Source: a candidate division NC10 bacterium CSP1-5 (GTDB lineage: Bacteria; Methylomirabilota; Methylomirabilia; Methylomirabilales; CSP1-5). Taken from it: a stretch of DNA of 64,000 nucleotides. Below the pieces are notes generated by a model that was not told the DNA's origin, searched no databases, and worked only from the letters and a program-made list of their open reading frames with translations. The position numbers were made by a program, and so were the translations under genes. Each line of letters opens with the position of its first letter. Within the stretch, counting starts at the first letter, position 1. The stretch lies in assembly GCA_001443495.1 (NCBI GenBank), contig LDXR01000006.1, positions 75,059-139,058 on the forward strand, written 5' to 3'. Shown here one piece after another: positions 1 to 64,000 of this stretch.

Positions 1-1
1 G

Positions 2-1450
2 GGGCGCTCCGCCGCCGACGTGGTAGCCGCCATCGAGACCAATCCGGTGAGCCTCGATCCCCGCGTCGCCACCGATGCCCTCTCCCTGCATGTCGCCGGA
101 TTGCTCTTCAATGGCCTGGTCCGCGCGGATGACCATCTCCGGGTCGTCCCGGACCTCGCACGCCGGTGGGAGCAGCCCGACGACCGAACGGTCATCTTCC
201 ATCTCCGCGAGGGGGTGCGGTTTCACCGCGGGCGGGAGCTCACCGCCGACGATGTCCGGTTTACTTTCGAATCTCTCCAGACCATCGGTTCGGCCCACAC
301 GCCCCTCCTCCAGGAGGTCAAAGAGATTCGGGTCCTGGACCGTTATCGGGTGGCCTTTCACCTGAAACGCCCCTTCACTCCCCTCCTGTACCATCTGACG
401 GTGGGAATCGTCCCGGCGGACCTCGCGAGTCAAGCGGGCTTTGGTCAGGCGCCGGTGGGCACAGGGCCTTTTCGATTCACACGGTGGGGCCAGAATGAGG
501 AGGTCGAGCTTGAGGCCTTTCCAGGGTATTTCGGCGGGAGTCCCCGGATCACGAGGCTCAGACTGCGGATCATCCCGGATGCGACTATCCGATTCCTCGA
601 GCTGAAGAAGGGGAACATCGATCTGCTCCTCGGGTCGCTCCCCCCCGAGGTCTTATCCTTGGTCGATTCGCTACCGGGGGTTCAGACGGCCACGGGTCCC
701 TCCAGTAACTACACCTACCTGGGCTTCAACCTCCGGGACCCGATTCTGGCTGACCGCAAAGTTCGCCGGGCCATCGCCTATGCCCTTGACCGAAAGGGAC
801 TCATCGCCCATCTCCTCCGGGGGCAGGCGACTGCGGCCACGGGGCTCCTCTTTCCCCAGCACTGGGCCTACGAACCGCAGGTGGCGACCTTCCCGTTCGA
901 CCCGGAAAGGGCCAGGCGGCTTTTGGATGAGGCCGGGTATCCTGTAACACAAGAGGGGGTGCGGTTCGCCCTCACCTTCAAGGCGACGACGGGCGAGCTC
1001 AGCCGAGCCATTGCCGAGGCAATACAGTTCCAACTGGCGCAGGTCGGGATTCGGCTCGAGATCCGGAGCTACGAGTGGGGGACGTTCTATGCCGATATCA
1101 AGTCGGGGAATTTCCAGCTTTATGTCCTGACCTGGGTCGGCATCACCGACCCCGACTATTATCAGTATATCTTCCACTCCGATTCTCTTCCTCCCCTTGG
1201 GGCCAATCGGGGTTACTACCGGAACCCCGAGGTGGATCGTCTGCTGCTCCACGGTCGGCGAACCGCGGACACGGGTGGGCGAAAGACGACCTACGGCCGA
1301 ATCCAGCAGATCCTGGCTGAGGAGCTTCCCTATATCAGTCTCTGGCACGAGCTGCGTTGGGTCGCGTACAAGGGGCGGATCCGGGGGTTCTCCCTGATGC
1401 CGGGAGGTGACTTTACCCCCCTCAAGGACGTTTGGATCGATGACCGCTAG
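2..1450 (+). CDS. ABC transporter substrate-binding protein, peptide/nickel family (5' end outside window)
   Basis: Periplasmic solute-binding protein of the SBP_bac_5 (DppA/OppA/NikA) family, which captures peptides, nickel chelates or related solutes and hands them to the two permeases that follow. The reading frame is open to the left edge, and a GTG at 20 falls inside the conserved N-terminal fold (IETNPVSLDPR, then LFNGLVRADD), so the signal peptide and true start lie upstream of the window. The remaining 482 residues contain the family blocks GPFRFTRW and VRRAIAYALDR and reach a normal C-terminus. The ATPase subunits are not in the window. The solute cannot be told from sequence. Confidence 0.9.
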   Translation, partial: GRSAADVVAAIETNPVSLDPRVATDALSLHVAGLLFNGLVRADDHLRVVPDLARRWEQPDDRTVIFHLREGVRFHRGRELTADDVRFTFESLQTIGSAHTPLLQEVKEIRVLDRYRVAFHLKRPFTPLLYHLTVGIVPADLASQAGFGQAPVGTGPFRFTRWGQNEEVELEAFPGYFGGSPRITRLRLRIIPDATIRFLELKKGNIDLLLGSLPPEVLSLVDSLPGVQTATGPSSNYTYLGFNLRDPILADRKVRRAIAYALDRKGLIAHLLRGQATAATGLLFPQHWAYEPQVATFPFDPERARRLLDEAGYPVTQEGVRFALTFKATTGELSRAIAEAIQFQLAQVGIRLEIRSYEWGTFYADIKSGNFQLYVLTWVGITDPDYYQYIFHSDSLPPLGANRGYYRNPEVDRLLLHGRRTADTGGRKTTYGRIQQILAEELPYISLWHELRWVAYKGRIRGFSLMPGGDFTPLKDVWIDDR

Positions 1451-1451
1451 A

Positions 1452-1560
1452 TGGTTCACGGTTCAGGGTTCATAGTCGGGCCTATGAGTTTGGTGGAATT
1501 GAGGCATTATCATGAGCCATGAACTCTGAACTATGAACCCCGAACGCTGAACTATGAACG
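1452..1560. repeat. Degenerate heptamer repeat, inverted arms (GTTCANN type)
   Basis: The left arm (about 1452-1475) reads as successive 7-mers of the type GTTCANN on the plus strand. The right arm (about 1513-1560) reads as the same 7-mers on the minus strand (GTTCATA, GTTCAGC, GTTCGGG, GTTCATA, GTTCAGA, GTTCATG). The two arms can pair into an imperfect stem between the binding-protein gene and the first permease gene. Confidence 0.7.
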
Positions 1561-1576
1561 CCGCGAGGCGAGAGAG

Positions 1577-2497
1577 ATGGGACGCTATCTCCTGCGAAGG
1601 CTGCTCCTCCTGCTCCCGGTGATGTGGGGCGTATCCACGTTGGTCTTTCTCCTGATCCACCTGACTCCCGGGGATCCGGTGGAGGTGATGTTGGGCGAGG
1701 CTGCCCTCCCTGCGGCGAGGGAGGCACTCCGCCAGAGCCTCCGGCTGGACCGTCCCCTTCCAGAACAGTATCTCTTCTTCCTACACGGGCTTGTGACCGG
1801 GGATCTCGGCACGTCTCTCTTCTCTCGGGAGCCGGTCTTTGCCCGGCTCCTGCAGGCGCTGCCCGCCACCGCCGAGCTGGCGGTGACGGGTCTCGGTGTG
1901 GCCCTCATGATCGCCGTCCCCCTGGGGACTGTAGCCGCGGTGAGGCGGGGCTCTGGCCTCGACCACGGGAGTCGGTTCGTGGCCCTCTTGGGGGTTTCGG
2001 TCCCCAACTTTGTGCTCGCGCCGCTCTTGATCCTCGCCTTTGCCATTGAACTCAACTGGCTGCCGGTGTCGGGTCGCGGCGGCCTCGGCCATTTGGTCCT
2101 TCCGGCCCTGACTCTCGGGATGGCGTTCGCCGGGATCCTCTCACGGATGGTGCGGGCGAGCCTGCTGGAGGTCCTGGGTCAGGACTACATCCGGGCGGCC
2201 AGGGCCAAGGGCCTTTCCGAACGACGGGTGATCCTCCGTCATGGCCTGATGGCTTCCGTGATTCCCGTCATCACCATCGTGGGGCTACAGTTTGGGGCGT
2301 TGCTCTCGGGTGCGATCATCACCGAGACCATCTTTGCCTGGCCCGGTCTAGGGAGACTGACGCTTCAGGCGATCCAGGCTCGGGATTATCCGCTGGTGCA
2401 GGGCTGTGTCCTGGTCATCAGTTTCGGGTATGTCTTGGTCAACACGGCGACGGATCTGTTGTACGCCTATGTGGACCCGAGGATACGGTATGAATGA
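1577..2497 (+). CDS. ABC transporter permease, DppB/OppB type
   Basis: Inner-membrane permease of the peptide/nickel importer, 306 residues, the usual length for DppB. It has an N-terminal membrane anchor (RRLLLLLPVMWGVSTLVF), the first periplasmic segment with the LTPGDPV block typical of this family, and the cytoplasmic EAA-type loop around DYIRAARAKGLS that docks the ATPase. ATG 1577 is preceded by a purine-rich GAGGCGAGAGAG stretch. It belongs with the binding protein upstream and the second permease downstream; a heptamer repeat lies on each side of the gene. Confidence 0.93.
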   Translation: MGRYLLRRLLLLLPVMWGVSTLVFLLIHLTPGDPVEVMLGEAALPAAREALRQSLRLDRPLPEQYLFFLHGLVTGDLGTSLFSREPVFARLLQALPATAELAVTGLGVALMIAVPLGTVAAVRRGSGLDHGSRFVALLGVSVPNFVLAPLLILAFAIELNWLPVSGRGGLGHLVLPALTLGMAFAGILSRMVRASLLEVLGQDYIRAARAKGLSERRVILRHGLMASVIPVITIVGLQFGALLSGAIITETIFAWPGLGRLTLQAIQARDYPLVQGCVLVISFGYVLVNTATDLLYAYVDPRIRYE

Positions 2498-2498
2498 G

Positions 2499-2569
2499 AG
2501 CTGTCAGCGGTCAGCTATCAGCACAGTATGGAGCATGTCCTCGCTGCTAACAGCGGACGGGTGATAGCT
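2499..2569. repeat. Degenerate heptamer repeat, inverted arms (GCTGTCA/GCTATCA type)
   Basis: The left arm (2499-2522) is built of GCTGTCA, GCGGTCA and GCTATCA. The right arm (2543-2569) reads on the minus strand as GCTATCA, CCCGTCC and GCTGTTA. It has the same design as the repeat at 1452-1560 with a different 7-mer, and it lies between the two permease genes. Confidence 0.65.
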
Positions 2570-2588
2570 TTTGGAGGCGATGGCGGCC

Positions 2589-3395
2589 ATGCGAAAAAAT
2601 AGACCGTGGCCCAGCGGGCTGCTGCTGGTGACGGGGGTAATGCTCTGTGCATTGCTGGCCCCGATCCTGGCCCCTCATTCCCCCACAGAGCAGGTATTGG
2701 CCGAGGGTCTCACTGGCCCAAGCCTCACACATCCCTTTGGTCAGGATCGCCTCGGCCGCGATCTCCTCTCTCGAACTTTGTACGGGGCCAGGATCTCATT
2801 CTGGGTTGCCACGGTGGCCGTCAGCATCTCTTTAGGGATCGGGCTCGTGGTCGGGGCAGCCGCCGGCCACTTCGGCGGGTGGGTGGACGAGCTCGTGATG
2901 CGCTTCGTGGATATCTTGCAGGCCTTTCCGGGAATTCTCCTCGCGATCGCCTTTGCGGCCATCCTGGGCCCGAGCATTACCAACGTGGTCATTGCCCTCT
3001 CCTTGATCGGCTGGGTAGGATATGCCCGGCTCACCCGCGGCCAGATCCTCGTGGTCCGGGAGATGGAGTTTGTGACGGCGGTCAGGGCCTTAGGGGGTAA
3101 AGACCTGAGGGTGATCCTCCGGCATCTGCTGCCCAATATCGTTGGGCCGGTCCTCGTGGAGGCCAGCTTTGGCTTCGCATCGGTCATCGTTGCTGAGGCG
3201 AGCCTGAGCTTCCTCGGCCTCGGCACCCAGCCCCCCACGCCGAGCTGGGGGGCGATGCTCGATGAGGCCAGGCAGTATCTCTTGGTCGCGCCCCATCTGA
3301 CCCTCTTCCCCGGGCTCGCGATCGTGGTCACCGTCATGGGCCTTAACTTCCTGGGGGACGGCCTCAGGGACCTGTGGGATCCGCGGGGCGGGTAA
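2589..3395 (+). CDS. ABC transporter permease, DppC/OppC type
   Basis: Second inner-membrane permease of the importer, 268 residues from ATG 2589. TTG 2571 and ATG 2580 are also in frame, but GGAGG at 2573-2577 overlaps or crowds them and is 11 nt from ATG 2589. Family features are the N-terminal membrane segment, the FGQDRLGRDLLSR block common to DppC/OppC, and the EAA loop with FVTAVRALGGKDLRVILRH. Together with the previous two genes it gives a binding protein and permease pair but no ATPase in view; the gene after it is unrelated. Confidence 0.92.
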   Translation: MRKNRPWPSGLLLVTGVMLCALLAPILAPHSPTEQVLAEGLTGPSLTHPFGQDRLGRDLLSRTLYGARISFWVATVAVSISLGIGLVVGAAAGHFGGWVDELVMRFVDILQAFPGILLAIAFAAILGPSITNVVIALSLIGWVGYARLTRGQILVVREMEFVTAVRALGGKDLRVILRHLLPNIVGPVLVEASFGFASVIVAEASLSFLGLGTQPPTPSWGAMLDEARQYLLVAPHLTLFPGLAIVVTVMGLNFLGDGLRDLWDPRGG

Positions 3396-3462
3396 GTGCT
3401 CGGGCCCGGCTGGGGTCTGGTATATTAGCGTGGTGGCCCTTTGACCTCGGGATGCTTTTCCG

Positions 3463-4188
3463 TTGACCAGGGACAAGAAAGGCGACAAGGGAAAGAAAAG
3501 ACCGTCGGTCCGACTGCCGGTGGCGCCGCCGTCCCGGCCCCATCGGCCCAAGCCCGATTATCGGCGAGAGCATGAGCAGGAGCGTATCCGCCGGGTCGTG
3601 GAGGAAGAGCAGAAGCAACAGGAGGAGCAGGACAACCCGGAGCGGGAAGAGCAGAACGAGCAGGGGGTGACGGAGCGTGCTGTGGGTGAGAAGAGAGGTC
3701 AGGGACTCCGGTTTGTGGTGCACGAGCACAAGGCCACCCGCCTCCATCACGATTTCCGGCTGGAGATAGCGGGGGTGCTCAAGTCGTGGGCGGTCCCGAA
3801 AGGCCCCTCCATGAATCCCGCGGAGAAGCGACTGGCGGTGATGGTGTCGGATCATCCTCTGGTGTACGCCGAATTTGAAGGAATCATTCCTGAGGGAAGC
3901 TATGGCGCGGGGCCCGTGGTCATTTGGGACACGGGGACGTACGTTCCCCTCGAGGGGGACCCGCGTGACGGGATCAAGACCGGGAAGCTCGCCTTTGAGC
4001 TGCACGGAAAAAGGCTCAAGGGAGCCTTCGCCTTGGCCCGGATGACGGGGCGAGGGACGGGGAAGGAATGGTTATTGATAAAGAAGCGAGACGCCCACGC
4101 CGACCCGCAGTGGAAACTCAAGACGGCCCTGACGCCACAGAGGCTCAAGGGCCTCGAGGTCAAGATCCCTCCCTGCGAGACCGAATAG
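3463..4188 (+). CDS. Stand-alone LigD-type 3'-phosphoesterase domain protein
   Basis: A 241-residue protein whose C-terminal ~160 residues match the 3'-phosphoesterase (PE) domain of bacterial NHEJ ligase LigD, which resects 3'-ribonucleotides and 3'-phosphates at DNA ends. The metal-binding blocks are present: [26 protein letters not shown] and IPEGSYGAG. The first ~75 residues are a highly charged, low-complexity Lys/Arg/Glu/Gln tail, probably a flexible nucleic-acid-binding arm. No ligase or polymerase domain follows and no Ku gene is in the window, so this is a separate PE protein. The TTG start at 3463 is the first in frame but has no strong ribosome-binding site, so the N-terminus is uncertain. 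Confidence 0.85.
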
Positions 4189-4429
4189 GAGCGATTTCCT
4201 CGTCCGAGAGCGGGTGTACAATGCCGACGCCTGGTGGACAAGCACCGCCGGGCGTTCGCGTTTTCCAGGGGCAATTTCTGCCGTGCAAAGACCCCAGAAA
4301 GGGTCCATCGTGTAAGCGCTCGGCCCCTCAGGCCTTCTTATTCGAGCTCATCGACCGTGCCGCGGGGTGTCATTTTGGCATACTTCGTGCACCCTCGATG
4401 GGTAGCGACGCATTGTGAGGCGCTGAGAG

Positions 4430-5113
4430 ATGGGGAGGAAAGACCAGATCCGGCTTGTCATCGCCGACGACCACAGGCTCTTCCGGGAAGGGCTCGTCGA
4501 ACTCTTGCGGCGGGAAGAGGCGATCGAGGTCGTGGGGGAGGCCGCCAACGGACGGGAGGTCCTCAAGGCCCTCGAGGAGTTCCACCCGGACGTCCTGCTC
4601 TTAGATCTTTTCATGCCGGAAATGGACGGGCTCGACGTCCTCCCGCAGATTCGCGAGCACAACTCTTCGACCAAGGTCCTCATCCTGACCGGCTATTTTG
4701 ATCAGGAGCTCGTCTTCCGCAGCCTGTGGGAGGGGGCTAGGGGGTACCTTCAAAAGAATGTATCGAGCGCGGAGCTATTAAAGGCGATCCGGGCGGTCCA
4801 CGCCGGCGAGGCCTGGATCGAGAGGGGTGTCATGGGCCACCTGCTGGAGGAGCTGCCCCGCCAGGAGAACCGCGTCAATAAGAAGAGCCAGTCGGCCCAG
4901 CTCTTGAGCCAACGGGAGGCGGAGGTCGCGAGATTCGTGGCTGAAGGCCTCAGCAACAAGGAGGTTGCCGATCGGCTCTTAATCAGCGAGAAGACGGTCA
5001 AATCGCATCTGGTCAGCATCTTCAGAAAGCTTCATCTACGGCATCGCCTCCAACTGGCCCTCTATACCCTCGAACGGGACTCTATCCTGAATCGCCGCCC
5101 CAACGACGGCTAG
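4430..5113 (+). CDS. NarL/LuxR-family two-component response regulator
   Basis: A 227-residue cytoplasmic regulator with an N-terminal receiver domain (acidic pair in VIADDH, phospho-acceptor Asp in VLLLDLFMPEMDG, Lys in LQKN) and a C-terminal LuxR-type helix-turn-helix (SQREAEVARFVAEGLSNKEV, then EKTVKSHL). ATG 4430 has GTGAGG nine bases upstream. No partner kinase is adjacent. The stop codon TAG (5111-5113) lies on the outer edge of the MITE-like element that begins at 5112, so the last codons may have been reset by that insertion. Confidence 0.92.
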   Translation: MGRKDQIRLVIADDHRLFREGLVELLRREEAIEVVGEAANGREVLKALEEFHPDVLLLDLFMPEMDGLDVLPQIREHNSSTKVLILTGYFDQELVFRSLWEGARGYLQKNVSSAELLKAIRAVHAGEAWIERGVMGHLLEELPRQENRVNKKSQSAQLLSQREAEVARFVAEGLSNKEVADRLLISEKTVKSHLVSIFRKLHLRHRLQLALYTLERDSILNRRPNDG

Positions 5114-5308
5114 TGCCGTTCCACTTACTTACGTAGTGCCCTGAACGCGGCCAAGGCCCGTTCCGACCAAGGAACAGGTCAAGGAAGCCAGCAAAGCCTG
5201 GTACCGTTCCAACTATTTTCGTCAAGGCGAGGCAGTTCCAATGGGCTATGCCTCCGTGCACAGGAACAACCGGGAGACGCAGCAGGCACAATAAGTTAGA
5301 ACGGCACT
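5112..5308. mobile_element. MITE-like element, 197 bp, with terminal inverted repeats
   Basis: The left end AGTGCCGTTC (5112-5121) is repeated exactly as an inverted copy at the right end (5299-5308), and the inner bases also partly match (ACTTA). A possible 3-bp target duplication, GCT, flanks it (5109-5111 and 5309-5311). There is no coding capacity. An internal partial copy of the terminus (TACCGTTCCAACTA) lies near 5202. It fills most of the 305-bp gap between the response regulator and the PilZ gene. The same terminus recurs at 6141-6156 and, inverted, at 42893-42906. Confidence 0.6.
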
Positions 5309-5417
5309 GCTCTCGGCATCGCACATACCTGCCGACCAGCCCCCAGGCCCGGCTGCCGCCACCTTCGGTCTGCTCGGCCAATGAGAGTTGGCCCGGCGCT
5401 TGCAATTTTGTGCAAAC

Positions 5418-6146
5418 ATGACCCATCCCTCCGTCCGTCAGCATCCGAGGTTCCCGGTCCGGTTACCGCTCCTCTTCGACAGCCCGGCGGTCCCCGGCCC
5501 CGGGGGGGGTGTCACCCTAAATGTGAGTCAGGGCGGTCTGCTGCTCGATGTTCCCAAGCCGCTCCCCCCCGGCACCCCGGCGAGCCTCCTCCTGTTCACG
5601 GGCGAGTGCGTCGCACGGGCCGAGGTCGTGGTGGTCTGGACGGTCGAGGATATTCCGAGCCGTCTCGGCGTGCGATTCACCTGGTTGACCGGCAACGATC
5701 ACCTCGCCTGGGAGCGGCTACTCGCCTACCAGGCGGGTGTCAGGCCTCGGGCTTCCGTCCGCATCCCTGTGGCCCTCGAGGTCACGTGCCTGCTCTCCCC
5801 GGACAGCCGGGTGCCGGGCCAGATCCAGAATCTGAGCGACGGCGGTCTCATGGTAAGTCTCGGGCAAGAGCTCGCCCCTCGGACACGCCTGGCCGTCTCG
5901 GTCCCCCCGTGGCGCAGCCTCCCCCCGGTCGAGATGCAGGCCGAGGTGGTGTGGACCCGGGCCACCTCCGACGGGCACGGCGTAGTCCACGGGCTTCGAT
6001 TCCTTTCGGATGACAGGGAAGGGGCGTTCTTCGTCGCCGGGACCCTCCTGCGGCAGCTCCTCGATCCGCAAGAGGCGTCGTCGGACAGGAGTGTCTATCT
6101 CCTGGCCCTGTTGGCGAGGACCGCCGCTGGCCGGCTACCGGGCTAG
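5418..6146 (+). CDS. Tandem PilZ-domain protein
   Basis: A 242-residue cytoplasmic protein with two PilZ-like halves, a fold that commonly binds cyclic di-GMP. The first half starts RQHPRFPVRLPL and contains NVSQGG; the second starts RPRASVRIPVALEV and contains NLSDGG, matching the RxxxR and (D/N)xSxxG motifs. ATG 5418 was chosen over the in-frame TTG 5388 because it begins just before the first RxxxR block; neither start has a good ribosome-binding site. The effector is unknown. The stop codon lies inside a copy of the MITE terminus (6141-6156). Confidence 0.82.
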   Translation: MTHPSVRQHPRFPVRLPLLFDSPAVPGPGGGVTLNVSQGGLLLDVPKPLPPGTPASLLLFTGECVARAEVVVVWTVEDIPSRLGVRFTWLTGNDHLAWERLLAYQAGVRPRASVRIPVALEVTCLLSPDSRVPGQIQNLSDGGLMVSLGQELAPRTRLAVSVPPWRSLPPVEMQAEVVWTRATSDGHGVVHGLRFLSDDREGAFFVAGTLLRQLLDPQEASSDRSVYLLALLARTAAGRLPG

Positions 6147-6156
6147 TGCCGTTCCA
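6141..6156 (+). repeat. Solo copy of MITE terminus GGCTAGTGCCGTTCCA
   Basis: These sixteen bases are identical to 5108-5123. As at the first site, the TAG inside it is the stop codon of the upstream gene (here the PilZ gene). No inverted partner was found nearby. Confidence 0.6.
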
Positions 6157-6208
6157 ATATTTCTTCCCCCATACTGATCCTTCAGGTCTCTAGGGTTTGA
6201 AGCGCCGC

Positions 6209-6237
6209 TTGACACCCCCTCTGCTGTCCGATAGCAT
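6209..6237 (+). promoter_or_regulatory. Predicted sigma-70 promoter for the AI-2E family permease
   Basis: TTGACA at 6209-6214, a 17-bp spacer, then TAGCAT at 6232-6237, about 84 bp before the permease ATG. Confidence 0.5.
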
Positions 6238-6320
6238 CACGCTTCAATTGCCGAGCATCCGAAGCGAGTTGATGCCTTGGAAAATCCGGCCATCGGGTCA
6301 CTCATCGGGTCCACGACTCA

Positions 6321-7397
6321 ATGAATCAAAGCGAAAGCCGTTTCTATCGCCGGGTATTCAGTCTCGCCGCGGCGGGCCTTCTCGCGTTCGCGCTCTTCAA
6401 GATCCTCGAACCGTTCATCGGACCCATGCTTTGGGCGCTCCTCCTCGCCTTCCTCCTCTTTCCGGTAAATCAGGGCCTGCGCCGGATGCTCCGGGGGCGT
6501 CGGGGGGTCGCGGCAATCCTCCTCACGCTTGTTGTCACCCTCCTCCTCGTCATCCCGGCCTCGCTTCTCGCAGCGGTCTTCACGGGGCAGGCCTCGGAGC
6601 TGGTTGGCCTTCTGCAGGAGGCCGCCGGCCGCTACCACATCGTCCAGGCAAGCGATCTGCTGCGGGTCCCGATCCTCGACCGTGCCATCCAGGGGATCGT
6701 GGGGCTGGTGCCGGTCACGGCAGAGCAGATCCAGGGTTGGATCGTCGAGGCGGGCAAGCGGCTCCTGCAAATCCTTGTTACGACAAGCGGCTCCTTCTTT
6801 GCCGGAGCCCTGCGGGGGTTCGTCGACCTTGTCCTGACCCTCTTCCTCTTCTTCTTCTTCCTGCGCGACGGCGAGGAGATGGCGCAAAGGCTGTTGCTCC
6901 TAATCCCGCTGGAGGCGGACCGCAAGGCGCGCCTCGTCGAGCATCTGGCGGCGGTGACGCGGGCGGTGGTGGTCGGTCTGCTGGTGACGTCGATCGTGCA
7001 GGGAACACTTGTCGGCATCGCCTTTGTCATCGTCGGCTTGCCGTCGCCCGTCGTGTTCGGCGTCCTGGCGGCGGTCGTGTCACTGCTGCCGCTCGTAGGC
7101 ACGGCCCTTGTCTGGGCGCCCGCCGCGCTGGCGCTTGCGATGCAGGGGCGCTGGGGGGCCGCGACCTTTTTGGCGGTCTGGGGCGCGGCCGTCGTCTCGG
7201 CCGCCGACAACTTCATCCGGCCCCTGCTCATCTCCGGCCGCGCCCAGATCGCGACCCTCCCCGTCTTCCTCGGCTTGTTAGGTGGAGTCGTTGCCTTCGG
7301 CGCGATCGGTCTGTTCCTGGGGCCGGTTCTCGTCGCCCTTGTGCTGGTCCTGCTCCGCTTCGCCGAGGAGACGCGGGGGAAAACGGAATCGCCATAG
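6321..7397 (+). CDS. AI-2E family (PerM/UPF0118) membrane permease
   Basis: A 358-residue inner-membrane protein of the AI-2E transporter superfamily, whose members include quorum-signal exporters and Na+/H+ antiporters. Hydrophobic helices cluster at residues ~13-60 and ~68-90, followed by a hydrophilic domain to ~145 and a C-terminal bundle of several helices, the usual layout for the family. ATG 6321 is the first Met of the frame and directly precedes the conserved N-terminal helix. The substrate cannot be assigned. It appears monocistronic, with a promoter-like sequence at 6209-6237. Confidence 0.85.
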   Translation: MNQSESRFYRRVFSLAAAGLLAFALFKILEPFIGPMLWALLLAFLLFPVNQGLRRMLRGRRGVAAILLTLVVTLLLVIPASLLAAVFTGQASELVGLLQEAAGRYHIVQASDLLRVPILDRAIQGIVGLVPVTAEQIQGWIVEAGKRLLQILVTTSGSFFAGALRGFVDLVLTLFLFFFFLRDGEEMAQRLLLLIPLEADRKARLVEHLAAVTRAVVVGLLVTSIVQGTLVGIAFVIVGLPSPVVFGVLAAVVSLLPLVGTALVWAPAALALAMQGRWGAATFLAVWGAAVVSAADNFIRPLLISGRAQIATLPVFLGLLGGVVAFGAIGLFLGPVLVALVLVLLRFAEETRGKTESP

Positions 7398-7433
7398 CGC
7401 CCGACCCAGAACCAGACTCTACGCGCGCGCCGG

Positions 7434-7580
7434 ATGATCGCGGGACATGTGTGCCGCTACAAAGGGGAATTGACACCCTGGCGCAAGTTTGATAATAGTC
7501 CAAGTCCGCAGAGATTGGCGCTCGACAGCGGCGCAATCACCCAGCACGAGTACGACGCCCAGCGCAGAAAAATACTGTAG
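7434..7580 (+). pseudogene. SHOCT-domain C-terminal remnant
   Basis: From an ATG at 7434 the frame encodes about 48 residues. The last twenty (LALDSGAITQHEYDAQRRKI) match the SHOCT motif, a short C-terminal oligomerisation module normally found at the end of larger proteins. The preceding residues look like nothing known, and a neighbouring frame contains GIDTLAQV, which resembles sequence usually seen just before SHOCT, so a frameshifted remnant is more likely than an intact small gene. Confidence 0.4.
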
Positions 7581-7634
7581 GTGACCAGAGACCATTGGTC
7601 ACGGGGACCACGGGACACAGGGAGGAGGTTGACC

Positions 7635-7868
7635 ATGATGAAGAAGATCGGCTTCATGATCGTGGGACTAGTCGTGATCGCAGGCCTCGGGGCCTGTTCG
7701 AAAGAGTACGAGATTCAGCCGGGCGGCCCGCACTTTGCCACGTTTACTCATATGGGGTATTCCCTCCAGGGGGAGAAGCCCCGCTTGACCAAGGCAGAGT
7801 TAGATCAGGCTAAGAAGGAAGGATGGTGGGGGATTCCGGTCCGCTACACGGTCGATGAGCTGGAGTGA
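7635..7868 (+). CDS. Small lipoprotein of unknown function
   Basis: A 77-residue predicted lipoprotein. ATG 7635 has a strong GGAGGAGG seven bases upstream (7621-7628); the longer frame from GTG 7581 has no such site. It has a charged n-region (MMKK), a hydrophobic core and the lipobox LGAC near residue 21, after which the mature chain starts at Cys. The mature part has no recognised domain but contains a conserved-looking Trp/Gly segment (EGWWGIPVRYTVDEL). It probably sits in the inner or outer membrane facing the periplasm. Confidence 0.7.
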   Translation: MMKKIGFMIVGLVVIAGLGACSKEYEIQPGGPHFATFTHMGYSLQGEKPRLTKAELDQAKKEGWWGIPVRYTVDELE

Positions 7869-7960
7869 CGGGGCGCCCCTGAGAGCGCGAGCAGGCGACA
7901 CAAGGGCACTTTGTCGTGGTGAAGTAGTCGGCACCGAGTGTGACTAGTCTGACAGAATGG

Positions 7961-7992
7961 GAAGGGGGCAGCCATCCTCTGCTGCCCCCTTC
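7961..7992 (+). other. Perfect 12-bp hairpin upstream of aquaporin gene
   Basis: GAAGGGGGCAGC (7961-7972) and GCTGCCCCCTTC (7981-7992) pair perfectly around an 8-base loop. There is no T-run, so this is not a standard terminator. It lies 83 bp before the aquaporin start and could be an RNA stability or regulatory element. Confidence 0.45.
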
Positions 7993-8074
7993 GCCTTCGC
8001 GGCTGCATCGCCGAGAGTCCGATGCGACCCGCGATGAGATTCGGCGTATGTCGCCCATCAGAGAGGCGCAGCAC

Positions 8075-8701
8075 ATGAACAAATATCTTGTAGAGTTCAT
8101 CGGAACGTTCTTCCTGGTGCTGACCATCGGTTTTGCTGTGCTCGAGCCAGGCGCCGGCCCACTGGCACCCCTGGCTATCGGTTCTGCGCTCATGGTCATG
8201 GTCTATGCCGGTGGACACATCTCGGGGGCGCACTATAACCCTGCGGTCACCCTGGCGGTCTGGTTGCGCGGCAGATGCCCAGCAAGAGATGTGACTCCCT
8301 ACATGGGCGCTCAAATCATCGGAGGGCTCTTGGCCTCGTTCATGGTCCTCTTCGTGAAGGGCTACAGCTCTGTCCCACCGGCTCAACCGGATTCGATCTC
8401 TGCTCTCCTGGTAGAGTTTCTGTATACGTTTGCCTTGTGCTATGTCGTCCTCAATGTTGCCACCTCAAGGAACACCGTCGGGAATTCATTTTACGGTTTG
8501 GCGATCGGATTCACCGTGACAGCTGGCGTCTATTCGGTGGGGGCTGTTTCCGGCGGCGCGTTCAATCCAGCCGTCGCGGTAGGCATCACCGTCATGGGAT
8601 TGTCGAGTCTTGGCAGTATTTGGATCTTCCTGCTGGGCAATTTCTTGGGAGGCGCCTTGGCTGCTGCGACCTTTAAGTTTGTTAATCCTGAGGACACATA
8701 G
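8075..8701 (+). CDS. MIP-family channel (aquaporin-like) with non-standard second NPA motif
   Basis: A 208-residue, six-helix membrane channel of the major intrinsic protein family, which conducts water or small neutral solutes. Both half-helix signatures are visible: HYNPAVT in the first half and AFNPAVA in the second. Aquaporins and GlpF carry Arg directly after the second NPA (NPAR), part of the aromatic/Arg selectivity filter; here it is Val. ATG 8075 was chosen because GAGAGGC lies eight bases upstream and the first membrane helix follows at once; an in-frame ATG at 8048 also exists. The protein is short for the family but has both repeats. Confidence 0.88.
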   Translation: MNKYLVEFIGTFFLVLTIGFAVLEPGAGPLAPLAIGSALMVMVYAGGHISGAHYNPAVTLAVWLRGRCPARDVTPYMGAQIIGGLLASFMVLFVKGYSSVPPAQPDSISALLVEFLYTFALCYVVLNVATSRNTVGNSFYGLAIGFTVTAGVYSVGAVSGGAFNPAVAVGITVMGLSSLGSIWIFLLGNFLGGALAAATFKFVNPEDT

Positions 8702-8790
8702 CGACGCGCCCCGCTGAAATCTCTTCCAGCCACGGTTCCAACCCGGGGTTTTTTCGATCCTGTGTCTTGCCGCGATCTGACGAAAAGCCC

Positions 8791-8819
8791 TTGACATCCC
8801 TCGATGTATCGGAAAAATA
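8791..8819 (+). promoter_or_regulatory. Predicted sigma-70 promoter for the DUF3047 gene
   Basis: TTGACA at 8791-8796 followed by an A/T-rich AAAATA at 8814-8819 with a 17-bp spacer, 45 bp before the start codon. Confidence 0.45.
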
Positions 8820-8864
8820 TGAAGGCCCATCCCAGGCCGTGGCGTGGGCATGTGAGAGACGACT

Positions 8865-9572
8865 ATGAAATCGCGATCATTGCCGTACGTGATGGGCTGC
8901 TTCGGGCGTACTCCGGCGGCCGTAGGCCTGCTGGTGTTGGGTACCCTCGTCGGCGCGGTCGCGATCTGGGCGGCCGAGAGAGAGCAGGTGCTCGGCTTTG
9001 CCCCGGGAGGGAACGGGGTGCCGGACGGATGGGAGCTTTTCGTGAATGTGGGGGAGCCGGACCTGGCCCTCGTGCAGGATGGCGAGGGCCGGGCCCTGAA
9101 GCTCCGGACCAGGGCCTCCTCCTTTTCCCTGCAGCGCAAGGTAGCGATCGACCTCAAGCGGACCCCATTTGTGGTGTGGCAGTGGAAAGTCACCGAGCTC
9201 CCCCAGCGAGGAGATTTCCGCCAGCGCGCCACGGACGACCAGGCGGCTCAACTGTACGTCGTCTTTTCGTGGGAAGTCTTCCGGAAAGAGGCGATTGCCT
9301 ATATATGGGACAGCACGGCTCCGGAGGGGACCACGGCACGGATCCCTTCTCCGGCGCTCTATCCCTTTTTGAATCTTCACGTGGTAGTCGTCCGATCCGG
9401 GGAAGCGGAAAGAGGCAAGTGGATCACTGAGACCCGGAACGTCGCCGAGGACTACAGGAAGCTCTTCGCCGCTAACCCGGATAAGGTTCAGGGCGTCATG
9501 ATTCAGATCAACAGCCAGCACACCGCATCGCGGGGCGAGTCGTACTGGCGGTCTATCCGGTTCACCCCATAG
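8865..9572 (+). CDS. DUF3047 family exported protein
   Basis: A 235-residue protein of the DUF3047 family; function unknown. The N-terminal ~36 residues look like an uncleaved anchor or signal peptide with a hydrophobic core (VGLLVLGTLVGAVAIWA). The exported domain has the family pattern: a Trp-rich strand (FVVWQWKV), the DDQAAQLYVVF segment and the closing ESYWRSIRF. ATG 8865 precedes the signal and has a purine-rich leader. A promoter-like sequence lies just upstream, and no obvious operon partner is present. Confidence 0.78.
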   Translation: MKSRSLPYVMGCFGRTPAAVGLLVLGTLVGAVAIWAAEREQVLGFAPGGNGVPDGWELFVNVGEPDLALVQDGEGRALKLRTRASSFSLQRKVAIDLKRTPFVVWQWKVTELPQRGDFRQRATDDQAAQLYVVFSWEVFRKEAIAYIWDSTAPEGTTARIPSPALYPFLNLHVVVVRSGEAERGKWITETRNVAEDYRKLFAANPDKVQGVMIQINSQHTASRGESYWRSIRFTP

Positions 9573-9713
9573 CCCTGATCATGCCGGCCCCCGACACCGG
9601 TCGACGGTGGACAAGCACAGAAAAGTCATCAGCAACTTGACGCCTCGAGAACAAGATCCTCGCGGTGTCGAACCGTCAGTCGTCATCCGTCACGGATAAG
9701 AAGGGAGACAGCC

Positions 9714-10217
9714 ATGCTCAGCCAGAAACTCCAGGATGCGATCAACGGCCAGATCCAGCATGAATTCTATTCCGCATACCTATACCTGTCGATGTCGGCC
9801 CACTTCGCAGCGGTGCATCTGCCCGGCTGTGCACGGTGGATGCGCGTGCAGAGCCAGGAGGAGGCCTCGCACGCGATGAAGCTGTTCGACTTCGTCCTCG
9901 AGCGGGAGGGCCGGGTGATGCTCCAGGCCATCGAGCAGCCGCCGGCAAAGTTCAAGTCACCCCTCAATGTCTTTCAGCAGGCCCTGGAGCACGAGCGGAA
10001 GGTGACAGGGATGATCCACCGCCTGTACGAGTTGGCGGCCAAGGAAAACGACTACGCGACCCAGGTCATGCTCCAGTGGTTCATCGAAGAGCAGGTCGAG
10101 GAGGAGCGGACCGCGAACGACATCGTGGAGCAGTTCAAGATGATCGGCGACCAGCCCGCCGCGCTGTTCATGTTAGATAAGGATTTGGGCGCACGGGGGG
10201 CGGGTGAAAAGGCTTGA
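9714..10217 (+). CDS. ftnA: Ferritin (iron storage, ferroxidase type)
   Basis: A 167-residue cytoplasmic ferritin that oxidises Fe2+ and stores iron in a 24-mer shell. The ferroxidase ligands are at the expected places: Glu17, Glu50, His53, Glu94, Gln127 and Glu130. ATG 9714 has AAGGGAG eight bases upstream. The length is normal for bacterial non-haem ferritin. It is transcribed alone, with no Fur box recognised by eye. Confidence 0.95.
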   Translation: MLSQKLQDAINGQIQHEFYSAYLYLSMSAHFAAVHLPGCARWMRVQSQEEASHAMKLFDFVLEREGRVMLQAIEQPPAKFKSPLNVFQQALEHERKVTGMIHRLYELAAKENDYATQVMLQWFIEEQVEEERTANDIVEQFKMIGDQPAALFMLDKDLGARGAGEKA

Positions 10218-10371
10218 CGGCGGGGCCGCCCTTGGGTAGACTCGCGGGGCTATACGTATGGGATTTCCGAAAGGGAGAGAAGCAGGAATGCGCCGGATGA
10301 TCTTCCCGCCTTCTGCCGGGAGCTGGTCAAGGCGCTGGAGAAGATGAGCTGACGAGAGAACAGGGGGGCGT

Positions 10372-11358
10372 ATGGGCATCGAGCGGGTAATCTTGGCGGC
10401 GCCGAGGGGGTTCTGCGCGGGCGTGGACCGGGCGATCGATATCGTGAATATCGCCCTGGAACTCTACGGCACCCCGGTGTATGTCCGGAAAGAGATCGTC
10501 CACAACGCCCATGTGGTTCAGGAGCTCCGGGGTCGGGGAGCGGTCTTTGTGGACCAGCTGGACGAGGTGCCTGACGGCGCCCGGGTCATCTTCAGTGCCC
10601 ACGGGATTGGGCCGGCGGTCCGGGCGCAGGCGGCAGCCAAAGGACTGCGGGTCATCGACGCGACCTGTCCCCTGGTCACGAAGGTCCACCTCGAGGCCCT
10701 GAAATTCGCTCGCGAGGGCCGGGTGATCCTCCTCGTGGGACATGCCGGTCACGACGAGGTGATCGGCACCATGGGACACGCGCAGGGACAGATGGTGCTG
10801 GTCGGCTCGGTGGAGGAGGCGGAGCAGGTCCGGGTGCCGGATCCGGAGCGGGTGGCCGTAATCACGCAGACTACGCTGAGCATCGACGATACCCGGGAGA
10901 TCATCGCGGTCCTCAAGCGGCGGTTCCCCAAGGCGGTCTTCCCGCCGAAGGACGACATCTGCTACGCCACGCAGAACCGCCAGATGGCGGTCAAGGAGAT
11001 GGCCGGATCGGTCGATCTACTCCTGGTCATCGGCTCGCCCAACAGCTCGAACTCGATGCGGCTCGTGGAGGTGGCCCAGGCGGTCGGGGTGCGGGCCCAT
11101 CTCATCGATGATGTCTCCGAGATCGACCCTCGCTGGCTCGAGGGGGTGCGGACCGTCGGGATCACCGCGGGTGCCTCGGCCCCCGAGCATCTCGTCCAGG
11201 AGACCGTTGCATTCTTCCAACCGATGGGGGTCTCGCGCGTGGAGGAGCTGGACGGCATCCGAGAGGATGTGGTCTTTGCGCTACCGCCAGAGATCCAGCG
11301 AGACCTGCCGGCAGGGAGCAAGGCGGCGCGATCCCTCAGGGTGTTAGGGCGACCTTGA
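10372..11358 (+). CDS. ispH: 4-hydroxy-3-methylbut-2-enyl diphosphate reductase
   Basis: Last enzyme of the MEP isoprenoid pathway (LytB). This [4Fe-4S] protein reduces HMBPP to IPP and DMAPP in the cytoplasm. The three cluster cysteines are present at Cys15 (PRGFCAGV), Cys99 (DATCPLVTKVH) and Cys197 (DDICYATQNRQ), with the substrate-binding His77 (SAHGIG) and the LVGHAGHDE block. The 328 residues are slightly over the E. coli length. Its 3' end overlaps the end of the convergent dehydrogenase gene by 23 bp. It supplies the C5 units used by the prenyl synthase of the adjacent hopanoid locus. Confidence 0.96.
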   Translation: MGIERVILAAPRGFCAGVDRAIDIVNIALELYGTPVYVRKEIVHNAHVVQELRGRGAVFVDQLDEVPDGARVIFSAHGIGPAVRAQAAAKGLRVIDATCPLVTKVHLEALKFAREGRVILLVGHAGHDEVIGTMGHAQGQMVLVGSVEEAEQVRVPDPERVAVITQTTLSIDDTREIIAVLKRRFPKAVFPPKDDICYATQNRQMAVKEMAGSVDLLLVIGSPNSSNSMRLVEVAQAVGVRAHLIDDVSEIDPRWLEGVRTVGITAGASAPEHLVQETVAFFQPMGVSRVEELDGIREDVVFALPPEIQRDLPAGSKAARSLRVLGRP

Positions 11359-12364
11359 TCGCCTCCCCCCGGGCTATCAACTCGAAGGCCTCTGGCAGAG
11401 AGGAAAGCGCCATCTGGTGCGTCAGGAGGATCTTGGTGTTCACCAGCCCCTGCTCGAGGAGGCCGAGGGCCTCGCGGATGTGGCGGGGGGTATGGTGGAA
11501 GACACCGATCAGCATGAGTTCCTCGTAGTGCATCCGGCGCGTATCCACCCGGAAGCTCGTCCCCGGCTCACACCCCCCAAAGAGAACGACCGTTCCCGCC
11601 TTGCGGGTCACCTCGACCGCCTGCTCCCACACCTCGGGTCTCCCCGTCGCCTCGATGGTGACGGCGGCACCACGGCCCTCGGGGCTTAACCGCCGGACCT
11701 CGGCGAGCACCCGTTCCCCCTGCGCCGCATCGAGGATCTCATCCGCGCCGGCCTCAGCGGCCTTGGTCAACCGGAACTGGCCTTTCCCCACCATGATAAC
11801 CTTGACCCCCTGTCTCTTTGCGAGCTGCGTGAGGAGGAGCCCCATCGGCCCGGCCCCGAAGATGCACAGGGTCTCCCCGAGCCTCACGCCGGAGCGCTCG
11901 ATCCCATGAAGGGAACAGGCGAGCGGCTCGACGAGGGCGGCCTCGGCAAAGCTGAGATGCTCCGGAAGCGGGAGGAGGTTCTGCCGAACGATGCGGGCCG
12001 GGACCCGGATGTACTCGGCATAGGCGCCGTTCAAGAATTGTAAGTCCTCACACAGATTGACCCGTCCCATCCGGCAAGGGAAGCACAAATGGCAGGGGGC
12101 GGAGTTGGCCCCGACCACCCGGTCTCCACCCCGCACCGACTCGACCCCCTCGCCCACCGCTTCGACGATCCCGGCCCATTCGTGGCCAAAGAGGGCGGGG
12201 GTCTTTTTGATCATGACCGGGTGGCCCCGGCGATAGGTCTTGAGGTCCGTGCCGCAGGTCAGCGCTGATCCGATCCGCACCAACACCTCTCCGGGCCCTG
12301 GCGCCGGGGTGGCCACCTCCTCAAACCGGATGTCACCGGGACGATAAAACACCACCGCCTTCAC
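11336..12364 (-). CDS. Zinc-dependent medium-chain alcohol dehydrogenase (first of two)
   Basis: A 342-residue MDR-family NAD(P)-dependent dehydrogenase. The catalytic zinc site (CGTD, GHEWAG), the four-Cys structural zinc lobe (PCHLCFPCRMGRVNLC) and the Rossmann glycine motif (GAGPMG) are all present. It resembles sorbitol/threonine dehydrogenases, but the substrate cannot be set. Its ATG overlaps the end of the next upstream gene by 4 nt (12361-12364), so the pair is translationally coupled. It is the distal end of the hopanoid run; a role in reducing a side-chain or head-group aldehyde is possible but is only inference from context. Confidence 0.88.
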   Translation of the reverse strand: MKAVVFYRPGDIRFEEVATPAPGPGEVLVRIGSALTCGTDLKTYRRGHPVMIKKTPALFGHEWAGIVEAVGEGVESVRGGDRVVGANSAPCHLCFPCRMGRVNLCEDLQFLNGAYAEYIRVPARIVRQNLLPLPEHLSFAEAALVEPLACSLHGIERSGVRLGETLCIFGAGPMGLLLTQLAKRQGVKVIMVGKGQFRLTKAAEAGADEILDAAQGERVLAEVRRLSPEGRGAAVTIEATGRPEVWEQAVEVTRKAGTVVLFGGCEPGTSFRVDTRRMHYEELMLIGVFHHTPRHIREALGLLEQGLVNTKILLTHQMALSSLPEAFELIARGEAIKVALTP

Positions 12365-13407
12365 GGCTGCTCCACCTCCACAAAGACCTTGAGCGCTTCC
12401 TTGTCCCGGAACATGTGCATCCCATGGGTGAGATCGGCCAACGGGACCCTGTGGGTGACGAGCGCCTTCACCCGGACCGTTCGCTCCGCCAACAGGGCGA
12501 GGGCTTCCTGAAGCTCGACGGTGGAGGGGGAATAGCTGCTCACGAGGCTGAGTTCCCGGTGAAAGAACCGGTGGATATCCAGTTCTACCATCGGGTTACC
12601 CGGGTCCGAGGCGAACAACATCACGACGCCACCATCTCTCAGGAGATCGATCGCCGCCCCCAGCACCCGCGGCCCGCCCGCTGTCAGTATAGCAGCATCG
12701 GCGCCGCGACCCTGAGTCACCTCTTGGACGGCCTGGGGCACCTCCGCCTGACCCGGCGTGAGGGTCACGTCCGCCCCGAACGCCTTGGCGCGCTCACAGC
12801 GCTCGCCGATGAGATCAAAACCGATCACCCGGGCTCGATAGAGCTTGAGAACCTGAACGAGCATGAGGCCGATCGAGCCCAATCCATACAGGAGGACCGT
12901 GTCGTGGAGGAGTGGGTTCAGCCGCTTGACCGCCCGGAGGCAGCAGGCAAGCGGTTCGGTAAAGGCGGCCTCTTCGTCCTCAAGATGGGAAGGGATCGGG
13001 AAGGTGGCGTATCGGGTGTTCAGAGCCGGAACCCGGATATACTCGGCGAAGCCTCCCGGGTCGATATTCGACGCCTTGAAGGTGCGGCACATGGAGAAGT
13101 TGCCGTGCCGACAGTAGTGGCAGGCGTAGCAGGGGACGTGGTGAGAGACCACCACCCGCTCGCCGACCGTCCGTTCCTCAATCCCCTCCCCCAGGGCCGC
13201 GACAGTACCGACGACCTCGTGCCCGAGGACGGTGGGAGGTGTGACGAGAGCGTGATCGACCTTGCTCGCATCGGTTGCGCACAGGCCGCACCCCTTGACC
13301 TTGACCAGCAGCTCGCCGGGCCCGACCCTCGGGACGGGGACCGCCTCCACACGGATCTGCCGATTCCCCTGGTAGACCGCCGCTCTCATGGTTTGTGGCA
13401 TGCTCAT
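12361..13407 (-). CDS. Zinc-dependent medium-chain alcohol dehydrogenase (second of two)
   Basis: A 348-residue MDR-family dehydrogenase, a diverged paralogue of its downstream neighbour. The zinc ligands are in CGLCATD and GHEVVG, the structural zinc lobe is PCYACHYCRHGNFSMC, and the cofactor loop is GLGSIG, with an Asp in VIGFDLIG at the end of the second strand, which usually favours NAD. ATG 13407 follows a short gap of 75 bp from hpnD that is filled by a phrase repeat. The substrate is unknown; like its partner it could act on a polyol or aldehyde made in the hopanoid locus. Confidence 0.87.
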   Translation of the reverse strand: MSMPQTMRAAVYQGNRQIRVEAVPVPRVGPGELLVKVKGCGLCATDASKVDHALVTPPTVLGHEVVGTVAALGEGIEERTVGERVVVSHHVPCYACHYCRHGNFSMCRTFKASNIDPGGFAEYIRVPALNTRYATFPIPSHLEDEEAAFTEPLACCLRAVKRLNPLLHDTVLLYGLGSIGLMLVQVLKLYRARVIGFDLIGERCERAKAFGADVTLTPGQAEVPQAVQEVTQGRGADAAILTAGGPRVLGAAIDLLRDGGVVMLFASDPGNPMVELDIHRFFHRELSLVSSYSPSTVELQEALALLAERTVRVKALVTHRVPLADLTHGMHMFRDKEALKVFVEVEQP

Positions 13408-13429
13408 CAGTACCTGCCTTCCCCGTTCA

Positions 13430-13502
13430 TGGTTCAGAGTTCATGGTTCATGGCAGGAACCTGGATTCCCGTTCTTAAACCATCAACCCTGAACCCTGAA
13501 CC
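13430..13502. repeat. Degenerate heptamer repeat overlapping the 3' end of hpnD
   Basis: The left arm (13430-13455) contains GTTCATG, GTTCAGA, GTTCATG, GTTCATG. The right arm (about 13478-13502) reads the same type on the minus strand (GGTTCAGGGTTCAGGGTT). The right arm runs into the coding frame of the neighbouring hpnD and encodes its last residues (RFRVQG) and stop codon. Confidence 0.65.
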
Positions 13503-14328
13503 GGTTTTGCGCCCAGGTCGTGAGGGCCAGGCGGATCTTCCTCGCGCGCGGCAGCGCGATCCGATCCTCGAAAACGCGAAACTCCTTCCGCGCGATCGTC
13601 TCCAGCGTCTCGCGATAGATCCGGCCCATGATCTCGGCGGCCGCCATGTTCTTCCGATCCTCGGAGGGCAGACTCTCGGCTGCCCGCCGGAAATAGTCCC
13701 GGGCCCGGTCCGCCTCGAATCGCATGAGGGGAAAGAACCCGGGGGTGTACCGGCAGTGCAGGAGATCATCCTCACTGTACCCGAAGCGCTCCAGATCCTC
13801 TTGGGGGAGATAGATGCGCCCGCGCCGGCCATCGGTCTTTAGATCCCGGAGGATATTGGTCAGCTGCAGCGCCAGGCCCAGGTTGATCGCGTACTCCTTG
13901 GTGGCCTCACGCCGGTATCCGAAGATCTCGATGCAGATCAGGCCCACCACCGAGGCCACCCGGTAGCAGTACCGGGCGAGATCCGCGATGGTGGGGTATC
14001 GGGTGACGGTGAGGTCCATCTCGACCCCGGCAATCACCTCGTCGAAATAGCCCTTGGGGATCGGGTAGCGGCTGAGGCAGTCGCGGAGCGCTCTAGTGAT
14101 GAAATGGGTGGGCCGCCCCGCGTAGCAGCGGTCCAGCTCCTCGCGCCACCCCTTCAGGCGCTCGGCCTTCGCCTCCACGTCGCCGGAGTCGTCGGCGATG
14201 TCGTCCACGGCGCGGCACAGCGCGTACACGGCATAGAGCGCCTCCCGCTTCGCTCGGGGGAGAAAGAGGAAAGAGTAGTAGAAGCTCGAGCGACTCTTCC
14301 TGACCAGGGTGGCAAGGGCCTCGGACAT
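13483..14328 (-). CDS. hpnD: Presqualene diphosphate synthase HpnD (squalene/phytoene synthase family)
   Basis: A 281-residue head-to-head prenyl synthase that joins two farnesyl diphosphates to presqualene diphosphate on the way to squalene. Both Asp-rich Mg sites are present (DDIADD near residue 42 and the NILRDLKTD segment near 165), as is the RIYLPQEDLERFGY block typical of the HpnD subgroup. It follows the prenyl synthase gene after 3 nt. The partner genes hpnC and hpnE, which finish squalene in the three-enzyme route, are not in the window. The last six residues are encoded by an intergenic phrase repeat. Confidence 0.9.
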   Translation of the reverse strand: MSEALATLVRKSRSSFYYSFLFLPRAKREALYAVYALCRAVDDIADDSGDVEAKAERLKGWREELDRCYAGRPTHFITRALRDCLSRYPIPKGYFDEVIAGVEMDLTVTRYPTIADLARYCYRVASVVGLICIEIFGYRREATKEYAINLGLALQLTNILRDLKTDGRRGRIYLPQEDLERFGYSEDDLLHCRYTPGFFPLMRFEADRARDYFRRAAESLPSEDRKNMAAAEIMGRIYRETLETIARKEFRVFEDRIALPRARKIRLALTTWAQNRFRVQG

Positions 14329-14331
14329 CTC

Positions 14332-15222
14332 CTACGCCTTTCGCGAGACGATGAAGCGGGCGATGGCTCGCAGCGGGTCCGCCTGGTGGGTGAGCGACGT
14401 CAGCGCATCCAGCGCCTCCGTCAGGAGTCGCTGGGCCTCCCGCTTGGCGGCATCAAGGCCGACCAGGGCCGGATACGTGGCCTTCCCTCGGCTGGCATCC
14501 CCCCCGATCTTCTTCCCCCGCATTGCCTCTTCCCCCTCGATGTCCAGAATGTCGTCGGTGATCTGAAAGGCGAGCCCGACAGCCTTCCCGTACCGCGTGA
14601 TGGCGTCGAGCTGGGTTGCTGTCGCTCCGCCCAGGTGGGCCCCAGCCCGAAGCGCGGAGAGGATCAGGGCCCCCGTCTTGTGGGTGTGGATGTACTGGAG
14701 GAGAGACAGCTCAACGGCCTTCCCCTCCGAGAGAATATCCACCGCCTGCCCCCCCGCCATCCCCTGCGACCCGGCAGCCAGGGCGATCTCGTGGATCACG
14801 GTCCGGAGGAGCCGCGGATCGAGGTGACCGACGTGCGCGGGGTTCGTCAAGAGGGCAAAGGCCTCGGTGAGGAGGGCATCCCCCGCCAGGATGGCCATGG
14901 CCGGGCCGAAGACCTTGTGGCAGGTGGGGCGACCGCGTCGCAAGTCATCGTCATCCATCGCCGGGAGGTCGTCGTGGACTAACGAGTACGTGTGGATGCA
15001 TTCAAAGGCGCAGGCGACGGGGAGCACCGCCTCGGCCCTCGCCCCCACCGCCTCGGCGGCGGCGATGGTCAATGTCGGTCGCAACCTCTTCCCGCCGGCG
15101 AAGAGGCTGTAGTGTACGGCGTGGTGAAGCTCCGGAGGCATGGTGCTCTCCACCGGGACAAAACGCTTCAGGCCCGCCTCCACCAGCGCCTGCCGCTCTT
15201 CGAGGTACGCCTTGAGATCCAC
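14332..15222 (-). CDS. ispA: Polyprenyl (farnesyl/geranylgeranyl) diphosphate synthase
   Basis: A 296-residue trans-prenyltransferase that condenses IPP with allylic diphosphates. The first Asp-rich motif is DDLPAMDDDD and the second DDILD; the region before the first motif (CAFECIHTYSLVHDD) fits the IspA type that makes C15. Farnesyl diphosphate is the expected product because HpnD is the next gene, only 3 nt away. ATG 15222 gives the normal length. Strict product length cannot be set without modelling the pocket. Confidence 0.92.
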   Translation of the reverse strand: MDLKAYLEERQALVEAGLKRFVPVESTMPPELHHAVHYSLFAGGKRLRPTLTIAAAEAVGARAEAVLPVACAFECIHTYSLVHDDLPAMDDDDLRRGRPTCHKVFGPAMAILAGDALLTEAFALLTNPAHVGHLDPRLLRTVIHEIALAAGSQGMAGGQAVDILSEGKAVELSLLQYIHTHKTGALILSALRAGAHLGGATATQLDAITRYGKAVGLAFQITDDILDIEGEEAMRGKKIGGDASRGKATYPALVGLDAAKREAQRLLTEALDALTSLTHQADPLRAIARFIVSRKA

Positions 15223-15295
15223 ACGTCCTCCTGGTCTCGCCGAACGGTTGGATTATAGGCGCCTTCTGGCTTCGGACCAAGCCTCTTCTTGATCG

Positions 15296-16297
15296 TTACC
15301 TCTGTACCCTCCGGCAGGCGTATCCGTGGGTGTAGTACCACTCCACCGCGTCTCGCAGCGCTTCTTCGACCGGTGTCTGGGGTAACTCGAGTTCGCGGAT
15401 GGCCTTGGAGGGGTCAAAGAACATCATCGTGTGCGCCATGCGGACCGCGTTGAGAGGAACCCGCGGCTCCTGGCGGCTGAGTCGCGCGTAGAGCTCGAAG
15501 GCGCACGCGGCGAGGACGGCCACCGGATAGGGAATCCGAAAGCGGGGTGCAGGGACGCCGGAGATCTGCTCGAGTATCCCGAAGATTGCGCGCAGGGTGA
15601 GATTCCGGTTCCCCAGGATATACTTTTCGCCGATCCGTCCTCTCTGGGCCGCCAGGATGTGGCCCCGAGCCACATCCTGGACGTGGACCAGATTGAGACC
15701 CGTGTGGAGGTAGCCGAACATCTGCCCGTTGAGATAATCGACAATCATCCGGCCGGTGGGGGTGGGTTTGACATCCCACGGTCCCACAGGGGCAGAGGGA
15801 TTGACGATGACCACCGGAAGCCCCAGGCCGGCGATCCGTTCTGCCTCCCGCTCGGCCAGAAACTTGGACCGCTTGTAGGGGCCGACCATCTGTGCCAGGG
15901 TGACCGGCGTCTCCTCGGTTCCTGGCAGGCCATTTTTGGGGATCCCCAGGGCCCCCACCGTGCTCGTGTAGACGACGCGCTCTATCCCCGTCTCGAGCGC
16001 GACCTCCAGGATGTTGCGGGTCCCCTCCACATTGGCCCGGTACGTTGCGGCCGCGTCCCGTGAGGAGAGGTTGTACCGGGCGGCGACGTGGTACAGGACC
16101 TGACACCCCTTGAGGGCGCGCCGGAGACCCTCGCGCTCCGCGAGGTCTCCCTGGACCTCCTCGATCTCGAGGCCCTCGATGCCGGCCCGTGGACTCGACG
16201 GTCTCACCAGCACGCGGACGGCGACCCCGTCTTGAAGCAGCTCTCGGACGAGGTTTGCCCCAACAAAGCCGGTCGCCCCGGTGACGAAGGCTCTCAC
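15296..16297 (-). CDS. hpnA: Hopanoid-associated sugar epimerase/dehydratase-like protein HpnA
   Basis: A 333-residue extended short-chain dehydrogenase/reductase. The N-terminal NAD(P) motif is GATGFVGANL and the catalytic triad includes the YKRSK tetrad block, as in HpnA proteins of hopanoid loci, whose exact reaction is not established. I chose GTG 16297 because it overlaps the TGA of the upstream gene (GTGA) and has GGGAG nine bases ahead; a longer frame from ATG 16324 is possible. It is linked upstream to the HpnL-like gene and downstream to the prenyl synthase. Confidence 0.88.
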   Translation of the reverse strand: MRAFVTGATGFVGANLVRELLQDGVAVRVLVRPSSPRAGIEGLEIEEVQGDLAEREGLRRALKGCQVLYHVAARYNLSSRDAAATYRANVEGTRNILEVALETGIERVVYTSTVGALGIPKNGLPGTEETPVTLAQMVGPYKRSKFLAEREAERIAGLGLPVVIVNPSAPVGPWDVKPTPTGRMIVDYLNGQMFGYLHTGLNLVHVQDVARGHILAAQRGRIGEKYILGNRNLTLRAIFGILEQISGVPAPRFRIPYPVAVLAACAFELYARLSRQEPRVPLNAVRMAHTMMFFDPSKAIRELELPQTPVEEALRDAVEWYYTHGYACRRVQR

Positions 16298-17274
16298 GTC
16301 TTTTGCTCCCTCTGCCCGGGCCATCCAGTCCGTGTAAGGACCAGGAGGCCGATGGCGACCCACAGGATCTCCCGCGCCCTGCGCAAGAGACTGAAGGCCA
16401 TGGCGGCCTCTGCGCTCATGCCGAGACCGAGGAAGATCAAGACGGTTCCCCCCTCTTGGGCTCCCAGGTTGGCCGGGATGAAGAAGGTCGCCGCCTTGAC
16501 CCCGAGGAGGAGCGCCTGGATCACCATCGCCGTCGGGACGTCCACGCGGCTTCCCATCGCCCACAGGAAACCGTACGCCTCGACGGCGGTGGTCAGCCAG
16601 CCGAGGAGCGAAAAGAGCAGGCACCCGACCAGAGGGCTGCGGCTTCGGTAGAGCGTGGCGATCTTGTCATCCAGGATCTCGAGCCCCTCTCGTTTCGCCA
16701 TCCAGGCCTCACCCCTGGCACCGAGCCGATAGATGAGCCGGTGGAGGAGCGAGAACAGCCCCCGCGTCTGGCTATAGTAGAGGACCAGGACCACGAGGGC
16801 CAGGAAGAGGCCCACCCCGAATCCCCCGAGCAGCGCCGATGCGAACTCCTGTGTTCTCGGGAGGGCACCGGCCAGCCCCAGAAAGATAAAAAGACAGTAC
16901 GCGAACGTCGTCATGGTCTTTGTGACCACGACCGAGGCGAGGCCGTCGCTTAACGGAACGCCGAGGCGGCGGAGCAGCGAGGCCTTGAGCGGCTCCCCGC
17001 CCAGGTAGGCGAGGGGTGTGATGAGGTTGACCGCCTCTCCCGCCGCCCGGATCAGGAAGGTGTGTGCGAGGGGTACCCCGGGAGGCAGGGTCAGCCACCA
17101 GCCGATGGAAAAGAAGACAGCCATGACCACGGAGGGAAGGAGGAGGGAGGGGAAGCTCCATCCGACCTGCCGGACCTGGGCGAGCGTCTCCTCAAGCCCC
17201 ACCTGCCCGAGGATCCACAGGAAGAGGAAGAGACCGAGGCAGAGGGCGATCAGTGTGCCCCAGGGCCTCTTCAC
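16294..17274 (-). CDS. HpnL-like integral membrane protein (lysylphosphatidylglycerol synthase TM family)
   Basis: A 326-residue membrane protein of the UPF0104/LPG-synthase transmembrane family, with about eight hydrophobic helices. Members in hopanoid loci are called HpnL and are proposed to move lipids across the inner membrane. Family landmarks are LAYLGGEPLKASLL and PANLGAQEGGTVLIFLGLG. The gene starts 12 nt after the decarboxylase beta subunit and overlaps hpnA by 4 nt. Its place between a lipid head-group module and hopanoid genes fits a flippase for the modified lipid, which is inference. Confidence 0.8.
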   Translation of the reverse strand: MKRPWGTLIALCLGLFLFLWILGQVGLEETLAQVRQVGWSFPSLLLPSVVMAVFFSIGWWLTLPPGVPLAHTFLIRAAGEAVNLITPLAYLGGEPLKASLLRRLGVPLSDGLASVVVTKTMTTFAYCLFIFLGLAGALPRTQEFASALLGGFGVGLFLALVVLVLYYSQTRGLFSLLHRLIYRLGARGEAWMAKREGLEILDDKIATLYRSRSPLVGCLLFSLLGWLTTAVEAYGFLWAMGSRVDVPTAMVIQALLLGVKAATFFIPANLGAQEGGTVLIFLGLGMSAEAAMAFSLLRRAREILWVAIGLLVLTRTGWPGQREQKT

Positions 17275-17286
17275 GCCCCCCCTCCG

Positions 17287-17856
17287 CTAATCGCTGCCTG
17301 CAGCCACCTGCCGGAGGCGCGCGGCGATGGCCTCGGGGTGAAGCGATACCCGGGGAATCTCTTCCCGCCGGTCCCCGATCTCGAGTTGAACGAGGAGAAA
17401 GGCAGGGCCAGGCCCGCCGAGGAGCAGGGGAAGCACCGCCTCGAGCTCCTCCCGTCGGGCCACGCGATACACCAGGCGGTACCCGGCCGCCTTCGCCATC
17501 TGTTCGAGAGGGACCTTTGCCGAGAAGGTCGGTTGATTCCCGGTGGAGCCGTGGGCGGAGTTGTCGAGGACGATGTGAATGAAATTCGGCGGGGCGTGAA
17601 AGCTGGCGGTGGGGAGGACGCCCAGATTCATGAGGAGATTGCCATCTCCGTCCAAGACCACGACCCGTCGCTCGGGCCGGCTCAGGGCGAGCCCCAGCCC
17701 AATGGAGGGCGCGAGGCCCATGGAGCCGATCATATAAAAATTCTCTGTCCGATCCCGGGCGACCATGGTCTCCCGAGAGATGAACCCGTTGGCGGCGATC
17801 ACGATCTCTCGATCGAGCCGCTCCAGGATCACCTGAATGGCCTCTTCGCGCATCAT
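17287..17856 (-). CDS. TPP-dependent decarboxylase, beta subunit (phosphonopyruvate/sulfopyruvate type)
   Basis: A 189-residue subunit holding the C-terminal, diphosphate-binding half of a thiamine-diphosphate enzyme. The Mg-TPP motif is GDGNLLMNLG (residues 70-79) with LDNSAHGSTGNQPT at 97-110, the pattern shared by phosphonopyruvate decarboxylase and sulfopyruvate decarboxylase beta subunit. Its ATG overlaps the stop of the alpha-subunit gene by 4 nt (ATGA), so the two are made together. Given a PEP mutase gene at 58.9 kb, phosphonopyruvate to phosphonoacetaldehyde is the favoured reaction; sulfopyruvate or another 3-substituted pyruvate is the alternative. Confidence 0.82.
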   Translation of the reverse strand: MMREEAIQVILERLDREIVIAANGFISRETMVARDRTENFYMIGSMGLAPSIGLGLALSRPERRVVVLDGDGNLLMNLGVLPTASFHAPPNFIHIVLDNSAHGSTGNQPTFSAKVPLEQMAKAAGYRLVYRVARREELEAVLPLLLGGPGPAFLLVQLEIGDRREEIPRVSLHPEAIAARLRQVAAGSD

Positions 17857-19292
17857 GTCACAATCCCCTTTCTCAGGAGCAGGGCGACCGGGGTCCGGTC
17901 CTGCTTCATGCGGTCCGCGGCCCAGCGGATGGCCTGCGGAATCGTCTCCTCCTCCAGGATCTGGTAGGGAATCCGCAGGGTCTCGAGGAGCGTCGGGGTG
18001 ATCTGGCCCGTCAAGAGGTGCTCTGGCGCGTCCTTGCCCCCGTATCCGCGCCAGCCGATCAGGAGCAGGCAGGGGATCCGGTAGAGCAGGGCCAGCGAGG
18101 AGAGGGCATCGAGGCTCTGCCCCAGACCCGAGTTCTGCATCAGGACGACCGGCTGCTTGCCGCCGAGGTAGGCCCCTGTGGCCATGCCCACCGCCGCGTC
18201 CTCCCGCGCCGCCTGGACGTAGCCATGCTCGGCCAGGAGGGTGAAGAGTCCTTTCATGAGCGAGCAGGGGACCCCGGTGAAGAAGTCAAAGCCGGCTTCC
18301 ATGAGGAGCCGGACGAACTCGTGCGCCGTGACCCCTGTCGCCCTCGGTTGCGGCCTCGCTGCCGGCCGCCCTCGGTCGGGGACGGTCTGGTCCATCTGCG
18401 GTCGGCGAGATCGCGTGACGACCGGTGCCGCGAACGTCGGTCGCGGAAAATCCTGAAGGATCAGGCGGTCGATCTCTTCCTCGAGTCGATGACAGAACTC
18501 GATCTCCTTGATGGCGCGTTGGTACTGGTCGATGCCGAGGTAGCGGAGAAACCGGCGGATGCCCCAGTCCACCGCCTCGTACGGGACCGTGGGGGCTGCC
18601 ATGTCCCCCATGCGGATGATGAGGGACTTGACGAGCGGCTCGGGCTCGAGCGGGGTGTTCCAGAGCGGATGCTCGCCGATCTGGGCGCGAAACCGGGTGA
18701 TATGCTCTTCCCGGTAGAATTCCCCGCGGAATTTCATGAAGTCGATTGCTGTCCAGAAGTCCCACCGCGCCGAGGCGAAGGCACAATCGGGAAGGAAGAA
18801 CTGGATCGGATTGATCCAGACGTCGAAATAGGGATGGCTCAGGAGGCTCACGGCCGCGGCGAGGCGATCCGTGCCGGGCCGGCCCACCTGTGGGTCCCCC
18901 ACCACGGTCGCTGCCGTCTCAAGATGGTGGGCAAAGACCGGGGCCTCCTCGACGATGCGCCGCAGCGCGTAGATCTTCCGCTCGACCAGATGCCAGCCCT
19001 TCTCATCCGAGACGGGAAGGATGTCGAGATGCGCCTCGAGCTCCTGGATCGCGCTCTCCTTGCGGTCATGCAGGGCGCCGAAATCGCGGCGCGTGAACTC
19101 GCCGCTCGGAAAGACCTCGAGCGCGACGTCCAGGAAGTCGCGGAAGTTGTCCAGGGTATGGGCGTACACCCCGTGGTAATGGGTCGGCTGCCTGTCGATG
19201 ATGGGCAGGCTCGCGTAGATGGCCGCGCCCGGGTCGAGGCCGCAGCTCTTCAGCAGCTTGGTCGCGAGGATCGCGTGCGTCCCCCAGTCCAT
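17853..19292 (-). CDS. Fusion: unknown His-rich domain plus TPP decarboxylase alpha subunit
   Basis: A 479-residue protein. Residues ~310-479 are the N-terminal TPP-binding half of a phosphonopyruvate/sulfopyruvate decarboxylase, with the catalytic-Glu region REDAAVGMATGAYLGG and MQNSGLGQSLDALSSL. The first ~300 residues form a separate domain I cannot identify: it opens WGTHAILA, has the His cluster THYHGVYAHTLDN, HH near residue 123 and LLSHPYFDVW, and looks like an all-helical metal-dependent hydrolase, with only a faint resemblance to zinc phospholipase C. ATG 19292 has AGGGAGG about eight bases upstream and starts 2 nt after the previous gene stops. The two domains are joined by a Pro/Arg-rich linker. 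Stand-alone alpha subunits are about 170 residues, so the fusion is unusual. Confidence 0.78.
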   Translation of the reverse strand: MDWGTHAILATKLLKSCGLDPGAAIYASLPIIDRQPTHYHGVYAHTLDNFRDFLDVALEVFPSGEFTRRDFGALHDRKESAIQELEAHLDILPVSDEKGWHLVERKIYALRRIVEEAPVFAHHLETAATVVGDPQVGRPGTDRLAAAVSLLSHPYFDVWINPIQFFLPDCAFASARWDFWTAIDFMKFRGEFYREEHITRFRAQIGEHPLWNTPLEPEPLVKSLIIRMGDMAAPTVPYEAVDWGIRRFLRYLGIDQYQRAIKEIEFCHRLEEEIDRLILQDFPRPTFAAPVVTRSRRPQMDQTVPDRGRPAARPQPRATGVTAHEFVRLLMEAGFDFFTGVPCSLMKGLFTLLAEHGYVQAAREDAAVGMATGAYLGGKQPVVLMQNSGLGQSLDALSSLALLYRIPCLLLIGWRGYGGKDAPEHLLTGQITPTLLETLRIPYQILEEETIPQAIRWAADRMKQDRTPVALLLRKGIVT

Positions 19293-19294
19293 CG

Positions 19295-20503
19295 CTAGGC
19301 CTCCCTGTCGGCAGAGACCGGCCTCGGGGCCATCTCGGGATGCTCCTGGCGCTCGGCCCGCCTGTCCCGAATGAGGAGGGCGAGGACCGACGGCCAGAAG
19401 AGGTTGATCCCGATCGCCGCGGCCCAGAGAAACCACTCGAGCCGGTCCACCAGCGCTGCGAGAAGGACGATCAGGGCAAAGTCCCGGTGCATGACCTGGG
19501 CGAGAAGCCGATTGACCGGGCGGCGCCGGATCATGTACGCCCCCATGGTCCCGGCCGCCGTAGCTGCGCCCACGACGAGCAGCGCGCCCACGATGAGCAC
19601 GCTGGGCTCTGGCCTTCTCAGATACGCCGCCCGGACGATAGCGGCAAAGATCCCCACGTGCACCAGGTTGTCCAGGACATAATCCATCACGCCGCCCCAT
19701 CGGCTCTCCTGCAGCCTCAGGCGGGCCAGCATCCCGTCTAGCAGGTCGGTGAGATAGGCGAGGACGAAGAGCATCCCCCCGACGACTGTCCAGGCGTAAT
19801 CGCCCTGCCACAAGCACGCGATGGCGCCGAGCCCGATGAAAAATCCTGCCAGGGTGAGCTGGTTGGGGGTGACCCGCGTGTCGACCAGGGCACGCATGAC
19901 TGGGAAGAGGAGGCGTCTCGAGCGGCGGATCAGCCAGCTATCGGTTGGCTTCCCCAGGGCCCGATAGAGGGCGGCCGCTGCCCTCTCGCTGGTCGTGTTG
20001 GCGAGATCGAGGCACACTGCCGCCCCCGAAAGGGGGACCTGGACTGGAGGCTGCAGGCGTCCGGTCGGGACCGCGGGGCTCCCGAGTGCCACCGGAGCAT
20101 CGGAACCCTGGCCCGCCGGGACCACGAACGGTGCCCCGGGATGATAGGCGGCCCTGAGTTCCGTGAGCAGGGGTGGGTTCAGCACGGTGCTCGCGCGGAT
20201 GAAGAAGCACGGGGGGATCCCGTTGCCGCCCACGGCTTTGCTCACCGCTGCCGGTTCCGTGTCGACCCACTCGATCCGACTCTCGGATAGTCGCTCGCCC
20301 ACCAGGGCCTGCAGCCGGGGGGCCGCGTCGCCGGCGCAGATGATCACGCGGCGCACGCCGGCGCGCTGTGTACTGACAAGGATGCGCCTGAGCAGGGAGA
20401 CCCCGCCCACGCGCGCGGCGGCAACAGACCAGTCCCCGTGTGTCGGGGGGAGGACGATGGCCGTTCTTCCGACGTCATCCATTGGGGCGCTAGCGTGAGG
20501 CAT
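19295..20503 (-). CDS. CDP-alcohol phosphotransferase with N-terminal nucleotidyltransferase-like domain
   Basis: A 402-residue protein in two parts. Residues ~210-390 form a membrane CDP-alcohol phosphotransferase, with the complete motif Asp253-x2-Asp256-Gly257-x2-Ala260-Arg261-x8-Gly270-x3-Asp274-x3-Asp278. This enzyme class moves a phospho (or phosphono) alcohol from CMP onto a lipid or polyol hydroxyl. Residues ~12-180 have a nucleotidyltransferase-like layout (TAIVLPP, LLRRILVSTQRAGVRRVIICAGD) but lack the Gly-rich/Arg nucleotide loop, so that half may be inactive or regulatory. The architecture recalls fused inositol-phosphate cytidylyltransferase/DIPP synthases. It overlaps the upstream cytidylyltransferase gene by 14 nt; ATG 20503 was preferred over 20482 because GAGGA lies ahead of it. 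Confidence 0.83.
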   Translation of the reverse strand: MPHASAPMDDVGRTAIVLPPTHGDWSVAAARVGGVSLLRRILVSTQRAGVRRVIICAGDAAPRLQALVGERLSESRIEWVDTEPAAVSKAVGGNGIPPCFFIRASTVLNPPLLTELRAAYHPGAPFVVPAGQGSDAPVALGSPAVPTGRLQPPVQVPLSGAAVCLDLANTTSERAAAALYRALGKPTDSWLIRRSRRLLFPVMRALVDTRVTPNQLTLAGFFIGLGAIACLWQGDYAWTVVGGMLFVLAYLTDLLDGMLARLRLQESRWGGVMDYVLDNLVHVGIFAAIVRAAYLRRPEPSVLIVGALLVVGAATAAGTMGAYMIRRRPVNRLLAQVMHRDFALIVLLAALVDRLEWFLWAAAIGINLFWPSVLALLIRDRRAERQEHPEMAPRPVSADREA

Positions 20504-21236
20504 GGGTTGCAACAATCCTCGGGAGGACTTCCTCCCGGGCCCGATCGAGCTCTTTCGGCCCATCGATGTCGATCCACGAGAGTCCCGTGGTCACCGAACA
20601 GTGAACGGGGACACCCTTGGCGATCAACCGTTCCAGGGCGGCCGTGTAGTACTCGTTGGTCGCCCCTTCCTCCGTCAGCCGCTCGATTTCGGCGAAGAAG
20701 AGCCGCCCGCCGTCGCTGGAAAACCGCGCGATGCCGAGAAAGGTCCCCGTCACCTCGGCGGGAGGGACCGTCTTGCTCACCGCCAGGACCCGGGTGCCTC
20801 GGGCCGCGACTTTCTTGCTCTCGGCGTGGATCTCTTCGCTCACGGCGAGGCAGATTTCTCCTGGTCCTTCGAGGCAGGCCTTCAGGATGTCCGGATGGAA
20901 GAGGATGTCGGCGTAGCAGATGACGAAGGGGGATCCGAGGAGCCGTTCGCGGCTCACCCAGACCGAGTATAAATTATTCGTGTCGGCGTAGCGAGGATTC
21001 TCCACGACGGTGACCGGGAAGGGGCGCCCGCCGCCCGTCCCCCGCGCGAACGCACGGATCTGCTCCCCCAGGTAGCCGGTGACGATCACCGCCTCCGCGA
21101 TCCGCTGCGCCGCCAGGGCGTCCAGCAGGTAGGCGAGGATCGGTCTGCCCCCCACATCCAAGAGACATTTGGGGGTCTCCACCGTGAAAGGCCGGAGGCG
21201 GGTCGCCTGGCCTGCCGCGAGCACGAGCGCCCTCAC
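20490..21236 (-). CDS. LicC/PntC-like CTP:phospho(no)-alcohol cytidylyltransferase
   Basis: A 248-residue cytoplasmic nucleotidyltransferase. The nucleotide loop is LAAGQATRLRPFT (residues 7-19) with Lys23 in TPKCLLDVGG, the metal Asp is in YAD (108-110), and the segment DTNNLYSVW (85-93) is characteristic of the LicC/PntC group that activates phosphocholine or 2-aminoethylphosphonate with CTP. GTG 21236 overlaps the stop of hpnG by 4 nt (GTGA). Next to a CDP-alcohol transferase and a phosphonopyruvate-type decarboxylase, it most likely makes a CMP-activated head group. A glucose-1-phosphate type substrate cannot be excluded. Confidence 0.82.
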   Translation of the reverse strand: MRALVLAAGQATRLRPFTVETPKCLLDVGGRPILAYLLDALAAQRIAEAVIVTGYLGEQIRAFARGTGGGRPFPVTVVENPRYADTNNLYSVWVSRERLLGSPFVICYADILFHPDILKACLEGPGEICLAVSEEIHAESKKVAARGTRVLAVSKTVPPAEVTGTFLGIARFSSDGGRLFFAEIERLTEEGATNEYYTAALERLIAKGVPVHCSVTTGLSWIDIDGPKELDRAREEVLPRIVATHASR

Positions 21237-21970
21237 GGTCGCAGCTCCCGTAAGAGAGCGGCAATGGCCCGAGCGAGGTGTCGGGTGGCGATCCGGAGCC
21301 TCGCCGCCACGTGGAGCATCGGGGGAATCCACGACGGATGCCGGAGGAGAGAGGCGGCGACGGCGATGGGCTTGAGGCGGCCGTCCGACGCCAGGAAGGC
21401 GCTTCCCCGTGCCGCCCAGGGCTCGGCGGCGGTATCCGAGACGACCCTGATCGCGAGGAACGGGATCCCTCGCCACTCCGCTGCTTCGGCCAGATAGGCG
21501 CTCTCCATGTCCACAGCCACGATCGGCCCGCCCGACCGCCTCTCAGCCGTCTCGGCTGGCGTCATGACTTTATCGACCGTGAGGATGGTCCCGACATGGA
21601 AGGGGAGCCCGATGGCCTTGGTGGCGCCCGTCGCGGTTTCGAGCAGGAAGGGGTCAGCGGCGAAGGATTCGGCATGTCGAATCACCTGAGAGGCGACGAC
21701 GAGGTCCCCGAGAACCGCCTCGGACCCCACCCCCCCACAGAAGCCGGCCGACAGGAGCACGCTGGGCGTGCCAAGCGAGGCGACGGCCCGGTCCGCTCCA
21801 CGCGCACCCATCCCCGCCTGCAGCAGGAGGATTCGATTCCCCTCATCGCGGTACCGGAGGAGGCCATCGACATTCCGGTCTCTCCGAAGCCCGAGATGCT
21901 TGACGAGCGGGGCCGCCTCCACCCCGAGGGCCACTACGATCGTAGCCGGGCCATGGGCCAATCGAGACAT
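21233..21970 (-). CDS. hpnG: Hopanoid-associated nucleoside phosphorylase HpnG
   Basis: A 245-residue phosphorylase of the PNP/MTAP fold. In hopanoid makers HpnG removes adenine from adenosylhopane (the HpnH product) to give phosphoribosylhopane. Visible features are VVALGVEAAPLVKHLG, the Gly-rich SAGFCGGVG, and the nucleoside-binding VAVDMESAYLAEAAEWRGIPFLAIRVVSD block with the key Met-Glu pair. ATG 21970 has GAGG six bases upstream. It is linked on one side to the 130-residue protein and hpnH and on the other, by a 4-nt overlap, to the cytidylyltransferase. Confidence 0.9.
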   Translation of the reverse strand: MSRLAHGPATIVVALGVEAAPLVKHLGLRRDRNVDGLLRYRDEGNRILLLQAGMGARGADRAVASLGTPSVLLSAGFCGGVGSEAVLGDLVVASQVIRHAESFAADPFLLETATGATKAIGLPFHVGTILTVDKVMTPAETAERRSGGPIVAVDMESAYLAEAAEWRGIPFLAIRVVSDTAAEPWAARGSAFLASDGRLKPIAVAASLLRHPSWIPPMLHVAARLRIATRHLARAIAALLRELRP

Positions 21971-21983
21971 CCTTGCCTCACCC

Positions 21984-22376
21984 CTATAGATCCCCCCGCG
22001 CCTCGGCCTCGGCGCGGAGCCGCTCCGCCTCGGCCTGGCGTAACTTGTCGCTCTTGGTTGCCCACGCCTCCCAGGATTTCCCAAAGGCGGTATCTTCCCC
22101 CGTGAAGTCCACGGCCACAATGTCGGCGTAGGGGATGGTCTGGGTACCAGGGGCTCCCTGGGGGAAGAACTGGAGATACGCCTGAGATCCGCGCGCCTGG
22201 CGGTTAAAGATGTACCCTTCGATGCGCGTGCCATCCTTCAGTTCGAGGGCGACATCGCCCCGATAATCAAAGGCCGCCTCGATGACCTCCTGAAGTTCCG
22301 TGGGATTCGCGGGACGGAACGAGCGCCCTTCCCACTGGGGTCGTTCCGAGCCGTGTGCCTTCGTCTCCTGAGGCAT
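21984..22376 (-). CDS. Unknown 130-residue protein between hpnH and hpnG
   Basis: I do not recognise a named family. The middle (~residues 40-95) looks like a small beta-barrel of the Sm/LSm type: VALELKDGTRIEGYIFNR, then IPYADIVAVDFTGED, followed by a Trp-rich turn (GKSWEAW) and a charged C-terminal helix rich in Arg, Glu and Ala. No signal peptide or membrane helix is present, so it should be cytoplasmic. It sits 13 nt before hpnG and 16 nt after hpnH in the same run, which argues for a role with these two enzymes, for example as a regulatory or scaffold protein. Confidence 0.75.
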   Translation of the reverse strand: MPQETKAHGSERPQWEGRSFRPANPTELQEVIEAAFDYRGDVALELKDGTRIEGYIFNRQARGSQAYLQFFPQGAPGTQTIPYADIVAVDFTGEDTAFGKSWEAWATKSDKLRQAEAERLRAEAEARGDL

Positions 22377-22392
22377 GGCCCGCCCGCCCCCT

Positions 22393-23406
22393 TCACGAAT
22401 TCGGCATCAGCGTCACCCTGACCGTCCGGGCAAAGCCCGACCAGGAGCTGAACGTATCATCGACGGCGGTGGCCTCGTAGCCGCAGTGCACCATGCAGTC
22501 GGCGCACTTGTCGTTGCGGCCGGTCCCGTACCGGTCCCAGTCGGTGGTCTCCATCAATGCCTTGTAGCTGGGGGCGTAGCCATCTTGCAGCAGATAGCAG
22601 GGTCGCTGCCACCCAAAGATGTTGTATGTGGGATTTCCCCAGGGCGTGCACTGGTAATCGCGCTTCCCCATGAGGAATTCGAGGAACAGGGGCGACTGGT
22701 TGAAGCGCCAGTGTTTCTTGCGATCCTTGAGGATGGCCCCAAAGAGCTCTGTGACGCGATGGCGCCGGAGGAAGTGCTCCTGATCGGGGGCCTTCTGGTA
22801 GCTGTACCCCGGGGAGATCATCATCCCTTCGACCCCGAGTTCCATCATCCTGTCAAAGAATGTCCGGACCCGCTCCGGGTTGGCGCCGTCGAAGAGGGTC
22901 GTGTTGGTCGTGACCCGAAAGCCGCGCGCCAGCGCTACCTTGATGGCCCTCAGCGCGATATCGTACACCCCATCCCGGCAGACGGCGATGTCGTGCTCTT
23001 CTCTGAGCCCGTCCATGTGAATGCTGAAGGTCAGATACGTGGATGGCGTGTACTCGTCAAGCTTGCGCTCCAGCAAGAGCGCGTTGGTGCAGAGGTAGAC
23101 GTACTTCTTCTGCGCAACGAGCCCCCGGACAATCTCGGGCATGTCGGGATGAATCAGGGGTTCGCCCCCGGGGATACTCACGATCGGCGCCCCGCATTCA
23201 TCGGCGACGGCCCAGCACTCCTCGGGTGTCAGGCGTTTCTGCAGGACGTGCTCGGGGTATTGAATCTTGCCGCAGCCGGCACAGGCCAGGTTGCACCGAA
23301 AGAGGGGCTCGAGCATCAGCACGAGGGGATACCTGGTATTCCCCTTGAGCTTTTGGCGGAGCACGTACAGGGTAACGGCGAGCGACTGCGAGAGCGGAAC
23401 TGCCAT
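22393..23406 (-). CDS. hpnH: Hopanoid radical SAM protein HpnH (adenosylhopane synthase)
   Basis: A 337-residue radical SAM enzyme that adds the 5'-deoxyadenosyl group to diploptene, starting the C35 side chain of extended hopanoids. The cluster motif is C38-x3-C42-x2-C45 (CNLACAGC), followed by the SAM-binding GGEP. The C-terminal part carries further cysteines (CTPW, CYLL, CADCMVHCGYEA) as in HpnH. The normal length and place, directly before the 130-residue protein and hpnG, support the call. ATG 23406 is the first good start. Confidence 0.94.
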   Translation of the reverse strand: MAVPLSQSLAVTLYVLRQKLKGNTRYPLVLMLEPLFRCNLACAGCGKIQYPEHVLQKRLTPEECWAVADECGAPIVSIPGGEPLIHPDMPEIVRGLVAQKKYVYLCTNALLLERKLDEYTPSTYLTFSIHMDGLREEHDIAVCRDGVYDIALRAIKVALARGFRVTTNTTLFDGANPERVRTFFDRMMELGVEGMMISPGYSYQKAPDQEHFLRRHRVTELFGAILKDRKKHWRFNQSPLFLEFLMGKRDYQCTPWGNPTYNIFGWQRPCYLLQDGYAPSYKALMETTDWDRYGTGRNDKCADCMVHCGYEATAVDDTFSSWSGFARTVRVTLMPNS

Positions 23407-23430
23407 GATACGACGCCTCCTTGGGCCGGC

Positions 23431-24348
23431 CTATTCGAGGTGGGGATCCCTCCACACCGGTTCCACGGGGAGTGATCCTCTGCCGTTTGCAGGGGCGTCT
23501 CGGGCGGAGAGGACGACTGGCACCCGCTCGAGATGCCCCCGAGATGACCGCTGGCCTTCCCGCCACCGCGCGGTGATGGTGACCGCTAGGCACGTGGTCA
23601 GGGGACCGTAGATGAAGAGACCCACAAGGAGCAGGGTCTGCTCCCCGATGAACCAGGTGACGGTGAGGGCAAATGCCAGGACAATATAGTACAATCCCGG
23701 CCCATACAGCGGGCGCAGGGGGAGCCGCGCCGCCCAGGCGGGTGCTCCGGGCCTGATCGACCGCTCGAGGAGCGCAAAGAGGATCAGGATCGCAGAGCCC
23801 ACGACCCCCCACCCGACAAAATTAGACACCGGAACCCCAAAGTACACCCCCCCCTCAGGATAATAGAAGATCTGCCCGAGAAACCACCGATCACCCCGGA
23901 CGGCGATGGGGTCTACGACGACGTCGATGAGGACAAAGAAGACCACGGCCAGCAGGAGGACGGGGGCGCCGAATCGGTCGCGGTGAGGGAGCGACAATGC
24001 CCAGCGGCTCTCCCCATCCCTGAGGGGTCGGAGGAGCGCGAGGGAGGCCACCGTCCAGCTCGCATATGCGAGGAAGACGAAGGAGAGGGAATCCATGAAG
24101 GGTACCCCGGCGATCCAGAGTTCCCTCCCGGCAGTCGTGGGCAGGTAGTGGTACAGGCCAAAGGGGACCCCGAACCGGATCGACAGGGATTCGGCGGTAA
24201 AGGCCACACTCCACGCCACGACCGTGAAGAGGAGGGTCCGTCGCCACCCCATATCTGCCACAGCCGCGAAGAGATAGAGAAGGAGGAAGGCGACGACGTA
24301 CGGTCGCAGCACGACAGTGCCAACGACGAGCTGGACAAAGGAATCCAT
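23431..24348 (-). CDS. CruF-like carotenoid hydratase family membrane protein
   Basis: A 305-residue integral membrane protein of the carotenoid biosynthesis protein/CruF (DUF422) family, whose characterised members hydrate the end double bond of acyclic carotenoids. About eight helices are visible with the family blocks GVPFMDSLSFVFLAYASW, VDPIAVR and YYPEGGVYFGVPVSNFVGW. No phytoene desaturase or other carotenoid gene is in the window, and this is the first gene of the hopanoid run, so its substrate may be a hopanoid or squalene-related polyene. It is followed by hpnH after 24 nt. Confidence 0.85.
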   Translation of the reverse strand: MDSFVQLVVGTVVLRPYVVAFLLLYLFAAVADMGWRRTLLFTVVAWSVAFTAESLSIRFGVPFGLYHYLPTTAGRELWIAGVPFMDSLSFVFLAYASWTVASLALLRPLRDGESRWALSLPHRDRFGAPVLLLAVVFFVLIDVVVDPIAVRGDRWFLGQIFYYPEGGVYFGVPVSNFVGWGVVGSAILILFALLERSIRPGAPAWAARLPLRPLYGPGLYYIVLAFALTVTWFIGEQTLLLVGLFIYGPLTTCLAVTITARWREGQRSSRGHLERVPVVLSARDAPANGRGSLPVEPVWRDPHLE

Positions 24349-24365
24349 CGTTTCCCCCGTGGCCG

Positions 24366-24371
24366 ATTATA
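24366..24371 (-). promoter_or_regulatory. Minus-strand -10 element for the hopanoid run
   Basis: A perfect TATAAT on the minus strand lies 18 bp upstream of the CruF-like start, implying a very short leader. No good -35 is present at 17 bp (TTGCAA lies at a 20-bp spacing), so the promoter may need an activator or use extended contacts. Confidence 0.4.
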
Positions 24372-24482
24372 GTAGAGCGGTTTCAAGGAACTTGCAACGG
24401 AAAAAATGGCACGACGGGGGGCTGATCTCGTGCGTTCGAACCAGGGGCCCGCATCTTCACGGCGACAAAGGCCGGTTCGTCC

Positions 24483-24513
24483 TTGACATTTGCGGCCTGC
24501 TATCCTGTATACT
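24483..24513 (+). promoter_or_regulatory. Predicted sigma-70 promoter for the mla/hpnN run
   Basis: TTGACA (24483-24488) followed by TGTATACT (24506-24513): TGTATA at a 17-bp spacer or TATACT at 19. It lies about 120 bp before mlaE. Together with the minus-strand element it makes 24.35-24.63 kb a divergent control region for hopanoid synthesis and export genes. Confidence 0.55.
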
Positions 24514-24633
24514 ATCACGCCGGGAAATGGCCCGGATGGTTGCTGTGGCGCGGGTCTTCCCGAGCGTTGAGGGGGAATCTTCCTCGGCGTCGGGATCCCC
24601 CCAGGGAGTTGCTATGCTGTCTGAGGAAGGGCG

Positions 24634-25401
24634 ATGAGGATTCTCTGGCTCCTTGGCGAGTGGGCCCTGACTTCCCTCCGCGACGGGGGCCGGATGATGA
24701 TCTTTCTCGGCACCGCCCTCTGCTGGATCTTTCTCCCCCCCCTCAAGTGGCGGCGCATGATCGCCCGGATCCACTTCATCGGGGCCAAGTCGCTCTTGGT
24801 GATCCTCCTCACGGGCGCCTTCACCGGAATGGTCCTGGGGCTCCAGGTCTTCTATACCCTGACGAAATTTGGCTCGGAGGCCTTCCTCGGCCCGGCGGTG
24901 GCCTTGACCCTGATCCGCGAGTTAGGACCGGTCCTGTGCGCCCTGATGGTCACGGGGCGCGCTGGCTCGGCCCTAACGGCCGAAATCGGGATCATGCGCA
25001 TCACCGAACAGATCGATGCGCTGCACGTTATGGCGCTCAACCCCATGCGATACCTGGTCGTCCCGACGATCCTGGCCGGCCTGATCGCGTTCCCCCTGCT
25101 GACCGCCATCTTCGATTTGGTCGGGATCTACGGGGGGTATCTCGTGGGGGTGAAGCTCCTGGGGATCGGGGAGGGGACCTATTTCGGAGAGATGGAGACC
25201 TACGTGGGTCTCGGGGATATCACCCAGGGGATCCTCAAGTCGCTGAGCTTCGGACTGTTGGTGACGTGGGTCTGCTGTTACAAGGGATTCTATACCGGCT
25301 ACGGGGCCGAGGGGGTGAGCCGGGCCACGACCGAGGCGGTGGTCCTCTCCTCGGTGTTGATCCTGGTCTGGGATTACTTTGTCGGTTCGGTGCTTCTGTA
25401 A
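24634..25401 (+). CDS. mlaE: MlaE-type ABC lipid transport permease
   Basis: A 255-residue inner-membrane permease of the MlaE/YrbE family, which moves lipids between the inner membrane and the periplasmic MCE protein. Five to six hydrophobic helices are visible, with the conserved central block RELGPVLCALMVTGRAGSA and EIGIMRITEQIDAL. ATG 24634 has GAGGAAGGG upstream. Its stop shares a base with the next start (TAATG), so mlaE and mlaF are coupled. It is the first gene of a run ending in squalene-hopene cyclase, suggesting that hopanoids are among the lipids moved. Confidence 0.93.
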   Translation: MRILWLLGEWALTSLRDGGRMMIFLGTALCWIFLPPLKWRRMIARIHFIGAKSLLVILLTGAFTGMVLGLQVFYTLTKFGSEAFLGPAVALTLIRELGPVLCALMVTGRAGSALTAEIGIMRITEQIDALHVMALNPMRYLVVPTILAGLIAFPLLTAIFDLVGIYGGYLVGVKLLGIGEGTYFGEMETYVGLGDITQGILKSLSFGLLVTWVCCYKGFYTGYGAEGVSRATTEAVVLSSVLILVWDYFVGSVLL

Positions 25402-26159
25402 TGTCGGGGCCCATGGTCGAGATGCGCAATGTGCATAAGTCCTTCGGAGGACAGCAGGTGCTCCGGGGACTCGATCTGCAGGTGACCCAGGGAGAGATTC
25501 TGGTCATCATCGGCCGAAGTGGCGGCGGCAAGAGCGTCCTCCTGAAGCACTTGATGGGTCTGCTGAAGCCGGACCAGGGCCAGATCGTGATCAACGGCCA
25601 GGAGATCTCGCGACTCCGCGGACGGGAGCTCGACCAACTCCGGGAGCGGTTTGGCGTGGTCTTTCAGGGGGGGGCCCTCTTTGACTCCCTGACGGTCTTT
25701 GAAAACGTGGCTTTTCCGCTCCGGGAGAAGACCCGCCTTCCCGAGGAGGCCATTCGGGAGAAAGCCCTAACCCTCTTGAAACAGGTGGGTCTGGCGGACA
25801 TGGGCCACAAGTATCCCGCCGAGGTGAGCGGGGGGATGAGGAAGCGGGTCGCGCTGGCCCGGGCGCTCACCATGGAGCCGGAGGTCGTCCTCTTCGACGA
25901 ACCGACGACCGGTCTCGATCCGATCATGGTGAATGCCATTCATCGGCTGATCCTCGACCTGCATCGGCGCGTCGGCTTTACGGCCATCATGGTCAGCCAC
26001 GAGATCCCCGAGATCTTCGGGATTGCCGACCGGGTCGCGATGCTGCATCGGGGGGCGGTGGTCGAGGCGGGGACTCCGGAGGCGATCCAGGCATCCGCCA
26101 ATCCCGTGGTCCGCCAGTTCATCACCGGCGATCCCGAAGGGCCGATCCAGCCCGACTGA
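25401..26159 (+). CDS. mlaF: MlaF-type ABC ATPase
   Basis: A 252-residue cytoplasmic ATPase partner of MlaE. Walker A is GRSGGGKS, the signature is VSGGMRKRVALARAL, Walker B is VVLFDEPTTGLDP and the switch His is in MVSHEI. The GGALFDSLTVFENV block is typical of the MlaF/Ttg2A group. ATG 25401 overlaps the mlaE stop by one base. The open frame continues upstream through mlaE in another phase, but that part is not coding. Confidence 0.95.
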   Translation: MSGPMVEMRNVHKSFGGQQVLRGLDLQVTQGEILVIIGRSGGGKSVLLKHLMGLLKPDQGQIVINGQEISRLRGRELDQLRERFGVVFQGGALFDSLTVFENVAFPLREKTRLPEEAIREKALTLLKQVGLADMGHKYPAEVSGGMRKRVALARALTMEPEVVLFDEPTTGLDPIMVNAIHRLILDLHRRVGFTAIMVSHEIPEIFGIADRVAMLHRGAVVEAGTPEAIQASANPVVRQFITGDPEGPIQPD

Positions 26160-26170
26160 GGGGGGCGCGC

Positions 26171-26611
26171 ATGAAACGGATGGAGCTTGAGGTGGTCGTG
26201 GGTCTCTTCCTGCTGGTGGGCATCCTCGCCCTGGCGTGGCTCTCGATCCGGCTGGGCAGGATGCAGGTGCTCGGACTGGCAGGATACGTCGTGTACGCGG
26301 ACTTCCCCAGCGTGGGCGGATTGAAGCAGGGGGCCAGCGTCGAGATCGCCGGGGTGAAGGTTGGTCAGGTCGACACGATCTCGCTGGTCGAGTACCGGGC
26401 GCGGGTCAAGCTCCGGATCGACGACAGCGTCAAGCTGCAGGAGGACACGATCGCCTCCATCAAGACGAAGGGACTCATCGGCGAAAAGTATATGCGCTTG
26501 AGCCCCGGCGGGTCCGATGAGACGATCCCCCCCTCGGGGAGGATCCGCGAGACCGAGCCGCCCATTGACATCGAGGAGCTGATTGGCAGCTTTATCTTTG
26601 GGAAATTTTAG
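26171..26611 (+). CDS. mlaD: MlaD-type MCE-domain lipid-binding protein
   Basis: A 146-residue protein with one N-terminal membrane helix (residues ~6-26) and a single MCE domain (VYADFPSVGGLKQGASVEIAG, then IKTKGLIGEKYMRLSPG). MCE proteins form a periplasmic hexamer that passes lipid between MlaFE and soluble carriers. ATG 26171 follows GGGGGGCG eleven bases after mlaF ends. The C-terminal tail (IDIEELIGSFIFGKF) is short. Confidence 0.93.
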   Translation: MKRMELEVVVGLFLLVGILALAWLSIRLGRMQVLGLAGYVVYADFPSVGGLKQGASVEIAGVKVGQVDTISLVEYRARVKLRIDDSVKLQEDTIASIKTKGLIGEKYMRLSPGGSDETIPPSGRIRETEPPIDIEELIGSFIFGKF

Positions 26612-26648
26612 TGCGCGGGCAACCGTCAATCCGGAGAGGAGGGGTGCG

Positions 26649-28055
26649 ATGGCCGCATCGATTGCATCGGGGGTCTGCCTTCTACTGATCCTGTTCGCGC
26701 CGGCCTGGGCAGCCGCCCAGGGACAGCCACCCGGCGGGCAAAAGAAGCTCGTCTTGAAGGTGGAGGAGGCGGTCAAGCGGGCCCTAAAAGTGAACGATGA
26801 GCTCAAGGAAGCCTTCGCGGGGGTCGATGTCAGCCGCGGCAAACAGGCCCAGGCCGAGGGGGCTAAGTGGGCGCAGCTCGAGGCGAACATTTTCGCGGGT
26901 CCTTCCCCCGTATCGGAGCTGACCAAGGACGGGAGCACGGACGGGACGATCCAGTCCAGCTCGAGAGTGGATGATCCCGTGATCAACGGCGTCTTCGGCC
27001 GGGCCCAGATCCTTCTGGTTCAACCGCTGTACACCTTCGGCAAGATCACCGCCTTCCGCGAGGCGGCCGGCCTGGGGGTCCAGGTGAGCGAGGCGGGCGT
27101 CGATAAGAAGGCCTCGGAGGTGGTCCTGCAGGTCCAGCAGTTCTATTACGGGGCCCTGCTCGCCGGTGATGTCTCCGGGTTCCTCGACGGCCTTCGGGAG
27201 GAGCTCGAGCGGGCTCTCAGAAAGGCCGAACGGCAGGTCGAGGCAGGGTCTCCGGCGGCGACCGTGTCCGATGTGTATCAGCTCCGTGCGTTCCTCGCGC
27301 AGGCCCAAACGAAGATGGCCGAGGCCGAGACCGGACGCAAGCTGGCCCGGGATGCTATTCGCGCGGCCCTGAAGCTCGAACAGGGAGTCGATTTCGAATT
27401 GGCGGACAAGGCCCTGGAACCTGCGAAAGTCGATATCAAAGCCTTCGAGGCCTATGTACAGACGGCCCGGGAGCTCCGTCCGGAGTTTGTGCAGCTCCGG
27501 CACGGCATCAAGGCCCGCGAGGCGTTAGTGCAGGCCGCCGTCGCGGATCAGTACCCCATCGTGTACGCGGCGGCCGTCGCCGATATCGCCCAAAGCACCA
27601 ACCGGGATGAAAGCGAGCTCCCGATCATTACCGATCCGCTGCAGCACAGCCAGGGGGGCGTCATCCTCGGCCTGCGATGGCACTTCGACTTCGGGATCAC
27701 CAGGGGGAGGATCGACGAGGCCCGCGCCGAACAGACGAAGCTGATCCACAAGCAGGATTTTGCGGACGTCGGGATCCCCCTGCAGGTGCGGAAGGCGTAC
27801 CTCGACTTGGAGAATGCGCAACAGGCCATCGTGACCACCGAACAGGCGTACCGGAATGCCCGGCGGTGGCTGGTGAGCGCCGCGGCCAACTTCGATCTGG
27901 GGATCGGCGATGTCCGTGAGCTCACCGATGCGTTCGTCTCCTACTCCCTGTTCCGAGTGGATAACTTTCGCGCCATCTATAATCAGCGGATCGCGCTCGC
28001 CAACCTCACCTTCGCGACCGGGGAAACGGTCCGCGAGTTCCCGGCGCGCCCATAG
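26649..28055 (+). CDS. TolC-like outer membrane efflux protein
   Basis: A 468-residue outer-membrane channel protein of the OEP/TolC family: a cleavable signal peptide (residues ~1-24, ending AAAQG), then long Ala/Glu/Gln-rich helices in two repeats and beta segments (QILLVQPLYTFGKI and GVILGLRWHFDFG). ATG 26649 has GAGAGGAGGGG upstream. Lying in the same run as MlaEFD and HpnN, it offers an outer-membrane exit for lipid; most Mla systems use an MlaA-OmpC complex instead, so the pairing is unusual. Confidence 0.88.
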   Translation: MAASIASGVCLLLILFAPAWAAAQGQPPGGQKKLVLKVEEAVKRALKVNDELKEAFAGVDVSRGKQAQAEGAKWAQLEANIFAGPSPVSELTKDGSTDGTIQSSSRVDDPVINGVFGRAQILLVQPLYTFGKITAFREAAGLGVQVSEAGVDKKASEVVLQVQQFYYGALLAGDVSGFLDGLREELERALRKAERQVEAGSPAATVSDVYQLRAFLAQAQTKMAEAETGRKLARDAIRAALKLEQGVDFELADKALEPAKVDIKAFEAYVQTARELRPEFVQLRHGIKAREALVQAAVADQYPIVYAAAVADIAQSTNRDESELPIITDPLQHSQGGVILGLRWHFDFGITRGRIDEARAEQTKLIHKQDFADVGIPLQVRKAYLDLENAQQAIVTTEQAYRNARRWLVSAAANFDLGIGDVRELTDAFVSYSLFRVDNFRAIYNQRIALANLTFATGETVREFPARP

Positions 28056-28105
28056 GTGAGTGCCGGGACTGCGTGGAATCGTCGAGGTCGTCGGGAAAGG
28101 CACAC

Positions 28106-28756
28106 ATGGCTCGCAGAATGATCACAATGATACGGACGGTCCTGATCCTGTACGGGTTCACCGCGCTGGTCTCCGCGTCCCTGTCTTGGGCCCAGGAGGG
28201 GGCGACGGCTCAGGTGAAGGCCACGATCGAGAAGGTCCTGGAGATCTTGAGGGACCCGGCGCTGAAGGCGCCGGGCAAGGAGGAGGCGCGGCGGAAAAAG
28301 CTGCAAGAGGCCATCTATCCGCGGTTCGACTTCACCGAGATGGGGAAACGTTCCCTGGGCATTCATTGGGCCAAGCGGACTCCCCAGGAGCGGGAGGAGT
28401 TCGTGAAGCTCTTTGCCGATCTGCTGGAGCAGTCGTACGCGAAGAGGCTCGAGGCGTATACCGATCAGGAGGTCCTCTACACCAAGGAACAGCTGGACGA
28501 CAAGTTCGGGCTCGTGGTCACGAAGATCGTGAGCACGAAGGAGAATATCGATATCCCCATCGAGTACAAGCTACTCCGCCAGGACAACCAGTGGAAGGTC
28601 TACGATGTCGTGATCGACGGCATCAGCATGGTGAGCAACTACCGGAGCCAGTTCAACAGCATCATCCAGAAGTCGTCGTACTCTGAGCTCGTCCAACGGA
28701 TGCGGGTCAAGCAGGAGGCTGAGGCACTCAGCACCGCTCCCGCTCCGAAGCGGTAA
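28106..28756 (+). CDS. MlaC/Ttg2D (HpnM-like) periplasmic lipid carrier, copy 1
   Basis: A 216-residue secreted protein of the MlaC/Ttg2D family, soluble carriers that ferry lipids between inner-membrane MlaFED and the outer membrane; the relative found in hopanoid loci is called HpnM. The signal peptide ends near residue 30 (SLSWAQEG). Family blocks are PRFDFTEMGKRSLG, FADLLEQSYAKRLE and WKVYDVVIDGISMVSNYRSQ. ATG 28106 has GGGAAAGG six bases upstream; an in-frame GTG at 28073 lacks one. It directly precedes hpnN. Confidence 0.9.
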   Translation: MARRMITMIRTVLILYGFTALVSASLSWAQEGATAQVKATIEKVLEILRDPALKAPGKEEARRKKLQEAIYPRFDFTEMGKRSLGIHWAKRTPQEREEFVKLFADLLEQSYAKRLEAYTDQEVLYTKEQLDDKFGLVVTKIVSTKENIDIPIEYKLLRQDNQWKVYDVVIDGISMVSNYRSQFNSIIQKSSYSELVQRMRVKQEAEALSTAPAPKR

Positions 28757-28786
28757 TTGGAGACCCAAGGAGGCGCAGTAGCGGTG

Positions 28787-31552
28787 ATGGCCCGGCGGTG
28801 GTCTCGTGTGATCTCCAGATATCCCCGTGTCGTCTTGCTCCTGACCGGCCTCCTCGCCATCCTCTCCTTTGTGGCGGCGGTGGCGTGGTTAGAGATTCGT
28901 CCGAGCCGCTCGGAAGTGGTCTTCGCCGGTGAACGGCTGATCCAGCTGAAGCAGGCCTATAGGCGGGAGTTCGGAGACCGCGACGGTATCGTCATTGTGG
29001 TGGACGCCTCGGACCTCGCCCGGGCCAAGCAGTTCGTCTCCGCCCTGGCCGACCGACTCCAAAGGATCCCGGAGCCGATCGCAGAGCTCTTTTATCGGGT
29101 GGACCCCGGCCCCTTCGAGGCCCACGCCCTGCAGTACCTGTCGTCGGCCGAGCTCGAGAAGCTTCGCCGCAAGGTCGAGGACCATGAAGCGCTGATCCGG
29201 GATCTCGCCACCACCCCGGGGATCAACACCCTGTTCGTCGGCATTAACCGGGAGATGGGTGAGGCCCTGGTCGGGCATTTCTTTACCGGCTTCCTGGAAG
29301 AGAAGAAATCGGGGCGTGCGGATCTCGGCCTGTTGAATTCCCTCCTCCGGCAGCTTGACGACGGGTTGAGCGGTTCCCGAGGCTTTGCCTCACCGTGGGG
29401 CGAATGGCTGGGTGCGGGCAAAGAGCCGGTGTCGGAAGGCTATCTCCTCACTGAGGGCAAACGGTACCTCATCCTCCTGGCCAAGATCCGTGGGACGACC
29501 GAGCAGACCCTGGTCCCCAAGCGGGAGTCGATCGAACGGATCCGGACGGCTATCGCCGAGCTCGGTCAAGCCTATCCCGGCGTGGAGGCCGGGGTCACGG
29601 GGGCCGATGCCTTAGGTTCGGACGAGATCGTCACGGCCAAACGCGATTCCACGATCGCCACCGTCCTTTCCGTGGGCGGAGTAGCCTTGCTCTTCGTCCT
29701 CCTCTGGAAAGGCTTTGGGGCGCCCCTGCGAACATTCCTCAGCCTGGCCGTGGGGGTCTCCTGGACTCTCGGGTGTATTACACTCACGATCGGCTCCCTC
29801 AACATCCTGACCGCCATGTTTGTCCCAATCCTCATCGGATTGGGGATCGATTACCAGGTCCATCTGTTGGAGCGCTACGGGGAAGAGCGGGCGGCGGGCC
29901 ACACTCCTCGGGATGCGTTGGAGGAAACGTTCCGGACGGCGGGTCTGGCTACCGTGACAGGGGCGGCCACCACGGTGGTGGCGTTCTACAGCCTTGTCCT
30001 CACCAACTTCAAAGGTCTGATGGAGCTGGGCTTCATCACCGGGAGTGGCCTGCTCCTCTGTCTCGGAGCCGCCTTCACGGTGCTCCCCGCGTTGCTGGTC
30101 CTGTATGAAGGGCGGGGGGAGGCTCGGGTCACTGTCCGATCGGCCAGCTTCTTGGGGGTCTTGGAAGGGTGGGGTCGTCATCCGCGGATCGTGATCGCCG
30201 TGGCGGGCGTGCTGGCCGCGGCCTCGCTCACCGCTCTCGGTACCGTTCGGCTCGAGTTCAATCTCCTGGAGCTTCAAGCGGAGGGGACTGAATCGGTGGA
30301 CTGGGAACACCGACTCCTGGCCGAGGGTGGCACGTCGACCTGGTACGGGATCAGTCTCGCGCGGTCGCCCGAGGAGGTCGCGACTAAGAAGGCCCGGCTG
30401 GAGGCCCTTCCGTCGGTGAATCGGGTCCAGTCGATCTTCTCGTTCTTGCCGAAGGAGCCGGCGCGCAAGAGAGCGGCGATACAGACGCTCGGCCCCCCCC
30501 TGGCCAAACTCCCCCCCAGAATTGGGCGACTGGAACCGGTGGACCTTGAAGGGCTCGGGGCGACCCTCGAACGGATCCGATTCAAACTGGGGGACAGAGA
30601 GCGCTTCAGCTCGGCATCGGATGCCGAGCTTGAGGAGGGGCGGCGACTGCTGGATGCGCTGCGGGCTCGGCTGAAGACGGGCAAGCCTGCTGAGGTCCGC
30701 CAGTCGCTCGCCGCGTACCAGACCGCGCTCTTTGCCGACTTTGAGAAGAAGATCGCCATCCTCCGGAAGAATCTCCGGTCGCGTCCGATGACCGTCGCAG
30801 ACCTTCCGCGTGAGCTCACGGATCGGTTCATCGGCAAGGAGGGGAGCTATCTCCTCAGGGTGTTTCCCCAGGGGAATACCTGGGGGCGGGAAGCCGTCCA
30901 AGAATTTGTGAGCGAGGTCCGCTCGGTGGATCCTGACATCATCGGGGATCCGATCTCTGCCTGGGAACACGGCCGGAACATGGAGAAGGGTTATCTGCTC
31001 GGGGGCTTGTATGCCACTATTGCAATGGTCGTCATCATCCTCTGGTCGTTTGGCAGCGTTACGCACCTGTTGTTGGCGCTCGTTCCCCTCGTGGTGGGGG
31101 CGGCCTGGACTCTGGGGTTGATGGAGCTCTTCCACATCAACTTTAACCTGGCGAACCTCATTCTGCTCCCGCTTATCGCGGGGTACGGGATCATGAACGG
31201 GCTTCACATCGTCAAGCGGTGGGAGCAGGAGAGGGGACAGGGATCGGTCATCGCCAACAGCACGGGTCGGGCGGTCTTTCTGTCCGCCACCACCACCATG
31301 GTGGGGTTTGGGAGCCTCATGGTGGCGAGCCACCGAGGGATCTTCAGCCTTGGCTTCCTCTTGTCAGTGGGCGTGGGCAGCATCCTCCTCGCTTCCCTGA
31401 CGGTCCTTCCGTCCCTTCTCTTGCTCCTCTCGAGCGTCAAGAAGGCCGAACAAGTGAAGGAGGTCCCTGAGCCGGCTCGGTATGCCAAGGGGTCCTTGCA
31501 GCTGTCGCAATCAGGGGTGAAGAAGGACGCCCCCTTCGACGGAGGCGCATGA
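28787..31552 (+). CDS. hpnN: HpnN, RND-family hopanoid transporter
   Basis: A 921-residue inner-membrane RND protein. HpnN moves hopanoids from the inner to the outer membrane in alphaproteobacteria. Two groups of helices (residues ~20-40 with ~290-440, and ~465-485 with ~740-900) flank two large periplasmic domains. Motifs include MFVPILIGLGIDYQVHLLERY in the first half and the parallel LILLPLIAGYGIMNGLHIVKRW in the second. AAGGAGG lies 13 bases before ATG 28787; the adjacent GTG 28784 is equally possible. It lies between two MlaC-type carriers, a layout that points to hand-over of cargo to the periplasmic carriers. Confidence 0.93.
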   Translation: MARRWSRVISRYPRVVLLLTGLLAILSFVAAVAWLEIRPSRSEVVFAGERLIQLKQAYRREFGDRDGIVIVVDASDLARAKQFVSALADRLQRIPEPIAELFYRVDPGPFEAHALQYLSSAELEKLRRKVEDHEALIRDLATTPGINTLFVGINREMGEALVGHFFTGFLEEKKSGRADLGLLNSLLRQLDDGLSGSRGFASPWGEWLGAGKEPVSEGYLLTEGKRYLILLAKIRGTTEQTLVPKRESIERIRTAIAELGQAYPGVEAGVTGADALGSDEIVTAKRDSTIATVLSVGGVALLFVLLWKGFGAPLRTFLSLAVGVSWTLGCITLTIGSLNILTAMFVPILIGLGIDYQVHLLERYGEERAAGHTPRDALEETFRTAGLATVTGAATTVVAFYSLVLTNFKGLMELGFITGSGLLLCLGAAFTVLPALLVLYEGRGEARVTVRSASFLGVLEGWGRHPRIVIAVAGVLAAASLTALGTVRLEFNLLELQAEGTESVDWEHRLLAEGGTSTWYGISLARSPEEVATKKARLEALPSVNRVQSIFSFLPKEPARKRAAIQTLGPPLAKLPPRIGRLEPVDLEGLGATLERIRFKLGDRERFSSASDAELEEGRRLLDALRARLKTGKPAEVRQSLAAYQTALFADFEKKIAILRKNLRSRPMTVADLPRELTDRFIGKEGSYLLRVFPQGNTWGREAVQEFVSEVRSVDPDIIGDPISAWEHGRNMEKGYLLGGLYATIAMVVIILWSFGSVTHLLLALVPLVVGAAWTLGLMELFHINFNLANLILLPLIAGYGIMNGLHIVKRWEQERGQGSVIANSTGRAVFLSATTTMVGFGSLMVASHRGIFSLGFLLSVGVGSILLASLTVLPSLLLLLSSVKKAEQVKEVPEPARYAKGSLQLSQSGVKKDAPFDGGA

Positions 31553-31553
31553 A

Positions 31554-32189
31554 ATGAGGCAATTGCAACGGCGGTATGCCCGTTGGCGTTACGGCATCGT
31601 CTGGGTTGGGATGGTAGCGCTGACGTTGCTCTTGCCGGGCTCGGTGCGGGCGAGTGATGGGAAGCCCGTCGATCGGGTCCGGGATACCCTGGAGAGTGCG
31701 CTACGCATCCTCAATGATCCCACCTTGCAGGGCCCGGAAAAGAAAGACGCGCGTAGACAGCAGGTCCAGAAGCTCATCGCTTCCCGCTTCAATTATGCGG
31801 AGATGGCGGAGCGCTCGCTGGATTCGCACTGGGCCAAGCTGACCCGCGACCAGCGTCAGGCCTTCGTCGCCCTCTTCGGAGAGCTTTTTGAACGATCCTA
31901 TAGCCGCCTGGTCCTCAATTCGCTGCCGGATCGGCAGATTACCTATGCGGGGGAAACGGTGAACGGGACGCGAGCCGTAGTGAAGACAGTCATCGTCGAC
32001 AAGCGGGGCGACCGACTGCCGGTCGATTATCAGTTGCAGCGCCCCAAGGCGCAGTGGGAGCTGTTCGATGTCGTGATCGATGGCGTGAGCATCGTCAACA
32101 ATTATCAGTCCCAGTTCAACAAGATCATCCAGACCTCGTCCTTCGATGAGCTGGTCAAGAAGATGCGTATCAAGCGTGAGGAGGAGTAG
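31554..32189 (+). CDS. hpnM: MlaC/Ttg2D (HpnM-like) periplasmic lipid carrier, copy 2
   Basis: A 211-residue secreted carrier, a diverged paralogue of the gene before hpnN (shared blocks SRFNYAEMAERSLDSHWAKL and LFDVVIDGVSIVNNYQSQF). The signal peptide ends near residue 31 (VRASDG). The start is 1 nt after the hpnN stop, with GGAGG nine bases ahead. In hopanoid loci HpnM follows HpnN, so this is the likelier HpnM, with copy 1 the likelier MlaC; sequence alone does not settle it. Confidence 0.9.
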   Translation: MRQLQRRYARWRYGIVWVGMVALTLLLPGSVRASDGKPVDRVRDTLESALRILNDPTLQGPEKKDARRQQVQKLIASRFNYAEMAERSLDSHWAKLTRDQRQAFVALFGELFERSYSRLVLNSLPDRQITYAGETVNGTRAVVKTVIVDKRGDRLPVDYQLQRPKAQWELFDVVIDGVSIVNNYQSQFNKIIQTSSFDELVKKMRIKREEE

Positions 32190-32231
32190 GCAGATCTTCG
32201 ACCTCATAATCAACGTGGTTAGACCTGAGAG

Positions 32232-32900
32232 ATGAGGCTGCCGCGGAAGCAGATACCGCTGGCCACTGTCGTGGTGGCACTCCTTCTTCCCCGAGCGGTA
32301 TCGGGGGCGGACCCCGGCCTGAGGTCGTCTACCCAGCAGGAGCGGGCCGGACCACAGTCCCCGGCGCGTCTGTTCAGGCTCGGCGCGCAGGAGATCGGAA
32401 TCGCCGCGGGATATGGGTTCGCCCTGCGCTTGGTCGGCGAGACCGGGGATGATGAGGAACTACGGGACGTCCAGTATATCTACGTGGCACCCCGCTGGGG
32501 CATCGGCATCAGCGACCCCATGGGAGGGGATGCCTGGTACCGGGGCAACGTGGAGCTGTTGGCGGAGGGGGCGTTCCTCCTCAACCTGGAGCCCAAGGAC
32601 GGCTTTGCGGGCGGGATCACGGTGATGCTCCGGTACAACTTCCTCCCCGCAGGCGTATTCATTCCGTTTGTAGAGGCGGGGGCAGGTATTCTTTCGTTGG
32701 ACTTCGATCTGATGAACCGGTCAGACGGGCTCAATTTCACCCCTCAGGCCGGGTTCGGGTTTCATTATTTTGTGTCAGACCGGACGGCCTTCACCGGCGA
32801 GTGGCGGTACCATCATATCTCGAATGCCGCTATCGAGAGGCCGAACCTCGGGATTAACTCCAGCCTATTCCTCATCGGGCTCACAATCTTCTTGCGGTGA
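32232..32900 (+). CDS. PagL-like lipid A 3-O-deacylase (acyloxyacyl hydrolase family)
   Basis: A 222-residue predicted outer-membrane beta-barrel enzyme. The signal peptide ends near residue 26 (VSGADP), followed by alternating beta strands and the PagL active-site block YHHISNAAIERPNLGIN near residues 193-208, which includes the His-x-Ser pair. PagL removes the 3-O acyl chain of lipid A. Its position between the lipid carriers and squalene-hopene cyclase suggests coordinated remodelling of lipid A and hopanoid content of the outer membrane. Confidence 0.82.
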   Translation: MRLPRKQIPLATVVVALLLPRAVSGADPGLRSSTQQERAGPQSPARLFRLGAQEIGIAAGYGFALRLVGETGDDEELRDVQYIYVAPRWGIGISDPMGGDAWYRGNVELLAEGAFLLNLEPKDGFAGGITVMLRYNFLPAGVFIPFVEAGAGILSLDFDLMNRSDGLNFTPQAGFGFHYFVSDRTAFTGEWRYHHISNAAIERPNLGINSSLFLIGLTIFLR

Positions 32901-32942
32901 CCCGCCTCGTCGCCTCGAACGGGAACAGCGGGAGGAGAGAAC

Positions 32943-34865
32943 ATGGCACCTCCCAGTATTGAAGAGAGTCGCACCGTGCAACGGGTCGAAGAAGCCATAG
33001 GCCGGGCGCAGGAGCATCTCCTCAGCCTGCAGCATCCCGAGGGGTACTGGCTCGGCGAACTCGAGGCGGATAGCACCCTGACCTCGGAGTACATCATGCT
33101 CCGTCACTTCCTGCGCCGGGTGGATCGGGACCGGGAACGCAAGGTCGCCAACTACCTGAAGGCCAGGCAGCTCCCCGATGGGGGGTGGGATCTGTTTCCG
33201 GGAGGCGCAAGCGATATCAGTGCCACGGTGAAGGCCTACTTCGCCTTCAAGCTCATGGGGTACTCACCCGATGACGCCTTTATGCGCCGCGCCCGGGAGA
33301 ACATTGTCGCCAAGGGCGGCGTGACCAAGGCCAACGTCTTTACCAAGATCGCCTTGGCCCTGTTCGGACAGTATGACTGGCGGGGGGTCCCCAGTATGCC
33401 GGTCGAGATCATCCTCTTCCCCCGCTGGTTCTACTTTAACCTCGCCGAGGTCTCGTACTGGTCCCGAACGGTCATCGTCCCCCTCCTGATCCTGATGGAT
33501 CTGAAGCCGGTCTGTCGGATCCCGGCGGCGGCCGGTATCGATGAGCTGTACGTGCCGTCCCGGGCCGCGGCCGATCTGCGATTTCCCCGCAGCGAACGAC
33601 TCTTCACGTGGAAGAATTTCTTCATCACGCTCGATCGGCTGCTCCACGGACTCGAGCGCTGGACCCCCCGCCCCTTCCGGGCACGGGCGCGGCAGCAGGC
33701 CTTGACCTGGATTTTGACGCGGATGGGCCCCGGGGGACTCGGGGGGATCTATCCGGCCATGGCCAATGCGGTGATGGCGCTACACACCTTGGGCTACTCC
33801 GAGGACCACCCCAAGATGGCCGAAGGCTTGAAGGAGATCGAACTCTTGGGGATCGAGGAGGCCGATCGGTTCCATCTGCAGCCCTGTCTCTCACCCGTCT
33901 GGGATACCCCGCTGGCGGTGAACGCCTTGGTCGAATCTGCCCTGCCCCGGGACCACCCCGCGCTCCTGAGGGCCGCCACGTGGCTGCTCCAGCAGCAGAG
34001 CCTGCGGCGTGGCGACTGGCAGGTAAAGCGGCCGGAGCTGCCACCGGGGGGATGGCCGTTTCAGTTTCGGAACGACTTCTATCCCGACACCGATGACACC
34101 GCCGTAGTGCTGATGGCCCTCAAGAAGATCGCGCTCCCGGATCGGGCGGACATCCGGCAAGCCATCGAGACCGGACTCGAGTGGTTTCTCGGGATGCAAT
34201 CGAGGAACGGGGGCTGGGGCTCTTTCGACGTGGACAACACCCGGCTCCTCTTGAATAACATTCCCTTCGCCGACCACGGTGCCTTGCTCGATCCGCCCAC
34301 CGAGGATCTGGCGGGACGCGGGCTGGAGATGCTCGGGACCTACGAGGAGACCCTCGCGCATCCCCGGGCGGCCCGGGCGTTGGACTTCGTCAAGCGCACC
34401 CAAGATCCGAGGGGCGGCTGGTATGGACGATGGGGGGCCAACTATATCTACGGGACCTGGTCGGTGCTGCGCGGGCTCCAGGCCATCGGCGAGGATCTGA
34501 ACGCCTCGTACATCCGGCGCGCCGTCCGATGGCTCGAGAGTTGCCAGAATGCGGACGGCGGCTGGGGGGAGACCCTGCTGAGCTATGCGGACCCCACCCT
34601 CGCCGGCAAAGGCGAGAGCATCCCCAGCCAGACTGCGTGGGCCCTCCTCGGCCTCCTCGCGGCCGGAGAGGCGCAGAACCCGGCGGTGGCGAGAGGGATC
34701 CGGTTTCTCATCGAGACGCAGCGATCGGACGGCTCGTGGGACGATCCCTTCTGGAACGCGACCGGCTTTCCCCGCGTCTTCTTCCTCAAGTATCACCTGT
34801 ATCCGGTGTATTTTCCCCTCTGGGCGCTCGGCGTCTACCGCACCGCGCTGCAGCGCAGCCTGTAG
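32943..34865 (+). CDS. shc: Squalene-hopene cyclase
   Basis: A 640-residue monotopic membrane enzyme that cyclises squalene to hopene/hopanol. The catalytic acid motif is Asp382-Thr-Asp384-Asp385 (PDTDDTA), and several QW repeats are visible (for example LPDGGWDLF, SRNGGWGSFD, DPRGGWYG, NADGGWGE, RSDGSWDD). Length is normal. ATG 32943 follows GGGAGGAGAG. It is the last gene of the plus-strand export run, so cyclisation and transport are co-expressed, while side-chain enzymes are on the opposite strand. Confidence 0.97.
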   Translation: MAPPSIEESRTVQRVEEAIGRAQEHLLSLQHPEGYWLGELEADSTLTSEYIMLRHFLRRVDRDRERKVANYLKARQLPDGGWDLFPGGASDISATVKAYFAFKLMGYSPDDAFMRRARENIVAKGGVTKANVFTKIALALFGQYDWRGVPSMPVEIILFPRWFYFNLAEVSYWSRTVIVPLLILMDLKPVCRIPAAAGIDELYVPSRAAADLRFPRSERLFTWKNFFITLDRLLHGLERWTPRPFRARARQQALTWILTRMGPGGLGGIYPAMANAVMALHTLGYSEDHPKMAEGLKEIELLGIEEADRFHLQPCLSPVWDTPLAVNALVESALPRDHPALLRAATWLLQQQSLRRGDWQVKRPELPPGGWPFQFRNDFYPDTDDTAVVLMALKKIALPDRADIRQAIETGLEWFLGMQSRNGGWGSFDVDNTRLLLNNIPFADHGALLDPPTEDLAGRGLEMLGTYEETLAHPRAARALDFVKRTQDPRGGWYGRWGANYIYGTWSVLRGLQAIGEDLNASYIRRAVRWLESCQNADGGWGETLLSYADPTLAGKGESIPSQTAWALLGLLAAGEAQNPAVARGIRFLIETQRSDGSWDDPFWNATGFPRVFFLKYHLYPVYFPLWALGVYRTALQRSL

Positions 34866-35018
34866 CACCCGCGGCTCTCCTCCCTGACGAGGATCGAGCG
34901 GCCGAGGCGCAGCTCGGCACCTCTGGCTCGTTAGAAGCCGTCTCTCCTTGTCTCTACTGCCGCTTCGTGTTAAATTGGGAGTCACCTCTGAGCAAAGGCG
35001 CATCGCACGGAGGCCCAG

Positions 35019-36197
35019 ATGCTGGATCCGCAAAAGCAGGCCCTGATCAAAGAGGTCGAGCGGCTCAAGCCCGAACTCCTCGAGATCAGCCGCTTCCTCC
35101 ATGCCAATCCCGAACTGGCCTTTGAGGAGCACAAGGCGGTCGAGCGACTTAGCCGGACGATGGAGAAGCACGGCTTCTCCGTCGAGCGATCCGTGGCGGG
35201 ACTGGACACCGCCTTTACCGCTTCCCGCGCCTCGGCCGAGGGGCCCACCATTGCCTTCCTGGCCGAATACGACGCCCTTCCCGGACTCGGCCACGCCTGC
35301 GGTCACAACCTCATTGCGGCCGGCTCGGTGGGGGCCGCCTTGGCCCTGAAGGCGGCCTTGGGCGAGGTGGATGGCCGCGTGCTGGTCGTGGGATGTCCGG
35401 CGGAGGAGAAGGGGGGCGGCAAGATCCCCCTGGTGGACTCGGGGGTGTTTCAGGGTGTCGATGCCGCGATGCTGGTCCACCCGAGCAACCGGACCGAGAT
35501 CGTGAAGAGGGCTCTCGGGATGCGGGACGTCCAGGTGGAATTCTTCGGCAAGGCGTCGCATGCCGCGGCGACACCCCATCTCGGGCGGAACGCGCTCGAT
35601 GCCGTCATCCTCGCCTTCAACAACGTCAACGCGCTTCGGCAACAGATACGGCCGGACGCCCGGATCCACGGGATCATCACCCACGGCGGCAAGGCTCCGA
35701 ACATCATCCCCGATCATGCGGCGGCCCTCTTCTACGTTCGGGCGTTGGACATGGCATACCTGGAGGAGATCTACCAGAAGGTGCTGGGCTGTTTCGAGGC
35801 GGCCGCCATGGCCACGGGGACCAGACACCAGGTCAAGCGGGCGGGGTCTGACTACCACCCGCACAAGGTGAACTATGCCCTCGGCGAACTCTTCCGGAAG
35901 AACCTCGAGGCGTTGGGTGCTCAGGTCGATCAGGGACCAGAGGATCAGGACCTGGGATCGACCGATGTAGGAAACGTCAGTCAGGCTGTTCCCACCGTTC
36001 AACCGATGATCGCCATCTGCGGCCCGAGCGTCGCCTGCCACATGCCTGAGTTCGCCGTGGCCTCTGCGTCACGTGCCGGGGAGGAGGGGATGCTCCTGGC
36101 GGCTACCGCCATGGCCCTCACCGGCCTGGATCTACTGAGAGACCGGGATGCCTTGCGCCGGGTCAAGCAAGAGTTTGCGGGAGGGACGCGTCCCTGA
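35019..36197 (+). CDS. M20-family amidohydrolase (AbgB/amidase type)
   Basis: A 392-residue zinc peptidase/amidohydrolase. Metal and catalytic blocks are AEYDALPGLGHACGHN, CPAEEKGGGK and VHPSNRTE, with the dimerisation domain in the middle (EFFGKASHAAATPHLGRNALD), the pattern of AbgB-like enzymes that split N-acyl amino acids or aminoacyl amides. ATG 35019 has GGAGG seven bases upstream. It overlaps the anmK frame by 4 nt if the CTG start proposed there is right. The context points to salvage of cell-wall amides. Confidence 0.9.
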   Translation: MLDPQKQALIKEVERLKPELLEISRFLHANPELAFEEHKAVERLSRTMEKHGFSVERSVAGLDTAFTASRASAEGPTIAFLAEYDALPGLGHACGHNLIAAGSVGAALALKAALGEVDGRVLVVGCPAEEKGGGKIPLVDSGVFQGVDAAMLVHPSNRTEIVKRALGMRDVQVEFFGKASHAAATPHLGRNALDAVILAFNNVNALRQQIRPDARIHGIITHGGKAPNIIPDHAAALFYVRALDMAYLEEIYQKVLGCFEAAAMATGTRHQVKRAGSDYHPHKVNYALGELFRKNLEALGAQVDQGPEDQDLGSTDVGNVSQAVPTVQPMIAICGPSVACHMPEFAVASASRAGEEGMLLAATAMALTGLDLLRDRDALRRVKQEFAGGTRP

Positions 36198-37372
36198 AGG
36201 TCATTGGGCTCATGTCCGGGACCTCGGCGGACGGGATTGACGCGGCCCTGGTGGAGATCACCAGGGAGGGCAATCAGCCTGCGGTCACTCTCCTCCATTT
36301 CGAACGTCGCCCCTATCCCTCGGGGATCCGGGATCGGATTCTCCGGCTTGCTGACCATCCTGACGCCCTCCGCGAAGTCTGCCGCCTCAACGCGCTGCTG
36401 GGAGAGCTTTTTGCCCAGGCAGTTCTCGATCTCGTGGAGGCGGCTCGCATGTCTGTGACCGAGGTGACCCTCATCGGCTCCCACGGCCAGACCGTGTGCC
36501 ATCTCCCGATCCCGGTCGCCGAGGGAAATCTCCTGCTCAGGTCCACCCTCCAGATCGGCGAGCCCTGTGTCATCGCCGAGCGCACCGGACGTTCAACCGT
36601 GGCCGACTTCCGCCCGCGAGACATTGCGGCCGGAGGGGAGGGGGCGCCGCTTACCCCCTATCCTCATTCCCTCCTCTTTCGACATCCCGACCGGTGCCGC
36701 GTGATCGTCAACCTGGGTGGAATCTCCAATCTGACCGTCCTCCCCCCCGGTGGTATTTCTCACGACATCGTGGCCTTCGACGCCGGGCCCGGCAATGTCC
36801 TGATCGATGGTGTGGTGCGACGGCTGAGTGGCGGGACGGCAGAGTACGACGTCGATGGAACCTGGGCCGCATCAGGAAACGTGCGCCAGGATCTCCTGAA
36901 GCGATGGCTCGGCCACCCCTTTTTCCGTCGTCCTCCCCCGCGGAGTGCCGGCCAGGAGGAGTTTGGCCCTCGGATGGTGGAAGAGATACTGGTCCAAGCG
37001 GAACAGGAGCGCATGCCTCCGGCGGACCTGGTCGCGACGGTCTCTGCCTTCTCGGTGGAAGCGGTGGTGCAGAGCCTCGAGGCGCATGTCTTTCCGCGAC
37101 ACACGGTGGAGGAGGTCCTGCTGTGTGGCGGCGGGGTCCAAAATCGGTGGCTCAGAGAGGCCCTCAAGGTCCGCCTGGCCCCCCGCCCGGTTCGTGCGAC
37201 CGATGATGTCGGCTTTCCCGCACGGGCGGTCGAGGCGACGGCGTTTGCCATCCTCGCGTATCTCACCTTCACGGGACACGTGGGCAACGTGCCCTCCGCC
37301 ACCGGGGCGAGACACGCGGTCCCTCTGGGAAAGATCATTCCCGGGAAGGGCTATGCGGGGATGGTCTCGTGA
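36194..37372 (+). CDS. anmK: Anhydro-N-acetylmuramic acid kinase, probable CTG start
   Basis: A 392-residue sugar kinase (if started at 36194) that phosphorylates and opens 1,6-anhydro-MurNAc from peptidoglycan turnover to give MurNAc-6-P. The family opening is (M)[19 protein letters not shown], then GSHGQTVCH, the nucleotide block INLGGISN-like [11 protein letters not shown], and [10 protein letters not shown]. The first ATG (36212) would drop the six residues KVIGL plus initiator that form the first core strand. CTG 36194 restores them, overlaps the upstream stop (CTGA) and has GGGAGGGA seven to eight bases ahead. No ATG, GTG or TTG is available in that stretch. Confidence 0.9.
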
Positions 37373-37379
37373 GCGGTTG

Positions 37380-38114
37380 ATGGAGCGACACCCCTACACC
37401 GCTGCCGTGCTTGGGCTGCTCGCCCGGATCGAGGAGACGCAGGGACCGGCGATCGCGCATGCGGTCGAAACCATCTTTCGCTCGCTCAAGGGAGGCGGGA
37501 TTCTCCACGTCTTCGGGAGCGGCCATTCCGTGTCAGTAGCGCAAGAGGCCTTTCACCGGGCAGGCGGGCTCGTCCCGGTCAACCTGATTCACGAAGTGAT
37601 GTTGTCTCCGCTCACCCCTCCGGCCATCAGTGGCAGGATGGAGCGGGTCCCCGGAGTGGCCGTGATCCTCTTGGATCGCCACGACCTACGGCCCGGCGAG
37701 GTCTTGATCGTGATCTCCAACTCCGGGATCAACGCGGTCCCGGTCGAGATGGCCATTGAGGCCAAGCGGCGGGGGCTTTTCGTGATTGCCCTGACGTCGC
37801 TCACCCACTCGACGGCGGTCCCGGCCCGGCACGCCAGTGGCAAGCGCCTCTTTGAAGTGGCCGATCTGTGCCTGGACAATTGCGGGGAGGAGGGGGACGC
37901 CGCCGTGGCCTATGTCGGGTGGGAGGGCAAGGTTGGCCCCACATCAGTTGTCGCCGGGGCCTTTCTGATGAACCGCCTCTTCTCCGGCGTGGTAGAGCGG
38001 TATCTCAGCGAGGGCCTGAGCCCGCCGGTCTATATGAGCGCCAATCTTCCCGGAGGGGATGAGCACAACCGTCGACTGGAGGAGCGATACCGTGGGCGGA
38101 TTCCACTCCTCTAG
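37380..38114 (+). CDS. SIS-domain (sugar isomerase-like) protein
   Basis: A 244-residue cytoplasmic protein with a sugar-isomerase (SIS) fold: [19 protein letters not shown] forms the phosphosugar loop and [19 protein letters not shown] the second. It starts 8 nt after anmK. In known recycling pathways MurQ, also a SIS protein, cleaves the ether of the AnmK product MurNAc-6-P. This protein is shorter than MurQ and belongs to a different SIS subgroup, so it may be a replacement etherase or act on another phosphosugar. Confidence 0.8.
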
Positions 38115-38928
38115 CTGGCGAAGGGGGACGCTGGCCCTCGCGCTCCTCGTACTCCTCCTCCGCCCGGCAGCCGGGGCGTCGCAGGGGCGGGTCGCGACCA
38201 TCCGCTCGGTGATCGATGGGGACACGGCCGTCCTGGAAGATGGCAGGCGGATCCGGTATCTGGGGATCAATGCCCCTGAACGAGGTGAAGCCTACTCCGC
38301 CGAAGCGACCGCGGTCAACCGACGCCTGACCGAGGGGAGGCGCGTGAGGCTCGAGCCGGATCAGGAGCTGGAGGATCGGTACCATCGTCTGCTCTTCTAT
38401 GTCTATGTCGCTGGGGAGATGGTCAATGCGCGATTGATCGAAGAGGGGCTCGCCCATCTCTTGGTGATTCCGCCGAACCTCAGACACTACGATCAATTTG
38501 TGCAGTTGCAGCGTCAGGCGCGGGCTGCCAGGCGGGGGATCTGGCGACATCTCACGGGTCCGTTGAAGATCACCTCCCTCCAGGCCAACCCCCCGGGGGA
38601 TGATCGATCCGATCCAACCGGGGAATACATCCGGATTGCCAATGTCATCGATGAGGTGGTGGACATCGGCGGCTTTGGCCTCGCTGACCGTCACGGGCAC
38701 CGGTACACCTTCCCGACTCTGGCGCTCAAGCCGGGTTATTCGGTCCTCCTGTTGAGTGGGCGGGGGGTTAACCTCACCGATCCCCGCAAGCAGGTCGTTC
38801 TGTACTGGCAGTCCGAGGGCCCCATCTGGAACAACGACGGGGATACCGCAACGCTCCGCGCCCCCGATGGGGCGGTCGTGGATGTGTGGGAGCACCGGGG
38901 GCGCGTCGCCCGGAAGAGTGGTTCGTGA
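38092..38928 (+). CDS. Secreted thermonuclease-like protein with lamin-tail domain
   Basis: A 278-residue exported protein. It has a signal peptide (residues ~8-30, ending AAGASQG), a staphylococcal-nuclease (TNase) domain with [20 protein letters not shown] and [11 protein letters not shown], and a C-terminal lamin-tail (LTD) domain with [20 protein letters not shown] and [13 protein letters not shown] 38092 was chosen because GGAGGAG is seven bases upstream; the in-frame ATG at 38059 has its Shine-Dalgarno directly against it. The start lies inside the SIS gene (23-bp overlap). TNase-LTD proteins are thought to act on extracellular DNA. Confidence 0.85.
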
Positions 38929-38978
38929 TCCAACAAACCCCATGAACCCGGTCAAGGGTCATCGAAACTGAGGCAATC

Positions 38979-40562
38979 ATGTTTGATCTGATCGTCGCGG
39001 GTGCGAGCATCGTGGATGGCAGTGGTTCCCCGCCGCTGGCAGGGGACATTGCGGTTCACGGGGATCGGATCGCCGCCGTGGGAAAGATCCCCGAAGCGCA
39101 AGGCCGACGCGTCATTCGGGCGCAAGGCCTCATCGCCTGTCCCGGTTTTGTGGATGTGCACTCTCACTCGGACTATTTTCTGTTGCTCAATCCGAGGGCG
39201 GAGAGCGCCGTGCGCCAGGGGGTCACCACGGAGATCGGGGGCAACTGCGGCTATTCGGCGGCGCCGATCTGGGGAGCGTGGGGAGAGGACCGGGCTGAGA
39301 CCTATCGGGAGGTGTACGGTCTCGACACCCGATGGCACGGGGTCCAGGAGTATTTCGCACGGGTGGCCGCCGAGGGGCCCTCCATCAACTTCGGTCTGCT
39401 CCTCGGCCACAATACCATTCGCGGCTCCGTCATGGGGGGAGCCGCAAGACCACCCGACGGGGTGGAGATGGCGGCGATGCTTCAGGCGGTCCGGCAGGGG
39501 ATGCAGGAGGGGGCGTTAGGCCTCTCCACCGGCCTCATCTACGCGCCGGCCTGCTTTGCCTCGGCCGAGGAGCTCGTGGGGTTGGCACGGGTCGCTCGGG
39601 AAGAGGGGGGTCTGCTCGCCTGCCACATGCGCAGCGAGGGGGACGAGCTCCTCGAGGCGATTCGGGAGATTCTCGATGTCGCTCACCGGGCGCAAGTCCC
39701 CCTCCAGATTTCCCATCTCAAGACCTCGGGCGAGCGGAACTGGGGGAAGCTCCGGGGGGCGCTCGGGCTCATTGAAGAGGCGCGCTCGCGCGGCCAGGAT
39801 GTGTGCGCGGACCGCTATCCCTATACCGCTTCGAACACGGGACTGCAGGCGGTCCTGCCGTCGTGGGCGCTCGAGGGGAGCCGCGTCGAGCAGGTGGCTC
39901 GATTGCGGGATGCGACGCTCCGAGAGCGGCTGGACCGGGAGCTCGTCGACCGGCGGTGGGACCGCGTGATGATCGCCGAGGTGACCCGTCCGGAGAACAG
40001 GCGGTACGAGGGATTGCGGGTTCATGAGGCGGCGGCCCTGGCCGGAAAAAACCCGGTCGATTTCGTCTGGGATCTCCTCGGAGAGGAAGAGGCGCGGGTG
40101 GACGCGATCTTCTTCACGATGTCCGAGGAGAATCTTGAGCAGATCCTGACCCGCCCGTATGTCATGGTGGCCTCGGATAGCGGGACCCGGGCCGCCGTCG
40201 GTCCGCTGGGCCGGGGCCGGCCCCACCCTCGCACGTTCGGGACTTTTCCCCGGGTTCTCGGGATGTACGTGCGCGAGAAGCGCCTGATCGATCTTCCTAC
40301 CGCCATACGGAAGATGACCTTTGACCCCTGCCGACGCTTCGGCCTGACCGATCGCGGCCTGATCGCCCCCGGCACTCATGCCGATCTCGTCCTTTTTGAC
40401 CCCGAGGGGGTCCGGGATCGGGCGACCTACGAAGAGCCGCTCCAGTACCCGGACGGGATCCGCTATGTCCTGGTGAACGGGGCGATCACGGTGGAGGAGG
40501 GTGAGCACACCGGTGCACGAGGAGGCCGGGTACTGAGGCATAGGACAGGGCCCACGGGGTGA
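38979..40562 (+). CDS. N-acyl-D-amino-acid deacylase (D-aminoacylase)
   Basis: A 527-residue amidohydrolase-superfamily enzyme that frees D-amino acids from N-acyl-D-amino acids. The metal motif is VDVHSHSD, with the bridging Cys-like GGNCGYSAAP, the HNTIRG block, the metal His regions ACHMRSEGDE and QISHLKTSG, and the catalytic Asp in VASDSGT. Length is as usual. Its last base overlaps the next gene (GTGA). With D-glutamate cyclase genes downstream, N-acyl-D-glutamate is an attractive substrate, which is inference. Confidence 0.92.
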   Translation: MFDLIVAGASIVDGSGSPPLAGDIAVHGDRIAAVGKIPEAQGRRVIRAQGLIACPGFVDVHSHSDYFLLLNPRAESAVRQGVTTEIGGNCGYSAAPIWGAWGEDRAETYREVYGLDTRWHGVQEYFARVAAEGPSINFGLLLGHNTIRGSVMGGAARPPDGVEMAAMLQAVRQGMQEGALGLSTGLIYAPACFASAEELVGLARVAREEGGLLACHMRSEGDELLEAIREILDVAHRAQVPLQISHLKTSGERNWGKLRGALGLIEEARSRGQDVCADRYPYTASNTGLQAVLPSWALEGSRVEQVARLRDATLRERLDRELVDRRWDRVMIAEVTRPENRRYEGLRVHEAAALAGKNPVDFVWDLLGEEEARVDAIFFTMSEENLEQILTRPYVMVASDSGTRAAVGPLGRGRPHPRTFGTFPRVLGMYVREKRLIDLPTAIRKMTFDPCRRFGLTDRGLIAPGTHADLVLFDPEGVRDRATYEEPLQYPDGIRYVLVNGAITVEEGEHTGARGGRVLRHRTGPTG

Positions 40563-41326
40563 GAAGAGTGAAGCGGCCTCGAATTTCCATTACCAGTGAA
40601 CGATATCCCCCGGGCGAGCAGGCGGGGCCGCAGTACGACAGGGTCCGGACGACCTACGCCTGGTGCGTGGCGGAGGCGGGCGGGACCCCCTATGTTCTGC
40701 CGTCGGTCGAATACGATCGCGATCTCACGCAGCGATATCTTGATTCTGCTGATGGGCTCCTCTTCTCAGGGGGAGAGGACATCCATCCCTCCTTGTACGG
40801 CGAGATCGTCCTTGAGAAGTGCGGCGCCATCGACGAACAGCGGGACCGGTTTGAGATGGCGCTCCTCCGCGGAGCCCTCGAGCGGGGGATGCCGGTCTTG
40901 GGTATCTGCCGGGGGATGCAGCTCATCGCCGTGGCTTCAGGGGGGAGCCTGTATCAGGATCTGTCGTATTGCGAGCGCGCCGATGCAGGGCATGCCGGCG
41001 CGTGGCAACAGAGCGGAGCGACACCATCGGTGCGACTGATGCCGGGGACCGTCCTGCACCAGATCATCGGGGAAGAGACCGTGCCGGTCAACTGCCATCA
41101 TCATCAATTGATCAAGCGGCTCGACCAGGCGTGCAGGGTCAGCGCCGTCTCGCCCGACGGCATGATCGAGGGAATCGAAATGGCAGGCCGTCCGTTTGTC
41201 CTCGGGGTGCACTGGCATCCCGAGCGGCTGGCAGCCAGTGATCTCCGCCACCTGAAGCTGTTCGAGGCGCTGATCCGCGCCGCCTCGGAGTACGCGCACA
41301 AGGCCATCTCGCGCGCTCGTTCCTGA
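40559..41326 (+). CDS. Class I glutamine amidotransferase-like gamma-glutamyl hydrolase (PuuD family)
   Basis: A 255-residue peptidase C26 family protein. The nucleophile Cys is in VLGICRGMQLIAVASGG and the catalytic His is in VLGVHWHPE. The family hydrolyses gamma-glutamyl amides such as gamma-glutamyl-GABA. GTG 40559 overlaps the D-aminoacylase stop by 4 nt; a second GTG at 40568 is also possible. It releases glutamate from gamma-linked compounds, fitting a glutamate salvage set. It closes this run: a new promoter appears 70 bp after its stop. Confidence 0.88.
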   Translation: MRRVKRPRISITSERYPPGEQAGPQYDRVRTTYAWCVAEAGGTPYVLPSVEYDRDLTQRYLDSADGLLFSGGEDIHPSLYGEIVLEKCGAIDEQRDRFEMALLRGALERGMPVLGICRGMQLIAVASGGSLYQDLSYCERADAGHAGAWQQSGATPSVRLMPGTVLHQIIGEETVPVNCHHHQLIKRLDQACRVSAVSPDGMIEGIEMAGRPFVLGVHWHPERLAASDLRHLKLFEALIRAASEYAHKAISRARS

Positions 41327-41395
41327 GCCGGTGGCGGATGTCCCCCGGGGTGCTTCGCGCATTGAGCAAGGAGCCGGAACGGACAGAAATAATAC

Positions 41396-41424
41396 TTGAC
41401 AGGGGGCGCAGGGCATCGTATAAA
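41396..41424 (+). promoter_or_regulatory. Near-consensus sigma-70 promoter
   Basis: TTGACA (41396-41401), a 17-bp spacer and TATAAA (41419-41424). This is the best promoter match in the window. Transcription would start near 41431, about 20 bases before a 22-codon leader frame and 115 before a terminator-like hairpin. Confidence 0.75.
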
Positions 41425-41450
41425 AAGTCCTACGCAATAGGAGATTATCG

Positions 41451-41519
41451 GTGACTCGAATGATTCAGATGGCCGTAGTGGGTGTACGTGGCCTCTGCCC
41501 CCCGGCGGACGGCCCGTAG
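41451..41519 (+). CDS. Putative 22-residue leader peptide
   Basis: A GTG-started frame of 22 codons ending TAG (41517-41519), with AGGAGA six bases upstream (41439-41444). The peptide ends RGLCPPADGP. The Leu-Cys-Pro-Pro codons overlap the 5' arm of an RNA stem that competes with the downstream terminator hairpin, the usual layout of a translation-controlled attenuator. The peptide is not homologous to any leader I know. Confidence 0.5.
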   Translation: MTRMIQMAVVGVRGLCPPADGP

Positions 41520-41586
41520 CGCCTTGACTGCGGGTTCTTCGATTCGCCACGGGGCAGAGGGCAAGCGCTCCGTGGCTTTTTATTTT
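41492..41586 (+). promoter_or_regulatory. Candidate attenuator: competing stem and intrinsic terminator
   Basis: Stem A: CCTCTGCCCC (41492-41501) pairs perfectly with GGGGCAGAGG (41551-41560). Stem B: GCCACGG (41546-41552) pairs with CCGTGGC (41570-41576), followed by a T-rich run (TTTTTATTTT, 41577-41586), which is a rho-independent terminator. The arms cross and share 41551-41552, so A and B exclude each other. A stand-alone small RNA of about 150 nt ending at stem B is the alternative. Confidence 0.55.
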
Positions 41587-41626
41587 GGACGCGTCGCCAT
41601 GTGGCAGGATGCCTGAGGAGGGGTCG

Positions 41627-41896
41627 ATGGTTCGGACGTGTGGATGCGGAGAGGGGATTCGGTCAGTGATAGAGGAGTGGGGCTGTCTGCACTGCGGGGA
41701 CCCTTGCTGCCCCGCCTGCGGGTATACTCCTGAGGGCGGCGCCTACTGCCCCGAATGTGCGCAGAGCCTCTTCGATGTGTACACCAGGCGGGCAGTGGTG
41801 ACACGGTCCAAGCGGATCTCTGCTTGGTGGGAGGCGGCGGCGGTGCCGCCGGTGCGGCCCCGAACGCAGGCCGCAAACCTTAGACGCTCGCCGTAG
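41627..41896 (+). CDS. Small cysteine-rich zinc-ribbon protein
   Basis: An 89-residue cytoplasmic protein with nine cysteines in the first ~45 residues, arranged as CGC, CLHCGDPCCPACG and CPEC, typical of treble-clef or B-box-like zinc binding. The rest is basic and disordered. ATG 41627 has GAGGAGGGG four bases upstream. It lies 40 bp after the candidate attenuator, so it is the first gene that would be controlled by it. Function unknown. Confidence 0.65.
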   Translation: MVRTCGCGEGIRSVIEEWGCLHCGDPCCPACGYTPEGGAYCPECAQSLFDVYTRRAVVTRSKRISAWWEAAAVPPVRPRTQAANLRRSP

Positions 41897-42065
41897 TCCT
41901 CGTACCAAGTCCCTCCTTTTCTCTCCTTCAGGGGTTACTGGTTCCTCGAAAAAACACCTGCGCCATCGGCGCCGGTCCACTCTTGTGACCATCGGGTGAG
42001 CCGGGGTGCCTCGCCTGTCGCGTGAAGAGGTTACACTGACCACACGTGGGCCCCGGGAGGCCACG

Positions 42066-42863
42066 ATGCCTCAAGCGTCCGGGCTTCATCCGAAAGAGAT
42101 GCGGGAAAAGATCCGGATCGGTGAGTGGCAGGGCCCTACGGCCGGCTGCTGCGACGGGTACGTTCAGGCCAACCTGGTGGTTCTCCCAAAAGCCTTGGCC
42201 TACGATTTCCTCCTCTTCTGTCAGCGCAACCCCAAGCCCTGTCCTCTCCTGGAGGTGACCGATCCCGGTGATCCGGAACCCAGGACGACTGCGCCGGGCA
42301 CCGATCTCAGGACCGATCTCCCGAGATACCGCGTGTACAGGGGCGGCACGTTGGAGCGGGAGTTGACCGATCTCCGTGAGATCTGGCGGGATGATCTGGT
42401 GGGCTTTCTCTTGGGTTGCAGCTTTACCTTCGATGTCGCCCTTCAGCGAGCGGGCGTTCCGGTCCGCCATCTGGAGGAAGGGAAGAACGTCTCGATGTAT
42501 ATCACCAATCGGCCCTGTTGGCCGGCCGGGACCTTGAGCGGACCGCTCGTGGTTTCCATGCGCCCGATCCCGCCCCCCCTGATCCCTCGAGCGGTCGAGG
42601 TAACCGCTCACTTTCCGCTGGCCCATGGAGCCCCAGTCCATGTGGGCGAGCCCGAGGCGATCGGCATTGCGGATCTGAGCCGACCCCACTTCGGTGACCG
42701 GGTCTCGATCCATTCGGGGGAAGTTCCGGTCTTCTGGGCGTGCGGCGTCACTCCGCAGGCGGTCGCCATGCATGCCAGGCCGGAGCTGATGATCACCCAT
42801 GCCCCCGGCCACATGTTCATTACCGATCTCCGCGACAAAGAGCTCGCCCACCCACTCCTGTAA
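42066..42863 (+). CDS. D-glutamate cyclase N-terminal-type protein (DUF1445, putative hydro-lyase)
   Basis: A 265-residue DUF1445 protein. In the vertebrate mitochondrial enzyme, DUF1445 is fused to DUF4392 and converts D-glutamate to 5-oxo-D-proline; many bacteria have DUF1445 alone. Family blocks are GYVQANLVVLPKALAYDFL, FLLGCSFTFD, MYITNRPC and HAPGHMFITD. ATG 42066 has GGGAGG seven bases upstream; an in-frame start at 42006 lacks one. The DUF4392 partner lies 4.2 kb downstream with the oxoprolinase subunits between, so all steps from D-glutamate through oxoproline to glutamate could be made together. Confidence 0.88.
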   Translation: MPQASGLHPKEMREKIRIGEWQGPTAGCCDGYVQANLVVLPKALAYDFLLFCQRNPKPCPLLEVTDPGDPEPRTTAPGTDLRTDLPRYRVYRGGTLERELTDLREIWRDDLVGFLLGCSFTFDVALQRAGVPVRHLEEGKNVSMYITNRPCWPAGTLSGPLVVSMRPIPPPLIPRAVEVTAHFPLAHGAPVHVGEPEAIGIADLSRPHFGDRVSIHSGEVPVFWACGVTPQAVAMHARPELMITHAPGHMFITDLRDKELAHPLL

Positions 42864-42892
42864 GCCGCTCCCGGTTCTCATCCTGCGCGGGT

Positions 42893-42906
42893 TGGAACGG
42901 CACTAG
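42893..42906 (-). repeat. Inverted solo copy of MITE terminus
   Basis: On the minus strand this reads CTAGTGCCGTTCCA, identical to 14 bases of the termini at 5110-5123 and 6143-6156. It lies in the 120-bp gap before hyuA. No second arm is visible nearby. Confidence 0.5.
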
Positions 42907-42983
42907 ACGATGTCCGCAGCCCTCGGTATACTCTTACGCAGGCTGTGGCAGTACACCTCCGGGACCAATCGTGAGGAAGGCGG

Positions 42984-44963
42984 ATGATGAAGGTTGGCGT
43001 GGACGTCGGGGGCACCTTCACCGACCTGGTCTTTCTCGCCGATGGGAGACTCTGGACTCACAAGGTGCTTTCGACTCCCGTCGATCCGGCCGGGGCCGTG
43101 CTGCAGGGGATTGCGCAGGAGGCGTTGGCTGAGGAGAGCTATCAGATCGTTCACGGCTCGACCGTGGCGACCAACGGGCTGCTCGAGGGGAAGGGGGCGC
43201 GGGTTGCCTTGATCACCACCGCCGGGTTCGAGGATCTGCTGGAGATCGGCCGCCAGGATCGGCCCCGTCTCTACGATTTCATGGTCGATCGGCCACCGGT
43301 CCTCGTCCCCCGCGCCCTCCGCTTCGGAATCCGAGAACGAGTGGATTGCCGGGGACGGGTGCTGGAGCCCCTCGAGGACGATGGCGTGACCTCCATCCTA
43401 AGCGACCTGGCCTCGGTTGGGGTCGAGTCGATCGCCATCTGTCTGCTCCACTGCTATGCGAACCCGAGTCACGAGGCCCGGGTCCTGAAGCGCGCCCTGC
43501 CGCTCGGGATTCCGGTCTCCGCCTCTCACCGGATCCTTCCCGAATACCGAGAGTACGAGCGGTGCGTCGCCACCGTGGTGAACGCCTACGTCTCACCCTT
43601 GATGGAGCGCTACCTCGGCCGGCTCGAGGAGGCGGTCGGGAAAGGACGGCTCAGGATCATGCAGTCGAATGGCGGAAGCATCTCCGCGGCCGTCGCCCGC
43701 CAGGAGGCAGTCCGGACGATCCTCTCGGGTCCCGCCGGCGGCGTGGTGGGGGCCACCGCCGTTGCGCGAGACGCGGGATGTGACAAGGTGATCACCTTTG
43801 ACATGGGCGGGACCTCGACTGATGTCGCCCTCGTCGACGGCGATCTCAGGGTGACCACCGAGGCCGAGGTCGGGGGCCTGCCGCTCCGGATTCCCCTCCT
43901 CGACATCCACACCGTGGGATCGGGCGGTGGATCGCTGGTGTGGATCGATGAAGGGGGAGCCCTGCGCGTGGGCCCGCAGAGCGCCGGGGCCGATCCCGGA
44001 CCGGTCTGCTATGGTCGCGGAGAGCAGATTACGGTCACCGACGCCCACCTCACGCTGGGGCGACTCGACCCGGATCGATTCCTGGGGGGGAAGATGCGAC
44101 TCGACCTAGAGCGGGTCGGGGCGGTGATGGCGGCCTTCGCGCGACAGGTCGGCATGGACCCGTTGCGACTGGCAGAGGGGGTCGTCACGGTGGCCAATGC
44201 CACCATGGAAAAGGCCATCCGGGTGATCTCCGTGGAGCGGGGGCATGATCCCCGGGAGTTCTGTCTGGTCTCCTTCGGCGGGGCGGGAGGTCTGCATGCG
44301 TGCGCGCTGGCCCAATCCTTGTCCATGCCCCGGGTGCTGATTCCGCCGCACGCGGGGCTGCTGTCGGCCTACGGGATGCTGGTGGCCGACGTCGTCAAGG
44401 ATTACGCCAAGACCCTCTTGCGGAGCACCGTGAGTACCAGCTTCGAGGAGCTCCAGGCCGTCGTCAGTCTCCTGAAGGAGCAGGGCTTCAGAGAGATGAA
44501 GGACGAGGGGCTGGATGAAGAGTCGATCACCACCGAGGCCGCGCTGGACATGCGCTACCTCGGGCAGTCCTACGAACTTCGCGTCCCGTGCGAACAGGAC
44601 TTCCTCTCCCGGTTTCACGATTTGCACCGGAAAAGCTACGGCTATGCTAATCCGGCCCGTGAGACCGAGATCGTGACCGTGCGCCTCCGGGTGAAAGGAG
44701 GGGTCGAGAAGCCGCCCCTCGCAACTGTGGAGGAGGGATCGGCGGATCCGGGAACCGCCTGCGTCGGCGAGAGACGCGTGTTTCTCGACGACGAGTGGGT
44801 CACGGCCCCGGTCTTTGCCCGGGAGGCGCTCAGGGCGGGGAACCGGTGTGCGGGGCCGGCCCTGGTGGTGGAGATGAGCGCCACCACGTTTCTTGCCCCC
44901 GGATGGGAGGGCACAGTGGACAGGCGGGGCAATCTGGTGCTCACCAGGGGGGGGCCCCGATGA
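42984..44963 (+). CDS. hyuA: Hydantoinase/oxoprolinase, subunit A
   Basis: A 659-residue ATP-dependent ring-opening enzyme subunit of the HyuA/OplA family. It has an actin-like ATP-binding fold: VGVDVGGTFTDLVFL at the start, TVATNGLLEGKGARVALITT, and DMGGTSTDVALVDG in the second phosphate loop. Together with subunit B it opens 5-oxoproline or hydantoins to amino acids using ATP. Two ATGs (42984, 42987) are possible; GAGGAAGG lies upstream. HyuB overlaps it by 4 nt. Flanking D-glutamate cyclase halves make 5-oxoproline the likeliest substrate. Confidence 0.93.
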   Translation: MMKVGVDVGGTFTDLVFLADGRLWTHKVLSTPVDPAGAVLQGIAQEALAEESYQIVHGSTVATNGLLEGKGARVALITTAGFEDLLEIGRQDRPRLYDFMVDRPPVLVPRALRFGIRERVDCRGRVLEPLEDDGVTSILSDLASVGVESIAICLLHCYANPSHEARVLKRALPLGIPVSASHRILPEYREYERCVATVVNAYVSPLMERYLGRLEEAVGKGRLRIMQSNGGSISAAVARQEAVRTILSGPAGGVVGATAVARDAGCDKVITFDMGGTSTDVALVDGDLRVTTEAEVGGLPLRIPLLDIHTVGSGGGSLVWIDEGGALRVGPQSAGADPGPVCYGRGEQITVTDAHLTLGRLDPDRFLGGKMRLDLERVGAVMAAFARQVGMDPLRLAEGVVTVANATMEKAIRVISVERGHDPREFCLVSFGGAGGLHACALAQSLSMPRVLIPPHAGLLSAYGMLVADVVKDYAKTLLRSTVSTSFEELQAVVSLLKEQGFREMKDEGLDEESITTEAALDMRYLGQSYELRVPCEQDFLSRFHDLHRKSYGYANPARETEIVTVRLRVKGGVEKPPLATVEEGSADPGTACVGERRVFLDDEWVTAPVFAREALRAGNRCAGPALVVEMSATTFLAPGWEGTVDRRGNLVLTRGGPR

Positions 44964-46543
44964 CGCCCAGCACCGATCCCATCAAGCTGGAGGTCTTCAA
45001 GAATCTTTTCGCCTCGGTGGCTGAGGAGATGGGGGTGGCGCTGTGTCGGACCGGACACTCGGCCAATATCAAGGAGCGGCGTGATTACTCGTGCGCCATC
45101 TTTGACGGCAGGGGTGAGATGATCGCGCAGGCCGCCCACATCCCCGTGCATCTCGGTTCGATGCCCTTGGCGGTGAAGGCCGCCATGGAGGGAAGGCCGA
45201 TGAGTCGTGGCGATACCATCATCCTCAACGATCCGTACCGGGGAGGGACGCATCTGCCGGACCTGACCCTCATCTCCCCTGTCTTCGGCGAGGACACCTC
45301 CTCCCCCCTCTTCTTTGTCGCGAACCGGGCCCATCACGCCGACGTGGGAGGGATGGCCCCCGGTTCCATGGGCGTGGCCACGGAGATTTTTCAAGAAGGC
45401 ATTCGGCTTCCGCCGGTGACTCTCGTGAAGGGAGGGGATCTCAATCGGGACGTGTTCGATCTGCTCCTGGCGAATGTCCGGACGCCGGAGGAACGGGAGG
45501 GGGATCTCGAGGCCCAACTGGCGGCGAACGAGACGGGACGGAGGCGGCTGCTCGAGATCGTCGCGCGCTCCGGGGCCGCCGAGACGCGCCGCTATACGGA
45601 GGAACTGAAGGCGTATGCCGAGCGGATGACCCGCGAGGCCATCCGGCGGATCCCGGAGGGCTGCTACCGCTTTGAAGACTACTTGGATGATGACGGCGTG
45701 ACTGCTGAGCCTATTCGGATCGCGGTGGCCGTCACCGTCAAGGGAGGCCAGGCGGTCGTCGATTTTTCCGGCACCTCTCCGCAGGTCGCGGGAAGCGTGA
45801 ATGCCGTCTATGCCGTGACCCTGTCCGCGGTCTTCTACGTCTTCCGTTGTCTCGTGGACTTTGACATCCCCTCCAATGCGGGCTGCATGGTCCCGCTGAC
45901 CGTCATTGCGCCGGAAGGGAGCGTGGTCAACGCCCGACCTCCGGCGGCCGTGGCGGGCGGGAATGTCGAGACGTCTCAGCGAATTGTGGACGTGCTGCTG
46001 GGGGCGTTGGCTCAGGCCCTGCCCGATCGGATCCCCGCGGCAAGCGCCGGGACGATGAGCAACCTGGTCATCGGGGGCACCGATCGTGAGCGGGGGCGAC
46101 CTTTCGCCTATTATGAAACCATCGCCGGAGGGATGGGGGCGCGGCCGACGCGAGACGGCGTGGATGCGGTGCAGACCCATATGACCAATACGCGGAACAC
46201 GCCGATCGAGGCCTTGGAGCACGCCTATCCCCTCCGGGTGCTCCGCTACGAGATTCGCCGCGGATCAGGGGGGAGGGGGAGACATCGAGGGGGGGATGGG
46301 ATCCGGCGTGATGTCGAGCTGCTGACGGATGCCGCCGTCGGTCTGCTGGCGGACCGGCGGCGTTTTCGACCCTACGGGCTGCAGGGGGGAGAGTCCGGCC
46401 AGGGGGGAGAGAGCATCCTGATCTCGCCGGGCGGGGAGAGGCCCCTCAACTCGAAGTTTCAACTCCGGGCCCGTGCGGGGGAGATTATCAGTATTCGAAC
46501 CCCCGGGGGAGGCGGGTACGGGAGGGCGGAGGGACACGCATGA
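44960..46543 (+). CDS. hyuB: Hydantoinase/oxoprolinase, subunit B
   Basis: A 527-residue partner of HyuA. Family blocks are HSANIKERRDYSCAIFDGRGEMIAQAAHIPVHLGSM (shown here only as residues ~29-64), NDPYRGGTHLPDLTLI and the C-terminal RTPGGGGYG. ATG 44960 overlaps the hyuA stop (ATGA), giving coupled synthesis of the two subunits. No frameshift is seen and length is normal for the group. Confidence 0.93.
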   Translation: MTPSTDPIKLEVFKNLFASVAEEMGVALCRTGHSANIKERRDYSCAIFDGRGEMIAQAAHIPVHLGSMPLAVKAAMEGRPMSRGDTIILNDPYRGGTHLPDLTLISPVFGEDTSSPLFFVANRAHHADVGGMAPGSMGVATEIFQEGIRLPPVTLVKGGDLNRDVFDLLLANVRTPEEREGDLEAQLAANETGRRRLLEIVARSGAAETRRYTEELKAYAERMTREAIRRIPEGCYRFEDYLDDDGVTAEPIRIAVAVTVKGGQAVVDFSGTSPQVAGSVNAVYAVTLSAVFYVFRCLVDFDIPSNAGCMVPLTVIAPEGSVVNARPPAAVAGGNVETSQRIVDVLLGALAQALPDRIPAASAGTMSNLVIGGTDRERGRPFAYYETIAGGMGARPTRDGVDAVQTHMTNTRNTPIEALEHAYPLRVLRYEIRRGSGGRGRHRGGDGIRRDVELLTDAAVGLLADRRRFRPYGLQGGESGQGGESILISPGGERPLNSKFQLRARAGEIISIRTPGGGGYGRAEGHA

Positions 46544-46556
46544 GGAGAGGACACAG

Positions 46557-47075
46557 ATGACGAGACAGGCGGAATGGGGGCGAGCCATCCTGCGGTGTGC
46601 CATGGCCCTCGCACTCTTCACCGGGTGTGCCCTTTTCGATTTCGAGGCCACTCCACCTGGCCCGGGGGTCCCTCGGATCAGCGATCTCCGGATCGAGCCC
46701 GACGTGGTGGAGAGGGGGGGGCAGGCCACCCTTCGCTTCGATTTCACGGATCTTGACGGGGATATCATGGACGTCTATCTGGGGCTCAGAAGCGAGGTGA
46801 AGGACTTCACCCTTGCCACCGGGCTTCGGCCCGCCGTGATCAGTCGCGGGAAATACCTTGGGCAGACGGAGGGGACGGCGGAGGAGACCATCACAATCAG
46901 CTTCGAGCGGCGATTCGCCCCTCTCGCCTCCGAGGAGCGGGACTATGAAGGAGGCGTGGTGGAGCCCGAGAGGAGGCAGCAAGAGATCGGGGGGATCCGG
47001 GTCTATGAGATTTTTGTCGTCGATCGGAAGGGGCAGGTGAGCAATTCCCTTCGGGCTCGGGTGACCGTGCGGTGA
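46557..47075 (+). CDS. Predicted lipoprotein inside the oxoprolinase/D-glutamate run
   Basis: A 172-residue protein with a signal segment (residues ~1-23) ending in a lipobox-like FTGC; the Phe at -3 is not ideal. The mature part starts with acidic and Pro-rich sequence and looks like one beta-sandwich domain (GQATLRFDFTDLDGDIMDVYLG) of the type found in Ig-like or cadherin-like modules. ATG 46557 has GAGGAGAGG upstream. Its stop overlaps the start of the DUF4392 gene by 4 nt, so it belongs to the run. Function unknown; it could be a binding or sensing protein at the envelope. Confidence 0.7.
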   Translation: MTRQAEWGRAILRCAMALALFTGCALFDFEATPPGPGVPRISDLRIEPDVVERGGQATLRFDFTDLDGDIMDVYLGLRSEVKDFTLATGLRPAVISRGKYLGQTEGTAEETITISFERRFAPLASEERDYEGGVVEPERRQQEIGGIRVYEIFVVDRKGQVSNSLRARVTVR

Positions 47076-48016
47076 CGGGCAGGAGCTCGGCGCGCACTCG
47101 GAAGGTCGGTGAGGCGGCGGATCGGATCTGTCTCCGCCCGCGGGACGCTCGCGGAGGGGATGTCCAGCTGTTGTATCGGGCGGCGCGACGCCTCCAGAAG
47201 GCCCCCTTGACCTCCCTGGCGGCCTTGCGGTTGACGGAGGTGGTTCGGTCAGGGGATGCGGTCCTGCTGATGACCGGCGCGGGGGCTCCTCCTGAGCTCC
47301 CCGCCGGCGAGACCGATGGCCCGCTCGGGGTTGCAGTTCTGGCGCGGGCCCTTCGTCTAGGCCTCGGGGCTCGACCCTTTGTGATCTCGGAGGAGAGGAA
47401 TGTGGGACCGCTCCGGGCGGTGCTTCAGGTGACGGGAGCGGGCTGCATTCTTCTCCCATTCCCCTGTGGCCAGGAAGGGGCCGGATATCGCCTGGTCGAT
47501 GACCTGCGCCCTGCGGCCGTCATCAGTGTGGAAAAGCTCGGTCCCAATCCCAAGGGAGTCGTTCACGATATGCGGGGCCGGAACGTCTCGGCAAGCCACG
47601 CCTCGGTCCGGGGACTGTTTGATGGTGCGAGAGAGCGGGGCATCCTGACCGCGGCGGTCGGTGATCGGGGCAACGAGGTCGGCTTCGGGTTGCTGACCGG
47701 TCCAGAGGTCCGATCCCGGTTGCGCACCGCGCGATGCCGGTGTCCCTGCCGGGGAACGATCGGCTGCGATATCCGGGCCGACGTGCTCGTGGTAAGCTCG
47801 ATCTCCAACTGGGGAGCGTACGGCGTGGTCGCGTGCCTGCAATCGATCGTTGGTCGTCGCCTCCTGCACACCTCGCAGGAGGAGGCGGCGATGCTTGATG
47901 CCGCGGTCCGCGCGGGGGCGCGCGACGGGGTAACTCATGCGTCGACCTTAACGGTGGATGGGGCCGATCTCGCCGTGCAGCAGGCGGTGGTGACGCTGCT
48001 CGGCGCGGTCAAGTAA
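47072..48016 (+). CDS. D-glutamate cyclase C-terminal-type protein (DUF4392)
   Basis: A 314-residue protein whose residues ~45-310 match DUF4392, the C-terminal half of vertebrate D-glutamate cyclase. Blocks seen are VLLMTGAGAPPELPAGETDGP (residues ~64-84), GPNPKGVVHDMRGRNVS, VGDRGNEVGFG and SSISNWGAYGVVACL. GTG 47072 overlaps the lipoprotein stop (GTGA). The first ~45 residues are basic and may be a linker. With the DUF1445 protein upstream it could form a two-subunit cyclase. Confidence 0.85.
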   Translation: MTGRSSARTRKVGEAADRICLRPRDARGGDVQLLYRAARRLQKAPLTSLAALRLTEVVRSGDAVLLMTGAGAPPELPAGETDGPLGVAVLARALRLGLGARPFVISEERNVGPLRAVLQVTGAGCILLPFPCGQEGAGYRLVDDLRPAAVISVEKLGPNPKGVVHDMRGRNVSASHASVRGLFDGARERGILTAAVGDRGNEVGFGLLTGPEVRSRLRTARCRCPCRGTIGCDIRADVLVVSSISNWGAYGVVACLQSIVGRRLLHTSQEEAAMLDAAVRAGARDGVTHASTLTVDGADLAVQQAVVTLLGAVK

Positions 48017-48160
48017 CAGGGAAATCCTGCTGACGAAACGGGCAAGGGATGAAGAGGTGCCTAATCTGTGGGCATGAACAGGAGGCGAAGCCAAACAGAG
48101 GAAAGTGTCCGATCGCGCATTCTCAAGAACTTTCCTTGGATTGACACGGATCGAGATTGA

Positions 48161-48605
<445 letters not shown>

Positions 48606-48607
<2 letters not shown>

Positions 48608-48634
48608 AGTAAACGCACAAAGTGCGTTTACTTT
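48606..48634. other. Perfect 13-bp hairpin after glnB
   Basis: AAAGTAAACGCAC (48606-48618) pairs exactly with GTGCGTTTACTTT (48622-48634) around AAA. It starts on the last two bases of the stop codon. A-rich and T-rich ends on the two strands make it a plausible bidirectional terminator, though no long T-run follows. Confidence 0.55.
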
Positions 48635-48635
48635 G

Positions 48636-48721
48636 GAGCAATGGAGCAGTGGAACAATAGAGTGATCGTGGAGGCGAAATGCCCCATTGCGGTCTAATGT
48701 TCTATTGCTCAATTGTCACTA
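48636..48721. repeat. Degenerate phrase repeat with inverted arms (GAGCAAT/GAACAAT type)
   Basis: The left arm (48636-48664) reads GGAGCAATGGAGCAGTGGAA-type 8-mers. The right arm (about 48683-48721) contains the same words on the minus strand (GAGCAATAGAACATTAGA). A or T takes the variable places. Confidence 0.5.
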
Positions 48722-48737
48722 GATGAAATGTGTTTGT

Positions 48738-48811
48738 ATTAGTTCATAGTGCAGGGTTCATGGATACGGATCGGAATCCTTCCCTGAACCATGAACGCTG
48801 AACCCTGAACC
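48738..48811. repeat. Degenerate heptamer repeat, inverted arms (GTTCANN type)
   Basis: The left arm contains GTTCATA, GTGCAGG and GTTCATG. The right arm reads on the minus strand as GGTTCAGGGTTCAGCGTT and further GTTCATG units. It is the same family as 1452-1560 and 13430-13502. With the hairpins at 48606 and 48814 it fills the 297-bp gap between glnB and the HAD gene, where no gene is seen. Confidence 0.65.
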
Positions 48812-48813
48812 AA

Positions 48814-48845
48814 GAAGGGGCCTCGTGGAGTCACGGGGCCCCTTC
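48814..48845. terminator. Strong hairpin, likely terminator
   Basis: GAAGGGGCCTCGTG (48814-48827) pairs with CACGGGGCCCCTTC (48832-48845) around GAGT, with one G-T wobble in 14 pairs. Only a short T-rich stretch (GTCTTTC) follows, so termination is likely but not certain. Confidence 0.5.
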
Positions 48846-48904
48846 GTCTTTCATCGAGCGAAAGGCGGTTGACCGCCCCTGGTCCGACCGATAGAGTGCG
48901 GAGC

Positions 48905-49576
48905 ATGGGGACGCGGATCCTCGAATTTCGGTTCGGGCTTGTGGATCTCGAAGGGGTCATCTTCAACCCGGGCATCCTGTACCGGAGGGAGTTCGGCCGG
49001 TTCCTAGAGCGCCGGTATCACATCTCGGCAAAGGAGGCGCTCCGCTCCTACCAGGCCGATGAGCCGCTGCCGCTCGAGGCGAAGTTTGCACGCCTCCTCG
49101 CAGAGCACGGCCATCCGCCCGAGGAGGCGGCTCGTGCGGTCGCCGCCTTTCGGGCGGTAGTGGCGACATCTCGGCCGGTGGTCTCGGAGGGGGCCCGCGA
49201 ACTCCTGGAAATCCTCGCCGCTCGCGGGACACACCTGTCCGCCCTGTCCGAGACCGAGTCCCGCATCGCCGAAGGCAAACTGGAAGAGGCGGGGCTGCGG
49301 GGCGTCTTTCGTCAGGTGATCGGCACTGAAATGGCTTCGAGGGAGCGCGAGCAGATCGTGCGCTGTGCGGAAGTGATGGGGCTGCCCCTCGAAACGTTTG
49401 CCGGCCAGGGCGTCGTCCTCACCGGCAACCCGGACGATCTGGCCGCGGCCGGGGCGCTTGGCTTCTACGCCATCGCCGTCGCCCATGTGTCTCCGGAGGA
49501 TGTGTTGAAGGCGCACGGGGCTCACGAAGTCTACCGGCACGTGGCCCATCTCTCGCTCCTCCTTCGCCAGCACTGA
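48905..49576 (+). CDS. HAD-superfamily hydrolase-like protein with altered motif I
   Basis: A 223-residue protein with HAD-fold layout: motif I region LVDLEGVIFNPG near residue 10, a helical cap (residues ~25-90), a motif II-like LSALSETES and a motif IV-like VVLTGNPDDLAAAGALGF. In active HAD phosphatases motif I is DxDxT/V; here the second acid is Glu (DLEGV), so catalysis may be weak or altered. ATG 48905 was chosen over an upstream TTG. No operon partner is evident. Confidence 0.6.
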   Translation: MGTRILEFRFGLVDLEGVIFNPGILYRREFGRFLERRYHISAKEALRSYQADEPLPLEAKFARLLAEHGHPPEEAARAVAAFRAVVATSRPVVSEGARELLEILAARGTHLSALSETESRIAEGKLEEAGLRGVFRQVIGTEMASREREQIVRCAEVMGLPLETFAGQGVVLTGNPDDLAAAGALGFYAIAVAHVSPEDVLKAHGAHEVYRHVAHLSLLLRQH

Positions 49577-49590
49577 CAGAGCTGGCGGCT

Positions 49591-49619
49591 GCTAGAAGGC
49601 TAGAAGGCTAAGGCTAGAG
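49591..49619 (+). repeat. Short direct phrase repeat (GCTAGAAG)
   Basis: GCTAGAAG, GCTAGAAG, GCTAAG and GCTAGAG follow one another just before the TPR gene. It is a short member of the same kind of low-complexity intergenic repeat seen elsewhere in the window. Confidence 0.45.
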
Positions 49620-49629
49620 AGAGCGACCC

Positions 49630-50208
49630 GTGACGCCGGAAGAGGACGCTATCAGGCAATTACACGAGAAGGACTCGACTGCGCGCCGTCAGGCGGCGGA
49701 CCGTCTGGGGGCCATCGGCGGGGCTTCGGCCGTGGAGCCGTTGGTTCAGGCGCTTCGGGATGAGGACTGGGGAGTGCGGACCATCGCCGAACACTCGCTG
49801 TGGCAGATCTGGTGCCGGTCGGGCGACGGGACGGCGGACGCTTTAATGCAGGAGGGGATCGAGGCCTTGGAGCGGAAGACGTGGGCAAAGGCGGTTGCCA
49901 CGTTCACCCAGGTGATCGAGAGGGTCCCCGAGTTTGCCGAGGGATATAACAAGCGGGCGACCACGTATTACTTGATGGGCAAGTATGCGCAGGCCATTGC
50001 CGACTGTGATGCCACGATCGCCAGGAACCCGCACCACTTTGGTGCGTTGAGCGGGGAAGGATTGTGTTACCTCGCCCTGGGTCAGCTCCGGACGGCCCGG
50101 GACTGTTTCCGAAGAGCCTTGGCGGTGAACCCCAACATGCCAGGGGTGGAGCAGAATCTCGCCGCCGTCGAGCGTGCCCTTCATGCCGGCGGGAACGGCT
50201 TTGACTAG
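49630..50208 (+). CDS. HEAT-repeat plus TPR protein
   Basis: A 192-residue cytoplasmic protein. Residues ~1-60 form one or two HEAT-like repeats (ARRQAADRLGAIGGASAVEP, then VRTIAEHSLWQIW); residues ~72-185 form three tetratricopeptide repeats (ALERKTWAKAVATFTQVIER, AEGYNKRATTYYLMGKYAQA, ALSGEGLCYLALGQLRTARD). Such repeats bind other proteins; no enzyme domain is present. The start is GTG 49630. It converges with the next gene, 15 bp between the stops. Confidence 0.8.
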   Translation: MTPEEDAIRQLHEKDSTARRQAADRLGAIGGASAVEPLVQALRDEDWGVRTIAEHSLWQIWCRSGDGTADALMQEGIEALERKTWAKAVATFTQVIERVPEFAEGYNKRATTYYLMGKYAQAIADCDATIARNPHHFGALSGEGLCYLALGQLRTARDCFRRALAVNPNMPGVEQNLAAVERALHAGGNGFD

Positions 50209-50223
50209 TGAGCACAGGGGAGA

Positions 50224-50865
50224 TCACGCGAGCCGGAGACACGCGCACCGCTCTTCGGTGAGACCGATGAGGACCTGGATCGCGGGGGGAACGGGCGCGG
50301 TCTTCGCGAGAAAGTGCCGGATGTAGAGTGCCGTCGCCCTCTTGTTCCCTTCGAGGATCGTGCAGATCCTACCCGTGGGCCGCCCCATCAGGATGAATTG
50401 GTTCTGGATCTCGACCTCTGGCAACCGGTCTCGGATCTGGAGAACATTCGTGATCACTGCGCGGGCCTCGTGGGCCCAGCGACCGGTCGCCTTGGCCGGG
50501 ACGATGCCGCGGGCGATGACGGTCGCCGCCGCTGACAGTCGCCCTGTGGCGAGGGAGAGAAGGGTCCAGGTCGGATAGTTGATGACCCGGAGCCTTCGAA
50601 ATTCCTGAGGGGGGATCACGGCCCGCCACCATTCTGTCCGGTGCGGAAGACCTCCCCAGAGGTCTCCCCGGTGAAGCTGGAGCACCTGGTGGCGCAGACG
50701 ATTCTCTCGGACGCTGGTCAGGATCGGCCTCTGGATCAGACGCGGGGAGAGATTGAGGCGCTTCAGGGCTGCAATGAGCCGGGGACGAAAGCGGGGCGAG
50801 GAAAGCTCTGCCTTGAGCCAGCAGGCGGCGACGAGATCGGGGCTCACCCGTTCCAGGAACGTCAT
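50224..50865 (-). CDS. Protein of unknown function with ParB/Srx-like EGNKR motif
   Basis: A 213-residue protein I do not recognise. The C-terminal part has ILMGRPTGRICTILEGNKR followed by ATALYIRHFL, similar in shape to the (E/D)GNHR-AxA motif of the ParB/sulfiredoxin nuclease-like fold. The middle is Arg-rich and helical, with an aromatic RTEWWRAVIPPQEFRRLRV stretch. No signal or membrane helix is present. It is followed by an SDR gene on the same strand, separated by 19 bp. Confidence 0.55.
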   Translation of the reverse strand: MTFLERVSPDLVAACWLKAELSSPRFRPRLIAALKRLNLSPRLIQRPILTSVRENRLRHQVLQLHRGDLWGGLPHRTEWWRAVIPPQEFRRLRVINYPTWTLLSLATGRLSAAATVIARGIVPAKATGRWAHEARAVITNVLQIRDRLPEVEIQNQFILMGRPTGRICTILEGNKRATALYIRHFLAKTAPVPPAIQVLIGLTEERCACLRLA

Positions 50866-50884
50866 ACCGGCTCGTGTGTCCTGC

Positions 50885-51601
50885 TCAGCGCCGCCGGGGC
50901 TTGGCAGGGCGCATTTCGATCCGGGTGCTCATCGTGCGCGGCGGTGATTGCAGCAGGTAGACGACCATGTCCGCGATGTGCTCGGGGAGAATCGCCCATC
51001 CCGATCTCTCGGTGCCCCCGGTGGAGAAATCCGTCTCGACACTGCCGGGCATGATGTGACTCACCCGGATCCCATCGTACCGAATCTCCTGGAACAGGGC
51101 CTCGCTGAACCCGAGGAGACCGAACTTGGAGGCGTTGTACGCAGCCATCGTCGGGTGGGCGTTCGCACCGGCGAGAGAGCCGATGTTAATAATGTAGCCA
51201 CCCCCACGGCTCCGCATTTTCGGAATGGCCTCGTGGCAGCAGTAGAAGACCCCGGTCAGATTGGTGTCGATGATCTCCTGCCACTCCTCGGGCTTGAGAT
51301 CGGTGACGGGGGCTGTGGTGGAGACACCGGCGTTGTTCACCAGGATGTCCAGGCCTCCGAACTCGCGGACGGCGAAGTCCATCAGCCGCTGAACCTGGCG
51401 GTACTCCCGAACATCGCAGGCAACTCCCGCCACCTTTCCCTTTTCCCGCCGCCGGCACTCCTTCACCGCCTGATCGACGTCGTGTTGGCGGCGGGAGGAG
51501 ATGACGACGGCGATGCCTTGATCGATCAGGGCCTCTGCGATGGCCCGGCCAATCCCGCGCGTGCTCCCGGTTACCACCGCAACCTTTCCCTGTAGCGACA
51601 T
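50885..51601 (-). CDS. Short-chain dehydrogenase/reductase
   Basis: A 238-residue classical SDR. The NAD(P) loop is TGSTRGIGRAIA, followed by LVNNAG and the catalytic Ser/Tyr/Lys set (NIGSLAG, then YNASK). The basic residues SSRR after the second strand favour NADP(H). Substrate unknown. The C-terminus is rich in Arg. Codon use and GC content look like the neighbours. Confidence 0.85.
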   Translation of the reverse strand: MSLQGKVAVVTGSTRGIGRAIAEALIDQGIAVVISSRRQHDVDQAVKECRRREKGKVAGVACDVREYRQVQRLMDFAVREFGGLDILVNNAGVSTTAPVTDLKPEEWQEIIDTNLTGVFYCCHEAIPKMRSRGGGYIINIGSLAGANAHPTMAAYNASKFGLLGFSEALFQEIRYDGIRVSHIMPGSVETDFSTGGTERSGWAILPEHIADMVVYLLQSPPRTMSTRIEMRPAKPRRR

Positions 51602-51632
51602 GTCTTCTCCCCCGATATCCGACGAAACGGGT

Positions 51633-51686
51633 ATTAGGTTTTGGGTTTCAGGTTTTCGGTCCCCAACACCGAATACCCGACACCCA
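51633..51686. repeat. Degenerate phrase repeat, inverted arms (GGTTTTGGGTTTCAGG type)
   Basis: The left arm (51633-51662) is made of GGTTT/GGGTT words and the right arm (51664-51686) carries the complement (CCGAATACCCGACACCC). It lies in the 243-bp gap between the SDR and the PilZ gene. The rest of that gap shows no gene. Confidence 0.5.
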
Positions 51687-51844
51687 GAGACCGACTATAG
51701 CCTGGATGGGAAATTTTGGCAAATCCATGAGCGATATCAGCCATTTTGTCCTGGACAGTGTCGGTGGCGGGATAGTTCCAAAGAGGGTCGCGCGCGGCCC
51801 CATAAGCGAGCATCGGCATCGATCCGGGGAGAGGAAGAAACGAA

Positions 51845-52552
51845 CTAATGGGAAGGTGTCGTCGGTGGGGAGGAATCCAGCGCGAGAGACATCTCACTGC
51901 ACAGGCGGTCGACGAGGGCGTCGATCAACGCCCCCTCTGCTGGCTTGGGGTCGAGGAACTGGACCCCCATCCCGCTTGTGGTTTCTGGCTTTGTCTCGTC
52001 CCTGTGCATCCACGCGACCCGGGCGAGCATCGAAAAGGTGTGCGAGAGGTTCGGCAAGTTGAAGGTGAGCGCAACCTGCGATCCTGGCGGTGCGGGCTCC
52101 CGTGTCGCGACGAACATCCCGCCCCGGCTCAGGTTAGTGCAGGTCCCGTGGCCCGCCGTCCCCGCCTGTCCGTACTCGACGGGGAATCGAATCGGGACCC
52201 GGGCGTAAGCCTGCCGCTCGCCACGATACACCCACTGTTTGACGAGGGCCGGATCGACCGGTTGTTCGAAGAGGACTCCGTGGGCCACCCTGGTCCCCGC
52301 CGGGGTCGGCGTCCCCTGGTCAGCCCAGACGACATGGGCCCGCAATGGGTCTCCCTGAGCGACCCGGACCGTCATCGGCGTCCTGAGCGGCAGGGTTTCT
52401 GGCATCAGAATTTCGAGGCCCGCGGCGCTGACGAACCGCGTCTTGCCGACGATGAGTCTCGCCGAGGGCCGCCCGGAGATCGGGGCAGCGCACTCCACAG
52501 GCAGATAGGCCTCAAACCGGGGGTAGTCGGCGTGGGTTATGTCGGTGGTCAT
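51845..52552 (-). CDS. PilZ-domain protein, two-domain type
   Basis: A 235-residue cytoplasmic protein with a degenerate N-terminal PilZ-like half and a complete C-terminal PilZ domain: RVPIRFPVEY and NLSRGGMFVATREP, then FSMLARVAWMHRDE. It has the same architecture as the protein at 5418 but is only distantly similar. It probably binds cyclic di-GMP. It is transcribed divergently from glnB copy 2, with 94 bp between them. Confidence 0.8.
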   Translation of the reverse strand: MTTDITHADYPRFEAYLPVECAAPISGRPSARLIVGKTRFVSAAGLEILMPETLPLRTPMTVRVAQGDPLRAHVVWADQGTPTPAGTRVAHGVLFEQPVDPALVKQWVYRGERQAYARVPIRFPVEYGQAGTAGHGTCTNLSRGGMFVATREPAPPGSQVALTFNLPNLSHTFSMLARVAWMHRDETKPETTSGMGVQFLDPKPAEGALIDALVDRLCSEMSLALDSSPPTTPSH

Positions 52553-52643
52553 GAGTCGCCTCCACGACTATTTATTCCAACTGTAGTCGCAAGGATCGTG
52601 CCAACCTTCCCTTTACAATCGCCCCGGAGTGTGTTACGGATAG

Positions 52644-53000
<357 letters not shown>

Positions 53001-53029
53001 TCGGCGTGCGGGCATGACCGCCTCGCTTG

Positions 53030-53200
53030 CTTGACGTCCCCCTCGCTGGCTTTCCCGATCTTCCTCACCCTTGCCGTTTCACGCCGAACACCCAGGGTGT
53101 CACCTTTACCCCGGATAGCCAGTACATCCTGGTCCAGAATTACGTCGAGCAGGAGCTGGCGGCGTACAAGGTGAGTGGGAAGGGGCACGAGCAGGCGAGT
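53030..53200 (+). pseudogene. Remnant of a beta-propeller (YVTN/WD-like) protein
   Basis: The plus-strand translation contains GVTFTPDSQYILVQNYVEQE followed by LAAYKVSGKG, which is the last blade of a lactonase/YVTN-type beta-propeller. There is no start codon or earlier blade: upstream lies only the end of glnB. The frame runs into the 3' end of the convergent trmI gene. It looks like the tail of a deleted gene. Confidence 0.55.
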
Positions 53201-53985
53201 TACGCGGGGCTGAGGCGGCGGGCGATGATGAAGAAGCCGGTGTGGGCGACCATGCGCAGCGCCGGCCGCACGCTGAGTCCCTGGATGCGCCAGGGACGAT
53301 GGACTGTTTCGAAGACCTCCTGAAGCTGTAACCGCGGCTCATTCTCGATCGCAGCGGCCATCTGCTGCACCTGCGGGACCGTCGGGAAGAAGGCAACGAG
53401 CAACCCTCCGGGTCTCAAGGCCTGGGCTGCATCCTTGACTGCCCGCCAGCCCTCCGCCAGATCCAGCACCACCCGATCCACTGAGGTCTCCTCGATCCCC
53501 TCATAGATATCTTTGTGCTTCAACAGCCAATGCGGGACCTTCCCTAAGAAGGCCTCGACGTTCGCCCTGGCCTGCCGCAGGAAATCCTCACGAACCTCAT
53601 AGGTGATGACCTGTCCCTTCTCCCCGACCGCCTGAAGGAGGCCGATGGTGAGCGCGCCCGAGCCACCGCCCCCCTCGACGACGGTGGCGCCCGGAAAGAT
53701 GTCCCCCCAGATCAGGACGGTCGCGATGTCCTTCGGGTAGAGGACCTGGGCACCCCGCTTCATCTTGAGGACGTATTCGGCAAAGGTGGGGCGGAAAGCG
53801 ACAAAGAGGGCCCCTCCGGACGAGCGCAGGACAGCCCCTTCCTCGCGGCCGATGATCTCGCTGTGGGGGATCGTCCCGAGGTGAGTCGAGAACTTATCGT
53901 GAGGCCGGAGTGTGCAAAGGTACTTGCGCCCTTTCGGATCAATCATCAGAACCTTCTCGCCGGCCTCCAAGGGTCCGCCTCGCAT
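53200..53985 (-). CDS. trmI: tRNA (adenine-N1)-methyltransferase TrmI
   Basis: A 261-residue SAM-dependent enzyme that makes m1A58 in the tRNA T-loop. It has an N-terminal beta domain (residues ~1-70) and a Rossmann methyltransferase domain with VVEGGGGSGALTIGLL as the SAM loop and VDRVVLDLAEGW as motif IV. YPKDIATVLIWGDIFPG is a TrmI hallmark. ATG 53985 has AGGAGG upstream on the minus strand. m1A58 and the s2-modified U54 made by the TtuA pathway are both T-loop changes; the two genes are near each other. Confidence 0.92.
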   Translation of the reverse strand: MRGGPLEAGEKVLMIDPKGRKYLCTLRPHDKFSTHLGTIPHSEIIGREEGAVLRSSGGALFVAFRPTFAEYVLKMKRGAQVLYPKDIATVLIWGDIFPGATVVEGGGGSGALTIGLLQAVGEKGQVITYEVREDFLRQARANVEAFLGKVPHWLLKHKDIYEGIEETSVDRVVLDLAEGWRAVKDAAQALRPGGLLVAFFPTVPQVQQMAAAIENEPRLQLQEVFETVHRPWRIQGLSVRPALRMVAHTGFFIIARRLSPA

Positions 53986-54048
53986 GACCTGCCTCCTCGG
54001 GAATCACTGTATCACAGCAGCACGATGGCCGAACAGCGCGCGTCAGCC

Positions 54049-55020
54049 TCACTTCGCCAGCACGCGGATCAGCTTCAACAGGCGAAGGTCCAAAGGCTTC
54101 TGCTTTCCGACGACCTCGGCTAAGGGGGTCATGGTGACCTCTCCTTTGATGAAGCCGACCAGCATCCCGTGTTCCCCCCGGTCAAGGGCTTCAGTCGCGC
54201 CGGCACCTAGTCGGGTGGCGAGGGTCCGGTCAAAGGCCCCCGGGGCCCCACCGCGCTGGACGTGACCCAGGGTCGTCGCCCGTAGCTCGAATCCGAGGGT
54301 ATCCTGATGCTCTCGAAAGTGGGCGGCCATGGCTGCGGCATTATACTTGGCCCCTTCGGCCACGACGACCAGGGCATTGCGCTTTCCCCGCTCGTAGGCC
54401 GTCCGTAGGTCGTCGGCCACGGCATCGGGATCGGTCTCCACCTCGGGGATCACGACCGCGTCGGCGCCGCCGGCGAGGCCGGCCATCAATGCCAGGTATC
54501 CGCAGTCGCGCCCCATGACCTCGACCAGGAACGCCCGCTGGTGCGAGGAGGCCGTCGTCTTCAGGCGATCGACGGCCTCGAGGGCGATGTTCAAGGCGGT
54601 GTCCACGCCGATCGAGATGTCCGAACCGTACAGGTCATTGTCGATAGTCGAGGCCACCCCCACCACCGGAAAGCCCATCTGGGACAGCTTGTACGCGCCG
54701 GCCTGAGAGCCATTCCCTCCGATGACGACCAGGGCGTCGATCCCGCGATCCGCGAGGTGGGCGAGGGCTTTTTCGCGGCCGGACTCCCGCTCGAACTCCG
54801 GACTCCGGGTGGTCCCCAGGAACGTCCCCCCTTGCTGCAGGATGCCGCCCACGTCGCGGGCGGTGAGCGGCGTCATCTCGCCTACGATCAGCCCGGCGTA
54901 GCCCTGCCGAACGCCAAAGATCTCCCATCCGCGATACAGGCCGGTCCGGACAACCGCCCGAATCGCGGCGTTCATGCCGGGCGCGTCCCCGCCACTCGTG
55001 AGCACCGCAATCCGTTTCAT
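54049..55020 (-). CDS. pfkA: 6-phosphofructokinase
   Basis: A 323-residue glycolytic enzyme that phosphorylates fructose-6-P. It has LTSGGDAPGMNAAIR for ATP, TIDNDL (catalytic Asp) and EVMGRDCGYLA (substrate). The Mg/ATP motif, GGDGS in E. coli PfkA, is GGNGSQAGA here, with Asn at the Mg-binding Asp position. The Gly after it suggests ATP, not pyrophosphate, as phosphoryl donor, but this is not certain. ATG 55020 has GAGGA eight bases upstream; a longer upstream frame has no homology. Confidence 0.92.
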   Translation of the reverse strand: MKRIAVLTSGGDAPGMNAAIRAVVRTGLYRGWEIFGVRQGYAGLIVGEMTPLTARDVGGILQQGGTFLGTTRSPEFERESGREKALAHLADRGIDALVVIGGNGSQAGAYKLSQMGFPVVGVASTIDNDLYGSDISIGVDTALNIALEAVDRLKTTASSHQRAFLVEVMGRDCGYLALMAGLAGGADAVVIPEVETDPDAVADDLRTAYERGKRNALVVVAEGAKYNAAAMAAHFREHQDTLGFELRATTLGHVQRGGAPGAFDRTLATRLGAGATEALDRGEHGMLVGFIKGEVTMTPLAEVVGKQKPLDLRLLKLIRVLAK

Positions 55021-55175
55021 GATCTGCTTCCTCGTCGGGCACCCCGGTGGAACATTCTCTCTCCTCCGCTGTCTCCGGGCTTCGTGCCCTCTTCCGGTCA
55101 TCTCCGGCTGTACTTATCATGCCCCGAATGGCCGCCGGTGTCAAAAAACAGTCTACCCGTCACGGCAAAGAGGGG

Positions 55176-55220
55176 ACAGGAGGTACAGGAGGTGCAGGGG
55201 GTGCACAAGGTGCAGGGAAA
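55176..55220. repeat. Five direct 9-mer repeats (ACAGGAGGT type)
   Basis: ACAGGAGGT, ACAGGAGGT, GCAGGGGGT, GCACAAGGT, GCAGGGAAA in a row (55176-55220), between pfkA and ttuA, which are both read on the minus strand. This is a direct-repeat member of the short-period intergenic family. Confidence 0.55.
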
Positions 55221-55223
55221 GCT

Positions 55224-56147
55224 TCACCGACTCCGCGCCGCCGCCGTGCGCCGGGCCAGATCCATCATCCGGCAATAGGCGCACGTCTCGGTCGTGGTGG
55301 TCTGGCCGCAGGCCTCGCACTCCTTCAGTTCGACCCCACCCGTTTGGGCGGCGAGGAAGGCCGGGCGACCCTTCTTGAGGAAGCCAAAGTAAAAGCTCTG
55401 CTTTGCCCCCGGCGAGGCGTGCTCGAGCTGGTTAAGCAGGTCCTTGTAAAATAAGGAGGTCGCACCGACCGCGTTCGGGCACTCGTCGTCGTGGTAGTCG
55501 ATTCCTCGGAGCATGGCATAGGCCAAGGTCTCTCGCTCGGTGAGGCGGATCAGGGGCTTGACTGTCTTGGCCAACTTGGGATGGGTGGCCTCGAGCGCGG
55601 GTCCCATCCGGCCGAGCTGCGGCGTCTGCCAGTGGAGCAGGTTGCCCAGGAGGGTTGCGGCGGCATCGTCGAGGTTGTGTCCGGTGGCCAGCACCGAAAA
55701 GCCTCCCTCAAGGGCCGTCCGGTTCATCAGGTACCGCTTGCTGAGGCCGCACGCCGAGCACGGCACGCGCCGCGTGTATTGGGCCAGCTCCGGGATCGAG
55801 AAGTCGTACTCCTCCTTGACGTCGGTGGCGATGAGGGGCAGTCCATGTTTGGCAGCGTATGCCTCGGCCGTCCCGCGTGCCTGGGGTGAGTAGTGGTCGA
55901 TGCCGAGGACGATGTGGAACCCGGTCGTGTCATAGCCCAAACGGCGCAGGACCTCCCACAGGGTCAGACTGTCTTTCCCGCCGGAGACGGCCACGAGGAC
56001 CCGGTCGTCCTTCGAGAGCATCTTGTCGCTCTCGATGGTCCTCTCGACCTGCCGCTCTATGTGAGTAATGAAGCAGTCCTTGCAGAAGGCCGCATTATGC
56101 CGCCTCATATCGATGACCGCCTTGCCGGGACACGTCTTACACTTCAT
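55224..56147 (-). CDS. ttuA: TtuA/TtcA-family tRNA 2-thiolation enzyme
   Basis: A 307-residue ATP-dependent tRNA sulfurtransferase. The PP-loop is VAVSGGKDSLTLW; the Fe-S cysteines are in RVPCSACGLSKR, with a third in the later DECPNAVG. Two zinc fingers frame the protein, N-terminal (CKTC, CKDC) and C-terminal (CEACG, CAYC), which is the TtuA architecture and not the shorter TtcA. TtuA makes the 2-thio group of s2T54 in thermophile tRNA. It overlaps the small sulfur-carrier gene by 11 bp, supporting the pairing. Confidence 0.88.
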   Translation of the reverse strand: MKCKTCPGKAVIDMRRHNAAFCKDCFITHIERQVERTIESDKMLSKDDRVLVAVSGGKDSLTLWEVLRRLGYDTTGFHIVLGIDHYSPQARGTAEAYAAKHGLPLIATDVKEEYDFSIPELAQYTRRVPCSACGLSKRYLMNRTALEGGFSVLATGHNLDDAAATLLGNLLHWQTPQLGRMGPALEATHPKLAKTVKPLIRLTERETLAYAMLRGIDYHDDECPNAVGATSLFYKDLLNQLEHASPGAKQSFYFGFLKKGRPAFLAAQTGGVELKECEACGQTTTTETCAYCRMMDLARRTAAARSR

Positions 56148-56346
56148 GGGCCGATCCTCCCGAGATGGCCGGGACCACCTCGACGGTCTCCTCATCCTTG
56201 ACAAGCTCGTCCGGGGTGAGCAACTCGTCGCCCCGGACGACCAGGACAGACTCCGGATTGATTTTGAGTTCCTGGAGCAGATCCCGCACCCGCCGGCTGC
56301 CGGGCATCTCGACCTCGCGGCGGGGGCGGCGAATGATAACCTTCAT
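56137..56346 (-). CDS. ttuB: TtuB/MoaD/ThiS-like ubiquitin-fold sulfur carrier
   Basis: A 69-residue beta-grasp protein. It has the family layout with VRDLLQELKINPESVLVVRG and a C-terminal Gly-Gly (AISGG). Working sulfur carriers end at this Gly-Gly, which is adenylated and thiocarboxylated. Here five more residues (SAHEV) follow, so the protein would need trimming or the tail is an effect of the 11-bp overlap with ttuA. It is the sulfur donor expected for TtuA. Confidence 0.8.
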   Translation of the reverse strand: MKVIIRRPRREVEMPGSRRVRDLLQELKINPESVLVVRGDELLTPDELVKDEETVEVVPAISGGSAHEV

Positions 56347-56423
56347 GCGCAGGCTCCATGTATAGATGATGCACGCTTACTCTATCAGGAATCGCCAGGC
56401 CTTTCAACCCGGCCGGGCTGCGG

Positions 56424-56696
56424 TTAGAAGCCGGCCGCATGCAGGGCCCGCATGATCTCCTCGATCGCGATCTTGGTCTTCCGGTAGGTGATCCGCGCTG
56501 CGCGCCGCTCCAAGTCCACGTGGATCTCAATCACGCCCGGGAGGCCACGGAGGGCCTCCGCCACCTGGGCCGCATCGCCTTCGGATTTCATCTGGGCCAT
56601 ATGAATCGTGGCCTGCCCCAGCACGCGGCGTCGCAGGAGGCGGACAAGCAGTAGCACGAAAAATGCCACGATCGTCGCCACAACCACCCACTTCAT
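56424..56696 (-). CDS. Membrane-anchored HMA-like small protein
   Basis: A 90-residue protein with one N-terminal membrane helix (VVVATIVAFFVLLLVRLL) and a cytoplasmic ferredoxin-like HMA fold (VAEALRGLPGVIEIHVDLERR). The CxxC metal motif of true HMA domains is missing (MAQMKSEGD occupies the strand before helix 1), so it may not bind metal. ATG 56696 has a G-rich leader. A decayed second copy of its central part lies at 57.9 kb. Confidence 0.65.
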   Translation of the reverse strand: MKWVVVATIVAFFVLLLVRLLRRRVLGQATIHMAQMKSEGDAAQVAEALRGLPGVIEIHVDLERRAARITYRKTKIAIEEIMRALHAAGF

Positions 56697-56791
56697 CCGC
56701 TTGCCCCCCTGTCGGCCATCCGGGTACAGTAACGAATGTGCTCTCCCAAGTCCAGGATCAATCCGGCTGCTCCCTAGCCGCAAATTTCCCA

Positions 56792-56819
56792 TTGACAGGC
56801 AAGCATGCAGACCTAAATT
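56792..56819 (+). promoter_or_regulatory. Predicted sigma-70 promoter
   Basis: TTGACA (56792-56797), 16-bp spacer, TAAATT (56814-56819) in the 300-bp divergent gap between the HMA gene and the small zinc-ribbon gene. The leader to the next start would be about 170 nt. No other feature was seen in this gap. Confidence 0.5.
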
Positions 56820-56996
56820 TAAGAGTAGAAGGGGGAGTTTTCCACCAAGGATCCTGGCTTCACCGCCACAAGCGGCCGCAAAGACCCCGCTAGACTTCCC
56901 TCCGGCAGTCAAGCCTCCCCTCCAGTTCATAAACGAGAGGCGCGAAGCCTTTTGTCTTTGCCCTTTACGGGACCGGGCCAAGAGGAGGTGACAAAG

Positions 56997-57176
56997 ATGG
57001 TGCGCGCACCGAGCTGCTCCACATGCGGATCCTTCCTCACAGGCTTCGAACTGGACAAAGAACTGAATTTCTTCATCCACTTCTGCCCTGACTGCAGAAG
57101 TGCGGAAGAGAAGACTGCTCGGCTCAAAGTGCAAGAGGAGGTCGCCGAGGGTGAGGTGGTAGAGGAGGCGGCCTAG
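56997..57176 (+). CDS. Small zinc-ribbon protein
   Basis: A 59-residue cytoplasmic protein with two CxxC pairs (CSTCG and CPDC) separated by FLTGFELDKELNFFIHF, a compact zinc ribbon, and a Glu/Val-rich C-terminal helix. ATG 56997 has AAGAGGAGG eight bases upstream, an excellent site. A terminator follows 58 bp after the stop, so this is a single-gene transcript. Function unknown. Confidence 0.65.
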   Translation: MVRAPSCSTCGSFLTGFELDKELNFFIHFCPDCRSAEEKTARLKVQEEVAEGEVVEEAA

Positions 57177-57233
57177 CCTCTCGCAGGTGACAGACAGAGT
57201 CTACGGGCCCGGTCCCTCCAATTCTCGAATGCA

Positions 57234-57262
57234 GGGTCGCCAGCAATGGCGGCCCGTTTTTT
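57234..57262 (+). terminator. Rho-independent terminator
   Basis: GGGTCGCCA pairs with TGGCGGCCC around a GCAA tetraloop (one G-T pair), followed by G and six T. It ends the small zinc-ribbon transcript. Confidence 0.85.
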
Positions 57263-57504
57263 CTGAGCCAGCTTGCCCGACTGCTGCGGTATCATAACCC
57301 GGTGAAGCTCGCAGTCCTAGAGTCGTTCCGAGAGCACCCGGAGGCACGCGGTCCGTTAACGAAGACGTCTACCGAAGTTCAAGACAGAGCCTATTGTGCT
57401 AGGAGGCCCGAAAATTGCAAGTACGCTCCCTGGGGACCCCAGACCAAGTGATATGAAGGTGGGGATCACGGTGTCTGGATCAGCACGCAAAGGGGGGACG
57501 TCAG
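57263..57504. other. Intergenic stretch without recognised features
   Basis: This follows the terminator at 57234-57262. Short frames occur on both strands, but none has a ribosome-binding site with a convincing protein. No repeat of the phrase type was seen. Confidence 0.5.
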
Positions 57505-57831
57505 ATGCACAGGAAGCTTTCTCGGTTGACAAAGGCTGGAATAATGCTGGCAATCGTCCTTCTCCTTGGGACGGTTGCTTTGCAACTGAAGGGTCCGAAA
57601 TTACTCAAAGGTGACCTTTGGACTGAAGAAGAACTCAGGGCGAAGATAACCCGCGTGGACACCTCAAAGCCGGAGGAGGTGTATCTTGTAACGGAGATCT
57701 TGTTCCAACATCAGAAGGTCCAGGAAGGATTCAATCGCCTGCTCCTCCAGTTGAACACCTTGTGGTCGACCATCTTACTCTTGTCCCTCATCATCGAGTG
57801 CCTCCGCCGCACGACGGTAAGGCCCGGATGA
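57505..57831 (+). CDS. Small membrane protein of unknown function
   Basis: A 108-residue predicted protein with two hydrophobic helices (residues ~12-28 and ~85-100) flanking a charged helical middle (LWTEEELRAKITRVDTSKPE) that may lie in the periplasm. The start ATG 57505 has a G-rich stretch upstream. No family was recognised. Base composition is lower in GC than the hopanoid genes. The coding call rests on the coherent two-helix layout only. Confidence 0.45.
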   Translation: MHRKLSRLTKAGIMLAIVLLLGTVALQLKGPKLLKGDLWTEEELRAKITRVDTSKPEEVYLVTEILFQHQKVQEGFNRLLLQLNTLWSTILLLSLIIECLRRTTVRPG

Positions 57832-57911
57832 GTGGCTATACGATAGAATGTGTCGACAAACGATTCGAGCTATTCCCGATTTGACCCCATGCCCGCTTGA
57901 GTCAGCGCCCG

Positions 57912-57958
57912 ACTTTGCCCACCTGGACGGCGTCGACCTCGGACTTCATCTGGGCCAT
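57912..57958 (-). pseudogene. Remnant copy of the HMA-like gene
   Basis: The minus-strand translation gives MAQMKSEVDAVQVGKV, close to MAQMKSEGDAAQVAEA of the gene at 56424-56696. DNA identity is high over about 45 bases, from CACCTGG to CATCTGGGCCAT on the plus strand, and then lost on both sides. It is a decayed duplicate about 1.3 kb from the intact gene. Confidence 0.55.
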
Positions 57959-58072
57959 AACCGAGCGAGCTGAACCTGCGCCATAGCTCTGTTGCAGCAC
58001 CTAGGCCGTACTGCGTGTGACGGTGGTTGCCCAGTGATTCCGAGTTGAGTATGCTTGGGGTGGCCCATCGCA

Positions 58073-58312
58073 ATGGTGCTCTCACGCAAGGCCCAGAAAG
58101 GATCCTCATTCGCCATGCTCTGGCCGCTCCTGAACGTCTGGACCGGCGTTTTCCTCCTTGCCCTTGCCTTCAAGCCCGAATGGTTTTCAATGGATTTAAA
58201 GAGGGAACTGGCCAAGAGGCCAAAGCATGTGACTGTCCTGAAGTGGGCCGGGGCTATCGTCCTCGTTGTTGGTCTATTCGAGCTCCTTGGTCGGCTCCTC
58301 GGCTTCCTGTGA
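58073..58312 (+). CDS. Small membrane protein of unknown function
   Basis: A 79-residue frame with two hydrophobic helices (LWPLLNVWTGVFLLALAF and WAGAIVLVVGLFELLGRLL) joined by a basic loop. Starts at TTG 58055 or ATG 58073 are both possible and neither has a clear ribosome-binding site. No family was recognised; the call rests on the paired helices. Confidence 0.4.
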   Translation: MVLSRKAQKGSSFAMLWPLLNVWTGVFLLALAFKPEWFSMDLKRELAKRPKHVTVLKWAGAIVLVVGLFELLGRLLGFL

Positions 58313-58444
58313 AGATGCCAACTCCTTAAGCGTCGAGGTGGGGTCCGTGGATGATTCTATTCAGCCCATTAAGTCTTTCGGCGTCCACCCAGAGTTCAGG
58401 TCCCTAGTTGTTCTCCGGCCGCGATCCAACTGAGAATTCCTTCC

Positions 58445-58473
58445 TTGCCAGGCGGCGCGAATGCGGCTATATT
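58445..58473 (+). promoter_or_regulatory. Promoter of rnpB
   Basis: TTGCCA (58445-58450), 17-bp spacer, TATATT (58468-58473). The transcript would start at about 58480, exactly at the base of the P1 stem of the RNase P RNA. Confidence 0.75.
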
Positions 58474-58480
58474 TGTTCCT

Positions 58481-58899
58481 GGCTGGAGTGGGCCGGGTGG
58501 TCGCTCCGATCGCAAGACCGGGGAGGAAAGTCCGGACTCCACAGGGCAGGGTGGTGGGTAACGCCCACCGGGGGCAACCCCAGGGAAAGTGCCACAGAAA
58601 AGATACCGCCACGTCGGCAGCCCTTGCTCTCTTTCTTGTTGAGGGCTGCCCGCGGGGTAAGGGTGAAATGGTGCGGTAAGAGCGCACCAGCAGCCCGGCG
58701 ACGGGCTGGCTTGGCAAACCCCACCCGGAGCAAGGCCAAATAGGAGGGCGATCCCCTGCTGCAGAGCGGGGGAGAAGGGTGGCCCGCCCGGAGCCCTCGG
58801 GTAGGCCGCTAGAGTCCTGCAGCAATGCGGGACCCAGAGGAATGACCATCCTTCGCCGCGAGGCGAAGACAGAATCCGGCTTACAGGCCCACTCCAGCC
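58481..58899 (+). ncRNA. rnpB: RNase P RNA component, bacterial class A
   Basis: Ribozyme that removes 5' leaders from precursor tRNA. The outer stem P1 is formed by GGCTGGAGTGGGCC at 58481 and GGCCCACTCCAGCC at 58886-58899. The universally conserved core GAGGAAAGTCCGG (about 58521) and the closing GACAGAATCCGGCTTA (about 58868) are present, with AAGGGTGAAATGGTGCGGTAAGAGCGCACC-type P10/P11 elements between them (about 58660-58690). A T-run (58900-58905) follows for termination. About 419 nt is within the normal range. Confidence 0.96.
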
Positions 58900-58939
58900 T
58901 TTTTCTCTTTCCTGGATCACCCCTTCGTGGGACAGAGGT

Positions 58940-59815
58940 ATGTCCAGAGCGAAGAAATTGAGAGAGCTATTTACCCGGCCCGGCCTCGTCCGGATGGTCG
59001 GGGCCCATAACGGCCTGGGCGCGAAGCTCGTCGAGCGGGCCGGATTTGAGGGGGTCTGGTCGAGCAGCCTGGAGGTCTCCGCGTCCCACGGCATCCCGGA
59101 CGCCAGCCTCCTCTCCATGAGTCAGTACCTGGAGGCGGCTCGAAGCATGGTCGAGGTGACCTCGATTCCCGTGGTCGTCGATGGGGATACAGGCTACGGC
59201 AACGCGAACAACGTCTTCTACACGGTCGAGCGGTTTGAGGAGGCGGGTGTCGCTGGCATCACCTTCGAGGATAAGAAGTTCCCCAAGGATAACAGCCTCC
59301 TGCCCGGGGGCCGTCAGGCCCTCGCCGGGGTCGAGGAGTTCGCGGGCAAGATTGAAGCGGCCAAGGCCGCGCGGCGGTCCCCAGATTTCGTGATCATCGC
59401 CCGGGTCGAGGCGCTGATTGCCGGCTGGGGGCAGGAAGAGGCTCAGGGGCGGGCGAACCGCTATGTTGAGGCGGGCGCCGACGCCATCCTGATCCACTCC
59501 AAATCGCCAGACCCAAAGGAGATTATCGAGTTCGTGACCCGGTGGCAGGGCCGGGCGCCGCTGGTCCTGGTCCCGACGACCTATCCAAGCCTCACCGAGA
59601 AGCGGATTGCAGAGCTCGGCAAGGTGAAGATGGTCATCTACGCCAATCATGGTCTCCGCACCGCCATCCGTGCCATGGAAGAAGTCCTGGCCAAGATCCG
59701 CCAGGACGGGGGCATCCACGACCTCGATCACCTGCTGGTCCCAATGAAGCATGTCTTCGACCTGCAGGATGTCCCCAAAATGAAAGAGCGGGAGCAACGG
59801 TTCTTGCGAGATTGA
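58940..59815 (+). CDS. pepM: Phosphoenolpyruvate mutase (phosphonate biosynthesis)
   Basis: A 291-residue member of the isocitrate lyase/PEP mutase superfamily. It converts PEP to phosphonopyruvate, the entry step of nearly all C-P bond natural products. The diagnostic PepM signature EDK-x5-NS is present at residues 110-119 (EDKKFPKDNS), which separates it from lyases and hydrolases of the superfamily, and the metal site is DGDTGYG (81-87). ATG 58940 has AGAGG just upstream. It starts 40 bp after rnpB. Its expected partner decarboxylase is not adjacent, but a phosphonopyruvate-type decarboxylase pair lies at 17.3-19.3 kb. Confidence 0.92.
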   Translation: MSRAKKLRELFTRPGLVRMVGAHNGLGAKLVERAGFEGVWSSSLEVSASHGIPDASLLSMSQYLEAARSMVEVTSIPVVVDGDTGYGNANNVFYTVERFEEAGVAGITFEDKKFPKDNSLLPGGRQALAGVEEFAGKIEAAKAARRSPDFVIIARVEALIAGWGQEEAQGRANRYVEAGADAILIHSKSPDPKEIIEFVTRWQGRAPLVLVPTTYPSLTEKRIAELGKVKMVIYANHGLRTAIRAMEEVLAKIRQDGGIHDLDHLLVPMKHVFDLQDVPKMKEREQRFLRD

Positions 59816-59857
59816 CGGTCCGGAAAGGCCCCGATTCCTCCTCCCCACCCTCAAGCC

Positions 59858-59885
59858 TTGACAAATCCGCATTGTATGGTACAAA
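59858..59885 (+). promoter_or_regulatory. Predicted sigma-70 promoter for the SDR gene
   Basis: TTGACA (59858-59863), 16-bp spacer, TACAAA (59880-59885). The leader (about 120 nt) contains a small hairpin: ATGCATA at 59923-59929 with TATGCAT at 59949-59955. Confidence 0.5.
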
Positions 59886-60013
59886 GCGTCAATAAGCCTC
59901 GTCTGTAATTCTGGCCCTAGAAATGCATACTAAGGCTATGAGGGATGCTATGCATTGCCGCGTAGCGTAGTAAGCTTGTAAGCCACCCGTGCTGGGTGCG
60001 GGGAGGACGCGCG

Positions 60014-60775
60014 ATGAGGCTTAAAGGAAAGGTCGCGGTGATTACGGGGGGTGCTCGGGGAATCGGACGGGCGACGGCGCTCCGTTTCGCTGAGGAGGGT
60101 GCCCACATCGGCATCGTCGACCGGGACCGGGAGTCGGGCGAGGCCGCGGTCCGCGAGATCACCAGCCGAGTCACTGGGCCAGAGAACGGGTGGCGCACAC
60201 CCCTCTTTGTGCAGGCCGACGTCACCAAGCGCGATGAAGCGCAGCAGGCGGTCGCAAAGATTCATGAGCGGTTCAGGCGCATCGATGTCCTCCTCAACAA
60301 CGCCGGCATCGTCCTCGATGCGCAGCTGGCGAAGATGAGCGAAGAGCAGTTCGACGCCGTGGTCTCGGTCAATCTCAAAGGGACCTTCAATTGCACGCAG
60401 GCGGTAGCCCCGATCATGATCGCGCAGGGGAGCGGCCGGGTCATCAACGTCTCGTCGATCGTGGGGCTCTACGGCAACTTCGGTCAGACGAGCTACGCAG
60501 CCGCGAAGGCTGGTGTGATCGGCATGACCAAGGTCTGGGCCCGTGAACTCGGCCGCAAGGGCATCTGCGTCAATGCCGTCGCCCCCGGCTTCATCAGCAC
60601 CGATATGCTCAATGGCGTGCCCGAAAAAGTCCTGCATCAGCTCAATGGCAAGATTCCGCTGGGTCGGATGGGCCGGCCGGAAGAGCTCGCAGGGGTCTAC
60701 GTCTTTCTCGCCTCCAAAGACGCCGACTACATCAATGGGGCCGTCCTCACCGTCGATGGAGGGATGATCCTATAG
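60014..60775 (+). CDS. FabG-like short-chain dehydrogenase/reductase
   Basis: A 253-residue classical SDR. The cofactor loop is TGGARGIGRATA, then VLLNNAG, the catalytic Ser in NVSSIVG, and YAAAK; the C-terminus VDGGMIL is FabG-like. The Asp in GIVDRD at the end of the second strand favours NAD(H). ATG 60014 has GGGAGG. It has its own promoter-like sequence. It follows pepM by 200 bp, so reduction of a phosphonate intermediate such as phosphonoacetaldehyde is conceivable, but 3-ketoacyl reduction is the default family role. Confidence 0.86.
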   Translation: MRLKGKVAVITGGARGIGRATALRFAEEGAHIGIVDRDRESGEAAVREITSRVTGPENGWRTPLFVQADVTKRDEAQQAVAKIHERFRRIDVLLNNAGIVLDAQLAKMSEEQFDAVVSVNLKGTFNCTQAVAPIMIAQGSGRVINVSSIVGLYGNFGQTSYAAAKAGVIGMTKVWARELGRKGICVNAVAPGFISTDMLNGVPEKVLHQLNGKIPLGRMGRPEELAGVYVFLASKDADYINGAVLTVDGGMIL

Positions 60776-60800
60776 GGGGGCCCCTAGGGGTGCAGGCGGC

Positions 60801-61496
60801 TCACGCGGGTGCAGTCTTGTGGTGGAGGAGGACGCGGGCATCCACTACGCTGAGACCCTCTTCGTAGACGATGATCGGATTCAGATCCATCTCGGCGATC
60901 TCCGGGTTCTCCACGGCCATCCGGGAGACTGTAAGGAGCAGATCGGCGAGGGCCTTCAGATCCGCGGGGCGTCCTCCCCGAACCCCCTGGAGCACCGGGG
61001 AGGCCTTGATCTCCCGGATCATGGCAGCCGCATCCAGTTCGGTCAAGGGGATAAGTCTGAAGCTGACGTCCCGATAGACCTCGACGAAGATCCCCCCCAA
61101 GCCGAACATCACCACCGGTCCGAACTGGGCGTCCTGGGTGAGACCGGCGATCACCTCGATGCCGGGTGGCGCCATGCGCGAGATGAGGACCCCCCGAAGG
61201 GCCGCCCGGGCTTGCCGGGAGCGCTCCACGATCTGGCGGTACGCGGCCCTGACTGCGGCTGCATCGTTGAGGTTCAGCAGGACCCCCCCGAGTTCGGTCT
61301 TGTGCAGGACATCCGGCGAGACGATCTTGGCCACGACCGGATAGCCGAGTTCGGCCGATGCGACCTCTGCCTGCTCGGCCGAGTTGACGACCCGGTGGCG
61401 GGGGACCGACACGCCGTACGCCTCGAGCAGCTCGTACGCCTCCGGCTCGACGAGATTTCGCCCTTCCTGGATCGCTTTGCCGATGGCAATCGTCAT
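60801..61496 (-). CDS. ADP-forming acyl-CoA synthetase, beta subunit (ATP-grasp)
   Basis: A 231-residue ATP-grasp subunit of an acetyl-CoA/acyl-CoA synthetase (NDP-forming), which links acyl-CoA hydrolysis to ATP synthesis. It has VVAKIVSPDVLHKTELGGV with the phospho-carrying His, and VMFGLGGIFVEVYRDV and MDLNPIIV of the grasp fold. It follows the alpha subunit gene by 9 nt on the same strand. The order alpha-beta as separate genes is the archaeal type; many bacteria have a single fused chain. Confidence 0.88.
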   Translation of the reverse strand: MTIAIGKAIQEGRNLVEPEAYELLEAYGVSVPRHRVVNSAEQAEVASAELGYPVVAKIVSPDVLHKTELGGVLLNLNDAAAVRAAYRQIVERSRQARAALRGVLISRMAPPGIEVIAGLTQDAQFGPVVMFGLGGIFVEVYRDVSFRLIPLTELDAAAMIREIKASPVLQGVRGGRPADLKALADLLLTVSRMAVENPEIAEMDLNPIIVYEEGLSVVDARVLLHHKTAPA

Positions 61497-61505
61497 GCGG
61501 CCTTC

Positions 61506-62840
61506 CTATCGCAGCAGTTCGCTGAGCGCCCGGATGCCCCGTTCAGGCGTGGGGAAAACCGGGATCCCCTTCCGGTGAAAGAGGAGTCGCTCGTGCCGCT
61601 CGACCTCTGCCCCCCCCAGGTAGATCACGAGCTGCAGAGGATCCGTCCCGACCACCGCTGAGGCGCCGGGGATCGGATCGCCGAAGATCAGGCCGACGAT
61701 GTCAAAGTGGGGGCCGGCCGCCTCGACGACCTGCCGATACATCTCGGCGTTGGCGTCACCGGTGAGATCGAGGGGGTTCGCCACGATGCAGTGCTTTGGC
61801 AGGACTGCCCGGAGCTTTCGCGCCATTTCCTCGGGAAGGGGGGCGACGTCCAGCCCTGTGTTCTCTGCCATGTCGGTGGCCAGGATGCCGGAGCCACCCG
61901 AACTGGTCACGATGAGGAGGCGGCGGCCCTTGGGGCGGGGGAGGTAGGCGAGCGCCTTGCTGAAGTCGTACAGCTCCTCCAGGTCGTCTGCCCGATGAAT
62001 CCCGAGCTGACGGAAGACCCCCTCGTACACCTCATCCCGGCCGGCCAGGGACCGGGTGTGCGATTCGGCAGCCTTGCGCCCCTTGGGGGTCCGCCCCGCC
62101 TTCAGGATCACGAGGGGTTTGCGACATTGTCGGACGGCCTGGAGGAACTTGGGGGCGGCCTTGACCCCCTCCATGTAGATGGCGATGGTCCTCGTATGAG
62201 GGTCCTGGGCAAAGTAATGGATGAGATCGGCCTCGTCCACGTCCGCCCTGTTACCCAGACTCACGAAGGTGGAGACGCCCAGCTCTTCCTGAGAGGCCCA
62301 GTCCATCAGGGCGGCGCCCACGGTCCCGCTCTGGGAGACGATGGCCACCCCGCCTCGCCGCGTGAGGAGCGGCCACGAGGCGCAGAGAGGATGGTGGGGG
62401 TTGTTGACCCCCTGGCAGTTCGGGCCGATGACGGCTACGTTCGACTCCCGGGCCGCCTCGACCAGTTGATTTTGCAGGACCTCGCCCTCGGGCCCGGTCT
62501 CGCTGAAGCCCCCGCTGATCACGATGGCCCCTTTGACCCCTCGCTTGCCGCACTGCCGGATGGTGTCGGCCACGAACGGTGCAGGGATAATAATGGTGGC
62601 CAGATCGACCTGATCGGGAATGGCGTCGATGGACGGGTAACACCGGCGGCCGAGGATCTCGGTCGCCTTGGGATTGATGGGGTGCACCGTGCCGGGAAAG
62701 CCGGCGTCGAGGATGTTCTTGAAGATCTGGTAGCCGAGTTTCTCGGGCGCGGTGGATGCCCCGATCACGGCCACGCTCTGGGGGCAGAAGAGGGCCTGCA
62801 GGGACTCTCGAGACTTGAAGGAAAGGGATCCGGCGGGCAT
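61506..62840 (-). CDS. ADP-forming acyl-CoA synthetase, alpha subunit
   Basis: A 444-residue subunit with a CoA-binding Rossmann domain (VAVIGASTAPEKLGYQIF), a succinyl-CoA-ligase-like first domain (GPNCQGVNNP, SQSGTVGAALMDWA) and the catalytic His in SHTRSLAG. The acyl group (acetate, propionate, aryl) cannot be told. ATG 62840 gives the usual start. Co-expression with the beta subunit is clear from the 9-nt gap. Confidence 0.88.
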   Translation of the reverse strand: MPAGSLSFKSRESLQALFCPQSVAVIGASTAPEKLGYQIFKNILDAGFPGTVHPINPKATEILGRRCYPSIDAIPDQVDLATIIIPAPFVADTIRQCGKRGVKGAIVISGGFSETGPEGEVLQNQLVEAARESNVAVIGPNCQGVNNPHHPLCASWPLLTRRGGVAIVSQSGTVGAALMDWASQEELGVSTFVSLGNRADVDEADLIHYFAQDPHTRTIAIYMEGVKAAPKFLQAVRQCRKPLVILKAGRTPKGRKAAESHTRSLAGRDEVYEGVFRQLGIHRADDLEELYDFSKALAYLPRPKGRRLLIVTSSGGSGILATDMAENTGLDVAPLPEEMARKLRAVLPKHCIVANPLDLTGDANAEMYRQVVEAAGPHFDIVGLIFGDPIPGASAVVGTDPLQLVIYLGGAEVERHERLLFHRKGIPVFPTPERGIRALSELLR

Positions 62841-63094
62841 GTCACCTCGTCACGGGGGTATCTGGTCTTGCCGACGCCGGGCGGTCGCGCCAGCACGTCA
62901 ATCTCACGACGCTTGCGAGCGGCCCAGAGTATCTACCATGGCCACGGGGAGGTGTCAAGGGATGAGCGGCGGGGGTGCAGGGGGGTGTTCCCTTGTGCGA
63001 CCGCGACACGTTGGGTTATGATGGCCCCGAGCCGGTGCCGAAGGGCTGAGCAGCGACGCAGAGGCCGGTGCGCGAGCGACAGGAGGTCGAAAGC

Positions 63095-64000
63095 GTGGAG
63101 CGCCTCACCAGCGCACAGGTGAATTACGAGGACCTCCTCGAGAGTCTGCAGGATGGGTTGGTGGTCGTGGACCGCGATCTCCGGGTCACCTTCCTCAATC
63201 CGGCCGGCGAAGAGCTGCTGGGAGTATCGGCCGCCACCGCTCACGGCAAGCCTCTGGCGAGCCTCTTGGGAACCACCTCTCCCCTCATCGCCCTCGTGGA
63301 TCGCGCGATGGAGACCGGACGGGCCCATGCCGAGCATGAGGCCAGCGTGCAGAATCCCCAGGGGAAGGTCTCGGTGAGCGCGATGGCCTCGCTCTTGTCC
63401 GACCACAGCGGAGAGGCCCGGGGGGGCGTCCTCCTCCTCCGAGATCTCACCCGGATTCGAGAACTCGAAGAGCAGGTGCGCCGGGCGGAGCGCCTGACGG
63501 CCGTGGGAACGCTGGTGGCGGGCATCGCGCATGAGGTGCGCAACCCGTTGATGGGGGTGCGGGGGGCCGCGCAGCTCCTCATGGCGGAGTCGACGTTCCC
63601 CCCTGCCCTGAAGGAATATTGCGACGTGGTCATCCGCGAGGTGGACCGGCTGAACGGGCTCGTCGAGGGGATGCTCGCCTTCGCCCAGCCGAGCCCTCCG
63701 CGTGTCGTGGAGTGCAACGCCAACCAGATCCTGGAAGAGATCCTCGCCCTGGAGGAGGCGGTCCTCCGCCGTCGGGGGGTCACGGTGGGGCGCATCTATG
63801 ACCCGCAGGTGCCGCCCGTCGCTGCCGATCCCGACCAGATCCGCCAGGTTTTCCTCAATCTGATTCGGAACGGAGCCGAGGCGATGGAGGGGGGAGGGGA
63901 ACTCACCCTGGAGACCGCGTATGAGCGTCGCTCACCTCGATGCTTCGGTCTCTCTGTGGCGGTGGTCAAGGTGATCGACCAGGGTGCGGGTCTCTCCCCG
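63095..64000 (+). CDS. NtrB-like PAS-domain histidine kinase (3' end outside window)
   Basis: The first 302 residues of a cytoplasmic two-component kinase. A PAS domain (residues ~12-115, LQDGLVVVDRDLRVTFLNPAGE), the dimerisation and phospho-acceptor box with His146 (AGIAHEVRNPLMGVRG), and the start of the ATPase domain (N box QVFLNLIRNGAEAM, then DQGAGL) follow the order seen in NtrB/GlnL. GTG 63095 has AGGAGG eight bases upstream; GTG 63068 is also in frame. The frame is open to the window edge. Two PII genes at 48 and 52.6 kb would be natural partners. Confidence 0.88.
   Translation, partial: MERLTSAQVNYEDLLESLQDGLVVVDRDLRVTFLNPAGEELLGVSAATAHGKPLASLLGTTSPLIALVDRAMETGRAHAEHEASVQNPQGKVSVSAMASLLSDHSGEARGGVLLLRDLTRIRELEEQVRRAERLTAVGTLVAGIAHEVRNPLMGVRGAAQLLMAESTFPPALKEYCDVVIREVDRLNGLVEGMLAFAQPSPPRVVECNANQILEEILALEEAVLRRRGVTVGRIYDPQVPPVAADPDQIRQVFLNLIRNGAEAMEGGGELTLETAYERRSPRCFGLSVAVVKVIDQGAGLSP

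Follow-up and report, generated by a model that had tools for sequence, protein, structure and literature searches.

Hopanoids, the sterol-like membrane lipids of bacteria, rank with the most abundant lipids of the fossil record. A hopanoid operon of the uncultured candidate division NC10 bacterium CSP1-5, located in the 64,000-nucleotide stretch of DNA analysed here (the window), includes four genes for a nucleotidyltransferase, a phosphotransferase and a two-subunit decarboxylase, and the question is what these enzymes would make and onto which lipid they would place it. As judged from their sequences, the genes could provide for a small head group with phosphorus in it and for its coupling to a lipid; a carbon–phosphorus bond in this head group and a hopanoid as its recipient are conjectural. 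Our preferred reading, held tentatively and as something short of evenly balanced, is that the block forms a module of the phosphonyl-tailoring kind for a lipid head group activated with CMP, set in a locus for hopanoid synthesis and transport, with a PEP mutase encoded elsewhere in the window supplying phosphonopyruvate.

The four-gene block and its hopanoid surroundings

The block lies between hpnG and hpnL, and its gene order, overlaps and gaps are as initially annotated; it is on the minus strand, as are hpnG and hpnL. The cytidylyltransferase gene (20490–21236) begins with a GTG that overlaps the end of hpnG by 4 nt (21233–21236) and itself overlaps the CDP-alcohol phosphotransferase gene (19295–20503) by 14 nt (20490–20503). 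After a gap of 2 nt follows the decarboxylase alpha ORF (17853–19292), which shares 4 nt (17853–17856) with the beta ORF (17287–17856), and the latter is separated by 12 nt from hpnL (17274). The block genes are real and under purifying selection, with dN/dS values of 0.17–0.30 against a congener (hpnH 0.11 and hpnG 0.33 in the same comparison). A neighbourhood survey found the link to be recurrent, the decarboxylase pair lying less than 10 kb from hopanoid genes in 29 of the 39 Methylomirabilota genomes that carry it. A chance gene order is ruled out by this recurrence together with the purifying selection.

The minus-strand operon starts with a gene for a CruF/Caroten_synth-like membrane protein (23431–24348), followed by hpnH (22393–23406), whose product, an adenosyl-hopene transferase, clears the TIGR03470 equivalog cut-off (550 vs 225 bits), by a gene for a conserved 130-aa protein of no family (21984–22376), and by hpnG (21233–21970), encoding a hopanoid-associated nucleosidase/phosphorylase that scores under its cut-off (118 vs 187 bits). 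Beyond the block lie the genes for an HpnL-like flippase-type membrane protein (16294–17274; 170 bits, under the TIGR03476 cut-off of 195.65), which accompanies the block in many lineages, and for an HpnA-type epimerase (15296–16300). What HpnA and HpnL do is not known (PMC12583986). Two overlapping zinc alcohol dehydrogenase genes (11336–13407, minus strand), which come after hpnA and a further two genes of prenyl/squalene synthesis, encode candidate aldehyde reductases. A divergent lipid-transport operon, mlaE-mlaF-mlaD-tolC-mlaC-hpnN, occupies 24634–31552 on the plus strand.

The block enzymes and their relatives

The decarboxylase subunits match TPP_enzyme_N and TPP_enzyme_C. The beta subunit is a PP/TPP_C domain whose closest solved structure is RhiF of RhiEF (9iz3). 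The alpha ORF, initially taken for a plain subunit, proved to be a fusion, in which the decarboxylase (PYR/TPP_N, about 17856–18340) makes up only the last ~160 of 479 residues; residues 1–300 (18393–19292) form a separate conserved domain that has no Pfam or PDB match. This N-terminal domain was suspected to be a zinc-dependent phospholipase C, and its AlphaFold model was poor (mean pLDDT 59). In the congener G008, it and the alpha subunit are separate ORFs. The best NCBIfam matches of the pair are to phosphonopyruvate decarboxylase (TIGR03297, a single fused chain; 176 and 136 bits vs 312.5) and to sulfopyruvate decarboxylase alpha and beta (TIGR03845, 123 vs 148 bits; TIGR03846, 176 vs 221.5 bits), all below the equivalog cut-offs. 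RhiEF is a proven phosphonopyruvate decarboxylase (PMC12141560). Like RhiEF/ComDE (PDB 9iz3, 9iz4), which are its best structural matches (119 and 108 bits), the window pair consists of adjacent PYR and PP subunits and conserves every family-wide stretch (GVPCS, REDxA, MQNSGLG, WRG..G.DAPEH, NFYMIGSMG, DGDG, STGxQ); unlike them, it carries the additional domain fused to alpha and stays under the NCBIfam thresholds. In a tree, pairs without a mutase and pairs beside canonical PEP mutases fall in one clade, and no second decarboxylase of this type was found in the window's genome. By these sequence criteria, the pair is classed as a heteromeric phosphonopyruvate/sulfopyruvate-type decarboxylase.

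The cytidylyltransferase is LicC/PntC-like, matches the Pfam profile NTP_transf_3 (52 bits) and retains the PntC catalytic residues R15, K25, D106 and K153 (Treponema denticola PntC numbering). The acidic residues at positions 104 and 196, which in PntC contact the amine of aminoethylphosphonate (AEP), are missing: E104 is replaced by Y and E196 by T, the same two residues as in the homologues L005 and L134, whereas transaminase-linked homologues have D and E/D. In the tree, the enzyme joins the stand-alone nucleotidyltransferase of cluster L065 and PEP-mutase-fused nucleotidyltransferases (support 0.93), apart from the transaminase-linked PntCs. No ortholog of the PhnW/AEPT-type transaminase was found in the window's genome, where the best match shows 29% identity vs 45–47% for the orthologs of relatives. 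Because the transaminase ortholog and the amine-binding acids are both missing, AEP is judged the less likely product, and a hydroxyethyl-type head group appears more likely. The initial annotation had already reported the lack of an aminotransferase; hydroxyethylphosphonate, which it rated as likely as AEP, now seems the likelier of the two.

The CDP-alcohol phosphotransferase matches CDP-OH_P_transf (49 bits), and its catalytic motif DGxxARx8GxxxDxxxD is intact (DGMLARLRLQESRWGGVMDYVLD). Its N-terminal part is a degenerate nucleotidyltransferase-like domain, which corrects the earlier description of this gene.

Phosphonyl-tailoring (Pnt) clusters, exemplified by Tde1415 PntC-AEPT of T. denticola (PMC6697681; PDB 6pd1/6pd2), likewise combine a PEP mutase, phosphonopyruvate decarboxylase, activation of the phosphonate with CTP by a PntC-family cytidylyltransferase, and transfer to the envelope. 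Unlike these clusters, the window block sits in a hopanoid operon without a transaminase, has Tyr and Thr in place of the acids that bind the AEP amine, would rely on a CDP-alcohol phosphotransferase for the transfer, and has its PEP mutase unlinked and unfused. The pairing of a cytidylyltransferase with a CDP-alcohol phosphotransferase is shared with the bifunctional enzyme IPCT/DIPPS (inositol-phosphate cytidylyltransferase / CDP-inositol phosphotransferase), and both window proteins match NF041135, but only with 72 and 49 bits vs a cut-off of 580; the window adds the decarboxylase pair, and no inositol-phosphate synthase match lies within it. Hybrid clusters of hopene cyclase and PEP mutase, with a decarboxylase and an aminotransferase beside the mutase, have already been reported in Roseomonas, where they were taken to suggest an undiscovered terpene-phosphonate (PMC8776678). 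Compared by description only, they too bring hopanoid and phosphonate genes together and are an independent precedent for such linkage, although they belong to a different phylum, and in the window the mutase is outside the cluster and a transaminase is lacking.

A possible pathway and its acceptor lipid

The PEP mutase gene (58940–59815, plus strand) stands alone, 38 kb from the block, and no other gene of the window's genome matches PF13714 strongly. It bears the full EDK-x5-NS signature first noted from the sequence (EDKKFPKDNS), and 13 of 13 catalytic residues of the M. edulis PEP mutase are kept (W44, S46, D58, D85, D87, E114, K116, K120, N122, S123, R159, H190 and K192). With an SDR reductase gene (59996–60775, plus strand) it forms a two-gene island that is present in G011 and missing at the syntenic site of G010. 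The protein is 58% identical to the mutases of clusters L053 and L065, whose gene set (mutase–nucleotidyltransferase fusion, alpha, beta, Fe-alcohol dehydrogenase and nucleotidyltransferase, without a transaminase) has the apparent layout of a hydroxyethylphosphonate pathway. Phosphonate synthesis in this genome is plausible in view of a canonical PEP mutase with a reductase-like gene beside it, a sole decarboxylase of the type, and the grouping of the nucleotidyltransferase with those of phosphonate clusters.

The PEP mutase would provide phosphonopyruvate; its reaction requires an exergonic following step, and the alpha/beta TPP enzyme would irreversibly decarboxylate phosphonopyruvate to phosphonoacetaldehyde. 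Reduction to 2-hydroxyethylphosphonate might be performed by the SDR next to the mutase or by the alcohol dehydrogenases of the hpn operon (a search of the genome for an Fe-ADH-type phosphonoacetaldehyde reductase, run without a positive control, found none). The cytidylyltransferase would then form CMP-hydroxyethylphosphonate, and the CDP-alcohol phosphotransferase would attach the phosphonate to a membrane lipid (bacteriohopanetetrol or a diacylglycerol) through one of the lipid's hydroxyls. HpnL may flip the product, and Mla/HpnN may carry it onward. Gene order, catalytic motifs, purifying selection, the missing transaminase, the lost amine-binding acids and the recurrence in hopanoid loci are features of the sequences; what each enzyme acts on, which reductase and which acceptor lipid take part, and the flipping are what we infer.

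The acceptor may be a hopanoid or a glycerolipid. A glycerolipid or inositol-type lipid, with the hopanoid neighbourhood reflecting common transport by Mla, HpnL and HpnN, comes close to an even call and can be combined with the opening steps of each reading. The locus contains mla genes; ino1, an inositol-phosphate synthase-like gene, is a fixed neighbour in Rokubacteria; the top-scoring profiles of the phosphotransferase are PI-phosphate and archaetidylinositol-phosphate synthases; and Nitrospira- and Scalindua-type genomes have the same module, usually with no hopanoid genes within 10 kb. Against this, the block of lineages f1 and f3 falls between the genes hpnG and hpnA, and it may share a transcript with genes for side-chain enzymes. 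A phosphono-hopanoid is one acceptor option among several and seems doubtful; here CMP-activated hydroxyethylphosphonate would be placed on a side-chain hydroxyl of the bacteriohopane and the product flipped by HpnL, giving a hopanoid class with a C–P head group common to several phyla with hopanoid-linked decarboxylase modules.

In Methylomirabilota, a head-group module built into hopanoid loci suggests a polar hopanoid, or a lipid transported along with hopanoids, that has yet to be described, and it offers concrete enzymes for assays. A phosphonate head group would bring C–P chemistry to hopanoids. Otherwise, a decarboxylase that by sequence looks just like phosphonopyruvate decarboxylases serves some different purpose, and the practice of annotating phosphonate synthesis from no more than decarboxylase and nucleotidyltransferase genes would have to be revised.

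Distribution across genomes and competing explanations

Homologous blocks elsewhere adjoin a PEP mutase, an AEP-type transaminase and PntC-like genes. In this phylum, the six pairs that adjoin a canonical PEP mutase all lack hopanoid linkage (Fisher p = 6e-5). PEP-mutase–nucleotidyltransferase fusions near hopanoid-linked pairs have EDNxFPKxCS in place of EDKxFPKxNS, so a pair-adjacent fusion is not in itself proof of a phosphonate. Besides the window's genome, 20 hopanoid-linked genomes gave no PEP mutase match in a scan that overlooked two copies, one split (G048) and one at a contig edge (G074); they comprise G008 (68% complete), G015 (95%) and G017 (96%), with blocks of the same kind, and 17 further ones. 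Relatives that keep the block without pepM, which the initial annotation had named as evidence against its phosphono-hopanoid or phosphonolipid pathway, are thus largely what was found, and the phosphonate reading is weakened by them and by the canonical mutase neighbours that exclude hopanoid linkage. From that pathway, the membership in the hopanoid locus and an enzyme order that fits phosphonyl tailoring stand, while the linkage to pepM lacks support in the form proposed.

An ordinary O-phosphate head group without a C–P bond, made as in a bacterial Kennedy-type route by decarboxylation of an analogue that needs no PEP mutase (most simply 3-phosphohydroxypyruvate of serine synthesis, which would yield phosphoglycolaldehyde), reduction or transamination to a two-carbon phospho-alcohol or phosphoethanolamine, cytidylation and transfer to lipid, would account for these genomes. 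G015 and G017, nearly complete, have decarboxylase, transaminase, nucleotidyltransferase and phosphotransferase in one hopanoid locus with no PF13714 match, and the Brocadiaceae-type G102–G104, also with no PF13714 match, have the same N-terminal domain and a transaminase. Yet a literature search turned up no enzyme with 3-phosphohydroxypyruvate decarboxylase activity, the residues of the pair match RhiEF, mutase-less pairs share a clade with mutase-linked ones, and the window's genome does encode a PEP mutase, with no second decarboxylase that would match. This explanation is held to be unlikely, if a serious one.

Within genus g1, the window's genome has both mutase and pair, and neither was found in G009, G010 and G013. 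That G010 still has the beginning of the phosphotransferase gene, with no match to decarboxylase or mutase, speaks against the preferred reading. G008 has the block. The lack of the block in G011, which has the mutase, cannot count against a link, since its hopanoid region is unassembled (no hpnH match); nor can that of the mutase in G012, where no pair was found and the contigs break at the very site. The two distributions are compatible within the genus, and a link is therefore possible for this species.

It is rather improbable that the PEP mutase homologue has nothing to do with the block, being a phosphonopyruvate hydrolase or the mutase of another route that lies 38 kb away by coincidence. 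The protein scores higher with the hydrolase profile TIGR02321 (341.5 bits, cut-off 374.4) than with the mutase profile TIGR02320 (310.5 bits, cut-off 319.55), both below cut-off; it is sister to the phosphonopyruvate hydrolase clade (89%), is ~53% identical to a hydrolase of known structure (PDB 2dua), and is unfused, unlike mutases beside other pairs. However, position 122 is Asn in the window and in G011 and Thr in all six hydrolase-clade sequences compared, and four of five annotated hydrolase-clade relatives adjoin an aminotransferase, mostly with a transporter, where the window gene has the SDR. A hydrolase identity is judged less likely on these grounds.

About a dozen genomes retain the decarboxylase with no nucleotidyltransferase, phosphotransferase or transaminase nearby, which also speaks against the preferred reading. 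The TPP enzyme might itself belong to hopanoid synthesis, with a 2-oxo acid or an aldehyde derived from the side chain of ribosylhopane as its substrate and with the nucleotidyl- and phosphotransferase genes being optional. This would suit genera g9, g12, g13 and g17, whose hopanoid locus has the pair alone, placed between mlaC on one side and hpnL/ino1/hpnN on the other, and the lack of a transaminase ortholog in 13 of 16 PEP-mutase-less genomes tested, but it is very doubtful: those copies keep residues identical to small-phosphonate enzymes and nest among mutase-linked copies, and a change of the pocket would be expected for a substrate so bulky and hydrophobic.

Hopanoid loci and the decarboxylase block

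In the window genome (2.77 Mb, 99.7% complete, of phylum Methylomirabilota as judged from NC10 and Rokubacteria loci among its relatives), the block (17287-21236) lies in a minus-strand operon comprising, in this order, a CruF-like gene, hpnH, a 130-aa gene, hpnG, a LicC/PntC-like cytidylyltransferase (NTase), a CDP-alcohol phosphotransferase, the fused alpha and the beta subunit of a phosphonopyruvate/sulfopyruvate-type decarboxylase, hpnL, hpnA, two prenyl/squalene-synthesis genes, and two alcohol dehydrogenases. The run mlaE-mlaF-mlaD-tolC-mlaC-hpnN is divergent from this operon and is accompanied by a squalene-hopene cyclase match at 32916. The overlaps and gaps between the block genes given in the initial annotation are correct; what it missed is that the alpha ORF (479 aa) starts with a conserved domain of ~300 aa whose family is not recognised. 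G008, of the same genus, encodes the domain and the alpha subunit in two separate ORFs.

The domain (18393-19292) bears conserved His/Asp motifs (THxxL, PxHYH, SHxYFD). It also adjoins the decarboxylase in Brocadiaceae/Planctomycetota loci, from genomes that gave no PF13714 match, and its occurrence goes with PEP mutase absence, the window being the one exception. The 130-aa protein (21984-22376), which matches no family, is conserved in its place between hpnH and hpnG both in Rokubacteria and in the genus of the window. The hpn operons of families f1 and f3 finish with a pair of zinc alcohol dehydrogenases (11336-13407 in the window), candidates for the reductase converting ribosylhopane to bacteriohopanetetrol; one such gene is also found near hpnD in the Rokubacteria locus L257.

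The surroundings of the decarboxylase pair were surveyed in 39 genomes of the phylum (beta subunit about 45% identity or more), and the proposed link to hopanoid genes recurred, with a hopanoid gene less than 10 kb from the pair in 29 of them. The typical Rokubacteria order is shc-mlaE-mlaF-mlaD-mlaC-[PEP-mutase-like/NTase fusion]-alpha-beta-[transaminase]-[NTase-phosphotransferase-hpnL]-ino1-hpnN, diverging from a CruF-like gene, hpnH, the 130-aa gene, hpnG, hpnA, and hpnD; the complete set is present in G082. Loci L254, L257, L258, L260, and others in Rokubacteria form a hopanoid/lipid-transport superoperon, shc-mlaEFD-mlaC-alpha-beta-(hpnL)-ino1-hpnN, where ino1 (inositol-phosphate synthase-like) is a fixed neighbour of the pair. 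In family f3, the order upstream of hpnA is hpnH-hpnG-unknown domain (twice)-alpha-beta-phosphotransferase-hpnL-NTase-transaminase-oxygenase. Outside the phylum (Nitrospirota, Brocadiales, and others), hopanoid neighbours are usually absent; they accompany the module in one Omnitrophica-labelled, one Chlamydiae-labelled, and two Scalindua contigs.

Against G008, the block genes show dN/dS of 0.17-0.30, similar to hpnH and hpnG (0.11 and 0.33). The close relative G012 (hpnH 95% identical, dS about 0.1) shows an excision of the block: an NTase stub of 55 codons is left between hpnG and hpnL (L236:5700-6420), and a short stretch containing direct repeats takes the place of the deleted genes. Hence, genomes that have the module maintain it, yet it can be dispensed with. 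In G009 and G013 (L237, L239), hpnA directly follows hpnG, and the joint absence of hpnL and the block suggests that HpnL may work for the module and not for hopanoids at large, but G012 retains hpnL without the block.

Phosphonopyruvate as a possible substrate

Several findings speak for phosphonate chemistry. The window pair contains every stretch of RhiEF, a proven phosphonopyruvate decarboxylase (PMC12141560), and homologous modules in other phyla adjoin PEP mutase, PntC-like NTases, and a transaminase scoring just below the 2-aminoethylphosphonate (AEP) aminotransferase threshold (356, cut-off 361). Among 26 genomes with such modules, 11 have the canonical PEP-mutase-NTase fusion, 10 a variant form, and 5 neither. 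The window genome's own PEP mutase (58940-59815, plus strand) has complete catalytic residues. Its closest non-hydrolase relatives are in clusters L053/L065, where an iron alcohol dehydrogenase occupies the place of the transaminase in other clusters, a layout that is putatively of hydroxyethylphosphonate type; the window NTase groups in a tree with that of L065 and with mutase-fused NTases.

The distribution of the mutase argues the other way. In the phylum, a canonical mutase adjoins six pairs, none of them hopanoid-linked, and of the 29 hopanoid-linked pairs, 8 adjoin the variant and 21 no mutase. Genome-wide searches of these 21 found PEP mutase only in the window genome, so that the expected pepM was not found in 20 relatives keeping the pair near hopanoid genes. 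About 12 genomes retain the pair alone, and a transaminase ortholog is absent from 13 of 16 mutase-less genomes tested. The variant fusions (L025, L060, L265, and others, e.g., L117:1156-3165 and L171) take the canonical mutase's place next to the same decarboxylase; they carry EDNxFPKxCS instead of EDKxFPKxNS with the remaining PEP mutase residues compared retained, and would be rejected by the usual motif filter. Their NTase domains often miss catalytic Arg15 and Lys153. Since pairs beside the canonical mutase, the variant, or no mutase are intermixed within one clade, either all act on phosphonopyruvate, which leaves the mutase-less genomes unexplained, or the enzyme accepts a further substrate that does not depend on the mutase.

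Within the window's genus, PEP mutase and an SDR reductase-like gene (59996-60775) form a two-gene island in the window genome and G011, whose assembly gave no hpnH match. The island is not at the intact syntenic site of G010, where neither pair nor mutase was found and the phosphotransferase gene start is kept after hpnG at a contig end. In G013 and G009, the searches gave no mutase, and the pair is likewise lacking. With G008 68% complete and G012 contigs stopping at the island, these few genomes agree with co-occurrence of mutase and pair, short of proof.

Acceptor lipid and head group

Sequence alone does not separate a hopanoid from a glycerolipid as the acceptor. The block position between hpnG and hpnA would favour the former; the neighbours Mla, HpnN, and ino1 and the phosphotransferase's likeness to inositol-lipid synthases would favour the latter. 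It is improbable that this cell makes a phosphono-hopanoid. A hopene cyclase-PEP mutase linkage was noted in Roseomonas in 2021, suggesting an unknown terpene-phosphonate (PMC8776678), and the literature searched held nothing else joining hopanoids to PEP mutase or AEP. That literature appears to contain no description of the conserved place of the pair in Methylomirabilota hopanoid/Mla loci or of its independence from PEP mutase in them.

In Treponema denticola PntC, Glu104 and Glu196 lie close to the AEP amine (PMC6697681). At these positions, Asp and Glu/Asp occur in transaminase-linked homologues, and Tyr and Thr in the window NTase and the corresponding G008 protein, both of which retain the catalytic Arg, Lys, and Asp. 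The initial annotation listed no aminotransferase, and no AEP transaminase ortholog was found in the genome; because of this absence and the Tyr/Thr residues, a non-amino head group, e.g., hydroxyethylphosphonate, is a better guess than AEP rather than an equal one. A putative 2-oxoglutarate/Fe(II) oxygenase gene joins the NTase-phosphotransferase part in f3 (L132:5535-6320) and Rokubacteria loci, and hydroxylation of the head group is a possible role for its product.

Follow-up and report, generated by a model that had tools for sequence, protein, structure and literature searches.

The alpha half of a phosphonopyruvate/sulfopyruvate-type decarboxylase (Ppd) is preceded here, in the same reading frame, by a further domain, which raises the question of what this domain does and why it should be joined to a decarboxylase. 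The fusion had been proposed in a first-pass annotation of the window, i.e. the 64,000-nucleotide stretch of the candidate division NC10 bacterium CSP1-5 analysed here, and it is real: the minus strand carries a 479-residue open reading frame at exactly the position given there, 17853-19292, and the plus strand frame over the same positions is meaningless. The parts of the fusion and the genes around it are the following.

15296-16294, minus strand: HpnA hopanoid-associated sugar epimerase (TIGR03466, 447 bits, above cut-off)
16294-17274, minus strand: HpnL-like flippase/LPG-synthase transmembrane protein (TIGR03476, 8e-50)
17287-17856, minus strand: PpdB, beta half of the decarboxylase (TIGR03297, 8.7e-52; TIGR03846, 9.2e-52)
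17853-18326, minus strand: PpdA, alpha (N-terminal TPP-binding) half of the decarboxylase (TIGR03297, 1.3e-39; TIGR03845, 1.1e-35)
18327-18446, minus strand: low-complexity linker of about 40 residues, aligning with the spacer of contig L037, with non-coding-like codon-position GC
18447-19292, minus strand: Ndom, the N-terminal part of the fusion, a 282-residue all-alpha domain (AlphaFold2 pLDDT 88, pTM 0.89)
19295-20563, minus strand: CDP-alcohol phosphatidyltransferase with an N-terminal extension, presumed to transfer a head group (PF01066, 1.2e-12; syntenic in relatives)
20490-21236, minus strand: MobA/LicC/PntC-like nucleotidyltransferase, a presumed phosphonate cytidylyltransferase (PF12804, 2.9e-13)
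21233-22234, minus strand: HpnG-like phosphorylase, hopanoid side chain (TIGR03468, 1.7e-33, below cut-off)
22393-23406, minus strand: HpnH adenosyl-hopene transferase (TIGR03470, 550 bits, above cut-off)
32943-34865, plus strand: squalene-hopene cyclase homologue (homologues adjoin Ndom in L015, L016 and L042-L048)
58940-59815, plus strand: PEP-mutase-like gene with the EDKxxxxxNS motif, about 40 kb from the cluster and unlinked to it

Residues 323-478 of the fusion match the Ppd/ComD alpha family (TPP_enzyme_N in Pfam, 1.5e-8), and the PpdB frame follows downstream with a 4-base overlap. Both halves match Ppd/ComDE family models significantly; as single halves they score below the full-length cut-off. 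Regarding the substrate, gene context favours phosphonopyruvate over sulfopyruvate or another 2-oxo acid, as genes for an aminoethylphosphonate (AEP) transaminase and a cytidylyltransferase adjoin Ppd in relatives. No AEP transaminase was found linked to the window cluster, and for this reason two zinc alcohol dehydrogenase genes that overlap each other and lie downstream of the hopanoid operon (11336-13407, minus strand) may encode aldehyde reductases. Between HpnH and HpnG lies a conserved 130-residue open reading frame without a Pfam match (21984-22376, minus strand).

The origin of the fusion can be followed in the closest relative (71% identity), which belongs to the NC10 genome G004 (contig L037), the one congeneric genome that also carries Ndom. 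There, the domain ends in a TAG codon, followed by a spacer and then by PpdA as its own gene. In the alignment, the window reads TTC at the position of this TAG, lacks the stop-bearing stretch of the spacer, and reads ACA at the ATG proposed as the start of the relative's PpdA; the spacer is translated in frame as a Pro/Arg/Ala-rich linker. GC contents at the three codon positions are flat in the linker (0.75/0.72/0.78 versus 0.66/0.40/0.86 in the domain), as expected of a spacer that is read through. A sequencing artefact was ruled out as the source of the fusion: the window is distinguished from the unfused L037 by multiple substitutions plus an indel, and because more than one base differs, a single sequencing error is no explanation. 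Ndom is a reading frame of its own in all 22 other genomes in which it was found and is fused in the window alone. Judged from these alignments, the fusion is a local and recent event. It speaks for proximity of function and is not itself the conserved arrangement, since the two parts are separate genes in every relative. The annotation had named separate genes in no shared context, or unconserved histidines, as evidence against a link; the genes are indeed separate, with a strongly shared context and most of the histidines conserved. Its reading of the N-terminal part as a distinct uncharacterised domain functionally tied to the decarboxylase stands, the genes being adjacent in many phyla even where they are unfused.

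Searches with Ndom returned no known family. Residues 1-282 matched nothing in Pfam at a threshold as loose as E 10, queries of 282 and 305 residues gave nothing above curated cut-offs in Pfam, NCBIfam and PHROG, 20 family members gave only chance matches to family models, and comparison with PDB sequences gave no significant match. Profile matches in the PDB to A2 (best E 0.0007) were discarded, as their targets are designed or coiled helical proteins. The AlphaFold2 model is a confident all-helical fold, and neither this model nor that of the Salinibacillus relative matched PDB or viral libraries significantly with Foldseek and VIA-align. Of the folds named for comparison at first pass (zinc phospholipase C, here together with P1 nuclease, HD-domain and ferritin-like), none was recognisable in structure searches or, for S1/P1, in hhalign. 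Cas3 HD reached a Z of only 2.6, without a significant Foldseek match to HD or ferritin-like folds. A distant membership of Ndom in the trizinc phospholipase C/P1 nuclease fold, with a role as a phosphoesterase, is very improbable. Its N-terminal WG..H and SH...D motifs do resemble those of S1/P1, and the structure rows for 4cwm and 4cxv are collinear at low scores (Z of only 2.2-2.3), but hhalign against ten S1/P1 nucleases returned a probability of 0.1%, equal to unrelated controls, and Foldseek gave no significant match. Zinc phospholipase C proper, compared through Pfam only, did not match.

The relatives of Ndom in the 22 other genomes share 20-71% identity and belong to Methylomirabilota/NC10, Omnitrophota, Nitrospirota, Planctomycetota including anammox bacteria, and Bacillaceae. 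The family is rare: it occurs in 5 of 95 NC10-phylum genomes, 6 of 392 Planctomycetota, 3 of 77 genomes in the phylum of G099 and, as clear cases, 3 of 334 Omnitrophota. A search of viral contigs found no relatives, nor did a search of plasmids for the Bacillaceae form. Six residues (H6, S152, Y155, D184, K222 and R227) are invariant in 26 sequences; D33, H40, R112 and H153 are 96% conserved, and H38, H45 and D157 are 88% conserved. Among the ordered His/Asp motifs to which the first-pass annotation had drawn attention, conservation extends to WGTH (H6), HYH (H38, H40), YAH (H45) and SH.YFD (H153, D157), and the HH pair at 122-123 is unconserved. Together with the basic residues, these His and Asp suit a metal/phosphate site, and Ndom may be a metal-dependent enzyme that binds a phospho or phosphonate group. 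NC10 family f3 and one planctomycete carry tandem copies A and B (L047, L015, L016), which group by copy and not by organism in the tree; copy B lacks W3, H45 and D157, which suggests a heterodimer with one altered subunit. The sequence from G1134 sits on a branch of length 4.4 and has none of D33, H40 and H153, so that its position in the tree cannot be relied on.

Gene neighbourhoods give a more specific view of function. In NC10, Omnitrophota, Nitrospirota and Planctomycetota we found what we call type-1 loci, with the gene order Ndom, PpdA, PpdB, AEP transaminase, cytidylyltransferase and CDP-alcohol transferase, beside hopanoid genes; two Nitrospirota carry the start of this set, Ndom-PpdA. 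In five Omnitrophota the set is preceded by squalene-hopene cyclase and HpnH; one contig stops after PpdB, and where the contig extends, homologues of HpnL, HpnA and HpnG come next. In NC10 f3, HpnH and HpnG precede the set. An HpnI-like glycosyltransferase lies next to the set in G873, G916 and G940, and HpnK is also near it in G873, G940 and G962, with HpnI and HpnK of G873 scoring above cut-off. In anammox bacteria the set from Ppd to transaminase, cytidylyltransferase and transferase is intact and Ndom lies elsewhere, next to a Fur gene. On the three anammox contigs (L038, L039, L040) the Fur-family regulator comes first, then Ndom; a PHP phosphoesterase gene adjoins Ndom in L040 and lies further downstream, past rubrerythrin genes, in L038 and L039.

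By their scores the type-1 transaminases are PhnW-AepZ, in several cases above cut-off, with 1m32 as the best solved relative (6e-64). The closest solved structures of the relatives' cytidylyltransferases are LicC and a PntC-transaminase fusion (6pd1), and they are sometimes fused to a transaminase likewise. All steps after phosphonopyruvate are thus assigned, and Ndom is the sole unassigned gene common to the type-1 clusters. It lies beside Ppd, in one case as a fusion. Most simply read, Ndom would provide the substrate of Ppd. Our best, though tentative, proposal, which may be correct, is that Ndom represents a new phosphonate family which in type-1 loci supplies phosphonopyruvate in place of PEP mutase. 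In this case, Ndom would act directly before Ppd, and Ppd would pull the unfavourable phosphonopyruvate-forming reaction forward. The AEP transaminase, the PntC-like cytidylyltransferase and the CDP-alcohol transferase would then build a head group of aminoethylphosphonate and transfer it to an acceptor, probably a hopanoid. The window would have two consecutive steps merged into one polypeptide, which the fusion to PpdA fits. Ndom may thereby be a missing enzyme of phosphonate biosynthesis.

It is unlikely that the type-1 clusters make phosphoethanolamine and no phosphonate at all, with a Ppd-like enzyme acting on 3-phosphohydroxypyruvate, the transaminase yielding phosphoethanolamine, the cytidylyltransferase yielding CDP-ethanolamine, and Ndom as an auxiliary. 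Such a pathway would not need PEP mutase, which would explain its absence, and among solved structures the cytidylyltransferase is, by E-value, closest to the phosphocholine enzyme LicC. However, the transaminases match phosphoserine aminotransferase only at 1e-7, far from their match to AEP transaminase, and Ndom also occurs in undoubted phosphonate clusters with HppE or an MPnS-like enzyme.

These clusters are of two further types. Type 2 is fosfomycin-type and was found in two Bacillaceae genomes, Salinibacillus kushneri (L051) and G655 (L085), in the order Pmm-synthase-like gene, Ndom, HppE, amino acid kinase (AA kinase), TMPK, HIBDH and PepM. Its HppE is most similar to the enzyme from Pseudomonas (5u55, 1.2e-40). 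The kinase in these putative fosfomycin-type clusters is FomA/isopentenyl-phosphate-kinase-like. Type 3, in G1134 (L110:8228-12555), consists of a cytidylyltransferase, a cupin closest to methylphosphonate synthase (6b9s, 1e-39), Ndom, an iron alcohol dehydrogenase closest to the phosphonate-associated TIGR03405, and a CDP-alcohol transferase, possibly a methylphosphonate- or hydroxyethylphosphonate-lipid cluster. As both types hold Ndom, the hopanoid clusters are not the only basis for its link to phosphonates. We conclude that Ndom is the first described member of a new, previously undescribed helical protein family associated with phosphonate biosynthesis genes.

The same loci bear on the idea that Ndom is non-catalytic and serves Ppd as a scaffold or channelling partner, stabilising or protecting its aldehyde product. 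An all-helical domain that is fused or adjacent to PpdA, with tandem diverged copies in NC10 f3 and a planctomycete, could act in this way; two cluster types carry Ndom without an adjacent Ppd, and its best-conserved residues are polar ones typical of active sites, which makes this idea rather improbable.

The proposal that Ndom acts in place of PEP mutase depends on where the latter, the sole well-known enzyme that forms the C-P bond, occurs. PEP mutase went undetected in 16 of the 18 genomes with Ndom and Ppd, most of these genomes being incomplete metagenome assemblies (MAGs): none was detected in five Omnitrophota, two Nitrospirota, the planctomycete G104 (7.2 Mb), G096, G873, G916, G940 and G962, nor in G004 (68% complete), G008 (96%) and G018 (95%), the last two being NC10 genomes. 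Identical searches recover true PepM with the EDKxxxxxNS motif in G000 (the window genome), G097 (Scalindua), G106, G655 and G1134; weak matches in other genomes lack the motif. PEP mutase is not linked to Ndom in the window genome and Scalindua, lies inside the cluster in both Bacillaceae, and is also present in G1134. These five genomes indicate that Ndom is not a simple replacement of PEP mutase everywhere. The window's PEP-mutase-like gene at 58940-59815 scores 341 bits as phosphonopyruvate hydrolase and 310 bits as PEP mutase, both below cut-off, with the motif EDKKFPKDNS. It adjoins an SDR gene and acyl-CoA synthetase genes, at a distance from other phosphonate genes. Ndom itself had no match to the isocitrate-lyase superfamily including PepM and no EDKxxxxxNS motif, and is thus at most an analogue of PepM.

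Three further observations speak against the replacement: the unassigned step in Bacillaceae follows PEP mutase and is not C-P formation, Ndom and the Ppd cluster are separated in anammox genomes, and the window cluster has no linked AEP transaminase. Since the window genome and the genomes with type-2 and type-3 clusters do have a PEP mutase, and the unassigned step in Bacillaceae is that of PsfC in Pseudomonas (PMC12871164), related but different phosphonate reactions are almost as likely. In such a case, Ndom would be a phosphonate metalloenzyme catalysing, e.g., the oxidative decarboxylation of 2-phosphonomethylmalate (the PsfC step) in Bacillaceae and a related transformation elsewhere, with type-1 phosphonopyruvate coming from an unrecognised source; we regard this as possible, if somewhat doubtful. 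The two Bacillaceae clusters show no other candidate for this step, and Ndom keeps its conserved His/Asp set. PsfC is a dinuclear iron enzyme converting Pmm to 3-OBPn (PMC12871164). On the other side, Bacillaceae Ndom is just 20-27% identical to that of type 1, and type-1 loci show no apparent substrate of the 2-phosphonomethylmalate kind. Omnitrophota and anammox bacteria, moreover, have an anaerobic lifestyle, for which an O2-dependent reaction would be odd. The broader claim, that Ndom is a second, unrelated family of C-P-forming enzymes that makes phosphonopyruvate or a direct Ppd substrate without PEP mutase and feeds the modification of hopanoids with aminoethylphosphonate in anaerobes and in bacteria of candidate phyla, is doubtful.

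PEP mutase catalyses the first step of most known phosphonate pathways, and its gene is the target when genomes are mined for phosphonates (PMC12871164). Clusters that hold only the downstream steps would be missed in this way. If Ndom replaces PEP mutase, there would be another route to C-P bonds; if not, it would still be a recurrent enzyme candidate in AEP, fosfomycin-type and methylphosphonate-like pathways. From the type-1 clusters one would also expect phosphonate head groups to occur on hopanoids, lipids whose fossils serve as biomarkers; no report of phosphonate-bearing hopanoids was found in the literature searched.

Among known systems, the pnt (phosphonyl tailoring) clusters combine Ppm, Ppd, AEPT and PntC (Rice et al. 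2019, PMC6697681), and ppd and aept are commonly associated with ppm (Rice et al., PMC6697681). Type-1 clusters share Ppd, the AEP transaminase and the PntC-like cytidylyltransferase, sometimes transaminase-fused, followed by a transferase. They differ in that Ppm is absent from the cluster, and PEP mutase usually from the genome, that Ndom adjoins Ppd, and that hopanoid genes surround them; the window also lacks a linked AEPT. In the case of the pseudomonad fosfomycin pathway (PepM, Pmm synthase, PsfC, HppE), the Bacillaceae loci likewise have PepM, a Pmm-synthase-like gene, a dehydrogenase and HppE, but Pmm synthase and HppE have an Ndom gene between them, and a PsfC-like (PHP) gene was not seen in the cluster. 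PepM (TIGR02320) would share its product, phosphonopyruvate, with Ndom under our tentative proposal. Its fold is a TIM barrel and EDKxxxxxNS is its motif, whereas Ndom is all-alpha and has no sequence similarity to it. Finally, as in the two-subunit Ppd described by TIGR03297 and TIGR03845/TIGR03846, the alpha and beta halves in the window are encoded by separate, overlapping reading frames; what sets the window apart is the additional 282-residue N-terminal domain on the alpha half.
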